Source: Rhodospirillaceae bacterium (GTDB taxonomy: Bacteria; Pseudomonadota; Alphaproteobacteria; Rhodospirillales; UBA2165). From it: DNA of 64,000 nt. The stretch lies in NCBI GenBank assembly GCA_947467145.1, contig CANIGJ010000020.1:1-64000 (forward strand), read 5' to 3'. The position numbers were made by a program, and so were the translations under genes. This document shows positions 1 through 64,000 of this stretch, in pieces. The notes under the pieces are model-generated. The model had not been told where the DNA came from. It did no database searches and was given only the letters and a program-made list of their open reading frames with translations. The stretch's first letter is position 1. Every line of letters begins with the position of its first letter.

Positions 1-64
1 CACGGCGGATGTCCTTCACCACCTGCTCAGCAGGCCTTTTGGGGATAGAGGATTTGGGTCTCAT
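1..64 (-). CDS. IS3-family transposase OrfA, N-terminal fragment (partial)
   Basis: ATG at 64-62 is preceded by an AAGGA ribosome site. It opens a 21-codon reading frame that runs off the left edge and contains KRPAEQVVKDIRR, which I recognise from the N-terminus of a group of IS3-family OrfA proteins (the DNA-binding subunit of the transposase). Whether the element is intact cannot be seen. Confidence 0.5.
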   Translation of the reverse strand, partial: MRPKSSIPKRPAEQVVKDIRR

Positions 65-149
65 CTTCGTTCCTTCGTCACTTCGACGAGACCCAAATCC
101 TCCTTAAATCACAACCCCAAATCTGTGCCATCGGTGCTGACGGGGAACA
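1..149 (-). mobile_element. End of an IS3-family insertion sequence (cut by window edge)
   Basis: The first 64 bases read on the minus strand as the start of an IS3-type OrfA. The leader upstream of that start ends near 149 in a TGTTCCCCGTCAGC-type terminus, which begins with TG as IS3 ends do. A perfect 15-bp inverted repeat (48-62 with 88-102, GAGGATTTGGGTCTC and its complement) brackets the start codon. The outer boundary is inferred, because the other end of the element lies outside the window. Confidence 0.45.
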
Positions 150-299
150 GCTGCCGTCGTAGCATACTTCCTCAAATAATCAGATGAGTCTTGGCCCTAG
201 TGTGCTCGAAAGAAATGACCAATTGTCATTATAGTAGTTAGGGCCCTAACACAGTGATTTTCTAAGTTTTAATTTGAGTATCACACCGGAAACGCACGT

Positions 300-2465
300 T
301 TAGGGATGCGGGCGTGTTCCATTACACCTTGGATAACTGGTGCAGCCATAGAATTTGTTGCCCTTATTGTGACCGCGCCTGGCAGTCCGGATTACCATTG
401 CGCCCCCACACTTTGGGCATCGGTTTGATTGAGGCGGAGTTGCGCTTTGCGTAGGGGGCGCGGCTGTAGAGGTTGAATACGCCGGGCGTTGATGTTGAAC
501 CGGTTTAGACACGTCAGGTAGCCTTAGCCCAAGAGCTTCCATGTCGGAGACAGCCTGTTCACGTTGCGCAAGCAGAGACTGCACAAACGGTAGGCTTGCA
601 GATCGCCGAGCCGCGATGGTTGCTGAAAGCTGCTGCAGCTTAGCGGGACCCTTACTCAATTCTGTTTTTAACTCAGCAGCCTCGCGAGCGATCTCCGCTT
701 TGACGGCGGCTGTTGCCGCCTGATCCGCAGGCGAGGCCGCGGCGCTGTATACGAAGCGGCTCTCCATGTGCCGGCGCCAATTAAGCAATGGTTTGGAAGT
801 CACCGGTCCAAAACCTGGCACGCTGAGTACAGCCCCTTCATTTACGTCACCCGCCGTTTCAATGCCGTAAGACATCAGGACAGCTTGCCGTCCGGGACCA
901 ATATGTGGAATTTTATAGCTTCTAATTAAAAACCCATCTAGGAACAGCTTAAGCTGAACGGCCTTCCTATTTTTCATGTATTCTTCCAGTCGGCGCGCCT
1001 GTTTCTGCGGCAACTGTTCGTAGGCGGTTTTCTTCGCCTGTAATGTACTTTTTAGATCTTGAAATTCAGTCCCGCTGCTCTTCCCTTCCCAGTCCGCTTG
1101 CGCCTCATACAATTGCGTCTGGATCCGTTTGTAAGTTTGAATTACTCCCTCGCGGAGTTGAACATCCTTTTCGTCAACGGAAGGCTTCTTGTTCAACACA
1201 TACAAACCAAAACCAGAAAGTAACAATGCCGGCGGGAAGAAAATTACTGAAAAGATTCCTGTAGCAATTAGCCCCCAACCAAAAATGTATCTTACAGTCG
1301 GGTTGTCTCCGTTCTCAGGCGCGACAATTCTAGGGGAAGGCTTTGATCCAGAATATTGAGGAAACGGCATATTCGGCGGCGAACGAACGGCTTCTATAGC
1401 GCGCCATATCGAAAGAACATCACCCAACATCTGTGGGAATGAGGCGGTCGGATCAAAGGTCGGTAGAACGGGAATAAATAAAGGAACCGCAAACCGTTTC
1501 TCCATTCTGCACCAAGGACAATCCGGAGCCGTCGCGGGATATTGATGTAGATTGGTTTTGGTACAGACACGCAGCCCGTCCTTCAGCTCGTCCAAAAAGC
1601 CCATCCACTGTTTGGCAGTGGGACGACTGCCTATGCCACTTGGGCTGAACGCGGATTCGAACGCCTCGGCAATGGCAATGGGAAAATCCCTAAGTGTAGG
1701 CACCCCGGGCGGCAATTCCATCCCGACTTTTCTCTTTAGAGAATATGCAAATCGATATTCTGAGATAGCTCTTTCGAGCGGCATTTCACCGCTTACGTAT
1801 CGTCCGCTGAAAGGATGACGGCCCATAAACAGCAACTGAAAAATAACCACCGCTAGGCCGAATGCGTCGTGATCTGGCGAGCGAACTACTCCGCCTAATG
1901 TTTTACCCTGAAGCTCCGGGGGCGTATATTCTGGCACCCCTACCTTGCAAAGGAAATATTTGGCACCGTCAGATACCTGGAAGCTGTCGGCATCAATTAA
2001 AATCACTGTGGCATTTGGAGATATCAAGATGCCAGAGTGGTTTATATCTCCAACGACGCAACCGGAGGCGTGTGTCATGCCTATTGCGCGAGCAATGTTC
2101 GCTGCGGATAAAACTAAAAAACGGAAATTTGCTTGGGGAAAATTTCTTTTTCGTGCTCCCGGAGAATAAAGCTCATGCAAAGGTTGATGGTTAGAAATTC
2201 GCGGCATAGTAAAGCCCGCGAACTTACGGTTTTCGTTAAAAACTATTGAGATGGGAAATGCAATAAGAGGTGATTTGACGGCAAGCTTCTCCGCGACCAT
2301 CAGGCGAATCTTGTCGTGGCGTGTCTGCGCATCAGGAATAGTATAGAATTTGACGGCTAGATCTGTGCTTCCTTCGATAGCATAGACTTCCCCTTCGCCA
2401 CCTTTCCCAATACGGTTGGCGACGCGAATTTTTTTCCCATCGGCTCCAAACAGATTCGGCGTCAT
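300..2465 (-). CDS. Serine/threonine protein kinase with HhH and topoisomerase-type zinc finger (TerY-P triad)
   Basis: This is a 721-residue multidomain kinase. The N-terminus has the glycine loop GKGGEGEVY (about 20-28) and a lysine near 39. A catalytic-loop equivalent GDIN lies near 138-141, followed by DADSF in place of DFG. A CxxC-type cluster near 310-325 precedes a hydrophobic hairpin at about 388-415. A helix-hairpin-helix pair sits near 530-570 and a C-terminal four-Cys zinc finger of the topoisomerase I type near 680-715. Its start overlaps the PP2C stop by 4 bp, so vWA, PP2C and kinase form one minus-strand operon. That arrangement matches the known TerY-P phosphorylation triads linked to tellurite and stress loci. 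No ter genes are in view, so the stimulus is unknown; the HhH and zinc finger suggest nucleic-acid contact. Confidence 0.85.
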   Translation of the reverse strand: MTPNLFGADGKKIRVANRIGKGGEGEVYAIEGSTDLAVKFYTIPDAQTRHDKIRLMVAEKLAVKSPLIAFPISIVFNENRKFAGFTMPRISNHQPLHELYSPGARKRNFPQANFRFLVLSAANIARAIGMTHASGCVVGDINHSGILISPNATVILIDADSFQVSDGAKYFLCKVGVPEYTPPELQGKTLGGVVRSPDHDAFGLAVVIFQLLFMGRHPFSGRYVSGEMPLERAISEYRFAYSLKRKVGMELPPGVPTLRDFPIAIAEAFESAFSPSGIGSRPTAKQWMGFLDELKDGLRVCTKTNLHQYPATAPDCPWCRMEKRFAVPLFIPVLPTFDPTASFPQMLGDVLSIWRAIEAVRSPPNMPFPQYSGSKPSPRIVAPENGDNPTVRYIFGWGLIATGIFSVIFFPPALLLSGFGLYVLNKKPSVDEKDVQLREGVIQTYKRIQTQLYEAQADWEGKSSGTEFQDLKSTLQAKKTAYEQLPQKQARRLEEYMKNRKAVQLKLFLDGFLIRSYKIPHIGPGRQAVLMSYGIETAGDVNEGAVLSVPGFGPVTSKPLLNWRRHMESRFVYSAAASPADQAATAAVKAEIAREAAELKTELSKGPAKLQQLSATIAARRSASLPFVQSLLAQREQAVSDMEALGLRLPDVSKPVQHQRPAYSTSTAAPPTQSATPPQSNRCPKCGGAMVIRTARRGHNKGNKFYGCTSYPRCNGTRPHP

Positions 2466-3214
2466 ATCCTGACAGCGACGATCAATGACTTATCGTCGTC
2501 CGTTCGTTCGTTAATAGGCGGACTTTCTAGGTATCGATACAAGCTCGCACTGAGCGATGAGATGTGGCCGGTCTGTGCAGCATTTTTTACTGTTGCTGAG
2601 AACTTGTCGAAGAAGCTAGCTGAAGCCGTTTGATCTGAAAACTTCAATACCAGTCGTTCAATGCCGTCGCTAAATGCAGCGATCCGATCTACAAAGTGCG
2701 GCAACCTTGTTATGCGAAAAAATGGTTGTGGGTCATCTGTTACGAAGAATGTTGTCGATGCATATTCTCCCTGGGCTGGCCAGCTTGGTACTAGCCATTG
2801 ACCATCGGCGCTACAAACAGCCGCGCCATCCCCGATGTGGAGGATTATTGTTTCGTTCTCCATAGCGATAACACTAACCAATGTTGCCGCAAACTCGCGC
2901 GGGGTTGAGCCGCGCGAGGGCGCTACCCACGCGATCTTGTCGCGCGCGAGGTCGATCCACGACCAAAGTTCACTATCTGTAGGTGGCGTGTTCGTTTTCG
3001 AAAAATAAAGTCGCGCACTTTCCGATACTGTTCGGCACGTTAAAATTGAGCCTTGCTTGCCATAGCGAGCACTCCCGGCCCCGTCACTAACCACCGCGAC
3101 GAGTACATCGTTATTTGCGCCAACAGTTATGCACCGACTTGTGTCTTGGCATTTTGTACCGTCGCGAAAATGCGAGGTTCCCCTGCACGACGCTCGTGCC
3201 CACGCCCAAATCAT
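2462..3214 (-). CDS. PP2C-family protein phosphatase (TerY-P triad)
   Basis: This is a metal-dependent Ser/Thr phosphatase. The PP2C acidic motifs are visible: VVSDGAGSARYGKQGS near the N-terminus, HIGDGAAV in the middle and FSDGIERLVL toward the C-terminus. I place the start at 3214, two bases after the vWA stop, because the family homology begins at WARASCRGTSH; an in-frame ATG at 3235 would overlap the vWA gene. Lying between the vWA gene and the kinase, it presumably reverses phosphorylation by the partner kinase. That pairing is inferred from the triad family, not shown by this sequence. Confidence 0.85.
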   Translation of the reverse strand: MIWAWARASCRGTSHFRDGTKCQDTSRCITVGANNDVLVAVVSDGAGSARYGKQGSILTCRTVSESARLYFSKTNTPPTDSELWSWIDLARDKIAWVAPSRGSTPREFAATLVSVIAMENETIILHIGDGAAVCSADGQWLVPSWPAQGEYASTTFFVTDDPQPFFRITRLPHFVDRIAAFSDGIERLVLKFSDQTASASFFDKFSATVKNAAQTGHISSLSASLYRYLESPPINERTDDDKSLIVAVRI

Positions 3215-3216
3215 AA

Positions 3217-3906
3217 TTAGCCTGCGACGGCCCATCCATTGGGGGCTGCGGGATTTTCAAGAGGTACGGGATCCCCTGGTTGGGATCGCGACACTGCGCC
3301 AAGCGAGGAAGATAGCCAGCGAAATAGTTCGCTAAAAGCCAACCCCTTTAATTTTAGGGGTGAGCGCATTGGCTGAAGTTCGGAAAGTTTGCCCATGTCT
3401 GCGCCTTCGACGCCAACAGTATAGAACATAAACTCTTTCTTTTCCTCACCAGTCGCTATCAAGGTTTTTGCTGTTCCGATACTATCAGTGGGGCCGCCAT
3501 CGGTTATCAAAAATACCCAAGGGCGATAATAAGGTACGCCAGCCTTTCGGTAAGAGTTTTTCCGTGCCCGCAGCAATTCGAGACCTGTTTCTATAGCTTG
3601 GCCCATTGGGGTCGAGCCACTAGCGGAAAGGCTCGGTGGCGAAAAAATATTGGCGGAGGTGAACTCGGTTTGCACTTCGACTGGGCCAAAGCTTACGATT
3701 GAAAGCTCTACCCTTTTGGCTGCCAAAGCGTCAGCGTTCAATTCTGTTTGGAGCGTTATTAAACCAGAATTCAATTCTTCAATCGGCCGCCCTGCCATTG
3801 ATCCGGAAGTGTCTAACAATAATAAACATGGGCAGCGTTGCTCCGGGTTTTCGATCAAATCACCAACATCGGCGTCAAAGCCTACTTGGGAAAATTCGTC
3901 TGACAT
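3217..3906 (-). CDS. vWA domain protein, TerY type
   Basis: A 229-residue single von Willebrand A domain. The MIDAS metal site is complete: DTSGS at residues 32-36, the Thr in GSTPMGQAI near 95 and Asp in ITDGGPTDS near 133. It is the first gene of the vWA / PP2C / kinase operon and has a strong GGGGAGA ribosome site before the ATG. TerY-like proteins of this length are thought to act as metal-dependent scaffolds for the kinase-phosphatase pair. There is no signal peptide, so it is cytoplasmic. Confidence 0.85.
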
Positions 3907-4148
3907 TTTATATCTCCCCTTGTTTGTTGAATTAGAAACCCCGGCAATTACGCACCCCGGTTTTTTTATTTCGGAGAATTCTGCATTTTTGCAGCCGTAA
4001 GAATTGAAGTCATCTCCGTCAGCTTAATTTATCTAATTTTAGACGAGCGACAAGTCAAACTTTCGCGAATTAATTGTACAGAAATTGATCTGCCCCCTTC
4101 GGAATGCTCCATCTGACATTTTGGATTGGACGCTGACGGAGAGAAAAA

Positions 4149-4438
4149 ATGGGCAAGAAGCACGGGCCTGAGGAGATTATCGGCAAGCTACGCGAGGCGG
4201 AGATTGTCCTTGCGCAGGGCGGCACGGCGAGCGATGCGTGTCGCCGGATCAGGGTTTCCGAGCAAACATATTGTCGATGGCGCAAGGAATTTGGCGGCCT
4301 AAAATAGATCAGGCGCGGCGGATAAAGGAACTTGAGAAAGAAAATCAGCGCCTTCGTCGGGCAATATCAGACCTGACGCTGGACAAGTTGATTTTGCAGG
4401 AGGCCGCCCGGGGAAACTTCTGAGCCCCGCGCGGGAGT
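4149..4438 (+). pseudogene. IS3-family transposase remnant: frameshifted orfA and first codons of orfB
   Basis: ATG at 4149 opens a typical OrfA helix-turn-helix region (GKKHGPEEIIGKLREAE, then VSEQTYCRWRKEFGGLK). At about 4303-4306 the frame breaks: CTA AAA TAG replaces the expected Leu-Lys-Val/Ile-Asp, which fits loss of one base. The leucine-zipper part resumes in the next frame (DQARRIKELEKENQRLRR) and ends AARGNF-stop at 4423. OrfB begins in the expected overlapping frame as LLSPAR, then homology stops near 4438. The element is dead and truncated. The leader from about 4077 may hold its left end, but I could not fix the terminal repeat. Confidence 0.8.
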
Positions 4439-4555
4439 ATTTTTTGACTGCAGGGGCCAGGTAGGCAGGCTGGCAGGGTTTCGCAACTCTACATCTTCTT
4501 GGAGACGCGTCGCTATCCTTCCCAATACGAATCCAAGCGTTTAATCTGGCCGCCG

Positions 4556-6304
4556 ATGTCAGACGCAATTCGCTGGTATGATGCCAATGCCGAAGAGGTA
4601 TCGCGTCGCTACGAGTCGGTGGCGGCTGAGGCCGTCCATGGATGGCTTCTCGACCTTCTTCCAAACGCACCCGCGCTGGCGCTTGATGTCGGCGCCGGGA
4701 CTGGTCGAGACTCTGACTGGCTGGTTTCGCGGGGATTGGAGGTCGTTGCAGTCGAGCCGTCCGGCGCAATGTTTGTCGAGGCGCAACATCGGCATCCGTC
4801 GCCATTGATCCAATGGATCTCAGATGCACTGCCGGGCCTGGATAAGGTATTTCGCCTTGGCCTATCGTTCGACCTGGTCCTGCTAAGCGCGGTCTGGATG
4901 CACGTTCCGCCTGCTGAGCGGCCCAGGGCCTTCCGAAAGCTGATCACGCTCCTCAAGCCTGGTGGCTGCATAGCAATCACGCTTCGTCACGGACCCGCAG
5001 CCCCCGAGCGCGGCATCCACGAGGTCTCGCGGGTCGAGATTGAACATCTTGCCCGAACGCACGGCGCGTTTGTCGAGAGATCTACCGACACCAAGGATCA
5101 GCTTGGTCGTGACGCGGTCACTTGGACCCAGCTCGTCGTGCGTCTGTCTGATGACGGCAGCGGCGCACTGCCGTTGCTTCGGCACATCATCCTAAACGAC
5201 GACAAATCCTCAACTTACAAATTGGCGCTGCTCCGGGCGCTTTGCCGGATAGCGGATGGCGCCGCGGGATATGCGCGCGATACCGATGGTGGCCATGTTG
5301 CGGTCCCACTCGGGCTGGTCGGTCTCTACTGGGTGCGCTTGTTCAAGCCACTTCTCGCTGCCGGTCTTCCGCAAAACCCAACCAACCTGGGTGACGAACG
5401 GCTCGGCTTCGTCAAAGACGGCTTTCGCAAGTTGAACGGTGTCTCGAATCTGGATTTGCGCATCGGCACGTCCTTCGGTCTGGACCTATCGGCCGCGCTT
5501 CATTCTGCTTTACGCAACGCGTGCGCCACGATCACAAAAATGCCGGCGCATTACATAACTTATCCCGGTGGTGGCCCCGTCCTGTCGGTAAAACCCGTCG
5601 GGCGCGTGTCACGTCCTGGTATAATCCATTTGAACGAGGCCTATCTCTCTGGCTTCGGCGATCTGCTCGTCCCACTACATCTATGGCGTGCTCTGCAGCG
5701 GTTCGGCGTATGGATCGAGCCGGCGCTCATCGCTGAATGGTCGAGGCTGATGACCGGCTATGCCGCGAAGCAAGGACGGAATCTGTCGGATGCAAAGATC
5801 GCTGCGGCGATGACGTGGTCGGAGCCGAGCCGTGATGTGCGGATTGCCCGTGAACAGGCCGTCAGGCTCATTGACTCTGGTAGGCTGCATTGCGTTTGGA
5901 GCGGTCGCACTTTATCCGCCGACACTTTGGATATGGACCACTGCTTCCCTTGGGCAGCATGGCCCTGCGACGATCTCTGGAATCTCCTGCCGGCGCAACG
6001 CAACGTAAATCAGAACCAGAAGCGCGATAAGCTGCCGGGCGTCGAACTCCTGCGATCGGCGCGCAACCGTATCCAGGAATGGTGGGAGCGTGGATATCTG
6101 AGGGCCGACAATCAGGTATTGCACGAGCGGTTCATGACCGAAGCGAGGGCGACCCTACCTGTTGTTAAGGACGTCGAGTTCAAGCTCGACGATGTTTTCG
6201 CTGCGCTGAACCTCCAACAACTACGATTGAAGTACGACCAACAAGTTCCTGTCTGGGATCCCCGCTTAGTCAAAATTCGTGACATCGACGCCGCCGACAT
6301 ATAA
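4556..6304 (+). CDS. SAM-dependent methyltransferase fused to HNH endonuclease
   Basis: I place the start at the second in-frame ATG (MSDAIRWYD), giving 582 residues; an upstream ATG at 4499 would add 19 atypical residues. The N-terminal third is a class I methyltransferase with motif I ALDVGAGTGRD near 42-52 and a post-I acidic residue in VVAVEPS. The middle is an uncharacterised helical region. The C-terminus (about 444-495) has an HNH nuclease core: CVWSGRTL, DMDHCFPWAAWP, then NLLPAQRNVNQNQKRDKLPG, with the Cys, Asp-His and Asn/His positions expected of a beta-beta-alpha metal nuclease. Modification and cleavage in one chain suggest a restriction-like or nucleic-acid repair role; the substrate is unknown. 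It directly follows an IS remnant in the island. Confidence 0.75.
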   Translation: MSDAIRWYDANAEEVSRRYESVAAEAVHGWLLDLLPNAPALALDVGAGTGRDSDWLVSRGLEVVAVEPSGAMFVEAQHRHPSPLIQWISDALPGLDKVFRLGLSFDLVLLSAVWMHVPPAERPRAFRKLITLLKPGGCIAITLRHGPAAPERGIHEVSRVEIEHLARTHGAFVERSTDTKDQLGRDAVTWTQLVVRLSDDGSGALPLLRHIILNDDKSSTYKLALLRALCRIADGAAGYARDTDGGHVAVPLGLVGLYWVRLFKPLLAAGLPQNPTNLGDERLGFVKDGFRKLNGVSNLDLRIGTSFGLDLSAALHSALRNACATITKMPAHYITYPGGGPVLSVKPVGRVSRPGIIHLNEAYLSGFGDLLVPLHLWRALQRFGVWIEPALIAEWSRLMTGYAAKQGRNLSDAKIAAAMTWSEPSRDVRIAREQAVRLIDSGRLHCVWSGRTLSADTLDMDHCFPWAAWPCDDLWNLLPAQRNVNQNQKRDKLPGVELLRSARNRIQEWWERGYLRADNQVLHERFMTEARATLPVVKDVEFKLDDVFAALNLQQLRLKYDQQVPVWDPRLVKIRDIDAADI

Positions 6305-6341
6305 CGCGTATCGAAGGCCTAGAATCCTTCCGCGTGGTCGA

Positions 6342-6842
6342 TCACATCCCTGCCTCACCGCGGTGCCAATCAAGCGCCTCGACGCTCGGTCGTGTACTGG
6401 CATCATCAGGAACTTTTAAGCCGCGGTTTGGAATGTTCGAATATGGCTCACTTCCATCGAGCCGTTTTGCGACAATGACGGTCCAAGTCTCTGTGTCGAC
6501 GGCAATGAGGCCAAGGTCGAAAAGCGTATGGATATCTGTTCGAAGTAAAAGGCCGTTTCGAACGTCATTTGTCTCAGCGCCTTTGTATGGATAAATATGT
6601 GCGGCATCTAACAATTCAGGAATGGCGCAGCCGGTTATCGCGCACTTGCCGCCATACGCTGCCAATAGTTTATTACGAAAAGCAGTTTGCCCGCGGCGGC
6701 GTACAATAGAAGCCAGCACCTTTTCACGCGCGTCTTCAATTCCTGTTGGATTAAACGCGCCGGCGGCATTCGCGAGGGCTTCCGCTTTATCAAAGACAGG
6801 CGAAGCGATCTCGATCCGTCGAAGTGGAAAGATCCACACCAA
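6342..6842 (-). CDS. HNH endonuclease (HNH_2 type), probably N-terminally truncated
   Basis: The C-terminal half has the HNH_2 pattern of predicted restriction endonucleases: RRRGQTAFRNKLL, then YGGKCAITGC, LLDAAHIYPY, NDVRNGLLL and DIHTLFDLGLIAVD. The recorded start is a TTG at 6842, but the frame stays open and protein-like to 6911 (the stretch QPDDNGNSRLVWIFPLR reads through it) and is stopped there by TAA at 6914-6912. The longer N-terminal region usual in this family is therefore missing or lost, and no ATG lies in the open stretch. It is convergent with the methyltransferase-HNH gene. It may be a residual, non-expressed fragment. Confidence 0.65.
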   Translation of the reverse strand: MVWIFPLRRIEIASPVFDKAEALANAAGAFNPTGIEDAREKVLASIVRRRGQTAFRNKLLAAYGGKCAITGCAIPELLDAAHIYPYKGAETNDVRNGLLLRTDIHTLFDLGLIAVDTETWTVIVAKRLDGSEPYSNIPNRGLKVPDDASTRPSVEALDWHRGEAGM

Positions 6843-6914
6843 CCGAGAATTCCCATTGTCATCTGGTTGAGTTTCCTGAAAGGGCGCTCCGCACAGTTCG
6901 ACTAAGCCGCTTTA

Positions 6915-7262
6915 GCGGTATTGAGTGGGTTTGTCCGCTTCAAAAAGATGAAGCGCCACGCCGTTTTTCTCCGACTCAGCCAGGGTTTTATGGCTCCTCG
7001 ACGTTTCAAGTGGATTTGAGGATCTCCGGCAGCGGAGCGGCTATCAAGTAGATGACGGTTAAGAAGGTGGCGGTTTTCCGGTAGTTCGCCGCCCGGCCCA
7101 GTCGATAGCCGCGCCCAACGCCCCATGAGAGCAAGACTCATTTTTGGCGCAACGAAGTAAAATCGATTTCATCGATGTGGTACCATGGTGGTACCACCGC
7201 AGCTGTTGCGGCGATATAGCCGCCCCACCGATTCTCTAATATATTGATTTTATTTGAGAATT
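6915..7262. other. Gene-free stretch between HNH fragment and tRNA-Lys fragment
   Basis: I see no convincing gene here. A short minus-strand reading frame ends LIAAPLPEILKST, which looks like eroded coding DNA but could not be assigned. Near 7158-7193 are an inverted ATCGAT pair and a direct repeat of GTGGTACCA separated by two bases; these may belong to an old recombination site or promoter. Confidence 0.4.
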
Positions 7263-7312
7263 TGGTGGGCGCACGTGGACTCGAACCACGGACCCGCTGA
7301 TTAAGAGTCAAC
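7263..7312 (-). other. 3' half of a tRNA-Lys(CTT) gene, putative attachment-site scar
   Basis: Read on the minus strand, this carries a full anticodon arm (GTTGA-CTCTTAA-TCAGC, anticodon CTT), variable loop, T arm (CGTGG-TTCGAGT-CCACG), the 3' acceptor strand TGCGCCC and an encoded CCA. The D arm and 5' acceptor strand are absent, so it cannot make a tRNA. A 3' tRNA fragment from the anticodon loop to CCA is the usual att duplicate left by a tyrosine-recombinase element. By that model the element lies on its 5' side, rightward from 7312, where the reverse transcriptase sits. Confidence 0.75.
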
Positions 7313-7323
7313 GAACTGAATCG

Positions 7324-8892
7324 CTAATATGAACTTGAAAGAAGCGAGGAGTAGGAAGGCGGCTCGATACCCTTCAATCCATAACGAAAATAATACTTGC
7401 GAGCGGCACGCCATGCCCGAACAAAACTGGGCAACCTTGTTTCGTTCATTATTGTTTTTTCTTTATACCAGTCTCCCGAGAAAAGATCGGCCTTCGACGG
7501 ACGAGTGTAGGTGTGCCCAAGCATATGCAGCACATTCTCACGTTCGCGCAATGCACGTTGAAGTACATTCAAAAGCCATCCATCGAGTTCTCTCAGTTGT
7601 TCGAGCGATGAGACGAGCGGATAAAAGGACATGAGCCCTCGCATTTTGGGCAGCCGCCTCTCGATGGTAAGGAAATCATCGATATGCGACTCAAACAATT
7701 CGCCGTACACATAACGCCTGATCTCATTTAGACATGTCACAAGATCCCAATCATGAAACGGCACCCCGATTCGACTGACAGAAAATAATTTCAGGCTCCG
7801 AGGGCCGCGGAGGAGGTGCGCGTAGATTATGCGACTAAGCCTTCGCTTTATCCTTAGAAGGGTCCGCGTCGAGAGAAGCGTTTGATCATGTCGGAATTTG
7901 TGACCTAAATAATCAAAATCTTTTATCGTAGTAATTTTATCGCCTTCGCCCATGTGTACAAAAAATTTGCGGACAGGAATGCCCGTCGCGCCATTGAGGA
8001 GCATTATGCCGCGAGACTTATCGCGATTAATGGCTATCCCCGATCGCGCGCAAAACTCATTAATAATATCAGCAACATGAATTGCATCATCATACGAGGA
8101 AGCCAACGCAATCACATCGTCTGCGTACCGGACGAACTGACCGTTCGATGCCTCGAGGGCTTTATCTAATTCGTGAGCAGCAACATTTGCTAAGGTCAGG
8201 GATAGAGAACATCCCTGTGGTACGCCATGTTCCCGCGTTTGAAATTGGCCCACCAGGTAATCTTTTTTTGATGCATAGCGATGTTTGAGAAATGCGGAAA
8301 CGACTCGTCGCTCAGCCTCGGTCAGATGGAACGTGTCCTTATCCGAGACCGTGGTCGTAATATAATGGTGATCTATACTGTCAAAATATTTCGCAAAATC
8401 ATATTGAACCACGTAAACTTTTCGGCGGGAAATAGCCGATCGAATTTGTATTACAGCATCCAAAATGTTTCGGTCAGGTCGGTATGAAAAGCAATTTGCA
8501 GAGAGAACGTTAAGGTTTCGGTTGGTAATTCTCTTATGTAGTAGCGTCGCTACTGCTGCATCGGGAATCGTGAAAATCATAATATCCCGAACACCGCCAG
8601 AGTCCTTGGGCTTTGCATAATGAGCTGCTGGTTCGGGAGCGTAGTTTCCTGATAAAATTTTTTCCCAGATTACGCGAGCCAAATACTTAGAGTGTGAAAG
8701 GCAATAGCGTGGATTAAAATGTTTAGAAATTGACCAGAACTCCGGCTCAACATCTGCTTTTAGAATTGCAATTGTGCCTGTTCTTTTCTCAAAACGTTCG
8801 CGATATAGTTTCGCGCGCGACGCATCTGCGTAGCTACGTTGAAGCAGCTTAATGGCCTGCCGACGTATGGCGTCTTCGAGCAGCTCTTTCAA
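7324..8892 (-). CDS. Stand-alone reverse transcriptase, candidate defence-associated RT
   Basis: A 522-residue RNA-directed DNA polymerase. The RT core is complete: YDFAKYFDSID (about 164-174, first catalytic Asp), HGVPQGCSLS (222-231), FVRYADDVIAL (253-263, catalytic DD) and DYLGHKF (motif 7 region). No maturase X, endonuclease, protease or nitrilase domain is evident; the C-terminal ~170 residues are helical and unassigned. Only a TTG start (8892) is available, preceded by GGGGG. The stop is 11 bp from the tRNA-Lys att scar, so this is terminal cargo of an integrated element. It could be one of the DRT/UG-type defence RTs or an Abi-like enzyme; I cannot place it in a class without alignment. 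Confidence 0.8.
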   Translation of the reverse strand: MKELLEDAIRRQAIKLLQRSYADASRAKLYRERFEKRTGTIAILKADVEPEFWSISKHFNPRYCLSHSKYLARVIWEKILSGNYAPEPAAHYAKPKDSGGVRDIMIFTIPDAAVATLLHKRITNRNLNVLSANCFSYRPDRNILDAVIQIRSAISRRKVYVVQYDFAKYFDSIDHHYITTTVSDKDTFHLTEAERRVVSAFLKHRYASKKDYLVGQFQTREHGVPQGCSLSLTLANVAAHELDKALEASNGQFVRYADDVIALASSYDDAIHVADIINEFCARSGIAINRDKSRGIMLLNGATGIPVRKFFVHMGEGDKITTIKDFDYLGHKFRHDQTLLSTRTLLRIKRRLSRIIYAHLLRGPRSLKLFSVSRIGVPFHDWDLVTCLNEIRRYVYGELFESHIDDFLTIERRLPKMRGLMSFYPLVSSLEQLRELDGWLLNVLQRALRERENVLHMLGHTYTRPSKADLFSGDWYKEKTIMNETRLPSFVRAWRAARKYYFRYGLKGIEPPSYSSLLSSSY

Positions 8893-8989
8893 ACGTACCC
8901 CCAGAAAGCCCTCCCCCCTTACGGGGAGAGGGTCGCCTTTCGCTTCTCATTTCATTTACTGCCCGAAAGCAGCCTAACGTTTGCAAGGA

Positions 8990-9011
8990 GACAAGCATTG
9001 CAATGCTCGTC
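8990..9011. promoter_or_regulatory. Palindrome upstream of the reverse transcriptase
   Basis: A 22-bp near-perfect palindrome with a perfect 14-bp core (AGCATTGCAATGCT, 8994-9007) lies about 100 bp before the RT start. A second hairpin (CTCCCC-CTTAC-GGGGAG type, about 8908-8927) sits between it and the RT. The segment 8893-9036 has no coding sequence. It could hold an operator or a structured RNA, as several defence RTs have such RNAs next to them; neither is proven. Confidence 0.4.
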
Positions 9012-9036
9012 TGCGATGTAATGTTGGAAGCGCCGA

Positions 9037-9264
9037 CTAGCGCACACGCGCATTTGAAAAATTTAATTGAAATAAGAGACCCATCGCAAGCAGTACGGCG
9101 GGCGTACGGTGCCCCGTCTTCGCGCCGCGGACCGCGACGAGTAGATCGGACGTCGGCGGCACGTTCCACGATGCCGGCAAATTGGGCAGCGCCGCGCTGT
9201 CGGGGAACCCGATGGCGAGCTTGATTTCGGCAATGCTGGTGACGCGTCTGACCCGGCCGCACAT
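9037..9264 (-). pseudogene. SRAP (YedK/HMCES-like) protein, truncated and frameshifted
   Basis: The frame begins MCGRV, giving Cys2, the residue that crosslinks to abasic DNA in SRAP proteins. It continues with the family pattern PNLPASWNVPPTSDLLVAVR. Near 9080 the expected RWGL reading is lost because CGATGGGTCTC lacks one G, after which the frame runs into unrelated sequence and stops. The family is normally over 200 residues, so about three quarters is missing. It is a decayed DNA-damage gene inside the island. Confidence 0.7.
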
Positions 9265-9324
9265 GGGCTAACGATGAACTCGCGAGCCTCGACAGGCAAA
9301 CCCATATGTTCTTTATTTGTTCTT

Positions 9325-9588
9325 ATGGGTCACAACCCGCCAAATCGTCCGTTTCAGCTCCTCGACTTCCGGCAAGCGGAGCGGTTGGGGTATCGGAAGT
9401 TCACCCTGCGCTGCCGAAACTGCGGCCACGCGACCACGCGCCGTCTATCCGAGGTACCCGAGGGGTGGCGCTATAAACTGATGACGGACTATGCGTCACG
9501 GTCGCGCTGCACGGTCTGCGGCGTGGTCGACGCCGGTATCGACTTCGACGGCGTACGCCCCGGCGATATGGTCACTCTGCGAGGCTAA
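9325..9588 (+). CDS. Small zinc-ribbon protein of unknown function
   Basis: About 87 residues from the ATG at 9325 (an upstream ATG at 9274 would add 17 residues that do not look conserved). Two Cys pairs, CRNC and CTVC, are separated by about 30 residues and form a probable zinc ribbon. There is no signal peptide or membrane segment. It is divergent from the broken SRAP gene. The fold suggests nucleic-acid or protein binding; I do not recognise a named family. Confidence 0.55.
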   Translation: MGHNPPNRPFQLLDFRQAERLGYRKFTLRCRNCGHATTRRLSEVPEGWRYKLMTDYASRSRCTVCGVVDAGIDFDGVRPGDMVTLRG

Positions 9589-9698
9589 CGCTTTTATTCG
9601 GTGTCTTCGCTTAGCTGTGTGCTAAACTGTGCCCACAGCGGTTGATCCATATTGCAGGCTGGCGCATGGGCGCGAATTGCTAAAAAGGAGTTTATCAC

Positions 9699-9887
9699 AT
9701 GGTAGTTTTGTGCAGGCGCGCTGACGGTACGCCGTCCCTTTTGGGGCCGCCGTACACTGCGGAGGAGGAGTACGCCTTCTATAAGGCCACCGGCTCTATT
9801 GTTGCGGTTCTTCACGCAGCGCCTCCCCCGACAACAGCCCCATCGCCACCGGCAAAGAAATCTTCCCTTCCCGAAGAGCCTTCCTAA
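9699..9887 (+). CDS. Hypothetical small protein
   Basis: A 62-residue frame with a strong ribosome site (AAAAAGGAG, 8 bases before the ATG). The N-terminal half (CRRADGTPSLLGPPYTAEEEY) looks like a compact folded stretch, and the C-terminus is Pro/Ala/Ser-rich. No domain is recognised. The ribosome site is the main evidence that it is translated. The 236 bases that follow, up to 10123, hold no gene I can support. Confidence 0.45.
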   Translation: MVVLCRRADGTPSLLGPPYTAEEEYAFYKATGSIVAVLHAAPPPTTAPSPPAKKSSLPEEPS

Positions 9888-10123
9888 GCCGCTCAGGCCA
9901 TCCCGTACCCTGCGCGATAATCGCGCGGGCGTTTTCGATACTCTGTCGCGCCGGCCCCATTTCGCGGAATAGTCCTTATCCCGCGAGATGCGGGCTGCGG
10001 CGTTCTTCGGGATGATTAAGTGCCGCGCTGGACTGTTAGCATGCCACCACCCTTGCGACCCCACGATACCCCCGTAACAAAGGCCTATTGACGGAGCATT
10101 TTCTATTATCTATTGTTTAGACA

Positions 10124-10732
10124 ATGGAGTTTGTAAAAATGATTACCCGCAGTTTCCCAGAAGCCCGCGAATTCCTAACAAATGAAGTCCTTGGCCTGGG
10201 CTACCCGGTAAAGCACTTAATCGAGCAAGCGCGCAGTAAGGGTCATATAACCCGCGGAAAACAAGGTCGCGGTGGTGGCGTCGTTACATCGCGTGACATG
10301 GCCATGCTCTTGGCGGGCGCACTAGTCGGTGACACTCCGCAAGTGGCGTCTGATGCGATGGGGTACCTTTCGACGCTTATCCCTAATACCCTAGCAATGG
10401 GAACCGAGGAGATAACCGACGCTGGTTTTAAGAATGACCAGTGGAACCGCCCATTCATCGAGGTCATCGCCAACATCATCGACGGTTTCAGAGAAAATTA
10501 TCATGCGGATTTTGCTCTGCTATCGGTATCTGTTGAACGCGAGCCAATAATCTACGGCAAGATTACGTGGAACCTACTCCCATTTGAGCGAGATGGTTTC
10601 CTATGCTTTGAACCTCCAGGAAGTAAGTATTTTCGCCCCGATATGAACACCAAGAGACGCATCACCGCATCCTTCGATGCAGTTCTGCTTCGCTCAGTTG
10701 CCGATTGGCTTGAGGGCCGCGAGGGACACTGA
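10124..10732 (+). CDS. Hypothetical protein, first gene of the integrase operon
   Basis: 202 residues (188 if the ATG at 10139 is used). The N-terminal region (YPVKHLIEQARSKG, then GGGVVTSRDMAMLLAGALVG) has the look of a helix-turn-helix followed by helices; the C-terminal half is a mixed fold with IYGKITWNLLPF. It ends in a TGATG overlap with the AlpA-like gene and so is probably co-expressed with the excisionase and integrase. TATTATCT near 10101 may be its -10 element. The function is unknown; a regulatory role in the mobile element is only a guess. Confidence 0.6.
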   Translation: MEFVKMITRSFPEAREFLTNEVLGLGYPVKHLIEQARSKGHITRGKQGRGGGVVTSRDMAMLLAGALVGDTPQVASDAMGYLSTLIPNTLAMGTEEITDAGFKNDQWNRPFIEVIANIIDGFRENYHADFALLSVSVEREPIIYGKITWNLLPFERDGFLCFEPPGSKYFRPDMNTKRRITASFDAVLLRSVADWLEGREGH

Positions 10733-10971
10733 TGACTAAGCTCGCATCATCGATAAAAGTTGTTCCTCTGGGTTTGAACCGCGAACAGTCTGCATTCCAC
10801 ATCGGGGTAGGAACGACATTATTCGACGAAATGGTTGCCGACGGGCGTATGCCCCGACCGAGGGTCGTCAACTCACGTCGAGTGTGGAGCCGACCGGAAT
10901 TAGAATTGGCATTTGAAGAGCTACCTGTCGATGGTGAACCCGCTGCATTTAATCCTTGGGATAAGATTTGA
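10732..10971 (+). CDS. AlpA-like HTH protein, putative excisionase
   Basis: 79 residues with a MerR/AlpA-like winged helix: GLNREQSAFHIGVGTTLFDEM, then DGRMPRPRVVNSRRVWSRPEL, matching the pattern in which a helix pair is followed by a wing carrying Arg-Trp. It lies between a hypothetical gene (TGATG overlap) and the integrase (TGATG overlap at 10969-10973). Small proteins of this type immediately before tyrosine integrases commonly act as recombination directionality factors or regulators of excision. Confidence 0.7.
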   Translation: MTKLASSIKVVPLGLNREQSAFHIGVGTTLFDEMVADGRMPRPRVVNSRRVWSRPELELAFEELPVDGEPAAFNPWDKI

Positions 10972-12086
10972 TGGCGAAGAAGCCCAAATACGTCCGAGAA
11001 TACAAAGACAGAAATGGCCTAACTCGGCTCGAATTTCGTCGCAAAGGCGCAAAGGGGTGGCCGCTCCGGCAGCCGCTGCGGTCACCGGAGTTTTGGGAAG
11101 ACTACAACGCCGCCAGCAAAGGCGAGACACCGCCAGGGTATGTATTGAAGTACGGCCCCAAGCCCGAGCTTCGACGAGACGCAAAAGCCAATTCTCTTAA
11201 ATGGCTCATCCAAGAATATAAGTCATCGGCTGCTTTCCGTGGGCTCGCGCCTAGCACTCGCAAAGTACGCGCGGGTATCCTTGACGAACTCTCCGCTAAA
11301 TATGGCGACTACCCATACGCGGATCTCAATCATCGTGCCGTCCTAAAAATCCGCGACCAAAAGGCGAACGCGCCAGAGGCGGCCAATGCCGTGATTAAGG
11401 CGATCCGCCAAATCTACAAGTTTGCGTTAGAGTACCGATACGAGCGCATCAAAGCCGATCCAACGCGCGATGTAGATTATCTGCGCAGTAAAAACCCCGA
11501 TGGCTTTCACGCATGGACAGAGGATGAAGTCCGCCAGTACGAACGCGTTCATCCCGTAGGCACCAAGGCGCGTCTCGCATTCGCACTAATGATGTATGCA
11601 GGCTGCGCCAGGAGATCCGATGCCATCGCCCTGGGGAGACAACATCTAACCAAGGACGGCAGGCTCCAATATCGGCAGCACAAGGGGCGCACCAAGAAAC
11701 CCGTTCACATCGACTTGAAAGTGGTTTCAGAGCTGAAGGAGATCGTTGATGCCACGCCGACCGGTGATTTGACTTTCCTGGTTACCGCGTTCGGTAGGCC
11801 ATTCACGTCCAACGGTTTTGGCAATTGGTTCAAGAAACGCTGCAAGGAGGCGGGCTTGCCCCACTGCTCAGCTCACGGCCTGCGCAAAGCTGCTGCTGCG
11901 CGTCTTGCAGAACTGGGGTGCTCTGATCTTGAAATAATGGCTAGCGGCGGCTGGCAAACTCTCAAGGAAGTCCAGAGGTACACCAAAGGGGCCCGAAAGC
12001 GCGTCCTGTCGGACAACGCTATGGACAGGGTTCAAGCGGACATAGACGGAACAAAAGTGTCTAACTTTTCTCGTGATGCCAGCTAG
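10971..12086 (+). CDS. Tyrosine-type site-specific integrase
   Basis: 371 residues from the ATG at 10971. An N-terminal SAM-like core-binding domain (about 65-150) is followed by the catalytic domain with the expected active-site residues: Arg in GCARRSDAI, Lys region KGRTKKPVHID, His-x-x-Arg in SAHGLRKAAA, Trp in SGGWQ and the nucleophile Tyr in VQRYTKGA. It lies 53 bp from the 3' end of tRNA-Phe and points toward it, the standard position for an integrase whose att site is that tRNA. I did not find a tRNA-Phe repeat further left, so the other end of its element is outside the window or lost. Confidence 0.92.
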   Translation: MAKKPKYVREYKDRNGLTRLEFRRKGAKGWPLRQPLRSPEFWEDYNAASKGETPPGYVLKYGPKPELRRDAKANSLKWLIQEYKSSAAFRGLAPSTRKVRAGILDELSAKYGDYPYADLNHRAVLKIRDQKANAPEAANAVIKAIRQIYKFALEYRYERIKADPTRDVDYLRSKNPDGFHAWTEDEVRQYERVHPVGTKARLAFALMMYAGCARRSDAIALGRQHLTKDGRLQYRQHKGRTKKPVHIDLKVVSELKEIVDATPTGDLTFLVTAFGRPFTSNGFGNWFKKRCKEAGLPHCSAHGLRKAAAARLAELGCSDLEIMASGGWQTLKEVQRYTKGARKRVLSDNAMDRVQADIDGTKVSNFSRDAS

Positions 12087-12139
12087 GTTAGACAGCAAGG
12101 AGAAAAAAGATGAATGATTTCAAGAGAAGCAGAGAAAGG

Positions 12140-12215
12140 TGGTGCCCGGGGACGGAGTTGAACCGCCGACACTGCGATTTTCAGTCGCATGCTCTACCAA
12201 CTGAGCTACCCGGGC
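12140..12215 (-). tRNA. tRNA-Phe (GAA)
   Basis: Complete 76-nt cloverleaf on the minus strand: 5' GCCCGGG pairs with 3' CCCGGGC, and the gene encodes CCA. The D arm is GCTCAGTTGGTAGAGC, the anticodon loop CTGAAAA (anticodon GAA), and the T loop GTTCAACTC. The integrase gene ends beside its 3' end, which makes it the likely attachment site of the left-hand island and the island's right boundary. Confidence 0.95.
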
Positions 12216-12315
12216 TTATATCTCGGCGAACGCGAGACAGGGGCTTATAGGGAATTTGCTCTGCCCTGTCCAGCGACCCTCTAAGGGACGTTTTTACGGC
12301 CGTTTCCGACGAAAC

Positions 12316-13569
12316 TCAGGCCGGCCGGCGGGGATAGCGGGTCTCGACATACTTATCGACGATTCCCTTGAACTCGTCGGCCAGATGGGGCCCACGGAGC
12401 GTCATCTCTTTCTTGCCGTCGATAAAGACCGGCGCGGTCGGCTGCTCGCCGGTGCCGGGCAGGCTGATGCCGATATTGGCGTGCTTGCTTTCGCCCGGGC
12501 CGTTGACGATGCAGCCCATCACGGCGACGTTCATATCCTCGACGCCGATATAGTCCTTACCCCATTGCGGCATCTTGTCGCGCACATAGGTCTGGATGTC
12601 GCGCGCCAGTTCCTGGAACACCGTGCTGGTCGTGCGCCCGCAGCCCGGACAGGCCGCGATCTGCGGCAGGAACGAACGCAAGCCCATCGATTGCAGGATT
12701 TCCTGGCCGACGATGACTTCGCGCGTGCGATCGCCACCCGGTTCCGGCGTCAGCGAAATACGGATCGTATCGCCGATCCCTTCTTGCAGCAGAATGCCCA
12801 GCGCCGCGCTTGAGGCGACGATGCCTTTCGATCCCATGCCGGCTTCGGTGAGGCCCAGATGCAGCGCGTAATCGCAGCGTTCGGCAAGCGTGCGGTAGAC
12901 CGCGACCAAATCCTGCACCGAGCTGACCTTGCACGACAGGATGATCTTGTCCTGACCGAGGCCGATTTTGCGCGCGGCCTCGGCACTTTCCAGCGCCGAC
13001 GTCACCAGCGCTTCGTGCATCACAAAACGCGCATCGAGCGGACGCTCGCGTTTGGCGTTGACGTCCATCAGGCGGGCCATGACCGATTGATCGAGGCTGC
13101 CCCAGTTCACGCCGATGCGGACGGGCTTGGCATATTTGATGGCCGTTTCGACCATCGTTTCGAATTGCGTGTCGCGCTTTTCCTTGAAGCCGACATTGCC
13201 CGGATTGATGCGGTACTTATCCAGCATCATCGCGCAGGACGGATATTTGGTCAGCAGCAGATGGCCGTTGTAGTGGAAGTCCCCCACCAGCGGCACATGG
13301 CAATTGAGCTTGTCGAGGCGTTCCTTGACCTCGGGGATCGCCTGGGCGGCCTCCTCGGTATTGACCGTGATGCGCACGACCTCCGATCCGGCCTGTGCGA
13401 GTGCCGCCACCTGTTCGGCGGTGCTTTTGGCGTTCGCCGTATCGGTATTGGTCATCGATTGCACGACGATGGGGGCGCCGCCGCCCATCATGACGCCGCC
13501 GACATTCACGCCCACGCTCCGACGGCGTACAGGCAAGATGTCCGAGGAAAGAGAGGTTTGCTGATCCAT
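12316..13569 (-). CDS. ispG: 4-hydroxy-3-methylbut-2-en-1-yl diphosphate synthase (flavodoxin)
   Basis: IspG converts 2-C-methyl-D-erythritol 2,4-cyclodiphosphate to HMBPP in the MEP isoprenoid pathway. The start used is [13 protein letters not shown]; an upstream frame adds 12 unlikely residues. The Fe-S ligands are visible as ACPGCGRT and [11 protein letters not shown] near the C-terminus, and the TIM-barrel N-terminus reads VQSMTNTDT. With ispH about 8 kb away and the hopanoid genes between, it supplies isopentenyl units for squalene. It is the first core gene to the right of the island. Confidence 0.95.
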
Positions 13570-13662
13570 GGCGCCTATATAGCAAGCTTGGCCGCCCAAG
13601 ACCATTACCAGGGCGTAGGCCGATGTACGGAAATTTAAAGTGTCACGGAGCCTGAAACGCCT

Positions 13663-14682
13663 CTAACCCGGGCATTTCGGGGTCAATTGGACTTCGCCGA
13701 CGCCATAAATCGCATCCTTGCCCGCTTGGCCCAGGTCCTTGGCCAGTTTGGCCATGCCGGCCTGGACGACCGCCGGGCTGCCGCCCCGGCCATTGGCAAT
13801 TTCCAGGGCCAGAAACGCCGTGATGAACGGGGCCGCGAACGAGGTGCCCGATTGGCGCTTGCTGCCGCCACCCGGCGCCGCGGTCAGCATGTTCACCCCC
13901 GGCGCCGCGAAGTCGATATAAGAACCCTTGTTGGCGTGCTCATAGACGCCTTCATAGGTATCGATGGCGGTGACCGCGAAAACGGCTTCGATGGCCGCCG
14001 GATAGGCCGGCTTGTCGGCACGGCCCCAATTGCCCGCCGCGGCCACGACGAGGACGCTGCGTTCGGTCGCCGCCGCGATGCCCTTTTCCAGCGCCGCATT
14101 GTTGCTGCCGGCGATCGACATATTGATCACCGAGACCTTTTCGCGCACCAGCCAATCGAGTCCGCGTAGCAACGAAACGACGTTGCCCGAGTTGGCGCCG
14201 GTCGAGCTTTTTTCGAACATGTTGGCGGCCTTGAGCGTGGCACCCGGCAGCAATCCGCCGAGTCCCGATTCGGCAGGCTTGCCCACCAGCAGCCCCGCGA
14301 CCGCCGTACCGTGCTCGCTGTCGCCCATCGAGGCGCTGTCGCTATGGAACGAGCGGAACTCGATATCTTGACCCTTGAGGACGGGATGGCTGGTATCGAC
14401 GCCACTGTCGATCATGCCGATCTTGATGCCTTTGCCGCATGTCGCCGGCAGATCGCGCCAGCCGATGGCGGCCTGGGCGAGGCTCATGATCTTGCCGCCG
14501 GGCTTCTTCAACTGATCGGCGGCCGATCCGGTCGATTGGGCGGGGCGGCGCGGATCCTGCGACGCGTCGTAACGGTGGTTGTAGTCGATGATCACGCCCG
14601 GCATTTCGTTGCCCAGCAGCGCGCGCGCCTGCACTAAGGCCATGCCAGGCGGAATGCGCAACCGCGCGACGGCGAAGCCCAA
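13663..14682 (-). CDS. S8 (subtilisin) family serine peptidase, catalytic part of a split gene
   Basis: The catalytic triad is intact: Asp in GMIDSGVD, His in SEHGTAVAGLL and Ser in GTSFAAPF. The recorded start is a TTG. Immediately upstream, in the same frame, TAA at 14703-14701 separates this part from a 92-codon segment encoding a membrane anchor and the first part of a propeptide-like region. The joined reading (LNFTLI-stop-RFTFQGLGFAVARLRIPPG) is continuous with the family, so the gene appears broken by one nonsense codon, for example GAA to TAA. A sequencing error or read-through is possible. If the TTG really initiates, the product would be an unanchored peptidase. Confidence 0.75.
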   Translation of the reverse strand: MGFAVARLRIPPGMALVQARALLGNEMPGVIIDYNHRYDASQDPRRPAQSTGSAADQLKKPGGKIMSLAQAAIGWRDLPATCGKGIKIGMIDSGVDTSHPVLKGQDIEFRSFHSDSASMGDSEHGTAVAGLLVGKPAESGLGGLLPGATLKAANMFEKSSTGANSGNVVSLLRGLDWLVREKVSVINMSIAGSNNAALEKGIAAATERSVLVVAAAGNWGRADKPAYPAAIEAVFAVTAIDTYEGVYEHANKGSYIDFAAPGVNMLTAAPGGGSKRQSGTSFAAPFITAFLALEIANGRGGSPAVVQAGMAKLAKDLGQAGKDAIYGVGEVQLTPKCPG

Positions 14683-14700
14683 TCCCTGGAACGTGAAACG

Positions 14701-14979
14701 TTAGATCAGGGTGAAATTGAGCCGGCGAATGGTATCGGTGAAGGTGGCAGGCGGCGGATTGATGACCAGTAGTTCGTTGGCCTGCAGCTCCTTGTCCGGA
14801 TCGAAATTCGAGCGAAAGCTGATCGTGCTTTCATCCGTTCCGCCCTTTTTCTCGGCACTCAGCCCCGACTCGTCGGCGGCGACGGGCGGGCCATCCTTCT
14901 TCGGACCGAAAACAAGATAAGCCCAAGTGCCGGCGGCAACGACGGCAATGACGACAAGTGTGGCGATAGCGCGGAGCAT
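14701..14979 (-). CDS. N-terminal signal-anchor segment of the split S8 peptidase
   Basis: 92 codons: a hydrophobic segment at residues 4-24 (IATLVVIAVVAAGTWAYLVF), a charged linker, then NELLVINPPPATFTDTIRRL, which resembles the start of the propeptide region before subtilase domains. It stops in the same frame 18 bases before the TTG start of the catalytic part. A GGGGG ribosome site precedes the ATG at 14979. Alone it would be a small membrane protein; I read it as the 5' part of one former gene spanning 13663-14979. Confidence 0.65.
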   Translation of the reverse strand: MLRAIATLVVIAVVAAGTWAYLVFGPKKDGPPVAADESGLSAEKKGGTDESTISFRSNFDPDKELQANELLVINPPPATFTDTIRRLNFTLI

Positions 14980-15137
14980 AGTGGCCCCCTTTTATACCGG
15001 CGCGCGAGAAGACGCGACCAGTTTCCCTCACGAAAAATTTATCCGCCCGCCGCCATCTACTCAACCCGCACGCGACCTGGGGAAAACCGCAGGCAAGCCT
15101 TGAAACCCAGGCTCTTGGCCGTCATCGTCGCGCAACA

Positions 15138-15995
15138 ATGCACGAAAACATGACATCGACGGCCGAAATCTCGTCGGGAAAGGACGTCGCCTACGAGAAC
15201 TTCCCCGTGGGCTCCTGGCTGCTGCCCGCGCATCTGCGCCCCCCAATCGCCACCTTCTACGACTTTGCCCGCGTCACCGACGATATCGCCGATTCGCCGA
15301 TTCTGCCGGCCGCGGAGAAGATCGAGCGGCTCAACGGATACGAACGTGCGTTATTGGGCGGCGAACAGCACGACGCCGCCTACGCCAAGGCGCATGCGAT
15401 GCGGCGCAGCCTCGCCGAAACGCAGACTTCGGCCCGCCATTGCGTCGACCTCCTGGCCGCCTTCAAGCAGGACGCAACCAAGCTGCGCTACAAGAACTGG
15501 GGCGAGTTGATCGGCTATTGCCAATTGTCGGCTGCTCCCGTGGGTCGCTATCTCATCGATCTGCACGGCGGCTCGGAGGATAATTATATGTCCTCCGACG
15601 CGCTGTGCGTCGCATTGCAGATCCTCAATCACCTGCAGGATGTCCGGGCCGACTATCTCGATCTCGACCGGGTCTATCTGCCGACGGGCTGGTTCGCCGA
15701 AGAAGGATCCAACGTGACCGAGCTGCGCGCCCGTCAATCGTCGCCCGCCGTGCGGCGCATTCTGGACCGCGCGCTAGACGGCGTGGACGATCTGCTGCAG
15801 ACCGCCAGCGCCGTCGGCACCGCAATCGTCAATACGCGCCTCGCTATGGAAGCCGAGGTCATCTACGCGATCGCGCGCAAACTGGCGGTCAAGCTGCGGC
15901 GCAACGATCCCTTGGGGCCGCGCGTCGTCCTCAGCAAGGGACAATACATCTATTGCGGCGTCGCAGGCGTCGCACGCGCCATCCTGCATCGCTGA
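15138..15995 (+). CDS. hpnC: Hydroxysqualene synthase HpnC
   Basis: HpnC converts presqualene diphosphate to hydroxysqualene, the second step of the HpnCDE squalene route. The trans-isoprenyl-synthase fold shows two Asp-rich motifs: RVTDDIADSP near the N-terminus and LQDVRADYLDLDRVYLP in the middle. The family-like start is MTSTAEISSGKD at 15150, so the true protein may lack the first four residues. It opens the plus-strand hopanoid operon, with hpnB about 20 bp downstream. Confidence 0.92.
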   Translation: MHENMTSTAEISSGKDVAYENFPVGSWLLPAHLRPPIATFYDFARVTDDIADSPILPAAEKIERLNGYERALLGGEQHDAAYAKAHAMRRSLAETQTSARHCVDLLAAFKQDATKLRYKNWGELIGYCQLSAAPVGRYLIDLHGGSEDNYMSSDALCVALQILNHLQDVRADYLDLDRVYLPTGWFAEEGSNVTELRARQSSPAVRRILDRALDGVDDLLQTASAVGTAIVNTRLAMEAEVIYAIARKLAVKLRRNDPLGPRVVLSKGQYIYCGVAGVARAILHR

Positions 15996-16014
15996 CCTCG
16001 CGGGTTTGCCGATC

Positions 16015-17235
16015 ATGAGCGCCCCCTTTGAACTTGCGCTTGGCGCGTTGACGGCTCTGAGCGCCCTCATCTGGCTGAATTTGATCTTCGGGCGCGGCGG
16101 CTTCTGGCGCGACGGCCCCTATATCTCCGCGCATCTTCCCGCGCCGCACGATTGGCCGCGCGTTGTGGCCGTTATTCCGGCACGCAACGAAGCCGAAACG
16201 ATCGCCGATACAATCGCATCCTGGTCGGCGCAGGATTATCCCGGCGCGTTCTCCATCATTCTCGTCGACGATCAAAGCGACGACGACACGCAGACGCGCG
16301 CACGCGACGGCACGACAGCGGCGCGCCATTTAAGCATCGTTTCGGGGCAACCCTTGCCAACAGGCTGGTCGGGAAAGATGTGGGCGGTCGCGCAAGGCAT
16401 CGCCGCAGCCGAACGCGCAGCACCCGACGCCAAATATATTCTGCTGACTGACGCCGATATCGTGCATGCACCGACGGTGCTGCGTCATCTCGTCGCCAAG
16501 GCCGAACAGGGCAATCTGGCGCTCGTCTCGCACATGGTCATGCTGCGTTGCGTCAGTTTCTGGGAACACCTGCTGATCCCCGCCTTCATTTTCTTTTTCA
16601 AGAAGCTGTATCCCTTCGCCTGGATCAACAATCCCAAGAAAGCGATGGCCGGTGCCGCCGGTGGCTTGATGCTCGTACGCCGCGACGCCTTGACGCGCGC
16701 CGGTGGCATCGAACGCATCAAACACGAGATCATCGATGATTGCGCGTTGGCGCGCGCGCTCAAACCCGAAGGCCCGATCTGGCTCGGTGTCACGAAAGCA
16801 TCACACAGTCTGCGCCGCTACAATCAGCTCGCCGATATCTGGAACATGGTGACGCGAACCGCCTTCGTACAATTGAAACATTCGCTCTGGCTGCTGGCCG
16901 GCACGGTTCTCGGCATGGCGATCATCTATCTGGTGCCGCCGGTCATGATCGTTGTCGCGCTTTTTGCGGATTCCCTGCATATCGCTTTGAGTGCATTCGT
17001 CGTATGGTTGGCGATGATGGCGAGTTACGTTCCGACATTACGATTATATGATCGGCCGCTCTGGTGGGCGCTTTTCCTTCCCGTGGCCGGACTGCTCTAT
17101 ACTTGCATGACGGTCGCATCCGCCTATCGCACGCTCGTCGGTACGGGGCCACGTTGGAAAGACCGCGACTACGGCGCCCAAGACACAAACACGAATAATA
17201 AAGACCAAGATACAGGAACGGCCCAGCGTGGATGA
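16015..17235 (+). CDS. hpnB: Hopanoid-associated glycosyltransferase HpnB
   Basis: A 406-residue family 2 glycosyltransferase (ATG at 16015). It has an N-terminal membrane segment, then the GT-A core: VVAVIPARNEAETI, IILVDDQSDDDT and LLTDADIVH (the DxD metal site), then HEIIDDCALARAL. Two or three C-terminal membrane helices follow. HpnB proteins are consistently found in hopanoid clusters; the sugar acceptor has not been settled. Its stop overlaps the hpnD start by 8 bp. Confidence 0.88.
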   Translation: MSAPFELALGALTALSALIWLNLIFGRGGFWRDGPYISAHLPAPHDWPRVVAVIPARNEAETIADTIASWSAQDYPGAFSIILVDDQSDDDTQTRARDGTTAARHLSIVSGQPLPTGWSGKMWAVAQGIAAAERAAPDAKYILLTDADIVHAPTVLRHLVAKAEQGNLALVSHMVMLRCVSFWEHLLIPAFIFFFKKLYPFAWINNPKKAMAGAAGGLMLVRRDALTRAGGIERIKHEIIDDCALARALKPEGPIWLGVTKASHSLRRYNQLADIWNMVTRTAFVQLKHSLWLLAGTVLGMAIIYLVPPVMIVVALFADSLHIALSAFVVWLAMMASYVPTLRLYDRPLWWALFLPVAGLLYTCMTVASAYRTLVGTGPRWKDRDYGAQDTNTNNKDQDTGTAQRG

Positions 17236-18097
17236 CATAACGCAACAGACCGATATCGATCCGTTTGCCGAGGTCACCAGCATCGTCAAACGCTCGGGCA
17301 CGTCGTTTTATTGGGCGATGCGGCTGCTGCCGAAATATAAACGCGACGCCATGTTCGCGGTTTATGCCTTCTGCCGCGAGGTCGACGACGTCGCCGACGA
17401 GCCGGGCACCCCGGCCGAAAAGATGCGCGGGCTTGATGCCTGGCAGGCCGAGATCGATCGCCTGTTCGAAAACGCCGCATACGCGACACGTCCGGTGACC
17501 CGCGCGCTGGCGGCCTCGATCCGGACCTTCGATTTCCAGAAAGAGGATTTCGACGCCGTCATCGCGGGCATGCGTATGGACGCCGTCGAACGGCTGCGCA
17601 TCGTCGACACCGACGAGCTTGCCTTATATTGCGATCGTGTCGCCTGCGCGGTCGGGCGGCTGTCCTGCGCCGTCTTCGGCATCCCCGTCGATCAGGGCCG
17701 CACGCTGTCCAAAAACCTGGGCGACGCGTTGCAGCTCACCAATATCCTGCGCGACGTGCACGAAGACGCCTTGCGCGATCATGTCTATCTGCCGGGTGAC
17801 CTGCTGGCCCGCCACGGCTGCGATGCGACCGACGCCCGCGCATTGTTGACCCAACCGGGGGTGGTGACCGCCTGCCAAGAGCTCGCCGGGGTCGCCGAAG
17901 CCCGATTCGCCGCCGCCGAGGCCATTATGCGGGGGTGCGACCGCCGGGCCGTCCGGCCCGCCGCCATCATGAAAACGGTTTACCACGACATTCTGGTAAA
18001 TCTGCACCGGCGCGGCTGGGAGCGGCTCTCAGAGCCACTTCCACGCTCTAAATTCCGCAAATACAGCCTCGTCGCCCGCTCCCTGCTCTTCGCCTAA
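17228..18097 (+). CDS. hpnD: Presqualene diphosphate synthase HpnD
   Basis: HpnD condenses two farnesyl diphosphates to presqualene diphosphate, the first step of the HpnCDE route. It starts at GTG 17228 inside the hpnB end. The motifs are REVDDVADEPG (first Asp-rich) and ILRDVHEDALRDHVYLP (second), and the N-terminus SGTSFYWAMRLLPKYKRDAMFAVYAF is typical of the family. 289 residues is normal. shc follows 51 bp later; the FAD enzyme hpnE that usually follows hpnD is missing here. Confidence 0.93.
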   Translation: MDDITQQTDIDPFAEVTSIVKRSGTSFYWAMRLLPKYKRDAMFAVYAFCREVDDVADEPGTPAEKMRGLDAWQAEIDRLFENAAYATRPVTRALAASIRTFDFQKEDFDAVIAGMRMDAVERLRIVDTDELALYCDRVACAVGRLSCAVFGIPVDQGRTLSKNLGDALQLTNILRDVHEDALRDHVYLPGDLLARHGCDATDARALLTQPGVVTACQELAGVAEARFAAAEAIMRGCDRRAVRPAAIMKTVYHDILVNLHRRGWERLSEPLPRSKFRKYSLVARSLLFA

Positions 18098-18148
18098 AGC
18101 GCGGATTCGCTTGACAAAATGGCCCTCCGGCCATGAAAAGACCGCGCC

Positions 18149-20101
18149 ATGACAGATCCAGCCGTCCAGACATCCGCTCCCAGCGATGCGGAGTTCTCGC
18201 GCATTCTCGATGAAACCATCGAGCGGGCCGGGGCGGAGCTTCATGCCGGCCAGGCCGGCGACGGCCATTGGTCCTATGAACTCGAGGCCGACGCCACGAT
18301 CCCGGCCGAATACGTCATCCTGAACCATTTCCTGGACGAGATCGACGATAGGACCGAGCAGAAGCTCGCGCGCTACTTGCGCCGCATCCAGCAGGCGGAC
18401 GGCGGCTGGCCCCTCTTTCCGGCCGGCGAAGCCAATATCAGCGCCTCGGTCAAAGCCTACCTGGCGCTCAAGATGGTCGGCGACGATATCGACGCGCCCC
18501 ATATGCTGCGCGCGCGGGCCAAGATCCTGGCACTCGGCGGCCTGCCCGCCTGCAACGTCTTTACCCGCATCTGCCTCGCCTTCTTCGATCTGATCCCCTG
18601 GGCGGCACTGCCCGTCATGCGCGTCGAGATCATGTTCGCGCCCCAGTGGTTCCCAATCCACATCGACAAGGTGTCGTACTGGTCGCGCACCGTGATGGTG
18701 CCGCTGCTGGTCCTGGTGGCCAAACGCGCCCGCGCCAAGAACCCGCGCAATATCCGGCTCGACGAATTGATGCCGAGCGATCCGTTCGATCGCCAATTCA
18801 AGCTGCACAACCCGACCGGCCATTGGCTGGGCACCGCGTTGATCGCCGGCGACAAGATCGCCCGTCCGCTGGAACGCCTGATCCCCAATTTCGTGACCGA
18901 CAAGGCGATCGCGCGTGCGATGGCGTTCGTCGATGAGCGCTTGAACGGTGAAGACGGCCTCGGCGGCATCTTCCCGGCGATGGCCAACGCGCTGATGGCC
19001 TATCGCATCCTGGGGCTGGCGAAAGACGACCCCAAGGTGCTGATCGCCCGCAAGGCCATCGACAAGCTCCTCATCTTCAAAGACGACGAAGCCTATTGCC
19101 AGCCGTGCCTGTCGCCGGTCTGGGATACCGGCCTCGCCTCGCTCGCGGTTTTGGAAAGTGCGCGCGGCAATGTGCCCGACTCGGTCGAAAAGGCCTGCGA
19201 TTGGCTGGTCGATCGTCAGGTCACCGACGTCGCCGGCGATTGGCGGTCGCGCCGCTCCGACGTGGCGCCCGGCGGCTGGGCCTTCCAGTACCGCAACGAT
19301 TATTACCCCGACGTGGACGACACCGCCGTCGTCGTCATGGCGCTGCACCGCGCCGGCGAGAAGCGCTACCAGAAGTCGATCGCATGCGCGACCGATTGGA
19401 TCCTCGGCATGCAATCGGCCAATGGTGGCTGGGGCGCCTTCGATGCCGAGAACGAACATTACGCCCTCAACAACATCCCGTTCGCCGATCATGGCGCGTT
19501 GCTCGATCCGCCGACCTCCGACGTGACCGCGCGCTGCCTCGGCATGCTCGTGCAGCTCGGCTACGACCGCTCGCACCCTGCCGTGCGGCGCGCCATCGAC
19601 TTCCTGAAGCGCGAGCAGGAAAAGGACGGCTCATGGTTCGGCCGCTGGGGCACGAATTACGTCTACGGCACCTGGTCGGTGTTGAGCGCCTTGAACGCCG
19701 CTGGTGAGAACCTCGAACAACCTTATATCCAGCGCGCCGCCGCCTGGCTCGAATCGCGCCAGCAGGCCGACGGCGGCTGGGGCGAATCCTGTGCTAGTTA
19801 TTGGGAAGAGACGCGCAACGCACAAAGCCCTGCGCTCTCGTCGCAGACGAGTTGGGCCGTGCTGGCCCTGATGGCCGCCGGACGCACCGATTCGGACGCC
19901 GTGCGTCGCGGCATCTCATACCTTCTTCAGGCCAAGAAGGACCCGAACGGCTGGCAGGAAAACCTCTACAACGCCGTCGGCTTCGCGCGCGTGTTCTATC
20001 TCAAGTATCACGGCTACGCGAAGTACTTCCCCCTGCTCGCCTTAGCGCGCTATCGCAACCTGACGCTCAGCAATTCCAAGCGGGCGGCGTACGGACTCTA
20101 G
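18149..20101 (+). CDS. shc: Squalene-hopene cyclase
   Basis: It cyclises squalene to hopene/diplopterol on the inner face of the membrane. 650 residues is the usual length. The catalytic DxDD motif is DVDDTAVVVMALH near residue 390, and repeated QW motifs are visible (QQADGGWPLF, QSANGGWGAFD, QQADGGWGES, KKDPNGWQE). The N-terminal residues are variable. It lies between hpnD and hpnG on the same strand, so it is expressed with its substrate-producing enzymes. Confidence 0.96.
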   Translation: MTDPAVQTSAPSDAEFSRILDETIERAGAELHAGQAGDGHWSYELEADATIPAEYVILNHFLDEIDDRTEQKLARYLRRIQQADGGWPLFPAGEANISASVKAYLALKMVGDDIDAPHMLRARAKILALGGLPACNVFTRICLAFFDLIPWAALPVMRVEIMFAPQWFPIHIDKVSYWSRTVMVPLLVLVAKRARAKNPRNIRLDELMPSDPFDRQFKLHNPTGHWLGTALIAGDKIARPLERLIPNFVTDKAIARAMAFVDERLNGEDGLGGIFPAMANALMAYRILGLAKDDPKVLIARKAIDKLLIFKDDEAYCQPCLSPVWDTGLASLAVLESARGNVPDSVEKACDWLVDRQVTDVAGDWRSRRSDVAPGGWAFQYRNDYYPDVDDTAVVVMALHRAGEKRYQKSIACATDWILGMQSANGGWGAFDAENEHYALNNIPFADHGALLDPPTSDVTARCLGMLVQLGYDRSHPAVRRAIDFLKREQEKDGSWFGRWGTNYVYGTWSVLSALNAAGENLEQPYIQRAAAWLESRQQADGGWGESCASYWEETRNAQSPALSSQTSWAVLALMAAGRTDSDAVRRGISYLLQAKKDPNGWQENLYNAVGFARVFYLKYHGYAKYFPLLALARYRNLTLSNSKRAAYGL

Positions 20102-20104
20102 AGC

Positions 20105-20770
20105 ATGCTCGGCTTCGTCACCGGCTTGGCGAGCGAGGCGGAGTGCCTTACCGCCCTGGTTGGCCATGCCAACGTCCAAATCGCCGGCATCGGCTACGGC
20201 AATGCCGAACGCTGCGCGCGCGCGCTGATCGCGATCGGCCGCAGCCCGCTCGTCAGCTTCGGGTTGGCGGGCGGCTTATCCGCCGATCTCAAGCCCGGCG
20301 CGATCGTCATCGCCGATACGGTCATCACGCCTGACGGCTATGCCTATCCGACCGATGCAAGCCTGACCGCACGCTTGCTGGCCGCGCTGCCGAACGCGGT
20401 GCGCCGGCCGATCGCCGGCAGCGACACGATCCTCGCCACCGTCGACGACAAAGCCCTGTTGCTTCAGCGTACGAAGGCGTCGGCGGTCGATATGGAATCG
20501 CATCAGGTCGCGCGCGTCGCGCACAAAGCGGGCATTGGCTTCATCGCCATCCGCGCGATCGCCGATCCGTTCGATGCGGCACTACCCCGCATCGCGCTCA
20601 GCGCGGTCGGCAGCGATGGGAAACCCGATATCGCACTCGTGCTGGCCGGGCTCGCACGTAGTCCGTGGGAGCTTCCCGGCTTGATCAGGCTAGGCGGGTA
20701 TTCGCGAAAAGCACACGAAGCCTTAGGCCGCGTCGCTCCGGTTGTCGTTGGTGGCGGCGACCGTCTCTGA
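20105..20770 (+). CDS. hpnG: Hopanoid nucleosidase/phosphorylase HpnG
   Basis: 221 residues of the purine nucleoside phosphorylase fold, starting MLGFVTGLASEAECL. It has GLAGGLSADLKPGAIVIAD and the family signature DMESHQVARVA near residues 125-135. HpnG removes adenine from adenosylhopane to give the ribosyl/phosphoribosyl hopane precursor of bacteriohopanepolyols. It starts 3 bp after the shc stop. Its last 48 bp overlap the 3' end of hpnH on the other strand. Confidence 0.9.
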   Translation: MLGFVTGLASEAECLTALVGHANVQIAGIGYGNAERCARALIAIGRSPLVSFGLAGGLSADLKPGAIVIADTVITPDGYAYPTDASLTARLLAALPNAVRRPIAGSDTILATVDDKALLLQRTKASAVDMESHQVARVAHKAGIGFIAIRAIADPFDAALPRIALSAVGSDGKPDIALVLAGLARSPWELPGLIRLGGYSRKAHEALGRVAPVVVGGGDRL

Positions 20771-21868
20771 GGCCTTCTTCACGACGTCCTCAAAGATGTA
20801 CTGGGCCGGGCGCTGCTTATCGAGCGCGATTTCCGGAACCATCGGGCCTTCGGTCTGCGGGCCTTTCAGCCACACCTTCAACGCCTTCAGCGGGCTGTTG
20901 AACGTATCGGTCACGGCCGTCGGCTCGTAGCCGCAATGGACCATGCAATCGGCGCATTTTTCGTAGGCGCCGGTGCCGTACTGATCCCACTCGACCGTCT
21001 CCATCAGCTCCTTGAAGGTCTGCGCATAACCTTCGCTCAGCAGGTAGCACGGCTTCTGCCAGCCGAAGACGTTGCGCGTCGGGTTGCCCCACGGCGTGCA
21101 TTTGTAGTCCTGATTGCCGGCAAGGTAATCCAGGAACAGGGTCGACTGGCTGAAACGCCATTTCTTCCCGGCGGCCTTGCCGCGGCGGAAGATGTCGCGG
21201 AACAGATTCTTGGTGCGCTCACGCGTCAGGAAGTGCTGCTGATCTTCAGCGCGCTCATAGGCGTAGCCCGGCGAGACCGTGATGCCTTCGACCTGCAGGT
21301 CGTTGTTGCAGAAATCGAAATACTCGATCGCCTCGTCCGCCGACATGTTGTTGAAGACGGTGCAATTCACGTTGACGCGGAAACCCGCCTTCTTGGCGGC
21401 GCGGATCGCTTTGACGGCGCGATCAAACGTGCCCTTCTGATTGACCGCAATGTCATGCGCCTCGCCCAAGCCATCCAGATGGACGGAGAAGGTCAAGTAA
21501 ACGGATGGCTTGAATTTCGGCAGGCTCTTTTCGAGCAGCAGCGCATTGGTGCACAGATAGACGAACTTCTTGCGCGCCACGATACCTTCGACGATCTCGA
21601 CGATGTCTTTGTGGATCAGCGGCTCGCCGCCCGGGATCGATACGACGGGTGCGCCGCACTGATCGACCGCGTCGAGGCATTCCTCCACGCTCAGGCGCTT
21701 ATTGAGGATGTTGTCGGCGTAGTCGATCTTGCCGCAACCCGGGCACGCCAGGTTGCAACGAAACAACGGCTCCAGCATCAGCACGAGCGGATAGCGTTCA
21801 ACGCCCTTGAGGCGTTGTTTCACGAGATAGGATCCAACTCGGATCTGCTGCATCAAAGGGACGGCCAA
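20723..21868 (-). CDS. hpnH: Adenosylhopene transferase HpnH (radical SAM)
   Basis: HpnH joins a 5'-deoxyadenosyl group from SAM to hopene, the first step of side-chain extension. The radical-SAM cluster ligands are CNLACPGCG near residues 39-47, followed by SIPGGEP. I place the start at TTG 21868 (family start AVPLMQQIRVGSY), which has a GAAGGAG ribosome site. The frame extends upstream to 21895, but that part overlaps ispH. It lies 4 bases after the ispH stop and is translationally coupled to it. The C-terminal Cys-rich segment KCADCMVHCGYEPTA is typical. Confidence 0.94.
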   Translation of the reverse strand: MAVPLMQQIRVGSYLVKQRLKGVERYPLVLMLEPLFRCNLACPGCGKIDYADNILNKRLSVEECLDAVDQCGAPVVSIPGGEPLIHKDIVEIVEGIVARKKFVYLCTNALLLEKSLPKFKPSVYLTFSVHLDGLGEAHDIAVNQKGTFDRAVKAIRAAKKAGFRVNVNCTVFNNMSADEAIEYFDFCNNDLQVEGITVSPGYAYERAEDQQHFLTRERTKNLFRDIFRRGKAAGKKWRFSQSTLFLDYLAGNQDYKCTPWGNPTRNVFGWQKPCYLLSEGYAQTFKELMETVEWDQYGTGAYEKCADCMVHCGYEPTAVTDTFNSPLKALKVWLKGPQTEGPMVPEIALDKQRPAQYIFEDVVKKASETVAATNDNRSDAA

Positions 21869-21872
21869 CTCT

Positions 21873-22850
21873 TCAGCTCCTTCTCGCGAGCGCACGCGGG
21901 CTCGATCTGGCTGCCAGCAACTCCGGCGGCAATTTAAACTGCACGTTTTCCTGTACGCCGACGACTTTTTCGACGTTCACCGTGCGATAGGCTTTCAGCT
22001 TCTCGATCAGCTCGATGACCAATTCCTCGGGCGCCGAGGCGCCGGCGGTCACACCTATGGTCTCCGCGCCCTCAAGCCAGGCCGGATCGAGCTCGCGCGC
22101 ATCGTTGATCAGATAAGAACGAACGCCCATCTCGGTGCCGATCTCGCGCAATCGATTCGAATTCGAACTGTTCTGCGCGCCGACCACGAGGAGCAGATCG
22201 ACCTTCTCGACGATCTGACGCACCGCCTGCTGACGGTTCTGCGTCGCATAGCAGATGTCGCGCACGTCGGGTCCGCTGATCTTCGGGAACTTCGCCTGCA
22301 GCGCTTTGATGATTTCGCGCGTGTCATCGACGCTCAACGTCGTTTGGGTCACGTAGGCGACGTTGTCCGGATCGCTCACGTTGAGCTGTTCGACGTCGGC
22401 CGTTTTGGTGACGAGATGAACGCCGCCCGGGATACGGCCCATGGTGCCTTCGACCTCGGGATGGCCGGCATGCCCGATCAGGACAACATCACGTCCCTTC
22501 GAGGCGTGGTTCTGGCCTTCCTTGTGGACTTTCGACACCAGCGGGCAGGTCGCATCGATGATCGGCAGGCTGCGCTGCTTGGCGTCGTTCTCGACCGCCT
22601 CGGAAATGCCGTGCGCGCTGAAAATGGTGACGCCGCCGTCGGGGATATCATCGACCTCTTCGACGAAGATCGCGCCCTTCTTCTTGAGCGTCTCGACAAC
22701 ACGTTTGTTGTGGACGATCTCATGGCGCACATAGACAGGCGCCCCGAAAATCGACAGGGCCTGCTCAACGATCTCAATGGCGCGCTCGACACCGGCGCAA
22801 AACCCGCGCGGCTGCGCCAACAGGACCCGAATCGGTCTAAGCTCTTGCAT
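21873..22850 (-). CDS. ispH: 4-hydroxy-3-methylbut-2-enyl diphosphate reductase
   Basis: The last step of the MEP pathway: HMBPP to IPP and DMAPP. The three Fe-S Cys lie in [25 protein letters not shown] and [11 protein letters not shown]; the substrate His are in HEIVHN and [10 protein letters not shown], and the Glu is in HPEVEGTMG. 325 residues is normal. It is the first gene of a minus-strand pair with hpnH and divergent from hpnA (91 bp between starts), placing the isoprenoid supply inside the hopanoid cluster. Confidence 0.96.
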
Positions 22851-22941
22851 TGCGGAGGAAAATGGGATGGAAACGCTTCGCTGTCAAATGCTTAAAAACC
22901 CTTATCTCATTAGAAACCCTTGAATTTCTAAGGATGTTGCA

Positions 22942-23928
22942 GTGCGGACACTGGTAACCGGAGCCACCGGATTTGTAGGCGCCGCAGTCGCCCGGCGGCT
23001 CCTGGCGGCCGGTCACGAGGTCCGCGTCCTCGTCCGCCCGACCAGCGTCCTGACCAATATCGCAGACCTGCCCCTCGAAAAGCGCATAGGCGACCTGCGC
23101 GATCCGGCCTCGCTCCGAGCCGCCATGGAGGGAATCGACGCGCTATTCCATGTCGCGGCCGACTACCGCATTTGGACGCCCAAGCCCCAGGAATTGCTGG
23201 ACAGCAACGTCATCGGGACCGGCAACATCATGGACGCCGCCCTGGCGGCCGGGGTCGGGCGAATCGTCTATTGCTCCTCCGTCGCGGCCATCGTCCCCAA
23301 GCCCGATGGCGGCATTGCCGACGAATCGGTCATGGGGACCGAGGACCAGATGATCGGCCTCTACAAACGGTCCAAATTCCTGGCCGAGGCCGAGGTGTTC
23401 CGCCGCGTCGCCGAGAAGGGCCTGCCGGCCGTGATCGTCAATCCGTCCGCCCCCATGGGCCCGCGCGACGTGAAGCCGACGCCTACGGGCCGCATCATCG
23501 TCGATGCCGCGCGCGGCAAGATTCCCGTCTATGTCGATACCGGGCTCAATGTCGTGCATGTCGATGACGTCGCCGAGGGGCACCTGCTGGCCTTCGAGAA
23601 GGGCAAGATCGGGGAACGCTATATCCTGGGCGGCGAGAACGTCACCTTGAAGGAATTGCTGACGATCGTCGCACAGTTCGTCGGGCGCAAACCGCCCCGG
23701 ATCCAGCTTCCGCACGCCGTTACCGTCCCCATCGGCTATATCGCGGAAACTTGGTGCCGCGTGTTCGGCGGCGAGCCCATCGCGACGGGCGACGCCGCAC
23801 GCATGGCCAAGAAAAAAATGTTCTATTCGTCCGACAAGGCGAAACGCGATCTCGGCTACGCGCCCAGACCGGCGCGCGAAGCGATCGCCGACTCGCTCTC
23901 TTGGTTCAGACAAAACGGATATATCTGA
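22942..23928 (+). CDS. hpnA: Hopanoid-associated sugar epimerase HpnA
   Basis: A 328-residue extended SDR. The NAD-binding motif TGATGFVGAAVARRL is at the N-terminus. The catalytic pattern is CSSVAAIV, then YKRSKFLAE (Tyr and Lys), and the active-site loop VNPSAPMGPRD is characteristic of HpnA. It starts at GTG 22942. Its stop overlaps the start of the nucleotidyltransferase gene (TGATG), so both are one transcript. The exact substrate in hopanoid side-chain synthesis is not established. Confidence 0.92.
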   Translation: MRTLVTGATGFVGAAVARRLLAAGHEVRVLVRPTSVLTNIADLPLEKRIGDLRDPASLRAAMEGIDALFHVAADYRIWTPKPQELLDSNVIGTGNIMDAALAAGVGRIVYCSSVAAIVPKPDGGIADESVMGTEDQMIGLYKRSKFLAEAEVFRRVAEKGLPAVIVNPSAPMGPRDVKPTPTGRIIVDAARGKIPVYVDTGLNVVHVDDVAEGHLLAFEKGKIGERYILGGENVTLKELLTIVAQFVGRKPPRIQLPHAVTVPIGYIAETWCRVFGGEPIATGDAARMAKKKMFYSSDKAKRDLGYAPRPAREAIADSLSWFRQNGYI

Positions 23929-24686
23929 TGCGCGCCATTATGCTCGCGGCCGGTGTCGGCCAACGTTTGTTCGGCGGCGATCCGAACGCCAAACCCAAGA
24001 GCCTGCTGGAGTTTGGCGGCAAGACCTTGATCGAGCGCCATCTCGCCGCGATCAAAAGCACCGGCATCAGCGATCTCACCCTCGTCGTCGGCTATCGCGC
24101 CGATGAACTGCGCGCCGCCATCAAAGCCCTCGATACCGACGGTTTCGTCAGCTTCGTCGAAAACCCGGATTACCGCGAAGGCAGCTCGGTTTCACTGTGG
24201 TGCGCGCGCAACGTGCTGCGCGGCGGCAGCGATGTCGTCTTCATGGATGCCGACGTGCTCTATCACGAAGATGTGCTGGGCCGCCTGGTGCGCTCCGACG
24301 TCGCCAATTGCCTGTCTTACGACGAAGACATCGAACCCGGTGATGAGCCGGTGAAAATCTGTCTGAAAAACGGCGTGCCCGCCGAATTCGGCAAGGTCGT
24401 CAGCGATACCTTCGACGGTTTCGGCGAATGGGTCGGCTTTTTGAAACTGACCCCGGCCATGGCCGGACAACTCGCCGACCGTCTCGATCATTTCATGCAG
24501 AACGGCGGGCGTAATCGGCCGATGGAAGATGCCGTGCGCGAATTGGTGCGCGAATTGCCCGCGGGCACATTCGGCATCGCTGATGTGTCGGATCTGCCGT
24601 GGACGGAGATCGATTTTCCCGAAGACGTGGTGAAGGCGCGCGACCACGTCCTGCCCGCGATCGCCAAAGTAAAAAGCCGGTCCTAA
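23928..24686 (+). CDS. Stand-alone nucleotidyltransferase (MobA/LicC-like), probable head-group activating enzyme
   Basis: 252 residues. The NTP-binding loop is canonical: MRAIMLAAGVGQRLFG, then NAKPKSLLEFGGKTL with the conserved Lys, and the metal Asp in VFMDADVLYHED. The C-terminal DFPEDVVKAR is typical of LicC-like cytidylyltransferases. It is coupled to hpnA by TGATG and faces the phosphonate genes. The likely role is activating a phosphonate or phospho head group with CTP for the downstream CDP-alcohol transferases. A sugar-1-phosphate role with HpnA is the main alternative. Confidence 0.7.
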   Translation: MRAIMLAAGVGQRLFGGDPNAKPKSLLEFGGKTLIERHLAAIKSTGISDLTLVVGYRADELRAAIKALDTDGFVSFVENPDYREGSSVSLWCARNVLRGGSDVVFMDADVLYHEDVLGRLVRSDVANCLSYDEDIEPGDEPVKICLKNGVPAEFGKVVSDTFDGFGEWVGFLKLTPAMAGQLADRLDHFMQNGGRNRPMEDAVRELVRELPAGTFGIADVSDLPWTEIDFPEDVVKARDHVLPAIAKVKSRS

Positions 24687-24696
24687 GACCGGCTTT
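24673..24696. terminator. Bidirectional terminator between convergent genes
   Basis: A perfect 10-bp stem (AAAGCCGGTC / GACCGGCTTT) with a 4-base loop. On the minus strand it is followed by a T5 run and so ends the PhyH gene transcript. The stop codon of the plus-strand nucleotidyltransferase is formed by the loop and stem junction, so the terminator overlaps that coding sequence. Confidence 0.8.
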
Positions 24697-24702
24697 CACT
24701 CG

Positions 24703-25464
24703 TCACACTCTGTAGACGTATTCCTTGCCGGCTTGGCGCTCGATGTCGGGCGGGAAGCTCTGGCGTTTGTCGGCGTAATAGCGCTCGAGAAAGTCGCCTT
24801 CCGACAGCTTGTTGTACGTCGCGAAATAGATGCGGCGGATCGTATCGCTCATGTTCGGTTCCGAACGGTGCGGCACATAGGCATCGAAATACAGGATGTC
24901 GCCCGGCTTCGTCGGCAGCAGCTTGAAATCCATCTTCTGGGTCTGCTCGATGGTCAGCGGCTCCCACTCGTTGCCGACAAGCTTCGGCTGCTCGGGACGC
25001 TTGGCAACTTCAAGGCAGCCGTTCGAGGTATTGGCCTCGTCGATGGTCACCATCGCGTTGATGTAATAACGCGCATAGGTTTCCCAACCGGCCTGGGCAT
25101 CTTGATGCGGCTTGAAGCCTTCGCCGCCCGGCATCTTGTAATTGACCTTGTCCTTGAACAGTACCGCCTCTTCGCCGAGCAGCTGGCCGATGCTCGCGCG
25201 TAACGATTCCGCGAGCTCCTTCATGCCCGGATGGAACGGGGTCATATTCTCAATGCGGCTGATGAGCTGCTTGCCGTCGCCCTTCAGGCTTTCCTCATGG
25301 TAGACCCAATGCGCGCCGACCTGCTCAGGACGGGTCGCAAGGTCGCTGGACCATGTGTCGAGCAGCTTGGCTTCGGACGGCGAAAAGGCCCCCGGAACAA
25401 ATACGTAACCATTCTCATGGAAACTATCGATCTGGGCCTGTGTCAGCACCGGGACGTTTAACAT
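24703..25464 (-). CDS. PhyH-family Fe(II)/2-oxoglutarate dioxygenase, candidate AEP hydroxylase
   Basis: 253 residues of the phytanoyl-CoA dioxygenase fold. The 2-His-1-Asp iron site is visible as HQDAQAGW (His-x-Asp) and the distal His in [10 protein letters not shown]. The Arg in [11 protein letters not shown] is placed to bind 2-oxoglutarate. It resembles PhnY, which hydroxylates 2-aminoethylphosphonate at C1. It is divergent from the PEP mutase gene with 110 bp between starts. No PhnZ-type HD oxygenase is in the window, so degradation is not suggested. I infer head-group tailoring to 1-hydroxy-AEP; hydroxylation of a lipid chain is possible. Confidence 0.7.
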
Positions 25465-25574
25465 GGCTTAATCTGTACCCGCTATTTTCGCTGGATTCGT
25501 GGCGGAAAATAGTCGAATTTCCCGCCAAAGCAAATCCGGGACATTACCTAATGCGCGCAGTCAAAAGCGAGGCT

Positions 25575-27212
25575 ATGGCGATTCAAACGTCCGACCCCAG
25601 CAAGTTCCGCCAACTCCGTACCCTTTTAGAGTCCGCGGACACCGAATTCCTCATGGAAGCCCATAACGGTATTTCGGCGAAAATCGCCGAGGAAACCGGC
25701 TTCAAGGGTATCTGGGCCTCCGGCCTATCCATTTCCGCAGCACTCGGCGTGCGCGACAGCAACGAGGCGTCCTGGACCCAGGTCCTCGAAGTGCTCGAAT
25801 TCATGGCCGACGCCACCACGATCCCGATTCTGGTCGACGGCGATACCGGCTACGGCAACTTCAACAACATGCGCCGCGCGGTGCAGAAGCTGATCCAGCG
25901 CGGTATCGGCGGCATCTGCATCGAGGACAAGCTGTTCCCGAAAACCAACTCGTTCATCGGCGAAGGCCAGCCCTTGGCCGACATCGACGAGTTCTGCGGC
26001 AAGATCAAAGCCGGCAAGGACAGCCAGACCGACGCAGATTTCTCCATCGTCGCACGCGTCGAAGCGCTCATCTCCGGCTGGGGCATGGAAGAGGCGCTGA
26101 AGCGCGCCGAGGCCTATCGCAAGGCCGGCGCCGACGCGATCCTGATCCATTCCAAGCGCAATGACGCGATCGAGATTTTGCAGTTCCTCAAGGAATGGGC
26201 GAACCGAGCGCCTGTCGTCATCGTGCCGACGACCTATTACAAAACGCCGACCAAAGAATTCCAGGACGCCAAGACCTCGGTGATCATCTGGGCGAACCAC
26301 AATATCCGCGCCTCCATCGCGGCCATGCGCGACGTGTCGGCCCGCATCCAGCGCGAACAGTTTCTGGGCGGCGTTGAAGACAACATCGCGACGGTGAACG
26401 ACATCTTCAATCTCGCCGGCAACGCGGAATTGTCGCAGGCCGAGAAGCGCTATCTGCCGGTCACCAAGCCGATGCCGCGCGCCATCGTGCTGGCCGCTTC
26501 GCGCGGCAATGAATTGGGTGGGCTCACCGAGCATCATCCGAAATGCATGATCGACATCCGTGGCCAACCTCTGCTGCGCCGCATGGTGTCGACCCTGAAT
26601 GAGGAAAAGATCCGCGAGATCGCGGTGGTGCGCGGTTACAAGAAAGAAACCGTGAACCTGCCGTCCATCGATTACGTGGACAACGACCGCTACATGGTGA
26701 CGGGCGAAGTGGCGACGCTCGCCTGCGCCGAGAAGTTCATCAAGGGCGACGTCATCGTTTCTTACGGCGATATCCTGTTCCGCCACTACATCCTGCCGCT
26801 GCTGATCAATGCAGAAGGCGACATCGTGCTGGCGGTCGATGCGCTGTGGCGCGAACGCGATCCCGATCCGCAATCGCATGTGCGCGATCTCGTCCAAGGT
26901 TCGCGCCCGTTCCGCACCGGTTATCTCGATGACGATGCCGTGCATCTCAAAGGCATGGGCCGCGATATCAAAGCCGACAACGTGCACGGCGAATGGATCG
27001 GCTTGGCCAAACTGTCGGCCAAGGGTAGCGAGCTGGTGAAGGCCGAAATGGCCGCCATGCGCGCCGACGGCACGGCCGAAAATGCCGATCTCACCATGCT
27101 GTTCGCGCGCCTGATCAAAAGCGGCGCGGACATCCGCGTGCTCTACGTCACCGGCCATTGGCTGGACGTCGACAACGCGACCGATCTCGAAAACGCACAA
27201 AAGTTCCTGTAA
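25575..27212 (+). CDS. aepX: Phosphoenolpyruvate mutase fused to a nucleotidyltransferase
   Basis: The N-terminal ~290 residues are PEP phosphomutase, which forms the C-P bond (PEP to phosphonopyruvate). They carry [24 protein letters not shown] and the diagnostic [11 protein letters not shown] loop. The C-terminal ~245 residues are a nucleotidyltransferase with [19 protein letters not shown] and YGDILFRHY; the usual GxG of its nucleotide loop reads SRG. The start is at [11 protein letters not shown], after GCGAGG; the longer upstream frame is untranslatable-looking. Such fusions are known in phosphonate pathways where a cytidylyltransferase activates AEP. The gene begins the plus-strand pair with the decarboxylase. 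Confidence 0.93.
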
Positions 27213-27263
27213 GGGATACCCCGTGCGCGCGCCCAGCGTGCGCGGGCAACATCGGGGGGCAAT

Positions 27264-28400
27264 ATGATCCAAGCTGACGATTTCATCGTACCGGCCGCCG
27301 CGCGCGGGTACGACTTCTACACCGGCGTCCCCTGCTCGTTCCTGACCCCCTTCATCAATCGCGCGATCAGTTCGAACAGCACCGACTATGTGGGCGCGGC
27401 GAGCGAAGGCGAAGCGGTTGCGATCGCAGCGGGCGCCTGGCTCGCCGGACGCAAGACCGTCGTGATGTGCCAGAATTCCGGCCTCGGCAACTGCGTCAAC
27501 CCGATCACCTCGCTCAACTATCCCTTCCGCATCCCGACGCTCCTCATCACCACCTGGCGCGGCCAACCCGGCGTTGCCGACGAGCCGCAGCACGAGTTGA
27601 TGAGCCAGATCACCCAATCGATGATGGAATTGATCAGGGTGCGCTGCATGACCTTCCCGCGCATGGCGGACGAGGTCGGCCCACTCCTCGATGCGGCCGA
27701 AAAGGTGATGGCCGAGAGCGATCTGCCCTTCGGCATGATCATGGAAAAAGATACCGTGGCGCCGTCCAAGCTGGACGCGCCGCCCGCCCCGGTGCGCAAG
27801 CCCGGCGAGCGCAAGGATCTGAGCACCGGCAAAGCGCAGCCGGCGCGCTTCGAGATATTGAAAGAACTGCTCAAGATCATCGACGACAACACCGCCGTCA
27901 TCGCGACCACCGGCAAATCCGGGCGCGAGCTTTTCACGCTGGCCGATCGCGAACAGCATCTCTATCAGGTCGGCTCGATGGGCTGCGCCGCCGGGATGGG
28001 CCTGGGCGTCGCGCTCAACAGCGACAAGCCGGTTGTCGTGCTGGACGGCGACGGCGCGGCGCTCATGAAGATGGGCACCTTCGCCACCGTCGGCGCCTAC
28101 GCACCGCGCAACCTGATCCATGTGCTGCTCGACAACGGCATGCACGATTCGACGGGCGGTCAGGCGACCGTCAGTGGCTCGATCGATTTCGCGATGATCG
28201 CCCAAGCTTGCGGCTATCGCACGGCCTGGACCTGCGACGAAGCCGGTGGCTTCAAGGACGCCATGGCCGCCGCGCGTGCGTCGGACGGCCCGCACCTGAT
28301 CCGCGTGAAGATTTCGGCCGGTTCGTTGGAACCGCTCGGCCGCCCGACGGTGAAGCCGCCGGAAGTGGCCCGCCGCTTCAAGGCCTTCCTGGCGAAGTAA
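27264..28400 (+). CDS. aepY: Phosphonopyruvate decarboxylase
   Basis: A TPP enzyme of 378 residues that turns phosphonopyruvate into phosphonoacetaldehyde and drives the unfavourable mutase step forward. The N-terminal part has TGVPCSFLTPF and the Glu in GAASEGEAVAIAAG. The middle has PGVADEPQHE, and the TPP/Mg site is LDGDGAALMKMG with LLDNGMHDSTGG. It starts 51 bp after the mutase fusion, after a GC-rich hairpin-like spacer. The AEP transaminase gene converges on it with 1 bp between stops. Confidence 0.94.
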   Translation: MIQADDFIVPAAARGYDFYTGVPCSFLTPFINRAISSNSTDYVGAASEGEAVAIAAGAWLAGRKTVVMCQNSGLGNCVNPITSLNYPFRIPTLLITTWRGQPGVADEPQHELMSQITQSMMELIRVRCMTFPRMADEVGPLLDAAEKVMAESDLPFGMIMEKDTVAPSKLDAPPAPVRKPGERKDLSTGKAQPARFEILKELLKIIDDNTAVIATTGKSGRELFTLADREQHLYQVGSMGCAAGMGLGVALNSDKPVVVLDGDGAALMKMGTFATVGAYAPRNLIHVLLDNGMHDSTGGQATVSGSIDFAMIAQACGYRTAWTCDEAGGFKDAMAAARASDGPHLIRVKISAGSLEPLGRPTVKPPEVARRFKAFLAK

Positions 28401-28401
28401 G

Positions 28402-29541
28402 CTACTGGGCTTTGCCGCCGCGCTGCCTGATGCCCATCTCGTCGATGACTTCGCTCACCGCCTGAATGGCGCCTTGCAGGTCTTTCGGGAAAATCCGCCC
28501 GATGCAGCCGATGCGGAACGAATCCGCCTTGGTCAGCTTGCCGGGATAGATGGCGTAACCGCGCACGCGCAGCGCATCGTAGAACTTTTCGAATTCGTAG
28601 TTCGGATCGGCTGGCGTGCGGAAGGTCACGATGATCGGCGCTTGCAGATTGTGCGACAGCATCGGCTCGAAGCCGAGCTTGGTCATACCGTCGAGCAGCA
28701 CCTTGCAGTTTTCGGCGTAACGCCGCCCGCGCCCGGCAACGCCGCCCTCTTCCTCGAATTCCGTGATCGCCTGATCGAGCGCCGACAGCACATGCGTCGG
28801 CGGCGTGAAACGCCATTGCCCGCTCTTTTCCATATATTGCCATTGATCGGCGAGATCGAGGCTGAGCGACGACGCGTTGTCCGTCGCCGCCTTCAGCGCG
28901 TCCGTCTTGGCAATCGCAAAGCCCATGCCGGGCACGCCTTCCAAACACTTGTTGGATGATGCGATGACGGCGGTAAGGCCCAGTCCCACCGCATCGATGG
29001 GGATCGCGCCGAACGAGCTCATGGCATCGACCAAGAGGGCGCGGCCTTCGGCGCGCACAACGTCGGCCATCTCGGCCAGCGGATTGAGGATGCCTGCCGT
29101 CGTTTCGCAATGGACCATGATGACATGGCTGAGCGCGGGATCGGCTTTCAGCAATTTGCGGATTTCGCCCGGTGACGGCGGTTCATGCTCCTCGGTGCGA
29201 TAGATATCTACACGCCGGCCCAACCGTTGGGCGATCTTGGCGATACGTTCGCCATAGGCGCCATTGGCCAACACCAACACACCCGCACTGCGCGGCACCA
29301 ACGAATCAATTGTGGCCTCGACCGCGAACGTGCCGCTGCCCTGGATCGGCACGCAGGCATAACCACTCTCGGGCCCCGAACCGGCGATCTTCAGCAGCGC
29401 ACTCCGCACCCGGGCTGTCAGGGCGATAAAGCCGGTGTCACGCGAGCCCCAATCGCGCAGCATGGCGCGCTTGACGCTCTCTGAGGTGGTCAACGGCCCA
29501 GGCGTCAAAAGAATTGGCGTCAGGAGAATCGGATCGGCCAT
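28402..29541 (-). CDS. 2-aminoethylphosphonate aminotransferase
   Basis: A class V PLP aminotransferase of 379 residues, PhnW/AepZ type, interconverting phosphonoacetaldehyde and 2-aminoethylphosphonate. The start MADPILLTPILLTPGPLTTS carries the family N-terminus; an upstream ATG at 29571 is less likely. The PLP Lys is in ASSNKCLEGVPGMG and the cofactor Asp in LVDAMSSFGAIPID. Next to the mutase and decarboxylase it should run in the biosynthetic direction. The first codons show a 15-bp tandem duplication encoding ILLTP twice. Confidence 0.92.
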   Translation of the reverse strand: MADPILLTPILLTPGPLTTSESVKRAMLRDWGSRDTGFIALTARVRSALLKIAGSGPESGYACVPIQGSGTFAVEATIDSLVPRSAGVLVLANGAYGERIAKIAQRLGRRVDIYRTEEHEPPSPGEIRKLLKADPALSHVIMVHCETTAGILNPLAEMADVVRAEGRALLVDAMSSFGAIPIDAVGLGLTAVIASSNKCLEGVPGMGFAIAKTDALKAATDNASSLSLDLADQWQYMEKSGQWRFTPPTHVLSALDQAITEFEEEGGVAGRGRRYAENCKVLLDGMTKLGFEPMLSHNLQAPIIVTFRTPADPNYEFEKFYDALRVRGYAIYPGKLTKADSFRIGCIGRIFPKDLQGAIQAVSEVIDEMGIRQRGGKAQ

Positions 29542-29646
29542 AAGCGCGCCTCTGCATCTAGGTTGTGGCACCGATTGCGAGAATCGGCGCTTAATTGTAA
29601 AGGGACGGCAACAAATGAATATGCTTCACGGATAATCTTCCGGGCC

Positions 29647-30249
29647 ATGAGTCACAATACCTGGTTACATCGTATCGCCGAGGTCGGCGTGACACCCCTG
29701 GTGCGCACGGCGATCCGGCCGAACCACATCACCATCGGCCGCCTGGTAACCGGGCTGGGCGCTGCCGTGCTGTTCGCGCTGGGCACCCGAGAGGCCGAAC
29801 TGTGGGCCAGCGGCATTTTCCTCATATCGATGCTGCTCGACCGCGCCGATGGCATCCTGGCCCGCAAACAGGGCACCATGAGCCGCGCCGGCCACGTCTT
29901 CGACCTGATCGCCGATGCGGTCTGCACCACCATTGTTTTCATTGGGATCGGCGTCGGCCTGAACGAAAGCTGGCTTGGCGACGTCAGCTACCTGCTGGGT
30001 GCGGCCGCCGGAACCGCCATCGCCTTCTCGTTCTGGATGTCGGCGCGACTAGAATCGGTGGCGGGCACGCAGGCCCTCGGCCTCAGCAGCGCCGGCGGAT
30101 TCGATCCGGACGATGCGATGCTCGCGGTGCCGTTCGCCTGCGCGTTCGGCTTTTCGATGTATCTGTTGGTTGCAGCGGCCTTCATCGCGCCGCTCTTCGC
30201 GCTGATCTTGCTGTATCTGCGCTGGAAGATCTTGCGCCGCCTCGCCTAG
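29647..30249 (+). CDS. CDP-alcohol phosphatidyltransferase 1
   Basis: A 200-residue membrane enzyme. The complete CDP-OH-P signature D-x2-DG-x2-AR-x8-G-x3-D-x3-D is present as DRADGILARKQG... GHVFDLIAD near residues 68-93. About six membrane helices are visible. It transfers a head group between a CDP-alcohol and a lipid or alcohol acceptor. Lying directly after the AEP genes, it is a candidate for moving phosphonoethanolamine from CMP-AEP to a diacylglycerol-type lipid. Its stop shares CTAG with the convergent second paralogue. Confidence 0.85.
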   Translation: MSHNTWLHRIAEVGVTPLVRTAIRPNHITIGRLVTGLGAAVLFALGTREAELWASGIFLISMLLDRADGILARKQGTMSRAGHVFDLIADAVCTTIVFIGIGVGLNESWLGDVSYLLGAAAGTAIAFSFWMSARLESVAGTQALGLSSAGGFDPDDAMLAVPFACAFGFSMYLLVAAAFIAPLFALILLYLRWKILRRLA

Positions 30250-30863
30250 GACTTCGCGCGTAAGCGGACGGCCTGGACGATCGTCCACAGGCAATAGACC
30301 GAAGCCCCGATGCCGGCCGCGACGAAGAACGGCTCCAAGAAGCCAAGCCAGGTGACCGGCGCGATCAGATAAATGCCGTCTTCAAGTTCGAAGCCCGCGA
30401 AGCCGGGATAACCGACCGCTTCGCCGGCGTCGGTGTCTTTGGTCTGGCGATCGATCTCGAGATTCGAGAACAACGAGATCAGGGCCGAAGCCGATCCCGC
30501 CCCGCCGAGCACCAGCGACCAGACACCGAGCGATCCATAAAAACAAATCCCCATGCCGGCGAACAGCGCGGCATAGCCGATGCCGCCGACGGCATAATCC
30601 AGGTAATAGCCGAGCTTCGACGACGTGCCCTGGAGGCGCGCCAGTTCCCCGTCGAAATGATCGAGGAAGCGCGACGCCACAAAAATTCCCGCCCCCCAGC
30701 CGGCAGTGTCCGGGCCATGCGCGATCAAACCGGCGCCGGCCAATGCCATCAGCAGGGTCATCAGGGTAATGTGGTTCGGGCGAATGGCGGTCGCGGCCAA
30801 AGGCCGGACGAGAACGCGCGCGAGTTGTTGATCCCAGGGGACTTGCTTCATGGCGGCGGACAT
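30246..30863 (-). CDS. CDP-alcohol phosphatidyltransferase 2, signature lacks the last Asp
   Basis: A 205-residue polytopic paralogue. The signature reads DHFDGELARLQGTSSKLG, then YYLDYAVGG: the first three Asp and the Gly are present, but the fourth Asp, proposed as the catalytic base, is Gly. It may be inactive, may use another base, or may act as a partner of another copy. The N-terminus AIRPNHITLMTLLMALAG parallels the first paralogue, which suggests duplication. It converges on the first copy with overlapping stops and diverges from hpnN. Confidence 0.85.
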   Translation of the reverse strand: MSAAMKQVPWDQQLARVLVRPLAATAIRPNHITLMTLLMALAGAGLIAHGPDTAGWGAGIFVASRFLDHFDGELARLQGTSSKLGYYLDYAVGGIGYAALFAGMGICFYGSLGVWSLVLGGAGSASALISLFSNLEIDRQTKDTDAGEAVGYPGFAGFELEDGIYLIAPVTWLGFLEPFFVAAGIGASVYCLWTIVQAVRLRAKS

Positions 30864-30987
30864 TTGGGGCCACGCGTCGTTACTGTCAAGTTAAGGCCGT
30901 TCCACCACCAAGAGATTTCCGCCAAATATGGCGGTTTTGCTGCGCAAAACCTTGCCCCAAAGGGCGCTGCATGGCTTAGTGCGCCGC

Positions 30988-33618
30988 ATGTCCTCCGAAC
31001 AAACCGATATGGCGGGGCGCATCGCGCGCTGGTGGGTCGCCCGGGTCATCCGCCATGCCCGCGCCGTCACGATCGGCATCCTGCTCGCGACCGTGCTGAC
31101 CTGCGTCTATGTCGCGCGCAACCTCGACATCAATACCAGCGACACCGATATGCTATCGGCGGAACTGCCGTTCCGCCAGAACGCGATCGCCGTCGACAAG
31201 GCGTTTCCGCAATTGTCGGACAACCTCGCCGTGGTGCTGGACGGCCTCAATCCCGACAAACTCGCCGATGCCACCGAACTGCTGCTCGCCGAATTGCGCA
31301 AACACGAAGACGTCCTCGGCACGCCCTTCAATGCGGCCGCCGAGCCGCTCTTTCGCAGGAATGGCCTGCTCTACAAAAGCTCCGGTGAACTGGCGAGCCT
31401 GCTCGACAAACTTGTCGCGGCACAACCGTTCCTCGGCCGGCTGTGGAACGATCCGACAATGGTCGGCCTGTTCGGCGCAATAGAACTGGTGCTGAACGAA
31501 AGCGACGGCACTGGCGCTTTCGCCGCCAACGACCTCTTCGCGGAGATCACCAAGACGATCGACGCCGAGACGCAAGGCCGCGCCAACGTGATGTCGTGGC
31601 GCCGCCTGTTTGCTAATGAGGCGGCAACCGGCAAGCCCGAGTTTCAGACCATCCTGCTGCATCCCCGCCTCAATTATGAATCGCTCGGCCCCGGTGGTGC
31701 GGCGATGGATATGGTGCGTGGGATCGTGCGCGATCTCGATCTCGAAAAACAATATGGCGTGCGCATCCGCCTGACCGGCTCGGTGGCACTCGAATATGAC
31801 GAGCTCGATACCTTGCGCCAGAACATGGGCCTCGCCAGCCTGCTCTCGTTCGTGTTCGTCGGCGCGTTGCTCGTCTGGGGCATGCGCTCGGGTATTCTGG
31901 TGACCTCGACCCTCATCACCTTGTTCGTCGGTCTCGTCCTCACTGCCGGCTGGGCGACGCTCGCGGTCGGCGAGCTCAATCTCATCTCCGTTGCCTTCGC
32001 CGTGCTGTTCATCGGTCTCGGCGAAGATTTCGGCGTGCATTTCTGCCTGCGCTACCGTGAAGAAGCCAATGCCGGCATCGCCAAGACGGATGGGCTCGCG
32101 ACGACCGCGCAAGACGTCGGCGGCGCACTGGCGCTCTCCGCCGCGACAGCCGCCATCGGATTCCTCGCCTTCGTGCCGACCGATTATCGCGGCCTGGCGG
32201 AGCTCGGCATCATCGCGGGCGGTGGCATGTTCGTCGCACTCTTCACTAATATGACGCTCTTGCCCGCACTGCTGGCGATCTGGCCGACCAAGGCCAAGCT
32301 GACCGAACCCAAGGCGGGCAGCCGCTATGCGTGGGATCTACGCAAGGTCGCCAAACCCGGCACCATCATCGTCGGCTTGTTTACCTTGGCCAGCCTGTTC
32401 ACCCTGCCCGGCCTGCGCTTCGATTTCGATCCGATGAATTTGCGCAATCCCAATAGCGAATCCATCAAGACCCTGCAGGACATGATGGATGCGGGCAGCC
32501 GCGGCCCCTATACGGTCGATATCCTCGCTGCCGATCTGGCGACCGCCGATCGCATGGCCGAGAAGCTGAAGACACTGTCGACGGTCGACAGCGTTGTTAC
32601 GCTGTCCAACTATGCGCCGGTGGATCAGGACGACAAGATCGCCGCCGTCGAATCCGCGGCCTTCACCTTGTTGCCGGCACTCTCCATCGCGCCAACGCAT
32701 ACAAATGCCACTGACGAAGAACGGCTGGCGGCCGTCAGTACCCTGCGTCGCGCACTCACCCGCTTCCTTGATGCCCACGGCGATTCACCCTTAGCGCCGT
32801 CCGCGCAGGCGCTGCTTAAATCGCTGGCTGAATTCGCGACCCAGACACGTCTCGACGCGACCAAGCTCGCGTCCCTCGACCGCGCTTTGACGGCATCTTT
32901 GCCCGCCCGCCTGCGCGAGCTTAAAGACGCGTTGGAGCCAAGCCCCATCACAATCGATGCGATCCCGCCCGCGCTGCGCGACCGCCAGATCGCAACGGAC
33001 GGCCGTGCAATGATCGAGGTGATCCCGAAAGCCGATATGCGGGATCGCGACAACCTGAAAGCCTTTGTCGGCGACGTGCGCACAATCGAGCCGCATGCCA
33101 CCGGATCGCCGGTCGTGATCCTCGAAGCCGGCAATGCGGTGGTGAAGGCTTTCATCCAGGCCGGCCTAGGCTCGCTGATCGCCATCACCTTGCTGACCTT
33201 TGCGTTGCTCCGCAACGTGCGCGAGATCGTGTTCATCTACGTGCCGTTATTCCTGGCCGCGATCCTGACCATCGGCATTTCAGTCGTCTTCGACATGCCG
33301 TTCAATTTCGCCAATGTCATCGTGCTACCGCTGCTGTTCGGCCTCGGCATCGCATCGGGCATTCATCTGGTGTTGAGCGAACGCCATGCCGCCAAAACGC
33401 TGGGCGTCGCCGAAACGACCACGCCGCGCGCGGTGTTCTTCTCGACCCTGACCACCATCGCCTCGTTCGGGACGGTGGCGCTGTCCGATCATCCGGGCAC
33501 GGCGAGCATGGGCATCCTACTCACCGTCGCCATCCTGCTCACGCTCATCTGCTCGTTGACCGTGTTGCCGACCTTGCTGGAACGTTGGCCCATCGCCAAA
33601 GATAAGGGAGCCGAATGA
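30988..33618 (+). CDS. hpnN: Hopanoid-associated RND transporter HpnN
   Basis: An 876-residue MMPL/RND protein (start MSSEQTDMAGRIARWW). Two halves each have one N-terminal membrane helix, a large periplasmic loop (NTSDTDMLSAELPF in the first) and a five-helix bundle. The functional helices show FIGLGEDFGVHF in the first half and LLFGLGIASGIHLVLSE in the second. HpnN moves hopanoids toward the outer membrane in studied alphaproteobacteria. Its stop overlaps the third CDP-alcohol transferase start (ATGA), and hpnM follows nearby on the other strand. It might also carry the locus's other lipid products. Confidence 0.92.
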   Translation: MSSEQTDMAGRIARWWVARVIRHARAVTIGILLATVLTCVYVARNLDINTSDTDMLSAELPFRQNAIAVDKAFPQLSDNLAVVLDGLNPDKLADATELLLAELRKHEDVLGTPFNAAAEPLFRRNGLLYKSSGELASLLDKLVAAQPFLGRLWNDPTMVGLFGAIELVLNESDGTGAFAANDLFAEITKTIDAETQGRANVMSWRRLFANEAATGKPEFQTILLHPRLNYESLGPGGAAMDMVRGIVRDLDLEKQYGVRIRLTGSVALEYDELDTLRQNMGLASLLSFVFVGALLVWGMRSGILVTSTLITLFVGLVLTAGWATLAVGELNLISVAFAVLFIGLGEDFGVHFCLRYREEANAGIAKTDGLATTAQDVGGALALSAATAAIGFLAFVPTDYRGLAELGIIAGGGMFVALFTNMTLLPALLAIWPTKAKLTEPKAGSRYAWDLRKVAKPGTIIVGLFTLASLFTLPGLRFDFDPMNLRNPNSESIKTLQDMMDAGSRGPYTVDILAADLATADRMAEKLKTLSTVDSVVTLSNYAPVDQDDKIAAVESAAFTLLPALSIAPTHTNATDEERLAAVSTLRRALTRFLDAHGDSPLAPSAQALLKSLAEFATQTRLDATKLASLDRALTASLPARLRELKDALEPSPITIDAIPPALRDRQIATDGRAMIEVIPKADMRDRDNLKAFVGDVRTIEPHATGSPVVILEAGNAVVKAFIQAGLGSLIAITLLTFALLRNVREIVFIYVPLFLAAILTIGISVVFDMPFNFANVIVLPLLFGLGIASGIHLVLSERHAAKTLGVAETTTPRAVFFSTLTTIASFGTVALSDHPGTASMGILLTVAILLTLICSLTVLPTLLERWPIAKDKGAE

Positions 33619-34283
33619 TGGCGCTCTTTCCCTTGGTCCGCCATATCTCCAACGCAGCGTCGGGCGGCTTGATCCGCACGCCGGTGACGCCGAACCAGAT
33701 CACTGCGACCTCAATTCTGCTGGGGCTCCTCAGCGCCGCCGTCCTGTTGCTCAACACACGCACCGGCGATCTCGCCTGCGGCATCTTGATCACGATCAGC
33801 TACGTGCTCGACAATTGCGACGGCGACGTCGCGCGCGCCAAGAAGCTGTCATCCAAGTTCGGCGCCTTCTTCGATACCTTCGGCGATTGGCTGGTCCACG
33901 CCGTGCTGTTCGCCTGCCTCGGCATCGCGGCCTATGAGCGGACCGACGCGATCCTCTGGCTGTGGTTCGGCATCGCCGCGTCGGCCGGCAGCACCATCAA
34001 TTACGTCATCGGCCTGATCAACGATCTACGCCTGAACAAAGCGCCGCCACCCGATTTCAATCCGGCGGACGAAGGCGAGTTCAAGCGCCCGGCGCAAAAT
34101 GAATCCATCGGCAAGTGGCTGGTGTTCGTCTTCCGCGAACTGGCGCGCGCCGATTTCTGCTTCATCGTACTGGTGCTCGCGGCGTTCGATTGGCTGCCCT
34201 ATCTGCTGCCTTTCGCCGCCATTGGCTCGCAGGTCTACTGGATCATCTTCTTCGTCGTGCGCGACGAAAAATACCACGTCTAA
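33615..34283 (+). CDS. CDP-alcohol phosphatidyltransferase 3
   Basis: 222 residues. The complete signature is DNCDGDVARAKKLSSKFG, then AFFDTFGD, with all four Asp. About six helices are present, with an unusual cytoplasmic insert near residues 135-165 (NKAPPPDFNPADEGEFKRP). It is coupled to hpnN by ATGA overlap and to the flippase-like gene (3 bp gap), so this copy is firmly part of the lipid-export operon. The head group is unknown; CMP-AEP is a candidate. Confidence 0.85.
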   Translation: MMALFPLVRHISNAASGGLIRTPVTPNQITATSILLGLLSAAVLLLNTRTGDLACGILITISYVLDNCDGDVARAKKLSSKFGAFFDTFGDWLVHAVLFACLGIAAYERTDAILWLWFGIAASAGSTINYVIGLINDLRLNKAPPPDFNPADEGEFKRPAQNESIGKWLVFVFRELARADFCFIVLVLAAFDWLPYLLPFAAIGSQVYWIIFFVVRDEKYHV

Positions 34284-34286
34284 GCC

Positions 34287-35270
34287 ATGAAATTCCTGTT
34301 CTTCGTCTTGGGCGTCGTTCTACTGGGCGTCGTCATCTCGCAAACCGACATCGCGCACGCGCTGTCCTTGCTGCACGAGATCGGCTGGGGCTTCGTCGCC
34401 ATCTTCGCGCTTTATTTCCTGGGCTTTCTCATCGATGCCTATGCGTGGCAGCTCACCACACCGGGCGTGCCCAACAATTGGCAATGGCTCTATCGCTTCT
34501 ATCAGGTGCGCTTGGCCGGCGAAGCCTTCAACACCGTGACGCCAACCGCCAGCATGGGCGGCGAGGCGGTCAAAGCGATCATGCTGAAGAACCTCTACGG
34601 TGTCGGCTATCGCGACGGCACGGCGTCCTTGATCCTCGCCAAGACGATGATCGTCGTCGCCCTCGTCGCGTTCCTGACCGTCGGCTTCGCGCTGATGCAG
34701 GGTTCACCCAAGCTCGACGACACTTATAAATTCGTCTCAGGCGCGGGGCTTGCGGCGTTCGGCCTCGGTGCGGTCCTGTTCCTCCTCATCCAGCGCTACA
34801 AGATCACCTCGCTGGCCGGCACCGCACTAGGGCGCAGCCGCTGGTTCGCCAAACTCAATACGCTGCTGGAACCGTTGAATGAGGTCGAGGATCGGTTGGT
34901 GCATTTCTACACGCGCCAGCCCAACCGATTGGTGGCGGTTCTGCTGTTGAGCTTCCTCAATTGGGTCATCGGGATTTTCGAAATCTGGCTGGTGATGGAC
35001 CTGATCGGCCATCCCATCAGCCTCACCGACGCCTGGATCATCGAAACGGTGGCGCAGCTCGTGCGCTCGGCGACGTTCTTCATCCCGGCCAGCATCGGGG
35101 CGCAGGAAGGCGCGTTTCTGATCGTCGGGGCCGCCATCACCGGACAGCCGTCGTTCGGCCTCACGGTCGCGCTGGCGCGCCGTATCCGCGAACTGGTCTG
35201 GACGATCTGGGGATTGGCCGTCTTCTACCTGCTGAAGCCGCAGATCGACGAGACCGAACCGACGAATTAG
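34287..35270 (+). CDS. YbhN/AglD-type membrane protein, flippase-like (LPG synthase TM family)
   Basis: 327 residues and seven to eight membrane helices of the lysylphosphatidylglycerol-synthase membrane-domain family (UPF0104). Conserved features include RLAGEAFNTVTPTASMGGEA near residues 72-91 and SIGAQEGAFLIVG near 270. It has no soluble catalytic domain. Family members of this kind often accompany hopanoid and lipid clusters and are proposed to move lipids across the inner membrane. It is last in the hpnN operon and ends 4 bp into the hpnM stop. Confidence 0.82.
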   Translation: MKFLFFVLGVVLLGVVISQTDIAHALSLLHEIGWGFVAIFALYFLGFLIDAYAWQLTTPGVPNNWQWLYRFYQVRLAGEAFNTVTPTASMGGEAVKAIMLKNLYGVGYRDGTASLILAKTMIVVALVAFLTVGFALMQGSPKLDDTYKFVSGAGLAAFGLGAVLFLLIQRYKITSLAGTALGRSRWFAKLNTLLEPLNEVEDRLVHFYTRQPNRLVAVLLLSFLNWVIGIFEIWLVMDLIGHPISLTDAWIIETVAQLVRSATFFIPASIGAQEGAFLIVGAAITGQPSFGLTVALARRIRELVWTIWGLAVFYLLKPQIDETEPTN

Positions 35271-35902
35271 TTGGCAGCCGTTGCCCCGGCGAGGATCGCG
35301 TCGGCTTTCTGGTTGAGCTTGGTGACCAATTCGCTTGGCCCACCGGCATTCAAGATCCCGTTATATTCCGAACGGCGCACGGCAAGCTCGCTGATGCCGT
35401 TGGAAACGATCACATCGACGATGCGCCACTCGTCGCCGAACTTGCGCATCACATAGGTGATCGGCACGGCATCCTTGTTCGGCCGCACGATGCGGGTCTG
35501 CACGAGCTTCGCCCCGCTCGGCCCGTCCTGCTCGCCGACGGTCTCGAACCTCTCGCCGGAAAAACCGTCGAAGCGCTGGGCGTAGGTGCCGACGCTCACG
35601 CGCTTGAACGCATCGACGAGCTTGGTCTTGTCGGTGTCGCTCGCGTCGCGCCATTTGGCGCCCGAAGCGATCTGGATCATGAAGGGCAGATTGAAGGTCG
35701 AACCGATCGGCGATTCCAATTGATCGTAGCGGCCCTGTATCTTGGTTGTCGCGGCCGTTTGCATGACCTTGAGCAGCGATTGATGAAAGCTCTCCACCAC
35801 CTCGCTCGGCGGGCCGGCAAACGCACTCGTCGCCGCGACCGACAATCCTAAAATTGCCCCGCAAAACCAAATAGTTAGCCGATACATAATCGATGTCCTC
35901 AT
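35267..35902 (-). CDS. hpnM: HpnM, MlaC/Ttg2D-like periplasmic lipid carrier
   Basis: 211 residues from the ATG at 35902 (an ATG at 35887 is possible). A signal peptide is clear: hydrophobic LTIWFCGAILGLSVAATSAFAG. The mature part fits the MlaC fold: VVESFHQSLLKVMQ, then LPFMIQIASG, FKRVSVGTYAQRF, and VRPNKDAVPITYVMRKFGDEWRIVDV near the C-terminus. MlaC-like proteins ferry lipids through the periplasm, so next to hpnN it would be the shuttle for hopanoids or phosphonolipids. The open frame continues far upstream on this strand, but that is antisense to other genes. Confidence 0.9.
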   Translation of the reverse strand: MRTSIMYRLTIWFCGAILGLSVAATSAFAGPPSEVVESFHQSLLKVMQTAATTKIQGRYDQLESPIGSTFNLPFMIQIASGAKWRDASDTDKTKLVDAFKRVSVGTYAQRFDGFSGERFETVGEQDGPSGAKLVQTRIVRPNKDAVPITYVMRKFGDEWRIVDVIVSNGISELAVRRSEYNGILNAGGPSELVTKLNQKADAILAGATAAN

Positions 35903-36040
35903 GACCCCTACCTTACCGTTTGCAGCGGCCGCGAGGCAACCGCGCTCATCGTGACTTTTGCCAGTCATGATGGCTATATTGCGGCGCCCGCAACGAGACG
36001 GGCCACGACGAAAAACCGGGTAGGACAACAGCGCGCCGCC

Positions 36041-37570
36041 ATGCTGACGATGACCTCGACCCTCGAGCGGGCGGCACGGACGTTCGGCGCACGTCCCGCC
36101 ATCGCCGATGCCCGCACGAGTTCGACGTGGGCCGAACATACGAGCCGCGTGCGCCGCGCCGCCGCGATCCTGCAATCGCACGGGCTGCAACCGGGCGACC
36201 GTTTCGCCGTCATGGGCCTCAACTCGCATCTCTATAGCGAGATCCTGCATGCGGGCTATTGGGCTGGGCTGGTACCCGTGCCCATTAATCATCGCCTGGC
36301 GCCGCCCGAGATCCGCCAGATCGTCGACGATGCGGGCTGCAAGCTGCTGGCCCATTGCAACGCCTTTGCGAAAGTGTTGGCGACACCGGAATTGGCGCGG
36401 CTCAAACTGCAACCGCTCAATCTCGAAAGCGATTACGAACGGCGACTGACGCAGACCGAACCGTTGGCCGCGCATGACGCACGCCCTGACGATCTGGCAC
36501 TGTTGCTGTTCACCGGCGGCACCACCGGGCGCAGCAAAGGCGTATGCCTCAGCCACGGCAATATCGTGTCCAACGCCATGCAGGTGGCGCTGGCGATGCG
36601 CGCGACCCAGGACGACCGCTTCCTGCACGCGGCGCCGATGTTTCATGCCGCCGATCTGCTCGGCAATGCCTTCACCCTTGTCGGCGGATCGCACGCCTAT
36701 CTTCCAACCTTCAGCGGCGACGGCGCGTTGGCGGCCCTGCGCGACCGCCAGGTCACCGTGGCCATGCTGGCGCCAACCATGATCATCATGATCCTGCAGC
36801 AGCCCAACCTGGCAAACTACGACCTCGCCAGCTTGCGGCTGATCTTCTACGGCTCGTCGCCCATCGATGCAGCATGGGTGCGCCGCGCCATGACGGCGTT
36901 CCCCGGCGTCGATCTGCAACATAATTATGGGCTCACCGAAACCTCGCCCATCCTGACCGCCGTCGATCCCGCCGAGGTGCGCGCGATTTTCGCGGGCGGC
37001 AACGAGGCGATCTTGCTTTCGGCCGGGCGACCGCTTGCCGGTGTTGATCTCACCATCCGCGACGATGACGGCAATGACCTCGCCCCAGGCGAAGTCGGCG
37101 AGGTCGTCGTGCGCGGGCCCAATGTAGCAATGGGTTATTTCAATCGGCCCGACGAAACGGCCGCCGCGTTCCGCGACGGCTGGTTCCATACCGGCGACAT
37201 GGGTCGGCTCGACGACAACGGCCTGCTCTTTCTTGTCGATCGCAAGAAAGATATGGTCATCACCGGCGGCGAGAACGTCTATACGACGGAGGTCGAAGCC
37301 GCTATCTATCTGCATCCAAACGTCCAAGAAGCCGCCGTCATCGGCGTGCCTGACGAAAAATACGGGGAAGCGTTGTTTGCGGTTGTCGTTCCGGTCCCCG
37401 GCAAGGCCATATCGATCGACGACATCGTCGAACATTGTCGCGGCCGCATCGGCGCCTACAAGATCCCGCGCCGCGGCGACATCGTGACCGAGCTGCCCAA
37501 AAGTGCCATGGGAAAGATACTGAAAAACGAGCTCCGCCGGATCTATGCCGGACGCGAGACGAAATTCTGA
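36041..37570 (+). CDS. Acyl-CoA synthetase (AMP-forming)
   Basis: About 509 residues from MLTMTSTLERAAR (upstream starts to 35951 are possible). The ANL-superfamily motifs are clear: the P-loop LLLFTGGTTGRSKGVCLSHG, NYGLTETSP, WFHTGDMGRLDDNG and the C-terminal Lys in PKSAMGKILKNEL. It activates a fatty or aromatic acid to its CoA thioester. The UbiD decarboxylase starts 12 bp downstream, which points to an aromatic or unsaturated acid as substrate rather than lipid synthesis. This is an inference from context. Confidence 0.88.
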   Translation: MLTMTSTLERAARTFGARPAIADARTSSTWAEHTSRVRRAAAILQSHGLQPGDRFAVMGLNSHLYSEILHAGYWAGLVPVPINHRLAPPEIRQIVDDAGCKLLAHCNAFAKVLATPELARLKLQPLNLESDYERRLTQTEPLAAHDARPDDLALLLFTGGTTGRSKGVCLSHGNIVSNAMQVALAMRATQDDRFLHAAPMFHAADLLGNAFTLVGGSHAYLPTFSGDGALAALRDRQVTVAMLAPTMIIMILQQPNLANYDLASLRLIFYGSSPIDAAWVRRAMTAFPGVDLQHNYGLTETSPILTAVDPAEVRAIFAGGNEAILLSAGRPLAGVDLTIRDDDGNDLAPGEVGEVVVRGPNVAMGYFNRPDETAAAFRDGWFHTGDMGRLDDNGLLFLVDRKKDMVITGGENVYTTEVEAAIYLHPNVQEAAVIGVPDEKYGEALFAVVVPVPGKAISIDDIVEHCRGRIGAYKIPRRGDIVTELPKSAMGKILKNELRRIYAGRETKF

Positions 37571-37582
37571 GGAGTAAACCGA

Positions 37583-39181
37583 ATGCCTAACGTCGATATG
37601 GAAAAATTCCGCCTGCGCCGCTTCGTCGAGAAGCTGGACGAGATCGGTGAGGTTGAAACGCACACCGAGGCCGTGAGCTTGGCCGATCTGTCGCAGCATA
37701 TCGAAGCCAGCAGCAAAGCGACGCTTTTCAAGAATGTCGGCCCGCAGAACATGGAAATCGTCGCCGGCGTCTGCGCCAACCGCACGCGCCTTGCCGCTGC
37801 CTTCGGCGTGACCGCGGACAAGGTTGTCGATGAATACCGCAAGCGCATCCGCAACCGCCAGCCGATCATCGAAGTGAGCGGCGCCGAGGCTCCGGTGCAA
37901 CGCATCGTCTATCAAGGCGCCGATCTCGATCTCACCCGCCTGTTGCCGTTCCACGTGCAGCATCAATATGACGGCAGCGCCTATATCTCGTCGGCCATCG
38001 ATTATTCGATCGATCCGGAGACCGGCCTCACCAATGTCGGCATGCGCCGCCTGTCGCTGCGCGGACCGCGCGAGTGCGGCACCAACGTCACCGCGAATTC
38101 CGATCTGAAGCGTATCTATAAGGGGCGTGCGGCGCGCGGCGAGAAACATCCGATCAGCTTCGCCATCGGCTCGCATCCGCTCGACGTCATGGCCTCGCAG
38201 CTGCGTATTCCCAACACCGACGAGCAGACCCTGGTCGGCACGTTACGCGGCGAGCCGGTGCCGATGGTCAAGAGCCTGACCAACGACATCAAGGTGCCGG
38301 CCGATGCCGAGATGATCCTCGAAGGTTACCTCGACGAACGCGGCTATATCGAACCCGAAGGCCCCTACGGTGAATATGTCGGCTTCTACGGGCCGATCCA
38401 TCTCGACCCCATCTTCCACGTCACCGCGATCACCATGCGTGAAGACATCCTGCATCAGACGATGCTGCATGGCTCCGGCCCGCTGATCCATCGCGCGGAA
38501 TCGGTGCATATGGGCGCCATCGCGAAAGAAGCGCAGGCGCGCAACATTCTCGAAGCCGCCGGCATCCGCCCCGCGCAGATCCATGTGCCGCCGTCGTCGT
38601 CCGAGGGCCAGCATATGCGCGTCGCCATCAAGCCGGGTCGCCCAGGTCTCGCACGCAATGTCATTTCGCTGCTGGTCGGCGGCATCCTCGGCGTCAAACA
38701 TGTCTTCGTCACCGACGACGACATCGATGTCACCAACGACGGCCAGATGGAATGGGCCATGGCGTCGCGCTTCCAAGCCGACCGCGACCTCGTGCTGTTC
38801 ACCGGCATCCTCGGCATGCCGATGGACCCGTCGCTCGACGGCGGCAACATGGGCGCCAAGGCGGGCTTCGATCTCACCCTGCCTTACGGCAAAGGCCATC
38901 AGGTCACCATGAAGCCGGCGCAGGCGCCGGTCATCGAAGGACCGGCGCGCTACCAGACGGTGCGTCAGGCGCTCGAAGGATCCGGGCCGCTGTATTACGC
39001 CGACATCATGTCGGCCATCGGCACGCGCGACGGCCGCGAAGTCGCTACGCAGCTCGACGAAATCCGCCGCGCGGGCCAACTCGCGCGCAATGCCAACGGG
39101 CAATACCTGCTGGGCAAAGCCGAGCCGGAATACACCCAGCTCACCGAACCGATTCACGATCCGAACTCGTTCTTGCACTGA
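37583..39181 (+). CDS. UbiD-family decarboxylase 1
   Basis: 532 residues of the prenylated-FMN-dependent UbiD family. Visible family patterns are IDYSIDPETGLTNVGMRRL, GEPVPMVKSLTNDIKVPADAEMILEGYL, the catalytic-region PEGPYGEYVGFYG, and HVFVTDDDIDVTNDGQMEWAMA. It has a GAGGAG ribosome site and forms an operon with the acyl-CoA synthetase. No ubiX flavin prenyltransferase is in the window. Substrates of such paralogues include aromatic and alpha,beta-unsaturated acids. A second, divergent paralogue is at 61554-63095. Confidence 0.88.
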   Translation: MPNVDMEKFRLRRFVEKLDEIGEVETHTEAVSLADLSQHIEASSKATLFKNVGPQNMEIVAGVCANRTRLAAAFGVTADKVVDEYRKRIRNRQPIIEVSGAEAPVQRIVYQGADLDLTRLLPFHVQHQYDGSAYISSAIDYSIDPETGLTNVGMRRLSLRGPRECGTNVTANSDLKRIYKGRAARGEKHPISFAIGSHPLDVMASQLRIPNTDEQTLVGTLRGEPVPMVKSLTNDIKVPADAEMILEGYLDERGYIEPEGPYGEYVGFYGPIHLDPIFHVTAITMREDILHQTMLHGSGPLIHRAESVHMGAIAKEAQARNILEAAGIRPAQIHVPPSSSEGQHMRVAIKPGRPGLARNVISLLVGGILGVKHVFVTDDDIDVTNDGQMEWAMASRFQADRDLVLFTGILGMPMDPSLDGGNMGAKAGFDLTLPYGKGHQVTMKPAQAPVIEGPARYQTVRQALEGSGPLYYADIMSAIGTRDGREVATQLDEIRRAGQLARNANGQYLLGKAEPEYTQLTEPIHDPNSFLH

Positions 39182-39214
39182 GCAAGGCGACGTATCGACA
39201 TTGATCGACAAGAA

Positions 39215-39251
39215 TCGACATTTCTCGACAAACCGCGTCGAGAAATGTCGA
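39215..39251. repeat. Perfect 15-bp inverted repeat after ubiD
   Basis: TCGACATTTCTCGAC and its complement flank a 7-base loop (AAACCGC). Further TCGACA words precede and follow it (39194-39265). There is no T-run, so it is not a classical terminator; it could be a protein-binding site or an mRNA 3' hairpin. The rest of 39182-39399 holds no gene I can support. Confidence 0.7.
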
Positions 39252-39399
39252 ACGCCTGTCGATGCACGGCCTATACGCAGCCTATCGCCGAGCGGCCGAT
39301 GAGCGCGTTTTGTCACGCTACTGTTTACATTTGCTGACATTTTACGAAATGCATCTACTCGTCCCCGCGACCCCGCACGCCCAAGTATAAGTTCTTTAT

Positions 39400-39876
39400 T
39401 TGTTCTTGGTCGCTGCAATTGCAAGAGGCACAACGATTTTTAGATCGGTTCTCGGTACTCTGTTCCTGATCGGGCTCGCGACGGCCCACGCCTCTGCCGC
39501 CGACATCGAAGGCAAGGCGACCGTCATCGACGCGGGTACGATCGAGATCGGCAGCCAGCGCATTCGCCTGTATGGGATCGACGCGCCGGCGGCGGACCAG
39601 ATCTGCGCCGCCGACAGTAAGCCATGGAATTGCGGCCAGCAGGCCACCTGGGCGCTGGCGTTCGAGTTGGCCGAACATTGGGTCATCTGCCGCAATAAAG
39701 GTCCGGGGTCGGCAACCTGTTTCATCGGCGGCAGCCACGACATCGCCGAGATCATGGTGCGCAAAGGCTGGGCGCGCGCCAACCGGCAGATCAGCCAGGA
39801 TTATGTCGCTATGGAAATCGAAGCACGGGGGAACCGCGCCGGCCTGTGGCGCGGCGGACCATCATCCGCGCCGTAG
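39400..39876 (+). CDS. Secreted nuclease-fold (SNase/thermonuclease-like) protein, catalytic residues missing
   Basis: 158 residues from a TTG start. A signal peptide (FRSVLGTLFLIGLATAHASA) is followed by an OB-type SNase core: ATVIDAGTIEIGSQRIRLYGIDAP, then CGQQATWALAFEL, HDIAEIMVRKGWARA and ARGNRAGLWRGG. Active homologues read VIDGDT and GIDAPE with an Arg in DRYGR. Here the second Asp is Gly, the Glu is Ala, and the DRYGR segment is replaced. The protein therefore probably does not cut DNA and may act as a binding domain. Start choice is uncertain because no ATG lies near. Confidence 0.7.
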   Translation: MFLVAAIARGTTIFRSVLGTLFLIGLATAHASAADIEGKATVIDAGTIEIGSQRIRLYGIDAPAADQICAADSKPWNCGQQATWALAFELAEHWVICRNKGPGSATCFIGGSHDIAEIMVRKGWARANRQISQDYVAMEIEARGNRAGLWRGGPSSAP

Positions 39877-39985
39877 CTTCGGCCGTTGTGATCACGAGCA
39901 CGGACATAACCGATGACTATGATTATGATACTCGCGATGTTCACCGGAACCGCCCTCGGGCAGCTCAAATCGAGAAAGGTCAAAA

Positions 39986-40216
39986 ATGATCAAGACCCTG
40001 ATAGCGGCCGCGATCGCCGCACTTGTTTTCACCGCCGGAACGGTGGTGCCGAATGCCGCGTTCGCGCAGGAGAAGGGTAAGAGCGCCGAGTCGAGCGGCA
40101 AGGCCGAGACCAAGGGCAAAAGCGCCGATATGGGCAAAGACCACGAAAAGGCGAACAAAGGTAAGGAAAAAGACAAGGACAAGGATAAGGAAAAAGCGAG
40201 CGCCAAAAAGAAGTAG
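39986..40216 (+). CDS. Small secreted lysine-rich protein
   Basis: 76 residues: a signal peptide (MIKTLIAAAIAALVFTAG, cleavage likely after NAAFA), then a low-complexity tail of Lys, Glu, Asp, Ala and Ser with KDKDKDKEK-type repeats. A GAAAGG ribosome site precedes the ATG. The mature part should be disordered and highly basic/zwitterionic. No domain is recognised. It may bind envelope polyanions or nucleic acid, but this is only inferred from charge. Confidence 0.6.
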   Translation: MIKTLIAAAIAALVFTAGTVVPNAAFAQEKGKSAESSGKAETKGKSADMGKDHEKANKGKEKDKDKDKEKASAKKK

Positions 40217-40256
40217 GGCAATCGGGGCGCGTGATGCGTGATCGGTTCGCGCGCCC

Positions 40257-41099
40257 TCAGGCGTTGATCAGATAGCCCAGGATCTCGTCGGCGATATAGC
40301 GCCCCACCGCCTGCGGGCAGCAACGCTCGCGCCACCAGGCGAGGGTGCGCTGCGATAATTCCTTCAGCCGATCCGGATCGGCCAGCAAGTCATCGACCAG
40401 CGCTTCGATGCCGGTCCAGTCGTCCACTTCCATGATCGGCCAACCGGTGGTGAACCAGGTGGGCATCTGGCGCGCGGCGATGATGACGCAACCGACGCGC
40501 ATAGCTTCGTACAGGCGGAAGGTTTCGTGGCTGACGCCGCGCGGGCACAGCGCGATTTTCGTCTCAGCCAGCAGCCCGCCGAATTCGGGTGCGGGCATGC
40601 CGCCGCGAAAAACGCCGGAGGTCGAAATCCGCACGTTGATGTCCGTGCGATCGTTGAGCGGCAGCGCGGCGGCGAAAAAATCGGCGCGCAGATCGGATTG
40701 GCCGTTAAAGAAGATATCCAGACTGCGTTCGCGGATCGGCTTCAATCCGATCAGATCGCGCTCCGGCACGTCCTTGTTGGGCCCGACCGGGATGATGCGC
40801 AGATTGTCGGGCATCGGGACGAACGGGCGGAACACCTTGAACACCATGAAAACGTCGTCGACGTAACTCGGCATGGTGTGTTCTTCGTCGCTGACCTGAA
40901 CGACGATGACGCGATCGCGATGCTTGAACGACAGCTTGTCGCCCCAGGTCGTAACGATGAAAATGAAACGGTCGGCCAGACCGTGCGCGACGAAATGCCG
41001 TTCAAGCTCTTCCAGGGCAGCCGTGACGTAATCGACCTCGCACCAGGTGTCGGGCATTTCCCAGACGACGTTGAGCCGTTTGAAGCGAGGCGCGGTCAT
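40257..41099 (-). CDS. Exostosin-like (GT47-type) glycosyltransferase
   Basis: 280 residues. The C-terminal half resembles exostosin-type enzymes: RSLDIFFNGQSDLRADF, SGVFRGGMPAPEFGGLLAETKIALCPRG, then the nucleotide-sugar-like motif ETFRLYEAMRVGCVIIAA and WPIMEVDDW. There is no signal peptide or membrane segment. It probably transfers a sugar during polysaccharide or glycolipid assembly. It stands alone between the lysine-rich protein gene and a REP-like repeat, so its pathway is not indicated. Confidence 0.7.
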   Translation of the reverse strand: MTAPRFKRLNVVWEMPDTWCEVDYVTAALEELERHFVAHGLADRFIFIVTTWGDKLSFKHRDRVIVVQVSDEEHTMPSYVDDVFMVFKVFRPFVPMPDNLRIIPVGPNKDVPERDLIGLKPIRERSLDIFFNGQSDLRADFFAAALPLNDRTDINVRISTSGVFRGGMPAPEFGGLLAETKIALCPRGVSHETFRLYEAMRVGCVIIAARQMPTWFTTGWPIMEVDDWTGIEALVDDLLADPDRLKELSQRTLAWWRERCCPQAVGRYIADEILGYLINA

Positions 41100-41129
41100 G
41101 AGTGTGATTGCTGCTCAAAAGCCAAAATG

Positions 41130-41252
41130 CGTCATGGCCGGGCTTGCCCCGGCCATCCACGGCAGGCGCTTCTGCGCCGACAAAGACTCGTGGATGCTCG
41201 GCGTGCTTGGCACGCATCGAATGCGTGACCCAAGCCCGAGCATGACGGCTGT
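41130..41252. repeat. REP-like palindromic repeat
   Basis: The segment contains ATGGCCGGG-CTTGC-CCCGGCCAT (41134-41156) followed by further hairpin arms (CCACG with CGTGG; GCTCGG with CCGAGC) ending near 41250. This sequence type, roughly GTCATGGCCGGGCTTGCCCCGG, is a familiar dispersed extragenic palindrome in alphaproteobacteria. It lies between two gene ends or starts on the minus strand and may stabilise or terminate mRNA. Confidence 0.75.
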
Positions 41253-41264
41253 TTTTGACAACAA

Positions 41265-42449
41265 CTAAACAACGCGGTCCTTATGCAACGCCTCGATAGC
41301 CGCTTTATCGTACCCGATCTCGGCCAGGATCTCGTCGCTATGCTCACCGAGACCCGGCGTCGGCATCGCCATGGTTGCCGGCGTGCGCGACATGATCACG
41401 GGCTGACCCACGATCTTGATCTTGCCGCGACCGGGAGTTTCGATTTCCTGCGCGATGCCGAGATGCTGCACCTGCGGATCGGCGAACACCTGATCCATGG
41501 TATTGATCGGCCCGCACGGAATGCGTTCGCGGTTGAGGATATCGATCCACTCGGCGGTCGTTTTGGCCTTCATCTTCTCGCCGATCAAATTTTCCAGCTC
41601 GATGCGATTCTTCCGCCGCTCCTGACTGGAGGCGAACTTCGCATCCTTGGCGACTTCGGGTGCGCCGAGAATGGCCAGCAGCTTATCGAACATCTGGTTG
41701 GTCGGCGCGATATTCACCCAGCCGTCCTTGGTCGGGAACGTTCCGGTGGATACGTTGGTCGGGTGATTGTTGCCTTCCTGTTGCGCCACGTCGCCATCGA
41801 CGAGATAACGCGCCGCCTGGAAGTCGAGCAGATAGATCTGCGCCTGCAGCAACGACGTATGCAGCCACTGACCCTCGCCCGAACTTTCGCGTTCCAGCAA
41901 GGCCGCCATGATGCCGCCCGCCGTCAGCATACCGGCCGTCATGTCCGAGATCGCCGCACCCGAACGTACGGGCGGAGAGTTGCGCGGGCCGGTGACCGAC
42001 ATATGCCCGCCCATGCCTTGCGCGATCTGATCGAGGCCGGGACGGTCCTTGTAAGGGCCCGTCTGGCCGAAGCCCGAGATCGAGGCATAGACGATGCGCG
42101 GATTGATCTTGCGGATGCTTTCGTAATCGATACCGAGGTTGAACTTCACCACAGGGCGATAGTTTTCGACAATCACGTCGGCCGTGGCGGCCAACTTCAT
42201 GAAGATCTCTTTGCCGCGCGGGTCTTTCAGGTTCAACGCCAACGACTGCTTGTTGCGGTGCAGGTTCTGAAAATCCGGCCCGTTACGCGTGCCGAAATCG
42301 GCATAGTTGGGATCGCCCGGCTCTTCGATCTTGATCACCCGCGCGCCGAAATCGGCAAGCTGGCGGGCGGCCGTGGGCCCTGCCCGCGCGCGCGTCAGAT
42401 CCAGGATCTTGAATTTGCGCAGGGCCTGCGAAGCATGTTTAAAGGGCAT
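41265..42449 (-). CDS. CaiB/BaiF (family III) CoA-transferase
   Basis: 394 residues from MPFKHASQALRKF (the frame extends to 42533, but that part is upstream leader). Family III hallmarks: LDLTRARAGPTAARQLADFGARVIKIE, VIVENYRPVV, YASISGFGQTGPYKDRPG and the catalytic Asp in SGAAISDMTAGM. It moves CoA between carboxylic acids by a ternary-complex mechanism. It is divergent from an acyl-CoA dehydrogenase gene with about 95 bp between starts, so the two probably act on one acid. The substrate is not identifiable from sequence. Confidence 0.9.
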   Translation of the reverse strand: MPFKHASQALRKFKILDLTRARAGPTAARQLADFGARVIKIEEPGDPNYADFGTRNGPDFQNLHRNKQSLALNLKDPRGKEIFMKLAATADVIVENYRPVVKFNLGIDYESIRKINPRIVYASISGFGQTGPYKDRPGLDQIAQGMGGHMSVTGPRNSPPVRSGAAISDMTAGMLTAGGIMAALLERESSGEGQWLHTSLLQAQIYLLDFQAARYLVDGDVAQQEGNNHPTNVSTGTFPTKDGWVNIAPTNQMFDKLLAILGAPEVAKDAKFASSQERRKNRIELENLIGEKMKAKTTAEWIDILNRERIPCGPINTMDQVFADPQVQHLGIAQEIETPGRGKIKIVGQPVIMSRTPATMAMPTPGLGEHSDEILAEIGYDKAAIEALHKDRVV

Positions 42450-42544
42450 AATTAGAAATTCCCCATTATAGTTTTCTGGTGAAGTCTCCCCTGGCGTTTT
42501 AGCGGGAGGCGCAGGGTTTGGCGAGGCCAACACAAGGGGTGCGG

Positions 42545-43708
42545 GTGGATAACGCGCTTATCGAAGATTTCGAGGATATCCGGGCCTCCGTCCGTGCCCT
42601 ATGTGCGGGCTTTCCGGGCGAGTACTGGCGCGAGCAGGACCGGTCGCGCGCCTATCCCACCGCCTTTGTCGAGGCCATGACCCAATCTGGCTTCCTCGGC
42701 GTGCTGATCCCGGAAGCCTATGGCGGCTCGGGCCTCGGCATTCAGGCCGCATCCGCCATCTTGGAAGAGATCCACAAGGCCGGCGCCAACGCAGCGGCCT
42801 GTCATGCCCAGATGTATATGATGGGCACGCTTCTCCGCCACGGCAGCGCAACCCAGAAGCAGACCTACCTGCCCAAGATCGCCAGCGGCGAGTTGCGCCT
42901 GCAGGCCTTCGGCGTGACCGAACCGACCAGCGGCACCGATACAGCCGCGCTGAAGACGACGGCGAAACGCGACGGCGACACCTACATCGTCAATGGCCAA
43001 AAGGTCTGGACCAGCCGCGCCGAACATTCCGATTTGATGTTATTACTCGCCCGCACGGCGCAGCCCGGCCCTAACGGCAAGCGGCACGACGGCCTGTCGG
43101 TCCTGCTGGTCGATATGCGCGATGCCGTCGGCAACGGCCTGACCATCCGGTCCATCCGCGCCATGATCAATCACGCCACCACCGAGGTCTTCTTCGACGA
43201 TCTGCGCGTGCCCGCCGCCAATCTGATCGGCGAAGAAGGTAAGGGCTTTCGCTACATCCTCGACGGCATGAACGCCGAACGCATCCTGATCGCGGCCGAA
43301 TGCATCGGCGATGCGCGCTGGTTCATCGAAAAAGCGAGTCGCTACGCTAAGGACCGCAATGTGTTCGGTCGCCCCATCGGGCAGAACCAGGGCATCCAAT
43401 TTCCGATCGCGCGCGCCTTCGCCGAAAGCGAAGCGGGTAACCTGATGATGCAGAAAGCCGCCCGGCTGTTCGATGCGGGTGAACCCTGCGGCGCCGAAGC
43501 CAATATGGCCAAGCTGCTCTGTTCGGAAGCGTCGTGGCACGCCGCCGAGATGTGCCTGCAGACCCATGGCGGCTTCGGCTTCGCCGAGGAATACGATATC
43601 GAGCGCAAATTCCGCGAGACCCGGCTCTATCAGGTCGCCCCCGTCTCGACGAACCTTATCCTGTCCTACATCGCCGAACACGTGCTGGGCTTGCCCAGGG
43701 CTTTCTGA
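42545..43708 (+). CDS. Acyl-CoA dehydrogenase
   Basis: 387 residues from GTG 42545 (an AAGGGG ribosome site lies just upstream). The flavoprotein signatures are present: FGVTEPTSGTDTAALKTTA, VWTSRAEHSDLMLLLART, GKGFRYILDGMNAERILIAAE, and QTHGGFGFAEEYDIERKFRETR near the C-terminus. It introduces a double bond into an acyl-CoA with FAD. Divergent from the CaiB transferase gene; together they suggest a short catabolic module. Confidence 0.92.
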   Translation: MDNALIEDFEDIRASVRALCAGFPGEYWREQDRSRAYPTAFVEAMTQSGFLGVLIPEAYGGSGLGIQAASAILEEIHKAGANAAACHAQMYMMGTLLRHGSATQKQTYLPKIASGELRLQAFGVTEPTSGTDTAALKTTAKRDGDTYIVNGQKVWTSRAEHSDLMLLLARTAQPGPNGKRHDGLSVLLVDMRDAVGNGLTIRSIRAMINHATTEVFFDDLRVPAANLIGEEGKGFRYILDGMNAERILIAAECIGDARWFIEKASRYAKDRNVFGRPIGQNQGIQFPIARAFAESEAGNLMMQKAARLFDAGEPCGAEANMAKLLCSEASWHAAEMCLQTHGGFGFAEEYDIERKFRETRLYQVAPVSTNLILSYIAEHVLGLPRAF

Positions 43709-43751
43709 CCCATTGCCGTTTAGCAGCTCTCGCAAGCCAAGCCTCGTGCCC

Positions 43752-44825
43752 TTATGGGGTGATCGCGACCTTGAAGACACCGTCGCGCTGATTGGCGAAG
43801 AGGTCATAGGCTTCTTCGATGTCATCCAGCTTGAAGCGATGCGTAACCAACGCGCTCAGATCGACTCGTCCCGATTCGATGATCGACATGAGGCGACGCA
43901 TACGCTCGTTGCCGCCCGGACACAGCGACGTCACGATCGTATGATCGCCGAGACCTGCGGCGAAGGCATCCAAAGGAATCTTCAGATCCGAAGAAAAGAC
44001 GCCAAGGCTCGACAACGTCCCGCCCGGCCTGAGAACTCTGAGGCAGGCTTCAAAGGTCGCCTGTGTTCCCAGCGCCTCGATTGCGACATCGACGCCGCGC
44101 CCATCGGTAAGCCGGATGATCTCATCTACGGGATTGACCCGGCTGAAGTCGATAACATGATCGGCGCCCAGACGAGGGGCCATCTCGGGACGCTCCGGCA
44201 ACCTATCGACCGCGATAATCGCCGACGCGCCAAGCAGCCGCGCGCCGGCCGTCACGCACAGCCCAATGGGTCCCTGCGCAAAGACCACGACGACATCGCC
44301 GATCTTGATGCCGCCCTTTTCGGCGCCGCCAAACCCGGTGGACATGATGTCCGGACACATCAGCACCTGCTCGTCACTGAGAGCGTCGGGCACCGGCGCC
44401 AGGTTTCCCATCGCATCGGGAACAAGCACATATTCGGCCTGGCAGCCGTCGATTGTATTGCCGAATTTCCAGCCGCCCATCGATTTCCAGCCGTGGCGGG
44501 TGCCGGGCCCATCCTGGGACGCTCGGCCGCACTGGCAAGCATTGCTGTATCCACTCGGCGTGATGGCGCCCGCGATCACCCGTTGGCCTTTGTTGAACCC
44601 CGTAACGGCGGCACCGAGTTTCTCGATGATTCCCACCGGCTCGTGGCCGATGGTGAGTCCTTTCGCGACAGGATATTCGCCCTTCAGGATATGGACGTCC
44701 GTGCCGCACATCGTGGTCGTGGTGATTCTAATCAACGCATCCAACGGACCCACATCCGGGATCGGCTTGTCATCCAGAACGATGCGACCGGGTTCGACGA
44801 AGACGGCGGCTTTCATTTTTGTCAT
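43752..44825 (-). CDS. Zinc-dependent alcohol dehydrogenase family protein
   Basis: 357 residues of the medium-chain dehydrogenase fold. Catalytic zinc ligands: Cys in TTMCGTDVH, the His-Glu in IGHEPVG, and Asp in CPDIMSTGF. The NAD(P)-binding region is VVVFAQGPIGLCVTAGARLLG. The structural-zinc lobe has only CQCG of the usual four Cys, as in tetrameric bacterial secondary-alcohol dehydrogenases. The start at 44825 has an AGGA site and lies inside the 3' end of the P-type ATPase gene, a 56-bp same-strand overlap that couples them. Confidence 0.9.
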   Translation of the reverse strand: MTKMKAAVFVEPGRIVLDDKPIPDVGPLDALIRITTTTMCGTDVHILKGEYPVAKGLTIGHEPVGIIEKLGAAVTGFNKGQRVIAGAITPSGYSNACQCGRASQDGPGTRHGWKSMGGWKFGNTIDGCQAEYVLVPDAMGNLAPVPDALSDEQVLMCPDIMSTGFGGAEKGGIKIGDVVVVFAQGPIGLCVTAGARLLGASAIIAVDRLPERPEMAPRLGADHVIDFSRVNPVDEIIRLTDGRGVDVAIEALGTQATFEACLRVLRPGGTLSSLGVFSSDLKIPLDAFAAGLGDHTIVTSLCPGGNERMRRLMSIIESGRVDLSALVTHRFKLDDIEEAYDLFANQRDGVFKVAITP

Positions 44826-47379
44826 TGTTTGTTCCTAAAAATCCGCGCAACAGCGGCTTGAGATTTTCCAGCACCACAAGAACCGTCACCCCGGCTCCGA
44901 GCGTGAGCGCCAGATCGCCGGGGTGTAGAGGCCCGAACCGGAACAAGTCGCTCCCAGCAGGCCAAATCAACGTGACGGCAAGCATCACAGCAACTATGGG
45001 AAGAATGAAAGCCAGCGTGCGGTTTGGGCGTCGGATCGCCTTAACCAACGAAGCCCCCGCGGACCGGTTCACGAAAATCAAGCCGACGATGGAAATGATC
45101 AATGAAAAGAAGGTCAGCGCACGTACTTCGTTTTCCGCCATACCATATTGCGACGATACGACGAAAATCGCCGCGACCAGGATAAAAGTCAGTGTACCCT
45201 GCAACAGGCTCCAGACGATCATCGAGCGGGAAAATAGCGGCTCCGCCGGATCACGCGGTGGGCGCTGCATCACATCGTCTTCTTCGGTTTCAGCCTCAAA
45301 CACGAGGGAGCAGACCGGATCGATTACCATTTCGAGGAACGCGATATGCATCGGTCCAAACAGGATCGGCAGGCCGGTCATAAGCGGTAAAAGCGCGAGC
45401 CCGGCAATTGGCATATGGACGGCGAGAATGAAACTCATCGCCTTGCGCAAATTGTCATAAATCCGACGACCGAGCCGAATCGTCGTGACGATCGAGCCGA
45501 AATCGTCATTCAGGAGAACGATCGACGATGCTTCGCGCGCAACGTCCGTGCCGCGTCCGCCCATCGCGATGCCGATATGCGCCGCCTTCAGCGACGGTGC
45601 GTCATTCACGCCGTCGCCGGTCATCGCGACGATTTCGCCGTTCGCCTTCAGCGCCTCAACGATCCGCAGTTTCTGTTCGGGCATGATGCGCGCGAAAACG
45701 CTCGCCGTCTTCACGCGGGCGGCGAGTTCGATGCCGCTCAACGCCTCAAGCTCATCGCCCGTGACGAGGTCTTTCCCGTCGAGCCCCGCCTGACGGGCGA
45801 TGACGCGGGCCGTCGCCGGATAATCCCCGGTGATCATGATCACCCGGATACCCGCCGTTTGGCATTCCCTCACGGCCGCCGGCACGCTCTGGCGCAACGG
45901 ATCGGAGAACCCGACCAACCCGATAAATTCGAAAGCGAAATCCAATTGGGACTCCGGAAGCTCCGTCCCCCGGAACGATGCGCGCGCGACGCCAAGAACG
46001 CGTAATCCTGCCGCCGCCATCGCGTCCACGGAACGCGTTATTTCGGCCCGCGCCTCTGAAGGCAGGCGACAAAGTAACGCGATCGCTTCAGGCGCCCCCT
46101 TCGCCGCAACAAGTGTTTCGTCTCCAGACGTCCAAACCTGCGACATGGCGAGCAATTTTGGCCGCAGCGCATAAGCTCTGACCATCTTGCGAGCCGGCAC
46201 GGATATCGGCGATGTCGGTAGCGGATCCGGCCGCGCCAGCGCGTGAAAAGCCTTCTCCATGGGGTCGAAAGGCACGAGAGCGCTTGCAAGCACGCCGCAC
46301 GCGATCAAGTCATGAAATTCCCGTGGCAGAGATACGCCGTGATCGTTGACCTCGAGCGCCGCGCCGCCCGAAAGTCGTATCTCCGCAATCGTCATGCGGT
46401 TCTGGGTAAGTGTGCCGGTCTTATCCGTGCACAGAACAGTCGCCGAACCGAGCGTTTCGATTGCGGTGGCGCGGCGGGTCAGCACACGAGCCTTTGAAAT
46501 CCGCCACGCCCCCATGGCCATGAACACGGCCAGAACGACGGGGAACTCCTCGGGCAACATGGACATGCCAACCGCAATTCCAGCGAGAATCGCGTCGAGC
46601 CAACCACCGCGCAAGATGCCAAAGAGCAAGAATACGAGGGCACTTACCATCCCGCCGACGAGGGCGAATATGGCGACGAGTTTGCGTGTTTGCGTTTGCA
46701 ACCTGGGCACCGTCGCCGTGAGGGTTCCCAACGATTTGCCGATTCTTCCGATTTCGCTCCCGGCGCCGGTCGCGACGACCTCGCCGATACCCGATCCCCG
46801 CACAATCAAAGAACCTGAGAAAACAAAGGGAAGCTCGTCGCCACCCGGTCGCGGCCTTTCTCCGAACGAACCATGTTCCGTTGATTTACGAACAGGCATC
46901 GACTCGCCGGTCAGCAGAGATTCATCGGCCTGGAGATCATGAGCATCGACGAGTTGTGCGTCGGCTGGCACGCGGTCGCCCTCCGCAAGAACGATTAAAT
47001 CCCCACGCACGACCTCGCGCCCCGCGATCCTTACGCGTTTGCCGTCTCGGATAACCAGAGCACGAGGGCTGGACAGATCCCGCAGTGCCTCCAGAACGCG
47101 TTCGGTTCGCGCCTCTTGTACGACCGTGATCACCACCGACAGAAAAGCGAAAGCCAGGAGAATGAGCGCTTCCCGTACATCACCAAGCGCGAGATAGACG
47201 ATGCCTCCGCCAATCAACAAGGCCAGCATCGGTTCGCGAATAACTTCGAGAATGAGCCTAAACGGCGTGCGTCGATTAGACTGAGGGAGTTCGTTGGCGC
47301 CGTCGCGCGTTAAACGCACCTCCGCCTCGACTCGGCTGAGTCCTGACGAATAAGGCGACGATGGTGACGTGTTGGGCAT
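44770..47379 (-). CDS. Cation-transporting P-type ATPase
   Basis: 869 residues. Actuator motif LLTGESMPV, phosphorylation site CTDKTGTLTQNRM, hinge MTGDGVNDAPSLKAAHIGIAM, and about ten membrane helices. Helix 4 reads MLPEEFPVVLAVFMA where calcium pumps usually have PEGLP; helix 6 reads AFLEMVIDPVCSLVFEAE. It belongs to the P2/P3-like group, but the PEEFP variant makes the ion uncertain (Ca2+, Mg2+ or H+ are candidates). Its last 56 bp overlap the alcohol dehydrogenase start. No metal regulator is adjacent. Confidence 0.9.
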   Translation of the reverse strand: MPNTSPSSPYSSGLSRVEAEVRLTRDGANELPQSNRRTPFRLILEVIREPMLALLIGGGIVYLALGDVREALILLAFAFLSVVITVVQEARTERVLEALRDLSSPRALVIRDGKRVRIAGREVVRGDLIVLAEGDRVPADAQLVDAHDLQADESLLTGESMPVRKSTEHGSFGERPRPGGDELPFVFSGSLIVRGSGIGEVVATGAGSEIGRIGKSLGTLTATVPRLQTQTRKLVAIFALVGGMVSALVFLLFGILRGGWLDAILAGIAVGMSMLPEEFPVVLAVFMAMGAWRISKARVLTRRATAIETLGSATVLCTDKTGTLTQNRMTIAEIRLSGGAALEVNDHGVSLPREFHDLIACGVLASALVPFDPMEKAFHALARPDPLPTSPISVPARKMVRAYALRPKLLAMSQVWTSGDETLVAAKGAPEAIALLCRLPSEARAEITRSVDAMAAAGLRVLGVARASFRGTELPESQLDFAFEFIGLVGFSDPLRQSVPAAVRECQTAGIRVIMITGDYPATARVIARQAGLDGKDLVTGDELEALSGIELAARVKTASVFARIMPEQKLRIVEALKANGEIVAMTGDGVNDAPSLKAAHIGIAMGGRGTDVAREASSIVLLNDDFGSIVTTIRLGRRIYDNLRKAMSFILAVHMPIAGLALLPLMTGLPILFGPMHIAFLEMVIDPVCSLVFEAETEEDDVMQRPPRDPAEPLFSRSMIVWSLLQGTLTFILVAAIFVVSSQYGMAENEVRALTFFSLIISIVGLIFVNRSAGASLVKAIRRPNRTLAFILPIVAVMLAVTLIWPAGSDLFRFGPLHPGDLALTLGAGVTVLVVLENLKPLLRGFLGTNNDKNESRRLRRTRSHRSG

Positions 47380-47511
47380 TAGCCCTTAAAGGCACTCGCT
47401 CATTTTTGTCGTCGATTTCAGCTCTTGGGCATGCAGCGGCTATCCTGGTGGATCGGGGGAAAATAGATGTTCTCTTTTGGACAGACGGGGGCATGGATTC
47501 CTGCACCAACG

Positions 47512-47540
47512 AAAAAGGCCGGGTCTTGCGACCCGGCCTT
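47512..47540 (-). terminator. Rho-independent terminator of the oppD/oppF-like pair
   Basis: On the minus strand, AAGGCCGGGTC-GCAA-GACCCGGCCTT is followed by a T-run, 25 bp after the stop of the second ABC ATPase gene. The rest of 47380-47564 has no gene I can support. Confidence 0.85.
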
Positions 47541-47564
47541 CGTGTTTCGATTGAAGCGGAAAGC

Positions 47565-48590
47565 TTATTCCGCCGCCTGCTGGGTTGCCGGCGGATAGAG
47601 GTGGCATTCCAGCTTGATGCCGTTGACCGTCGTCTGCTCCGGGCGAACCTTGCTGCAGACATCCATGACGCGCGCGCAGCGCGGATGAAAGGCGCACCCG
47701 GTCGGCGGATCGAGCGGGTTCGGGAAGCCGCGGCCCATGGCGATTTCGGGCACGTCCTGCGTCGGATCCGGCGTCAGGAACGAGTCCAGCAGTGCGCGGG
47801 TATACGGATGCTTCGGATCGTTGAAGATCTGATCCTTCGGGCCGTATTCGATCAGGCGGCCGAGATACATCACCGCAACCGTGTCGGCCAGATGCTCGAC
47901 GACGGCGAGGTTATGGCTGATGAAGACGTAGGTCAGGTTGAGCTCGTCGCGCAGATCCTGCAGCAGGTTCAAGATGTGCGCCTGCACCGACACGTCGAGC
48001 GCGGAGGTCGGCTCGTCGCACACCAGGATTTCCGGCTTCATCACCAGGGCGCGCGCAATGGCGACACGCTGGCGCTGACCGCCCGAAAGCTGGCTCGGAT
48101 AGGAGTGGACGAGACGCTTGGGCATCTCGCACATTTCCAGCACTTCTTCGACGCGTTTACGTTGCGATTCCGCATCCCCGATATTGTGGACCTTGAGCGG
48201 CAGCGAGACGATCGATTCGATGGTCTTGCGCGGGTTCAACGAGGAGTACGGATCCTGGAAGACCGGCTGCACATGGCGGGCGATCTGACGGATGTCGACC
48301 TCGTTGATCGGCATCCCTTCCATGAAGATCTCGCCCGAACTCGGCTGCAATAGACCCAGCAGCATCTTGGCGAGCGTGGTCTTGCCGCAACCCGACTCGC
48401 CGACAACGGCAAGCACTTCACCGCGCCGGACTTTCAGCGAGATGTTCTGGACGGCCCTGAGCGTTTTCTTTTCCGAGAAGAAGCCCTTGCCGACCAGGAA
48501 GGTGCGGCCGACGTCACGGCATTCGAGCGGAAATTCGGTGGTGTATTGGCCGCTAGCCTGGGCGGCGCCCGCGATTGTCTGGGTACTCAT
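47565..48590 (-). CDS. Peptide/nickel ABC transporter ATP-binding protein (OppF/DppF type)
   Basis: 341 residues from [11 protein letters not shown]. Walker A is [14 protein letters not shown], the ABC signature QLSGGQRQRVAIARAL, Walker B ILVCDEPTSALD and the switch His lies in FISHNL. The C-terminal oligopeptide-transporter extension with CAFHPRCARVMDVC is present. The start overlaps the stop of the OppD-like gene (ATGA). These proteins power uptake of peptides or similar solutes. No permease or binding protein gene accompanies the pair here. Confidence 0.93.
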   Translation of the reverse strand: MSTQTIAGAAQASGQYTTEFPLECRDVGRTFLVGKGFFSEKKTLRAVQNISLKVRRGEVLAVVGESGCGKTTLAKMLLGLLQPSSGEIFMEGMPINEVDIRQIARHVQPVFQDPYSSLNPRKTIESIVSLPLKVHNIGDAESQRKRVEEVLEMCEMPKRLVHSYPSQLSGGQRQRVAIARALVMKPEILVCDEPTSALDVSVQAHILNLLQDLRDELNLTYVFISHNLAVVEHLADTVAVMYLGRLIEYGPKDQIFNDPKHPYTRALLDSFLTPDPTQDVPEIAMGRGFPNPLDPPTGCAFHPRCARVMDVCSKVRPEQTTVNGIKLECHLYPPATQQAAE

Positions 48591-49618
48591 GACGCCTCCG
48601 ACAGGATCTGGACTTGTGCTTGCTTGGCGCATTCCTCGACCGACATGATGCAGCGATAGCCACGGCCTTCGCCGAGCGTGTTCATCGCGATTTCAGCACC
48701 GACCTCGCATTCGGGACGGATGCTGGCACAACGGTTGCGGAACAGGCAGCCTTCCATGTCGCCGACCAGCGACGGAACGATACCCGGGATCGAACCCAAG
48801 CGACCACCGTTGAGGGCGGCCTTGCCCGGAGTCGGGATGCAGGCCATCAGCCCCTGCGTGTAAGGATGCGTGGGCTGGGTGAAGACTTCCATCGCCGTAC
48901 CGGTCTCGACGAACTTACCGGCATACATGACGGCGACCTGATCGGCGACGCGGGCGACGACGCCCAAATCGTGCGTGATCAGGATCATCGCCGTGTTGAA
49001 TTCCTTCTGCAACGAATGAAGGGTATTCAGGATCTGCGCCTGGATCGTCACGTCGAGAGCGGTCGTCGGCTCGTCGGCGATGATCAGGGCCGGATCGCAC
49101 ATGAGCATCATGGCGATCATGATGCGCTGGCGCAGGCCGCCCGAAAGCTGATGCGGGAACTGGATCAGACGGCTCTTGGCGGCGGTGATGCCGACCTTGT
49201 CGAGCAGGAAGATCGCGCGTTCATGCGCTTCCTTGCGGCCGCCCTTGCCATGCTGAATGTAGACTTCTTCCATCTGGTCGCCGACGCGGTAGACCGGATT
49301 GAGCGACGTCATCGGATCCTGGAAGATCATCGACATGCGGTCGCCGCGCAGCGTGTTGAACTGGGCTTCGTTCATCGCCAACATATTGGCGCCCTGAAGC
49401 TCCATTTTGTCGGCGGTGAGCTTGGCCTTCTTCGGCAGCAAGTTCATGAGTGCCAGCGCGGTGATCGATTTACCGCAGCCGGACTCGCCGACGATGCAAA
49501 GCGTTTCCCCCTGGTTGACATGGAAACTGATGCCGGAGACGGCATGCAGCGTGCCGGCGGGCACTCCGATATCAACTTTCAAGTTCTGAACATCGATGAC
49601 TTTTTGTTTTGTCGTCAT
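48587..49618 (-). CDS. Peptide/nickel ABC transporter ATP-binding protein (OppD/DppD type)
   Basis: 343 residues. Walker [17 protein letters not shown], signature [16 protein letters not shown], Walker [15 protein letters not shown] and the switch His in LITHDLGVV are intact. The C-terminal extension has [17 protein letters not shown], typical of OppD. It is the first gene of a two-gene operon, and the 513 bp upstream contain no permease. The transporter partners must be encoded elsewhere or the operon has been cut by rearrangement. Confidence 0.93.
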
Positions 49619-50131
49619 GGTGTCTTCTCAGCGTTCACGATTAACTCCCTCGATTTGCCCCCACGCCCAAAAACATTACGGACGTGTGACGCTGTAGGCC
49701 TGTGACGGCGACAGCGGACAATAGCTTTCTCCTAAGATCGGATCAAATGCCCCCGCACGCTCGATGTCTGCACATCTCGCGATCCACAATTGCGAAGCCA
49801 ATTAAATGGCCGATTACAGCAAAATTGTGCCCGAACGGCATCTTGAGCGCAGAAATTACCGCCCCCGTTCGCCGGCGATAGATCGCCGGAGTGTGCCTGC
49901 ACGTTTCGGTACAAGGGTCCCTCCCTCGGTCCCAGTGGATTCCTGGATCGCTTCTTAGCTACCCAACAGTTGGTCTTATTTTTCGACCGACTTTTTTTCC
50001 GGTCCGCGGGTTTATCCCCGCCTCCCAAATCTGACAAAAGAAATACCATAAGCAGATTGGCATTTATAGCGGAAATGGCCCAATAGTCCCGCTGAGCGGA
50101 ACAAAACAGCCCCTTGGACGCTAAAAACCTA
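49619..50131. other. Long intergenic region without a supported gene
   Basis: About 513 bp between the ABC ATPase pair and the SDR gene. A 105-codon minus-strand frame (49732-50049) has no domain, no good ribosome site and an unlikely composition, so I do not call it. The region presumably holds the promoter of the ABC pair near its left end. I see no repeats or RNA gene. Confidence 0.5.
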
Positions 50132-50842
50132 TCAAGCGAAAGGTTCTGACCAGGACCGCAAATCGACCTCGAAGGTCCAGCAATTCCGCGGTTGCGAATG
50201 GGTCAGGTAAACCACTTCCGCCAGCGCCGTGGGATCGACCACGGCACCCTTGGCGACCATGTCCGGATTGGCGTTCGGCCCCTGGATCGTCGCTTCCACC
50301 GCCATATGGGCGACGTGGATGCCGCTGGGCGCCAGTTCGCGGGCCAGGCACTCGGCCACCGACCGCACGCCGGCCTTGGCGGAGCCGAAGGCCGTGAATT
50401 TGGCTAGCCCTCGCCGTCCGCCCCGCCCACCGATGAAGATGATCGAGCCGGCGCCACGCGGCAGCATATGACGCGCCGCCTCGCGCCCGGTCAGAAAGCC
50501 CCCCAAGGTGATCGTGCGCCACTGGCTTTCCATATCGGCGACCGTCAGATCGAGCAGATCCTTCACGACGCGCCCATTGACGTTGTGCACCGCGACCGCG
50601 ATCGGACCGACGCCTTTCTCGACATCGGCAAACAAGGTCTTCATGGCGTCTTCGTTGGTGACGTCGACCTTGAAGGCTTTTGCCGTCACGCCACCCTTCG
50701 ACAATTCCGCGGCCAGGGCGGTCACCCGATCCAGATTGCGTGCGGCGAGCGCCAGATCGTAGCCCTCGGCCGCGAACTTCTTGGCGAGCGCGGTGCCGAG
50801 CCCGGGGCCGGCGCCGACGATGAGTGCTGTTTTGCCGGCCAT
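50132..50842 (-). CDS. SDR-family protein with Phe at the catalytic Tyr position
   Basis: 236 residues of the classical short-chain dehydrogenase fold: cofactor loop LIVGAGPGLGTALAKKF, HNVNGR in place of NNAG, and SIIFIGGRGGRRG before the active-site helix. The catalytic YxxxK reads FGSAK (TAFGSAKAGVRS), so the usual proton donor Tyr is Phe. It may have altered or no redox activity. It follows the TPP-enzyme gene by 10 bp on the same strand and is probably its operon partner. Confidence 0.8.
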   Translation of the reverse strand: MAGKTALIVGAGPGLGTALAKKFAAEGYDLALAARNLDRVTALAAELSKGGVTAKAFKVDVTNEDAMKTLFADVEKGVGPIAVAVHNVNGRVVKDLLDLTVADMESQWRTITLGGFLTGREAARHMLPRGAGSIIFIGGRGGRRGLAKFTAFGSAKAGVRSVAECLARELAPSGIHVAHMAVEATIQGPNANPDMVAKGAVVDPTALAEVVYLTHSQPRNCWTFEVDLRSWSEPFA

Positions 50843-50852
50843 GATGCTTCCT

Positions 50853-52484
50853 CTATTTCAACGGACGTGCGTGCGTGAAGTCATAGCCTTCCTTGACGAT
50901 GCATTCGATCAAGGCCGGCGTGCCGCTTTCGGTGACCTTCTTCGCTTCGGCCAAAGCCGCCGGGAAGTCGGCTGCCTTTTCGACGCGGAAGCCGCGCACC
51001 CCGAAGGCATTGGCGAAGTCGCGATAATTGCCGCCGACATCCATCGTGTTCCACTTCTCGGTGGAAATCAGCAAGGTGTCGCGCTCGGCCGCCATTACGC
51101 CATTATTGAACACGATGGTCAGGATCGGGATGGAGTTGCGCGACGCGGTTTCGATATCCATGCCGACCATGCCGATCGCCGCATCGCCCATCACATTGAT
51201 GCAGAGCTTGTCAGGCGCGGCCATCTTGGCGCCCATGGCGAGACCGAGACCGTGGCCGAGCTGGGTCGATTTACCCCAACCCATATAGCCGCCCGGCGCC
51301 GTGGTTTCCCAGAACGGCAGGACCTGTTCGCGTGGGGATCCGGAATCGTGAGTAATGATGGTCTTGGCCGGATCGACGCCCTTCAACAGATCGCGCACGA
51401 TGCGGTACTGGTTGATCGGGACCTCTTCTGACGAGAGCTGCGGCGCCCATTCCTTGAGCCAGGCGTCTTTCGCTTCCTTCACGTCACTGCGCGTGTTGGG
51501 CTTCTTCGCACCTTGCGCCTTCAGCACATCGAGCAGGCCGCTCAACACCAATTTCGCATCGCCCAGGATGCCGAGTGTGGCCGGATAATCCTTATTGATG
51601 TCTTCGGCATTATTGGTCGCGTGGATCACATTCTTGCCGGCCGGCATGTTCGGATTGAACGGCGAGGTCGTCAGGCTGGTGCCGACGGCGAGGATCGTAT
51701 CGGCCTGCTTCAGATAGTCCGCCATCGGGCGCGGCTGATTGACCGCCGAGCCGCCAAGCGACAGCGGATGGTTTTCGGGAAAGCCGCTCTTGCCCGGATT
51801 GGTCGTCATGACCGGCAGGTTCAACAGCTCGGCCAGTTCGATAAGCTCGGCGGTGGCTTCGGCCCGCAACACGCCGGCGCCGGCCCAGATCATCGGGTGC
51901 TTGGCGTCTTGCAGCATCTTCACCGCCTTGGCGACGGCGGCGCGGTCCGGCTCGGCGCGCAGGCGCTCGACCGGCGTGTAATCGATCTCGCCTTTGAATT
52001 CCTGGGTCCAGACTTCCTGCGCGATTTCCAGCAGTACGGGGCCCGGACGGCCGTTGCGCATCATGTGATAGGCGCGCCGCAGCGTCGCGGGCAGCCATTT
52101 GGCGTCGCTGACCTTGGTCGCCCATTTGGTGACGTGGCGGAAATTGTCGACTGCGTTGAATACCGGGGCGACATATTCGCGTCCGTTCGATGTGCCGGCC
52201 GTGATGATCAGCACGGGCACCGCCTCGGCGAAGGCCTGCGCCGCACCCGGGAAGGTGTTTTCGATACCGGGGCCGGACTGTGCAGCGAACACGCCGATCT
52301 TCTTGCCCAGGGTGGTACGCGAATAGCCGTCGGCGATGGACACGCCCACGCGTTCCTGGCGCGGCAGGATGCTGCGGATATCAATCTTGGCGCAGGCCTC
52401 GATCAGCGGATTGCGCGGATAGGCCACGATGAACTCGGTCCCCTCGCGCCGTAGAATCTCCGCCAGTACGTCAGCTCCGTCCAT
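50853..52484 (-). CDS. Thiamine-diphosphate enzyme of the acetolactate-synthase type
   Basis: 543 residues from MDGADVLAEILRREGTEFI. The three ThDP-enzyme domains are recognisable: the N-terminal PYR domain with QERVGVSIADGYSR, the central domain with PMIWAGAGVLRAEA and the C-terminal PP domain with MGDAAIGMVGMDIETA and FNNGVMAAE. The Glu of the PYR domain is in PRQERVGVS. It probably decarboxylates or ligates a 2-keto acid or acyl-CoA; substrate not identifiable. It precedes the SDR gene. Confidence 0.85.
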   Translation of the reverse strand: MDGADVLAEILRREGTEFIVAYPRNPLIEACAKIDIRSILPRQERVGVSIADGYSRTTLGKKIGVFAAQSGPGIENTFPGAAQAFAEAVPVLIITAGTSNGREYVAPVFNAVDNFRHVTKWATKVSDAKWLPATLRRAYHMMRNGRPGPVLLEIAQEVWTQEFKGEIDYTPVERLRAEPDRAAVAKAVKMLQDAKHPMIWAGAGVLRAEATAELIELAELLNLPVMTTNPGKSGFPENHPLSLGGSAVNQPRPMADYLKQADTILAVGTSLTTSPFNPNMPAGKNVIHATNNAEDINKDYPATLGILGDAKLVLSGLLDVLKAQGAKKPNTRSDVKEAKDAWLKEWAPQLSSEEVPINQYRIVRDLLKGVDPAKTIITHDSGSPREQVLPFWETTAPGGYMGWGKSTQLGHGLGLAMGAKMAAPDKLCINVMGDAAIGMVGMDIETASRNSIPILTIVFNNGVMAAERDTLLISTEKWNTMDVGGNYRDFANAFGVRGFRVEKAADFPAALAEAKKVTESGTPALIECIVKEGYDFTHARPLK

Positions 52485-52699
52485 GATTTCCTCCCCATTC
52501 GTAACGTTCACATGATCTTGTCGCGGCGGGCCCCCATTTCGTCAAGCACCAGCAAATCCGCGCCCTTCCCTGCGCCACGTCATAAATCCGTCGCATGAGT
52601 GAAATCTGGCTGTCGCGCCAACGACATTCGCCTGTCGCGCAAACCTGAAAAAACGGCGGGCAGTTGACGTAAATCCATATTTTGCGGGGGAACCGCTGC

Positions 52700-53527
52700 A
52701 TGTCCCAAAATATCGCCCACAAGGTTGCCGAAACCATCGGATCGGTGTCCAAGGATAGCGACCTGATCGTCCGGCTGGCGGACAGCGAACGCGAAGTCGA
52801 TGCGGCCCAAGCGCTGCGCTATCGCGTCTTTTACGAAAACATGGGCGCCCAGCCGACGGCCGAGGCGCGCAACCTGGAACGCGACTTCGACGCGTTCGAC
52901 CCGATTTGCGATCACCTGCTGATCATCGACCGTTCGGCCGGCGCGGGCGCCAACAAAGTCGTCGGCACCTATCGTCTGATGCGCGCGGGCCGCGCCCAGG
53001 CGGCGCTCGGCTTCTACTCCGACTCCGAATTCGACCTGTCGCGCTTACGCAACTATCCGGGCGAGCATCTGGAACTGGGCCGCTCCTGCGTCGATCCCGA
53101 GTATCGCTCGCGCGCCGTCCTGCAACTTCTGTGGAAAGGCATCTCCGACTATCTCGTCGCCAACGACATCACCTTGATGTTCGGTTGCGCGAGCTTCCCG
53201 GGCACCAACCTCAACGACATGGCGCAGGCCTTGTCGATGTTACACCACAATCACCTGGCTTCGGACGCTTGGCGCCCCGTGGCGCACCCCGATCGCTACG
53301 TGCCGATGAACCTGCTGCCGGCCGAGAACGTCGATGCACGCCGTGCCCTGCGCGAAATCCCGCCGCTGATCAAAGGCTACCTCAGGATCGGTGGCGTGAT
53401 CGGCGACGGCGCAGTGATCGATCCCGAGTTCAACACCGTCGACGTCTGCCTGCTGGTCGAAAGCCATCTCGTCCCGGGCCGGTACGTGCGCCACTACACC
53501 AATGCGGCCATGGAGCAATACGCGTGA
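52700..53527 (+). CDS. olsB: L-ornithine N-alpha-acyltransferase OlsB
   Basis: OlsB transfers a 3-hydroxyacyl group from ACP to ornithine, making lyso-ornithine lipid. The 275-residue GNAT/hemolysin-like domain has ALRYRVFYENMGA, DFDAFDPICDHLLIID, VVGTYRLMR, HLELGRSCVDPEYRSR and GCASFPG. Start ATG 52700 follows GCGGGGGAA. The C-terminal part LIKGYLRIGGVIGDGAVIDPEFNTVDVCLLV is typical of the family. Its stop overlaps the olsA start (GTGA), giving a two-gene ornithine-lipid operon. Such lipids contain no phosphate and often rise under phosphate limitation. Confidence 0.9.
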   Translation: MSQNIAHKVAETIGSVSKDSDLIVRLADSEREVDAAQALRYRVFYENMGAQPTAEARNLERDFDAFDPICDHLLIIDRSAGAGANKVVGTYRLMRAGRAQAALGFYSDSEFDLSRLRNYPGEHLELGRSCVDPEYRSRAVLQLLWKGISDYLVANDITLMFGCASFPGTNLNDMAQALSMLHHNHLASDAWRPVAHPDRYVPMNLLPAENVDARRALREIPPLIKGYLRIGGVIGDGAVIDPEFNTVDVCLLVESHLVPGRYVRHYTNAAMEQYA

Positions 53528-54369
53528 TCGGCCAAATTATTAGTGTGGTGCGGGCCACCTCGCGGCTCATCGCCCTGACCACTCTCACGCTCTCACTCCT
53601 CGCCGTTTACAGCGCGTCGTTCTGGCGGGGCGCCACGGCGCGCCGCCGTATCGTGCGCGCCTGGCACATGGCGGCAGCACGCATCGTCGGCATCCATATC
53701 CGCACGCACGGCCAGATCGCGGCGCCGGGCGCCTTGATCGCGTCTAACCACGTCTCGTACATCGACGTCATCGCGCTGGGCGCGCTGACCGAGGCGACCT
53801 TCGTCGCCAAGGCCAGCGTGGCGCGTTGGCCGGTGATCGGCTTTCTCGCCCGCCTCGTGAACACGCTGTTCGTCGATCGCGCCAGCACGCATTGCCTGGG
53901 TCAGATCAAAGCGATTGCCGCGACGCTCAACGAGCGCCAATCGATCGTCCTGTTCCCGGAAGGCACCAGCACGGCCGGCCGCATGGTGCTGCCGTTCAAA
54001 AGCACGCTCTTTGAGGCGGTGCGCGGCACGCAGCACCCCGTCATGGTCCAGCCGGTCACCATCGCCTATGTCAAAAACATCCACGGCTGGGATCTGCCCA
54101 TCGACGAACGCCGCATCCATCCGTGGATCGGCGACGACGAACTGGTCCCGCATCTATGGGCCATGCTGAAACATCCCGGCGTGCTCGCCGATGTGATGTT
54201 CCATCAGCCGGTCAACGCCGACAGCTTCGTGTCGCGCAAGGAACTGGCCGAGCACTGCCACACGGTTTCGGCCCACGGCCTGGTCGTGGCACGCCGCCGT
54301 ACGGCGCTGCCCACCGCCGAGAATGCCGAAGACGTGCTCGGCTCGCCGCTGTTCGGCTTGCTAGGCTGA
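53524..54369 (+). CDS. olsA: Lyso-ornithine lipid O-acyltransferase OlsA
   Basis: 281 residues from GTG 53524, which lies in the olsB stop. An N-terminal membrane helix is followed by the PlsC-type acyltransferase motifs NHVSYID (HX4D) and FPEGTSTAG, and by VQPVTIAY. It adds the second, ester-linked fatty acid to lyso-ornithine lipid at the inner membrane. The olsB-olsA order and overlap support the OlsA call over a general 1-acylglycerol-3-phosphate acyltransferase. Confidence 0.88.
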   Translation: MIGQIISVVRATSRLIALTTLTLSLLAVYSASFWRGATARRRIVRAWHMAAARIVGIHIRTHGQIAAPGALIASNHVSYIDVIALGALTEATFVAKASVARWPVIGFLARLVNTLFVDRASTHCLGQIKAIAATLNERQSIVLFPEGTSTAGRMVLPFKSTLFEAVRGTQHPVMVQPVTIAYVKNIHGWDLPIDERRIHPWIGDDELVPHLWAMLKHPGVLADVMFHQPVNADSFVSRKELAEHCHTVSAHGLVVARRRTALPTAENAEDVLGSPLFGLLG

Positions 54370-54378
54370 TCCCGGCCT

Positions 54379-55005
54379 TCAGTCCTCGCCCGCGCGCGGA
54401 CGATAACGCGGCAACGACCAGGACCATAAAAGCGCCGCCCCGCGGATTCCAAAGGCCAAGAAAAACGCGACGATCAAGGCCTCGTCGCGCAACATGCCAA
54501 GGCGGATCAACCCGACAAACACGAGCGCTCCGATCAGCGCGGCGGTGACATAGATTTCGCGCGCCAGGACGACCGGAATCTCCGCGCCCAGGATATCGCG
54601 CACGATGCCGCCGAAGGTGGCCGTGATCACGCCCATGGCGATCGCCACGACCGGAGAGGTGCCTGCGCGCAGCGCGATTTCAGCCCCCACGACCGCGAAC
54701 AGCGCCAAGCCGGCCGCGTCCAGCCATAGCAAGATGCGGTGGCGAGAATGCGCAAGATGAGCCAGGAAAAAGACAGCCGCGGCCGCGGCCACGCAGACGA
54801 TCAGATAAGCGGGCTCGCGGATCCAAAACACCGGCGTCAGCCCGAGCAGCAGGTCGCGCAACGTCCCCCCGCCGATGCCCGTCACCACGCCCAGAAGAAT
54901 GAAGCCGAAGATGTCCATTTCCTTGCGCGAGGCGACGAGTGCGCCGGTGATCGCGAAGACGACGACACCCAGCCATTCCAAAATCGCTGTCACGGTTGCC
55001 AGCAT
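54379..55005 (-). CDS. Trimeric intracellular cation (TRIC)/YadS-type membrane protein
   Basis: 208 residues and seven membrane helices from MLATVTAILEWLG (the frame extends to 55104, but the leader is atypical). Two inverted three-helix repeats each carry the glycine-rich kink: GIGGGTLRDLLLG and FGGIVRDILG. Homologues (UPF0126) are described as TRIC-type cation channels and some as glycine transporters, so the solute is uncertain. It converges on olsA. Confidence 0.85.
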   Translation of the reverse strand: MLATVTAILEWLGVVVFAITGALVASRKEMDIFGFILLGVVTGIGGGTLRDLLLGLTPVFWIREPAYLIVCVAAAAAVFFLAHLAHSRHRILLWLDAAGLALFAVVGAEIALRAGTSPVVAIAMGVITATFGGIVRDILGAEIPVVLAREIYVTAALIGALVFVGLIRLGMLRDEALIVAFFLAFGIRGAALLWSWSLPRYRPRAGED

Positions 55006-55034
55006 GACGTTCCTCCCCTTGCCACGACCATAGA

Positions 55035-55092
55035 GCAAAAACAAAAGCGGCGCTCCTTTCGAAGCCCGCTTTCTCGCTTGAGGTGTAAACCA
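55035..55092. repeat. Left copy of an imperfect direct repeat flanking the chemoreceptor gene
   Basis: This segment (GCAAAAACAAAAGCGGCGCT through CGCTTGAGGTGTAAACC) is a diverged copy of 57043-57096, in the same orientation. In the right copy the core is an intact terminator hairpin; here the stem is decayed. The pair brackets 55093-57042. Confidence 0.65.
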
Positions 55093-55126
55093 TAAATGAA
55101 CCAATGAATGCTTAACGCGGCTTTGC

Positions 55127-55206
55127 CTCTAGAACTAATGGATACTCTCTAGAACTAATGGATACTCTCTAGAACTAATGGATATCCGACAAAACTAATA
55201 GATTGT
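55127..55206. repeat. 20-bp tandem repeat, three full copies plus a decayed fourth
   Basis: The unit CTCTAGAACTAATGGATA plus two bases recurs at 55127, 55147 and 55167 with a period of exactly 20 bp; a weaker copy (AAAACTAATAGATT) follows at about 55190. It lies 60-140 bp upstream of the chemoreceptor start, so it could be a binding-site array or a slippage product. Confidence 0.85.
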
Positions 55207-55268
55207 CGCGGCACTCCTTTGGTGACGCTACCGTTACGATAATGGTTGCTCATACTTGGGAAAAGCAC

Positions 55269-56957
55269 ATGTCTATGCGATTCACTATTTCGCGCGCCGT
55301 CATCATATTTGGTATCTCTGCCATTCTCGGATTGGCAGCCATCATCGGTACCAGCAGTTTTGCACTTCAACAAATCAAGGTGGGTGGGCCACTCTACGAC
55401 CGGATCAAGCTCGGCAACGATCTGATCGCCGACATTTTACCGCCGCCAGAATATGTAATCGAGGCTTATCTGGAAGCGTCGCTGGCGGTGCGAGAACCCA
55501 CTGGTCTCACGGAACGCCGTGAACGACTGACCCAGCTTCATAAGGAGTACAACCAGCAGCACGAATTTTGGACCAAGTCCGATCTCGATCCCACGCTGAA
55601 ATCGATGCTGGTCGAGAAATCTGACGCCGAGGTCCGCAAATTCTGGAAGGCCGTCGAAGACGGGATATTGCCCGCGCTCAAGGACGGCAAGAGTGAAACC
55701 GCTATTACAGCGTATGATGCCGCAACCGCCGCCTACAAGGCTCACCGCACCATTATCGATGAGATCGTCAAGAAGACCCTAGACGCAAACGCGGCCACCG
55801 AGGCGACGGCAAAATCAACCATAAGCAGCCTTTCCATTACCGTCTGGGGCGTATCGGCATTCGTTGTTCTCGTGATCTGCAGCGGCCTTTTTAGCATAGC
55901 GGTCGGCGTAGTGCGTCCCATCGGCGGAATGACCGAAGCAATGAAGCGGCTCGCCGATGGCGATCTCGACGTAACTATCCCTTCGGCCTCTCGCCGGGAT
56001 GAAATCGGCGCTATGGCCAAGGCCGTACAGATTTTCAAAGACAACGCAGCGCGCGTTCGCGGCCTGGAGGCAAGTGAAGCGGCCCAGCGCGCCCATACTG
56101 AGCAAGAACGTAAGGCGCAGTTCGCCCGCGTGGCACATGAGTTCGAGACTACGATCGGAAGCGTCGTGGGTACTGTCTCCTCGGTGTCCGCCGACATCGA
56201 CTCGGCCGCCACAATTCTCACCGCATCTGCGCGCACAACTCGCTCGCTTTCAAACGGCGTCGCGGTCAACGCAGAACTCTCATCAAAGAGCGTCGTGTCG
56301 GCGGCTATGGCTTCCGAAGAACTTGCGGCTTCCGTAGCCGAGATAGGCCGGCAGGTCGAAGAAGCCAACCGCATCGCGAACGCCGCAGTCGGCCAGGCGC
56401 AGCATACCAACGATCTAGTGGCGGCGCTTACAGAGACTGCGAACCGCATCAGCGAAGTCGTGAAAATGATTACGAGAGTGGCTGAGCAGACCAACTTACT
56501 GGCGCTCAATGCCACCATCGAGGCCGCGCGGGCCGGCGACGCCGGCCGCGGCTTTGCGGTCGTCGCCTCGGAGGTCAAAACACTGTCGGAGCAGACAGCG
56601 AACTCGACCAACGTGATCGCGAGCCAGATAGCGCAAATGCAGGCCGCAACGAAAGACTCCGTTACTGCAATCAAGGAGATCGGCAGCACAATTGCACGTA
56701 TCTCAGAGATTTCGGGGACTATTGCCGCTGCCGTGGAGGAGCAAGGCGCGGCGACACAGGAAATCGCCCGCGGGGTACAACAGGCCGCAAGTGGCAGCGA
56801 TGAAGTCGTTATCAGCATTCGAAAAGTGAGCGAAGGCGCGACCGAGACCGGCGCTGCGGCCGATAAGGTACGCGGCGCGTCAGAGACGCTGATCGGGGAG
56901 ACCGGGCGACTGACGGAGGCTGTCCAGCGGTTTGCAGCGACTATAAGGGCGGCCTGA
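55269..56957 (+). CDS. Methyl-accepting chemotaxis protein
   Basis: 562 residues from [11 protein letters not shown] (a 5' extension to 55203 is unlikely). A first membrane helix ([17 protein letters not shown]) and a second near 190-210 flank a ~150-residue periplasmic sensor with several helices. A HAMP domain follows ([19 protein letters not shown]), then the cytoplasmic signalling coiled coil with the conserved hairpin tip [20 protein letters not shown]. The ligand is unknown. The gene stands alone, bracketed by imperfect direct repeats, and no che genes are near. Confidence 0.93.
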
Positions 56958-57042
56958 CCATCGTGGACGCACGTTTCGGTTGGTCAAGCGTGCCAAGGCA
57001 CGATGAAGAAGGCAGCGCTAAAATAAATGGGATGACATTCCT

Positions 57043-57096
57043 GCAAAACAAAAGCGGCGCCCCGAGAGGCGCCGCTTTCTCGTTTGAGGCGTAAGC
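57043..57096. repeat. Right copy of the direct repeat flanking the chemoreceptor gene
   Basis: The segment GCAAAACAAAAGCGGCG through TTTGAGGCGTAAGCC matches 55035-55092 over most of its length in the same orientation. It contains the terminator at 57051-57078, so it is the likely ancestral copy. Confidence 0.65.
57051..57078 (-). terminator. Rho-independent terminator of the amidohydrolase operon
   Basis: An 11-bp perfect stem (AAAGCGGCGCC / GGCGCCGCTTT) with a 6-base loop. On the minus strand it is followed by TTTTGTTTTG, and it lies 27 bp after the amidohydrolase stop. It would end the long minus-strand transcript that starts with the RidA-like gene. Confidence 0.85.
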
Positions 57097-57104
57097 CCTA
57101 AAGC

Positions 57105-58199
57105 TTAGTGACCGCCGCCGCCCGCCGCCTTGCTGCCCGTGGGCATGCTTTCGGTGTTCTGCGGTTTGGCCTTCTTCATGGCATCGACGTCGAGCTTGAA
57201 CAGCTTGACGGCGTTGCGCCACAAGATGTCTTCCTTCTGCTCGTCGTTGAGGAACGAGATGTTCTTCACCAACGGCGCGACGTCGTCGAGCGGCTTGCCG
57301 GTCTTCGGGTGGACCTGCGAACCGGTACCCGGGCATTCCGCGCCGAAGATGCAACGATCGACGCCGACCGTCTTCACCAGAAGCTCGATGGCATCCTGCG
57401 TGTAGAGCACGGTATCGTAGTACAGCTTCTTCATCTTCTCGGAGAAGAGCTGACGCGGATCCTTCGCGCCGAGACGGATGGTGCCGGCTTCGAAGCGGCC
57501 GACCTGGTACGGCATCGCGCCGCCGCCATGGCTGACCATGATCTTCAAGGTCGGGAAATCGTCGAACACCTTGGAGTTCAACAGGCCGTAGATGCAGGTC
57601 GTCTCTTCATTGATGAACTGCAGGGTATACGGCTCGCGCTGGCGAAGCGATCCGGTGTTGTGGATATGCGCCGGCACGTCGAGTTCGCACAGCTTCTCAT
57701 ACAGCGGGTACCAATAGCGATCGCCCATCGGCGGCGATTCCTTGCCATTGTTCTCGTACGGATCGGGATTGAGCAGGATGCCCTTGAAGCCGAGCTGTTT
57801 GACGCAGCGCTCGAGCTCTTTCACGGCCGCCGTCACCGGCTCGCCGCCGCCCTGCGGAATGCCGCCGACGCCGTAGAAACGGCCCGGCCACATCTGCGTG
57901 TGGCGATAGATGATGTTGTTCACTTCCTCGTTGAACCATTCGACGATCTTGAACGGCTTTTCGGAATGCATCATCTGGAACGGACGCGGGCTGATCGCCT
58001 GCATGTCGGTTCCGATCTTGTCGAGATATTTCATATGGCTGTAAGGGCCGAATGCGACCTCTTCCATCGCCACGCGAAGCTCGTCGTCCGACAGCTTCAC
58101 ACCGCCGCGGCCATGCGAGCCCCGCGATGACAATAGGACCGACTTATAGGCATAGAGTTCGGCCGGGGCGCTGACGTGCCCGTGTGCGTCGATAATCAT
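57105..58199 (-). CDS. Amidohydrolase-2 family protein (ACMSD / LigJ-like)
   Basis: 364 residues of the metal-dependent TIM-barrel family PF04909. The metal site begins DAHGH near residues 4-8; the barrel His are in VPAHIHNTG and MVSHGGGAMP, and the late Asp/Glu region is CIFGAECPGTGS. The start MIIDAHGH resembles 4-oxalomesaconate hydratase (LigJ) and related ring-fission decarboxylases. The C-terminal tail is low complexity (SKAAGGGGH). Last gene of the RidA-UbiD-SDR-Mo hydroxylase run, which favours a role in aromatic catabolism. Confidence 0.85.
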   Translation of the reverse strand: MIIDAHGHVSAPAELYAYKSVLLSSRGSHGRGGVKLSDDELRVAMEEVAFGPYSHMKYLDKIGTDMQAISPRPFQMMHSEKPFKIVEWFNEEVNNIIYRHTQMWPGRFYGVGGIPQGGGEPVTAAVKELERCVKQLGFKGILLNPDPYENNGKESPPMGDRYWYPLYEKLCELDVPAHIHNTGSLRQREPYTLQFINEETTCIYGLLNSKVFDDFPTLKIMVSHGGGAMPYQVGRFEAGTIRLGAKDPRQLFSEKMKKLYYDTVLYTQDAIELLVKTVGVDRCIFGAECPGTGSQVHPKTGKPLDDVAPLVKNISFLNDEQKEDILWRNAVKLFKLDVDAMKKAKPQNTESMPTGSKAAGGGGH

Positions 58200-58379
58200 G
58201 TGGACTTCCTCCGTGTGCTCAATCTTATGGTGGCTTGTCGCCGATTTTTATTCGCGGTTGTTTCTTATGAACCGGCGCGAATGACCCCCTATTGCCGTCT
58301 TAGCATGCCCAAGGGGGGCGGTCCACGCCCGCGCCATCACTTCCGCCAATATTGCAAATTGGCGAAACGAATAAGGCGA

Positions 58380-60704
58380 CTAGGGTTTCGCGAAATGGAT
58401 CGCGCGCCAGATCTTCTCGGCCGTCGCCGGCATGTCCATGTGGGTCACACCGTAATCGCGCAACGCGTGCACCACCGCATTCATGATGGCCGAGGGCGCC
58501 GGGGTCGAACCGCTTTCCCCCGCCCCTTTGACCCCCAGCGGATTGCCTTCGGCGATCATGTCGCGCAGCTGCGTGCGGTAGGCGAGCGTGTCGTCGGCGC
58601 GCGGCAGGGCATAATCCATCAACGAGCCAGTCAGTAACTGGCCCGAATCGCGGTCATAAGTGGCGCGTTCCATGAGTGCCTGGCCGATGCCCATGGCGAT
58701 GCCGCCGCGGACCTGGCCATCGACCAGCAGCGGATTGATGGTGCGGCCGACGTCATCCACGGTCGAATAATCGACAATGACAACACCGCCGGTATCGGGA
58801 TCGATCTCCAACTCGCACACCGCGGCGCCGCAGGGATAGGCCGGCATGCGCGTGCTCACCCGGTCGCTCGCGGCGAGCGGCTCGAGCTTGGCGACATCGA
58901 ACAACGATATCGCGCGATCCGTCCCCTTCACCCGATATTGCCCGCTGGCATATTCGATATCGGCGGCGGCGGCTTCGAGGGCACGGGACGCCTGCTCCAT
59001 CCCCTGTTCGACGATTTTGCGCGCGGCACCGAACGTGACCGTGCCGCCGAGGCGCGTCGCGCGCACGCTGTGCGATCCGCCGCCTTCCTTCACGATGTCG
59101 GTGTCGCCCATGATGACGCGCACCTTGGCGAAAGGAATCTGCAATCGGTCGGCCAGGATCTGCGCCATCGCCGTTTCGCTGCCCTGGCCCGATGGGCCGA
59201 GGCCGATCGCCATGGTCACGATACCCGATGCATCGACCGTGACATCGGCGCGCTCGATCGGCGCCCCGGTCGGCGTCTCCATATAATTGGCAAGCCCGAT
59301 GCCGCGTAAGCGCCCGCGCGCTTTCGACGCCGCCGCCCGACCCGCGAACCCATCCCAATCGGATTGCGACAAGGCTGCCGCCATGTTGGCCGGGAAATCG
59401 ATATCGTTCTTGAACGGCAGATCGCTGCCGTTGGTCATGGGTAAATCAACCGGACGAACGAGATTTTTGGCGCGCAATTCGATGCGGTCGAAACCGCATT
59501 GCAACGCGGCGATATCGATCAGGCGTTCGAGCACGAACAAGGCTTCGGGACGCCCCGCGCCGCGATAGGGCGCGGTCGGCGAGACATTCGTCAACACGGC
59601 GCGGGCGCGATAGGACACGGCATCGTACTTGTAGCAGCCGGCCGTCACACGCCAGCCGTTGGCCATCGGCACATAGGAGACCGTGTAGGCGCCGAGGTTA
59701 TAAAGATGGTCCGTCTTCAGCGCCAGGAAGCGGCCGTCCGCATCGAGCGCCAGGATCGCATCGGTGGTGAAGTCGCGGCCTTGATAATCCGACGCGAACG
59801 CCTCGCCGCGCTCGGCCATCCATTTCACCGCGCGGCCAAGCATCTGCGCCGCCAAAATGATCGCGCAATGTTCGGGCGAGATGTTCTGCTTGATGCCGAA
59901 CGCGCCGCCGACATCCTTGGTGATGACGCGGATCTTGTCCTGATCGATGTTGAAAATGCGCGCGAACATCATCTTGTAGAACGGCACGCCCTGCGTCGCG
60001 CCTTCGAAAATCAGACGGCCGTCGGCATCGAAATGCGCGACCACCCCTTTGGTTTCCATCGGCACGATCTGAACACGGGGGCTACGGATGCGCGCGCGCA
60101 CGACATGTTTGGCCTTGGCGATCTGCGCATCGGCGGCGGCTTCGTTACCCTTTTCGACATCGAAGGCGATGTTGCCGGGCGCCCCATCCCACAACAGCGG
60201 AGCATCTGGCGCCACCGCATCTTCGCTTTCGACCACGGAGGGCAGTGGATCGTAATCGACCTCGACCGCCTCGGCCGCGTTCTTGGCTTCGGCGATGGTC
60301 TCCGCCACGACGCAAGCGATCACATCACCGACATAACGCGCACGATCCGAACAGAACGGCATGTTGTCGCACATGAAATGCGGCTGCCCGCCCCGACCGG
60401 TGAGCGCCGGAATCGTCACGTCGAGCATATCGACCGGATTGGCGCCGTGCGGAATGCCGTGCAGACCGGCGGCGGCCCAATCCTCGGCGGTCAGGATCGC
60501 AAGCACGCCGGGCATGGCGCGCGCGGCAGCGGTATCGACACTGAGAATCCTGGCGTGTGCATGGGTCGAGCGCACGAATACGGCACGCGCCTGCCCGGCG
60601 ACGTTCATATCATCGGCGTAGGTGCCTTGCCCGGTGATCAGGCGGGCATCTTCGACGCGGCGGATGGGGGCGCCGATTCCTTCAGGCCCAATTCCTTCAG
60701 GCAA
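58380..60704 (-). CDS. Xanthine dehydrogenase-family molybdopterin-binding subunit
   Basis: 774 residues of the CoxL/aldehyde oxidase large-subunit type. It begins GAPIRRVEDARLITGQGTYADD. The Moco-binding parts include KDVGGAFGIKQNISPEH, APYRGAGRPEALFVLERL, GLGPSGQGSETAMAQILAD and the catalytic Glu in GVKGAGESGSTPAP. Start TTG 60704 overlaps the upstream SDR stop by 8 bp and has GGAGGG before it. The FAD (medium) and 2Fe-2S (small) subunits are not next to it, so partners must come from elsewhere. It probably hydroxylates an aromatic or aldehyde substrate. Confidence 0.9.
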   Translation of the reverse strand: MPEGIGPEGIGAPIRRVEDARLITGQGTYADDMNVAGQARAVFVRSTHAHARILSVDTAAARAMPGVLAILTAEDWAAAGLHGIPHGANPVDMLDVTIPALTGRGGQPHFMCDNMPFCSDRARYVGDVIACVVAETIAEAKNAAEAVEVDYDPLPSVVESEDAVAPDAPLLWDGAPGNIAFDVEKGNEAAADAQIAKAKHVVRARIRSPRVQIVPMETKGVVAHFDADGRLIFEGATQGVPFYKMMFARIFNIDQDKIRVITKDVGGAFGIKQNISPEHCAIILAAQMLGRAVKWMAERGEAFASDYQGRDFTTDAILALDADGRFLALKTDHLYNLGAYTVSYVPMANGWRVTAGCYKYDAVSYRARAVLTNVSPTAPYRGAGRPEALFVLERLIDIAALQCGFDRIELRAKNLVRPVDLPMTNGSDLPFKNDIDFPANMAAALSQSDWDGFAGRAAASKARGRLRGIGLANYMETPTGAPIERADVTVDASGIVTMAIGLGPSGQGSETAMAQILADRLQIPFAKVRVIMGDTDIVKEGGGSHSVRATRLGGTVTFGAARKIVEQGMEQASRALEAAAADIEYASGQYRVKGTDRAISLFDVAKLEPLAASDRVSTRMPAYPCGAAVCELEIDPDTGGVVIVDYSTVDDVGRTINPLLVDGQVRGGIAMGIGQALMERATYDRDSGQLLTGSLMDYALPRADDTLAYRTQLRDMIAEGNPLGVKGAGESGSTPAPSAIMNAVVHALRDYGVTHMDMPATAEKIWRAIHFAKP

Positions 60705-61431
60705 TGTGCATCCCTCCGTTGACGTCCAACGTTGCCCCGGTCACGAAGCCGGCAAGGTCGGAAGCCAGGAACAGGAAACAGCCGCCGACCTCTTCCGGCA
60801 TGCCGACGCGGCGCATGGGAATTTCGGGTGCGAAGCGCGCGTTTTGTTCGCCGATCTCTTGGCGGCCGGTCCAGATCGGGCCGGGGCAAACCGCGTTGAC
60901 GCGGATGTTTTCCGGCCCCAGTTCGCGTGCGAGCGCACGCGCGAAACCGAGAATGCCGCCCTTGGCCGCCGCATAATGCGCGCCACCCCTGAGGCCGCCG
61001 CCGCGTTCCGGCGCGATCGACGACATGCAGACGATGCTGCCACGCTTCTGCGCGCGCATGACGGCCGCTGCCGCCTGGCAAATATTGAAGGTGCCGCGCA
61101 TATGCATATCCATCACCGCGTCGTAGCCTTCGATGGTGATCTCGGCGATGCCGCCGGGCGGCACCGTGCCCGCCATGGTGACGAGAATATCGAGCCCGCC
61201 GAACTTAACCGCAACATCGGCCACGGCGCGCTGACAAGCGGCGTGATCGCGCACATCGACATTCATATACAGATGCTGATCGCCAAGCTCGGCTTGGGTG
61301 GCCGCCAACGCCGCATCATTGACGTCGAAGATCGCCAGGCGCGCGCCATGCTCCGCGAACACCCGCGCCGTGCCACGCCCGATGGCGCCGGCACCACCGG
61401 TGATGATCGCACTACGCCCTTTGAGCAGCAT
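60697..61431 (-). CDS. SDR-family oxidoreductase
   Basis: 244 residues of a classical short-chain dehydrogenase. Cofactor loop ITGGAGAIGRGTARVF, acidic residue after strand 2 in LAIFDVND (NAD preference), Ser in CMSSIAPERGG, and the catalytic HYAAAKGGILGFARAL with Tyr and Lys. The C-terminal VNAVCPGPIWTGR and GATLDVNGGMHIA are standard. The last codons overlap the molybdenum hydroxylase start, so the two are translated together. Probably oxidises a ring or side-chain alcohol in the same pathway. Confidence 0.9.
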   Translation of the reverse strand: MLLKGRSAIITGGAGAIGRGTARVFAEHGARLAIFDVNDAALAATQAELGDQHLYMNVDVRDHAACQRAVADVAVKFGGLDILVTMAGTVPPGGIAEITIEGYDAVMDMHMRGTFNICQAAAAVMRAQKRGSIVCMSSIAPERGGGLRGGAHYAAAKGGILGFARALARELGPENIRVNAVCPGPIWTGRQEIGEQNARFAPEIPMRRVGMPEEVGGCFLFLASDLAGFVTGATLDVNGGMHIA

Positions 61432-61553
61432 GACGAGGTTCCTTCAGTGCATGGCGCGGTTTAGCCGTTCGGCCCGCAAGCGCAGGACGAGGAGAAAGAT
61501 CGCCGCTCGTCCTAGTGGCCCCCAATAACCGCTGCGCCTAAGAGCCAATCAGA

Positions 61554-63095
61554 TCATTTCAGCGCGTATTTGCCGTCTTCCTGACGCATCAGTTTGCCGG
61601 CCTGGCGCAGATCGTCGAGCGCCAAGGTGACCTCGCGGCCATCGCGGCTGCCGACGGCACCCAGGATCTCGCCGAAATGCATGGGCCCCGATTGCAGGGC
61701 CTGGGCAACCGTGTCGAATTTCTTTTCGCCGAACACCGGCGGCTCGGGCAGCATGAATTCGAGACTGCCGCGGCGCGAGAACGGGATGGTCAAATCGAAG
61801 CCCGCCTTGGAGCCGGTCTTTTCACCGGCGAGCGACGGATCGAGCGGCAACGTGCGGAAGCCCGATTCCACGAACAGGTCGCGTTCCGGCTGGAAGCGCG
61901 TCGCCAGCGCCCAATCCATCTGTTCGTCGGAGAAGATGTCGATATCCTCGTCGACGATGAAGACATTTTTCACATTGGCGAGGCAGCCGAAGATCGCCGC
62001 GATCGCATTACGCGGTTCGCCCGGCACGCGGCCACGCATCGACAGACGCAGGTTGTACATACCGCCCGACGACGGCGTAACGTAAATGGCGACCGGTTCG
62101 CGGATCGCCGTCACAACCGCGCCCCAGGCCACGGCTTCCGTGCGCAGCGCGTTCAATTGCGCGGTGCAGGTGCGGCCCAACAAACGCCCGCCGATGGTCG
62201 CGGTCTGGAACAGCGCATCCTTGCGCATGGTGATCGCGGTCAGATGAAACACCGGGTTGTGTTTGACGTGGCCGTAATAGCCGAGGAATTCGCCGAACGG
62301 CCCTTCGATCTCGTGATGGCCTTTTTCGTCGAGATACCCTTCGAGGATGATTTCCGCATCGGCCGGGACCAGCAGATCCTGGGTCACGCATTTGACGACC
62401 GGCAAGGTCGTGCCGCGCAATTTCGCGACGAGGCCCAACTCGTCTTCCGGCAGGCGCATGGCGCCGGCGACGAAATCGATCGGGTGCGCGCCCAGCTCGA
62501 ACGCGATCGGCAGGCGCTGGCCTTTCTTCGCGACCTTTTCATAGATGGCGCGCAGATCGGACGGGCTGACCGCATCGATACCGGTCTCGCGGCGGCCGCG
62601 CAGCATGAGGCGGCGGATGCCGACATTCGTCCAGCCCGTATCAGGGTCCTTCACATAATCGATGGAGGCCGAAATGTACGAACCGCCGTCGAGACCATGT
62701 TGGAACGGAATCGGCAGTTTAGTCAGATCGGCGGCATCGCCTTCGAGCACGATCTGCTGCACCGGCGCCTTGTCGCGCGCGATCTGCACGATGTCCTGCG
62801 GCGTGTTGAGCCGGTGCATGACTTCCTTGAGCAGCTCGCTCTCCGGCACGCCGAACGCCATGGCGAGGCGCTTGCGGTTGCCCATGACGTTGCCCAGCAC
62901 CTGCGCCTTCTCGGGCCCAGCGGCGTTGAACAGCACGGCCTTCTCGGCGCCGAACAGATATTGCTCAAGCTCGGCAAGCTGCACCGGCTCGTTACGTTCC
63001 TCGATCTCGCCAGCCGCTTTCATCTCCGCCAGGAAACGGCGCAGGGAAAAACGGTCGAGGTCGAGCGCGGCCGACGAACCGGTAAGCTGATCCAT
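61554..63095 (-). CDS. UbiD-family decarboxylase 2
   Basis: 513 residues, paralogous to the protein at 37583-39181. Conserved stretches are SIDYVKDPDTGWTNVGIRRL, LLVPADAEIILEGYL, HHEIEGPFGEFLGYYG (catalytic Glu region) and VFIVDEDIDIFSDEQMDWALA. It has an AGGAG ribosome site and follows the RidA-like gene by 20 bp. As a prenyl-FMN decarboxylase it would act on an aromatic or unsaturated acid, in line with the SDR, hydroxylase and amidohydrolase downstream. Confidence 0.88.
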   Translation of the reverse strand: MDQLTGSSAALDLDRFSLRRFLAEMKAAGEIEERNEPVQLAELEQYLFGAEKAVLFNAAGPEKAQVLGNVMGNRKRLAMAFGVPESELLKEVMHRLNTPQDIVQIARDKAPVQQIVLEGDAADLTKLPIPFQHGLDGGSYISASIDYVKDPDTGWTNVGIRRLMLRGRRETGIDAVSPSDLRAIYEKVAKKGQRLPIAFELGAHPIDFVAGAMRLPEDELGLVAKLRGTTLPVVKCVTQDLLVPADAEIILEGYLDEKGHHEIEGPFGEFLGYYGHVKHNPVFHLTAITMRKDALFQTATIGGRLLGRTCTAQLNALRTEAVAWGAVVTAIREPVAIYVTPSSGGMYNLRLSMRGRVPGEPRNAIAAIFGCLANVKNVFIVDEDIDIFSDEQMDWALATRFQPERDLFVESGFRTLPLDPSLAGEKTGSKAGFDLTIPFSRRGSLEFMLPEPPVFGEKKFDTVAQALQSGPMHFGEILGAVGSRDGREVTLALDDLRQAGKLMRQEDGKYALK

Positions 63096-63115
63096 AATCT
63101 ACTCCTGAACTGAAC

Positions 63116-63643
63116 TTAAACGACGGCGAGGAATTCGACCTGCAGGGCCCGGCCCGGCGGCAGGTCGAACGGAACCATATGGCGGACGGGCCGGCTCTTC
63201 GGATTGTTGAAGACCTTTTCCCAGACCGCATTCACGATGGGGCGAATGTCACGATCCTTCACGTAGACCGTCACTTTGCCGATATTGTCGAGCGTGCCGC
63301 CGGCCTCTTCCATGATGCGGCGCACGGTGCGAAAGGCGTTTTCGGCCTGCAATTTCGGATCGGCGGGGATTTCATGCGTCACCGGATCCTCGCCGCTGAC
63401 GGCGGAGGAAAAGACCACATTGCCGACCTTACACGCCGTCGGGAACGGCTGCGGATGGGTCGGGATGTCGGCGGCGGCGATTTCGACGCGGCTGATTTTT
63501 TGCGATGCAACAGAAGCCGCCTTTTTCGGCGCGGCCTTCTTCGCGGTTTTTTTTACGACCTTACGAACGACCTTTTTCGCCGTTTTCTTGACGACTTTCT
63601 TGGCAGCCTTTTTGGGCGCCTTCCGTGCAGGACGCTTGGCCAT
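63116..63643 (-). CDS. RidA-family protein with histone-H1-like lysine/alanine-rich N-terminal tail
   Basis: 175 residues. The C-terminal ~125 form a RidA/YjgF domain: PFPTACKVGNVVFSSAVSG, NAFRTVRRIMEEAGG, IGKVTVYVKD, RPVRHMVPFDLPPG and ALQVEFLAVV. Typical members are about 125-130 residues. Here residues 1-49 are an added KKAAKK-type tail (AKKVVKKTAKKVVRK) like bacterial H1 proteins. RidA domains remove reactive enamines or act on similar intermediates. The tail could bind DNA, RNA or an acidic partner. First gene of the minus-strand operon, with an AAGGAG site. Confidence 0.88.
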   Translation of the reverse strand: MAKRPARKAPKKAAKKVVKKTAKKVVRKVVKKTAKKAAPKKAASVASQKISRVEIAAADIPTHPQPFPTACKVGNVVFSSAVSGEDPVTHEIPADPKLQAENAFRTVRRIMEEAGGTLDNIGKVTVYVKDRDIRPIVNAVWEKVFNNPKSRPVRHMVPFDLPPGRALQVEFLAVV

Positions 63644-63871
63644 CGTACACTCCTTCTAAAGGTCGCCCGCCCGCTTGATTTCCCTCGGGGCAGTTTTGAC
63701 GGCGTGATTAAACACCAACAGCGATCCCTGCAACAATGATTATCCCGCCGCGCCGCGCCCAGCGTTAACGTTTGCCACAATGCCCCGTCGTTGGGCGGCA
63801 TCCCGCCTTTTCCTGGCCCTCCCCGCCCTCTATAACCGTTTCAACAACAACCAATCAGCGGGATGAGGAAC

Positions 63872-64000
63872 ATGGACGATACCCCCCAGACAACGGTGGC
63901 CAAAGATACGGTGGCGCAAGGCCTGCTTGGCGCGCTTCATGACCACGGCATCGAATATGTCTTCGCCAATGCCGGCACCGACTTCGCGCCCATCATCGAA
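63872..64000 (+). CDS. Thiamine-diphosphate enzyme, N-terminus (partial)
   Basis: An ATG at 63872 with GAGGA just upstream (alternative ATG 63863) opens a frame that runs off the window. The visible 43 residues, including VAQGLLGALHDHGIEYVFANAG, match the N-terminal PYR domain of acetolactate-synthase-type ThDP enzymes. It is divergent from the RidA operon across about 230 bp that hold no other gene I can support. Confidence 0.7.
   Translation, partial: MDDTPQTTVAKDTVAQGLLGALHDHGIEYVFANAGTDFAPIIE

Follow-up and report, generated by a model that had tools for sequence, protein, structure and literature searches.

Hopanoids, membrane lipids that resemble sterols, also serve as molecular fossils. 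Their side chains, as described in the available text of a 2025 survey of Alphaproteobacteria, include nucleosides, polyols, sugar-derived cyclitol ethers, and carbamoyl and amino forms; no function is established there for hpnA, hpnB, hpnL or hpnM (PMC12583986). In Roseomonas and Belnapia the hopene cyclase gene is linked to a PEP mutase gene, and the authors, in the accessible portion of their account, suggest an undiscovered 'terpene-phosphonate' (PMC8776678). The Pnt pathway (Ppm, Ppd, AEPT and PntC) combines a nucleotidyltransferase fused to ppm with a separate one nearby, in clusters with glycan-type partners (LicD-like proteins and glycosyltransferases) (PMC6697681).

The locus described here resembles both systems. 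As in the accessible Roseomonas/Belnapia account, a decarboxylase and an aminotransferase adjoin the mutase, while four enzyme steps and the pairing of fused and separate nucleotidyltransferases are common to the Pnt pathway. In place of glycan-type partners, this locus carries CDP-alcohol phosphotransferases, a PhyH oxygenase and hopanoid genes.

A phosphonate gene set within a hopanoid locus

The window is the whole 64,000-nucleotide stretch of Rhodospirillaceae contig CANIGJ010000020.1 that was analysed. All the genes listed in the original prediction for 23928-35902, from hpnA to hpnM, were found in place by Pfam and NCBIfam matches, and its right end, 35902, is the start of hpnM, which spans 35902-35267. 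The features are as follows:

within 15138-22850, plus strand: hpnC, hpnB, hpnD, shc and hpnG (NCBIfam/Pfam above cut-off)
within 15138-22850, minus strand: ispH (NCBIfam/Pfam above cut-off)
20723-21895, minus strand: hpnH (543 bits, cut-off 225)
22942-23928, plus strand: hpnA, hopanoid-associated sugar epimerase (TIGR03466, 478 bits, cut-off 368)
23928-24686, plus strand: NTP1, stand-alone PntC/LicC-like cytidylyltransferase (NTP_transf_3; best solved relative 6pd1)
24703-25464, minus strand: PhyH-type Fe/2OG oxygenase, PhnY*-like (PF05721, 72 bits)
25575-27212, plus strand: PepM fused to NTP2 (TIGR02320, 387 bits, cut-off 320)
27264-28400, plus strand: phosphonopyruvate decarboxylase, Ppd (TIGR03297, 420 bits, cut-off 313)
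28402-29541, minus strand: aminoethylphosphonate (AEP) transaminase of the PhnW/AEPT type (TIGR02326, 488 bits, cut-off 401; TIGR03301, 477 bits, cut-off 361)
29647-30249, plus strand: CDP1, CDP-alcohol phosphotransferase with canonical D1-D4 motif (PF01066; tree clade of 63)
30246-30863, minus strand: CDP2, CDP-alcohol phosphotransferase with fourth Asp changed to Gly (PF01066)
30928-33618, plus strand: hpnN, RND-type hopanoid transporter (TIGR03480, 930 bits, cut-off 752)
33615-34283, plus strand: CDP3, CDP-alcohol phosphotransferase with canonical motif (PF01066; tree clade of 20, support 100/100)
34287-35270, plus strand: HpnL-like flippase (LPG_synthase_TM; PF03706, 114 bits)
35267-35902, minus strand: hpnM, MlaC-like hopanoid-associated protein (TIGR03481, 186 bits, cut-off 160)

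The start of PepM at 25575 was set from homologs, the ORF opening at 25353. An ORF at 20936-21937 on the plus strand was rejected as a separate gene, being a mere shadow of hpnH. The hopanoid genes hpnC, hpnB, hpnD, shc, hpnG, hpnH, hpnA, hpnN (TIGR03480) and hpnM exceed their cut-offs; HpnN scores 705 bits against the stricter hopanoid-transporter equivalog NF052374, under its cut-off of 1100, and the HpnL-like protein scores 168 bits against TIGR03476, under the HpnL cut-off of 196. The genes from hpnA to hpnM use both strands and do not form one operon: PhyH, PhnW, CDP2 and HpnM lie on the minus strand, tightly abutting genes of the plus strand. Stop and start codons overlap at two junctions, hpnA-NTP1 (TGATG) and hpnN-CDP3 (ATGA). 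GC content is 0.61-0.63 across 22942-35902, and the same in the adjoining stretches on both sides.

Catalytic residues of the candidate enzymes

PepM, Ppd and the AEP transaminase, all three over curated cut-offs, make up a full predicted AEP-forming pathway. The PEP mutase motif EDKxxxxxNS is present in the window PepM, with all five positions retained in 79 of 80 homologs.

NTP1 is matched over residues 3-247 by 6pd1, the PntC of T. denticola (Tde), whose catalytic residues are Arg15, Lys25 and Lys153 (PMC6697681). The aligned residues are present in the window protein and in 49, 49 and 48 of 49 homologs, respectively. Set against the PntC consensus GxG(T/S)RX4-8PK (PMC6697681), NTP1 reads GVGQR, nine residues, PK, with Gln at the T/S place and a spacing one residue over. 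In NTP2, the C-terminal NTP_transf_3 domain of PepM, LAASRGNE replaces the GxGxR signature. The signature Arg is found in 0 of 80 homologs (75 with another residue, three gaps, two not covered), the Lys of PK is retained in 79 of 80, and a different Arg three places earlier, present in 66 of 80, might compensate for the missing one. Because NTP1, not NTP2, retains the PntC catalytic residues, the AEP cytidylyltransferase is likely to be the separate NTP1 rather than the mutase-fused NTP2.

Fe/2OG oxygenases carry the signature of Fe ligands HxD...H and a 2OG Arg, and in PhyH these ligands and the Arg are present in 34 of 34 sequences. Its best NCBIfam match is the methylphosphonate hydroxylase NF052437 (168 bits, below the cut-off of 500), and we regard it as a probable AEP 1-hydroxylase, which would give the pathway an extra step. 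CDP-alcohol phosphotransferases have the motif DxxDGxxAR...GxxxDxxxD, intact in the window CDP1 and CDP3 and in all 83 rows outside the CDP2 clade. The fourth-Asp position of CDP2 is Gly in 15 of 15 aligned sequences, and 31 of 34 rows of its clade are without this Asp (24 Gly, 5 Val, 2 Ala). CDP2 lacks the presumed catalytic base. Even with this loss, its clade is no less conserved than its neighbours.

Co-inheritance of phosphonate and hopanoid genes

In related bacteria, the hopanoid and phosphonate gene sets are mostly kept or lost together. Across a sample of 385 Alphaproteobacteria, squalene-hopene cyclase (SHC) is present in 41 of 44 true-PepM genomes versus 62 of 341 without PepM (p 2e-23); counted by family labels, the link is seen in 20 of 23 PepM families. 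Within the window's own family, SHC accompanies PepM in 15 of 16 genomes and occurs in one of the eight without it (p 2e-4). As a control, 13 sub-cut-off PepM matches showed no SHC link (5/13). Genomes with a CDP1-family gene behave similarly, with SHC in 43 of 44 and PepM in 36 of 44 (p 4e-35), and in two further such genomes (G030, G330) the mutase is cut by a contig end. NTP1 presence tracks CDP1: matches with E up to 1e-70 are found in all seven SHC-positive, PepM-negative genomes that have CDP1, versus none of the 55 that lack it, six of which have weak matches (5.6e-41 to 4.8e-31).

The co-occurrence of AEP genes with hpnN, which the original prediction had offered as its check, extends across Alphaproteobacteria, with HpnN in 35 of 44 PepM genomes and within 15 kb in 15 of these. 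A gene order unique to this assembly, which would have counted against the prediction, is excluded, as the association recurs across Rhodospirillales genomes, among them cultured Roseomonas, Inquilinus and Skermanella (all Rhodospirillales). What has been observed directly is the genes themselves, their intact catalytic motifs, the repeated association and the inheritance together with SHC. Shared loss within a genus could represent one deletion of a linked block.

Gene neighbourhoods and the choice of acceptor

Across genomes, the AEP genes are intermixed with NTP1 and CDP1 in numerous orders. In three (G323, G233 and G127) PepM lies elsewhere, with Ppd, PhnW, PhyH, NTP1 and CDP1 still between hpnN and hpnA, and in three others (G104, G390 and G219) the NTP1 and CDP1 pair sits among hpnC, hpnD and hpnA. 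Furthermore, hpnI, hpnJ and hpnK are flanked by CDP1 and CDP3 homologs in G233, G401 and G002; a CDP1-family gene lies at most 5 kb from hpnJ in 8 of 13 genomes with both, and one 13.8-kb contig (G170) carries hpnJ, CDP1, PhnW and Ppd. Weighing against a hopanoid product, G002, from the window's own genus, has no CDP1 or CDP2 between PhnW and hpnN, its CDP1- and CDP3-type genes lying in its hpnIJK cluster, and the window's genome (90.7% complete) has no HpnJ match. Because CDP1/CDP3 relatives adjoin hpnIJK in other species, the hopanoid side chain is the more plausible acceptor, ahead of diacylglycerol. We tentatively propose, as our leading reading, that the locus product would be a hopanoid with a (hydroxy-)aminoethylphosphonate head group.

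The main rival, which we consider unlikely although serious, is a glycerophosphonolipid. CEPT/EPT enzymes act on diacylglycerol, and CDP-ethanolamine is the Kennedy pathway donor; in a Kennedy-like reaction CMP-AEP would serve diacylglycerol, giving a PE phosphonate analogue that would partner hopanoids in the outer membrane and use the same transporters. Among PDB structures, the predicted CDP1 model (pLDDT 88) matches AF2299 and PIP synthases (E to 1e-3), with human CEPT1 a weaker match (E 0.011), and ppm clusters have already been predicted to yield bacterial phosphonolipids (PMC6697681). Additionally, 30 of 68 Ppd loci have no hopanoid gene in the available stretch (leaving hpnM out of the count, although an hpnM-like match occurs in 6 of these 30), as is still the case for 12 of 33 stretches of at least 18 kb with PepM and Ppd. 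A glycerophosphonolipid, however, would not need the SHC that accompanies PepM and the CDP1 family so consistently, and the CDP1/CDP3 homologs adjoin hpnIJK. Of the two products that the original prediction left side by side, these homologs favour the AEP-decorated hopanoid, with the glycerophosphonolipid kept as its rival.

It is improbable that NTP1 and the CDP transferases use another phospho-alcohol (phosphocholine, phosphoethanolamine or inositol phosphate) with the AEP genes as mere neighbours. NTP1 has Asp at the Tde-PntC Glu104 position, as does LicC (PMC6697681 section 8), and six genomes (G401, G240, G034, G329, G251 and G397; three of them 77-88% complete) have NTP1 and CDP1 with no PepM match. 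A point that also counts against our leading reading is that G401 (98% complete) and G240 (95%), neither with a PepM match, still have NTP1, CDP1 and PhyH, so that AEP made by the cell itself may not be the activated substrate in every case. Against the phospho-alcohol reading, NTP1 retains Glu at the Tde Glu196 position, PepM (in two genomes cut by a contig end) accompanies most CDP1-family genes, and the AEP genes are interleaved with NTP1 and CDP1 in so many orders.

Delivery of AEP to an exopolysaccharide or lipopolysaccharide, a known fate of bacterial AEP (e.g. in the Bacteroides fragilis capsule; PMC6697681), is very improbable here: the family matches of 20 proteins/ORFs include no LicD-type transferase, what the locus does carry is three membrane CDP-alcohol transferases together with lipid transporters, and the earlier argument for lipid over polysaccharide is upheld. 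Finally, AEP degradation is highly improbable: breakdown of AEP also begins with PhnW, and the oxygenase is similar to PhnY-type enzymes, but PepM and Ppd are synthesis enzymes and, for the phosphonatase route, PhnX is below cut-off in the organism's own genome (best 47 bits versus 220; 90.7% complete).

A proposed pathway to a phosphonohopanoid

For the favoured AEP-hopanoid, PepM would convert PEP to phosphonopyruvate, Ppd would convert this to phosphonoacetaldehyde and PhnW would yield AEP, which NTP1 would couple with CTP to give CMP-AEP. CDP1, with CDP3, may then use CMP-AEP as donor and place its phosphonyl group on a hydroxyl in the side chain of the bacteriohopanepolyol that SHC, HpnH and HpnG would supply, with PhyH probably hydroxylating C1 of the AEP part before or after transfer. 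The HpnL-like protein, HpnN and HpnM could deliver this lipid to the outer membrane. For this organism we infer all of the reactions, along with the acceptor, the hydroxylation step and export. The co-occurrence of PepM with SHC and HpnN supports the original proposal that a phosphonolipid or AEP-hopanoid is made and exported, its chemistry and export being predicted.

Implications and comparison with known systems

A broader and more doubtful possibility is that phosphonohopanoids with a (1-hydroxy-)2-aminoethylphosphonate side chain, attached by CDP-alcohol phosphotransferases of the hopanoid machinery that also lie beside hpnIJK, are widespread in Rhodospirillales. If so, alphaproteobacterial phosphonate synthesis would be mostly a hopanoid head-group pathway, explaining why it is nearly always accompanied by hopene cyclase, and the Asp-less CDP2 clade would either carry out an altered reaction or serve as a partner without catalysis of its own. 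For hopanoids, C-P head groups would be new chemistry; they would give the unexplained genes of the hopanoid locus a possible role, and the environmental phosphonate pool would gain a lipid source. The literature searched contained no phosphonohopanoid, and the gene association points to a lipid class that may not yet have been isolated.

Bdellovibrio stolpii has a sphingophosphonolipid with a 1-hydroxy-2-aminoethylphosphonate head group. This is a precedent for bacterial lipids in which the AEP head group is hydroxylated, the form that PhyH would lead one to expect here, although its acceptor is ceramide. Skermanella aerolata 5416T-32 (L106) has the present gene set and is a cultured type strain whose hopanoids, according to the available survey text, have already been extracted (PMC12583986). 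Against our leading reading, five classes are described in the portion covering its intact bacteriohopanepolyol profile, none phosphorus-bearing. The strain yielded no Rohmer degradation products despite the intact hopanoids detected; words beginning 'phospho' appear once, about HpnG (PMC12583986).

The hopanoid-mutase link itself is already published for Roseomonas, whereas transferase, residue and co-inheritance evidence was not found in the literature searched. The accessible portion of the Roseomonas/Belnapia account is without nucleotidyl activation, CDP-alcohol transferases, hpnN/hpnIJK linkage or co-inheritance beyond Acetobacteraceae (PMC8776678). The hpnI-hpnK-hpnJ system for BHT cyclitol ether yields, in the available description, a sugar-derived ether with no phosphorus (PMC12583986), and HpnJ is the protein without a match in the window's genome. 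The two systems are nonetheless alike in that hopanoid-locus genes put a polar head group onto the side chain, as that text describes for hpnI-hpnK-hpnJ (PMC12583986) and as we propose here, and CDP1/CDP3 relatives stand alongside hpnI-hpnK-hpnJ in G002, G233 and G401.

Gene content and layout of the locus

Every gene that the original prediction had listed at the locus was confirmed with Pfam and NCBIfam, placing predicted aminoethylphosphonate (AEP) genes directly among hopanoid (hpn) genes:

22942-35902: hpnA, NTP1 (stand-alone, MobA-like cytidylyltransferase), PhyH oxygenase, PEP mutase (PepM) fused to a nucleotidyltransferase domain (NTP2), phosphonopyruvate decarboxylase (Ppd), AEP transaminase (PhnW), three CDP-alcohol phosphotransferases (CDP1, CDP2, CDP3), hpnN, HpnL-like flippase, hpnM
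Upstream of this set: hpnC, hpnB, hpnD, shc (squalene-hopene cyclase, SHC), hpnG, hpnH, ispH

The window HpnN passes TIGR03480 and does not pass the stricter NF052374, and the flippase falls below the NCBIfam cut-off for HpnL. Four genes of the locus lie on the minus strand, and the set is therefore not one operon. TGATG is common to hpnA and NTP1, and ATGA to hpnN and CDP3; these overlaps make joint translation of hopanoid and head-group genes probable at two points. The MEP isoprenoid pathway genes ispG (GcpE, 12316-13605) and ispH (LytB, 21873-22850) flank or sit within the hopanoid locus, and several relatives likewise have ispH placed between hpnH and hpnA. An open reading frame in the hpnG-ispH interval (20936-21937, plus strand), considered as a conserved unknown protein, proved to be the opposite-strand shadow of hpnH.

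The window's genome (3.7 Mb, 37 contigs, 90.7% complete) encodes one PEP mutase over the cut-off. Recent acquisition of the locus was rejected on its GC content, which is unshifted relative to neighbouring stretches. A role in AEP degradation was likewise rejected, as PepM and Ppd are present and no phosphonatase over the cut-off was found in this 90.7% complete genome.

Before the locus, a stretch of lower GC (300-12215; 0.50-0.55) ends in a phage-type integrase (10968-12086) adjoining tRNA-Phe (12140-12215) and looks like an island. The downstream region (35951-63095) encodes an acyl-CoA ligase, an acyl-CoA dehydrogenase, a P-type cation ATPase and a molybdenum hydroxylase subunit. Other features of these regions are:

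300-3906: kinase/PP2C/VWA triad
4499-6304: methyltransferase-HNH protein
7324-8892: reverse transcriptase matching Drt9 (526 bits)
37583-39181 and 61554-63095: two UbiD-family decarboxylases
52906-54369: PF01553 acyltransferase

Recurrence and co-inheritance with hopanoid genes

The association is not an assembly oddity: it recurs in the window's own family, where the mutase fusion, complete or partial, is present in 16 of 24 genomes, and in named genomes, scanned as the best 80 of 579 relatives, whose counts thus lean toward close relatives. Each locus was scored for eight hopanoid genes (hpnA-D, G, H, N and shc) at 150 bits or more, with contig ends concealing neighbour genes in many loci. 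The decarboxylase gene was present in 68 of these 80 loci, 38 with at least one of the eight hopanoid genes and 34 with at least two; among the 12 loci without it, a single one, ending within the mutase fusion (L112), showed a hopanoid gene. For the 41 loci of at least 18 kb, the corresponding figures were 21/33 with the decarboxylase versus 0/8 without. Among cultured bacteria, the locus contains hopanoid genes in, for example, Roseomonas, Pararoseomonas, Plastoroseomonas, Inquilinus limosus and Skermanella aerolata. Gene order differs considerably between loci, and this gives the repeated association more weight than a single inherited block would carry. G002, the second member of the window's genus, keeps the hpnC-to-hpnN order, but without CDP1 and CDP2 there.

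An Inquilinus-like cluster also occurs on a contig titled Mycobacterium sp. KBS0706 (L098), a label that is probably wrong, since its CDP1 groups with that of Inquilinus limosus in the tree. An hpnM-like gene immediately precedes the mutase in L049, L050, L065-L067, L069-L071, L074 and L111, several of which have no other hopanoid gene over threshold in view.

In a tool-drawn sample of 385 Alphaproteobacteria, 44 genomes had a PEP mutase over the cut-off, 111 HpnN (E<=1e-120), 103 SHC and 44 a CDP1-family gene (E<=1e-25). SHC was present in 41 of the 44 mutase genomes versus 62 of the 341 without mutase (p 2e-23, with genome relatedness only partly corrected) and in 43 of the 44 CDP1-family genomes, and the CDP1 family in 36 of the 44 mutase genomes. 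The expected co-occurrence of AEP genes with hpnN across Alphaproteobacteria was borne out, with HpnN in 35 of the 44 mutase genomes; the two genes lay within 15 kb on one contig in 15 of these and not in the other 20. SHC was missing from three mutase genomes (G224, G341, G345); in these the mutase frame is shorter (438-452 aa) and NTP1 gave no match. Sub-cut-off mutase matches, kept apart as a control (n=13), showed no SHC link (5/13); one member, an SHC-positive genome with its match beside hpnN (G030), probably carries a true mutase truncated by a contig end. By family label, SHC occurred in a mutase genome for 20 of 23 mutase families; the family-level test takes the highest label seen, 174, as the total number of families, those of unlisted genomes not being shown.

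Within the window's own family, SHC was over the cut-off in 15 of 16 mutase genomes versus 1 of 8 without mutase, where three genomes scored negative for both (G010-G012) have a sub-cut-off SHC-like match (255-264 bits) and a fourth (G004) carries hpnN, CDP2, CDP3 and hpnM where a contig ends. The exception among mutase genomes, G022, has a contig (L042) that breaks at ispH. In two of nine members of genus g11 (G015, G018), mutase, NTP1, the CDP1 family and SHC are all missing at once, a loss that could come from one deletion of the whole block. The mutase is kept in the other seven: five have SHC and NTP1, G022 lacks SHC, and the draft of G019 (68% complete) lacks NTP1.

Proposed activation of the head group

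The PntC motif GxG(T/S)RX4-8PK is accompanied by Lys153, and alanine at Arg15, Lys25 or Lys153 leaves <10% activity, according to the accessible part of PMC6697681. NTP1 homologs keep these positions almost without exception (R 49/49, K 49/49, K 48/49), although in the window NTP1 both the T/S place and the spacing depart from the consensus string. NTP1, like LicC, has Asp where Tde-PntC has Glu104; the counterpart of Glu196 is Glu. No NTP2 homolog of the 80 shows the signature Arg (75 other residues, 3 gaps, 2 uncovered); the PK lysine is kept in 79/80, and a different Arg lies three places earlier in 66/80. With the PntC catalytic residues kept in NTP1 and the signature Arg missing from NTP2, NTP1 would be the better candidate for CMP-AEP synthesis.

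The iron ligands of PhyH are intact in 34/34 sequences. A PDB sequence search with the protein returned weak, general matches only, and since the top NCBIfam match of the window copy, methylphosphonate hydroxylase, falls well below the cut-off, AEP 1-hydroxylation stays a guess.

The probable lipid acceptor

CDP1 and CDP3 have all four motif aspartates. In CDP2 (30246-30863) the fourth, which we take to be the catalytic base, is Gly, and it is missing from 31 of 34 clade rows. CDP2 is nevertheless conserved and shows no decay: across 20 loci with both copies (window excluded), its median pairwise identity was 57.7% against 53.5% for CDP1, and the CDP2 value exceeded that of CDP1 in 153/190 pairs. 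Where all three copies are present (11 loci), medians were 54.0% (CDP1), 57.6% (CDP2) and 44.4% (CDP3). A far better conservation of CDP2, seen against the window copies, was set aside when the gap shrank in this like-for-like count.

The main alternative to an AEP-bearing hopanoid is a glycerophosphonolipid built on diacylglycerol. Foldseek confirmed the fold of CDP1 and left the two acceptors indistinguishable. We prefer the hopanoid mainly because CDP1 and CDP3 homologs accompany the hopanoid head-group genes hpnIJK. They surround hpnI, hpnJ and hpnK in G002, G233 and G401, and of the 13 genomes having both hpnJ and a CDP1-family gene (80 searched), 8 have the two no more than 5 kb apart. 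In G233 the hpnIJK group includes an HpnL over the cut-off, and the frames of hpnK and CDP1 share 4 bases; in G170 one contig holds hpnJ, CDP1, PhnW and Ppd. A tree of 117 transferases placed the hpnIJK-linked copies within CDP1 and CDP3; CDP2 (34 rows, 97/82) and CDP3 (20 rows, 100/100) form supported clades, and CDP1 (63 rows) is weaker overall (93/66) with a firm inner group of 59 rows (100/98). One hpnJ (G323:C1:4028686-4030112), 1.4 kb from a CDP1-family gene, is split between two matches that overlap, one of which contains an in-frame TAG, and is possibly a pseudogene or a sequencing error.

The head-group genes also stay with hopanoid genes when the mutase does not. Three genomes (G323, G233, G127) have the mutase elsewhere, yet retain Ppd, PhnW, PhyH, NTP1 and CDP1 between hpnN and hpnA, where G401 has only PhyH, NTP1 and CDP1. 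In G104, G390 and G219 an NTP1-CDP1 pair sits amid hpnC, hpnD and hpnA, these CDP1 copies joining the CDP1 clade with weak support. Among 62 SHC-positive genomes without a mutase over the cut-off, NTP1 (E<=1e-70) was found in 7/7 with CDP1 and 0/55 without, 6 of the 55 giving weak NTP1 matches (5.6e-41 to 4.8e-31). Two loci in fairly complete genomes, L120 (G401:C17; genome 98% complete) and L125 (G240:C37; genome 95%), have NTP1, PhyH and CDP1 and no PEP mutase match; such sets may serve salvage of outside AEP or a different substrate.

The locus likely synthesises AEP, activates it with a cytidylyl group and attaches it to a membrane lipid, for which a hopanoid is a somewhat better candidate than a glycerolipid. 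The predicted product and its export are unproven.

Comparison with known systems

The accessible part of PMC12583986 lists five hopanoid classes for the Skermanella aerolata strain that carries this gene set (DSM 18479, L106), none a phosphonate, which counts against a dominant phosphonohopanoid there. The strain yielded no Rohmer degradation products in that study despite having intact hopanoids, a so far unexplained gap for which an altered side chain might account, and we lean on neither point. Words beginning squalene, hopan or terpen are absent from the accessible text of PMC9381506, and in open-licence PMC 'hopanoid' and 'aminoethylphosphonate' were found together only in PMC8776678. 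Clusters that combine a fused nucleotidyltransferase with a separate one, as here, are described in the accessible part of PMC6697681. The bare SHC-mutase linkage is not new, because the part of PMC8776678 available to us already reports it for Roseomonas species and proposes an undiscovered terpene-phosphonate.
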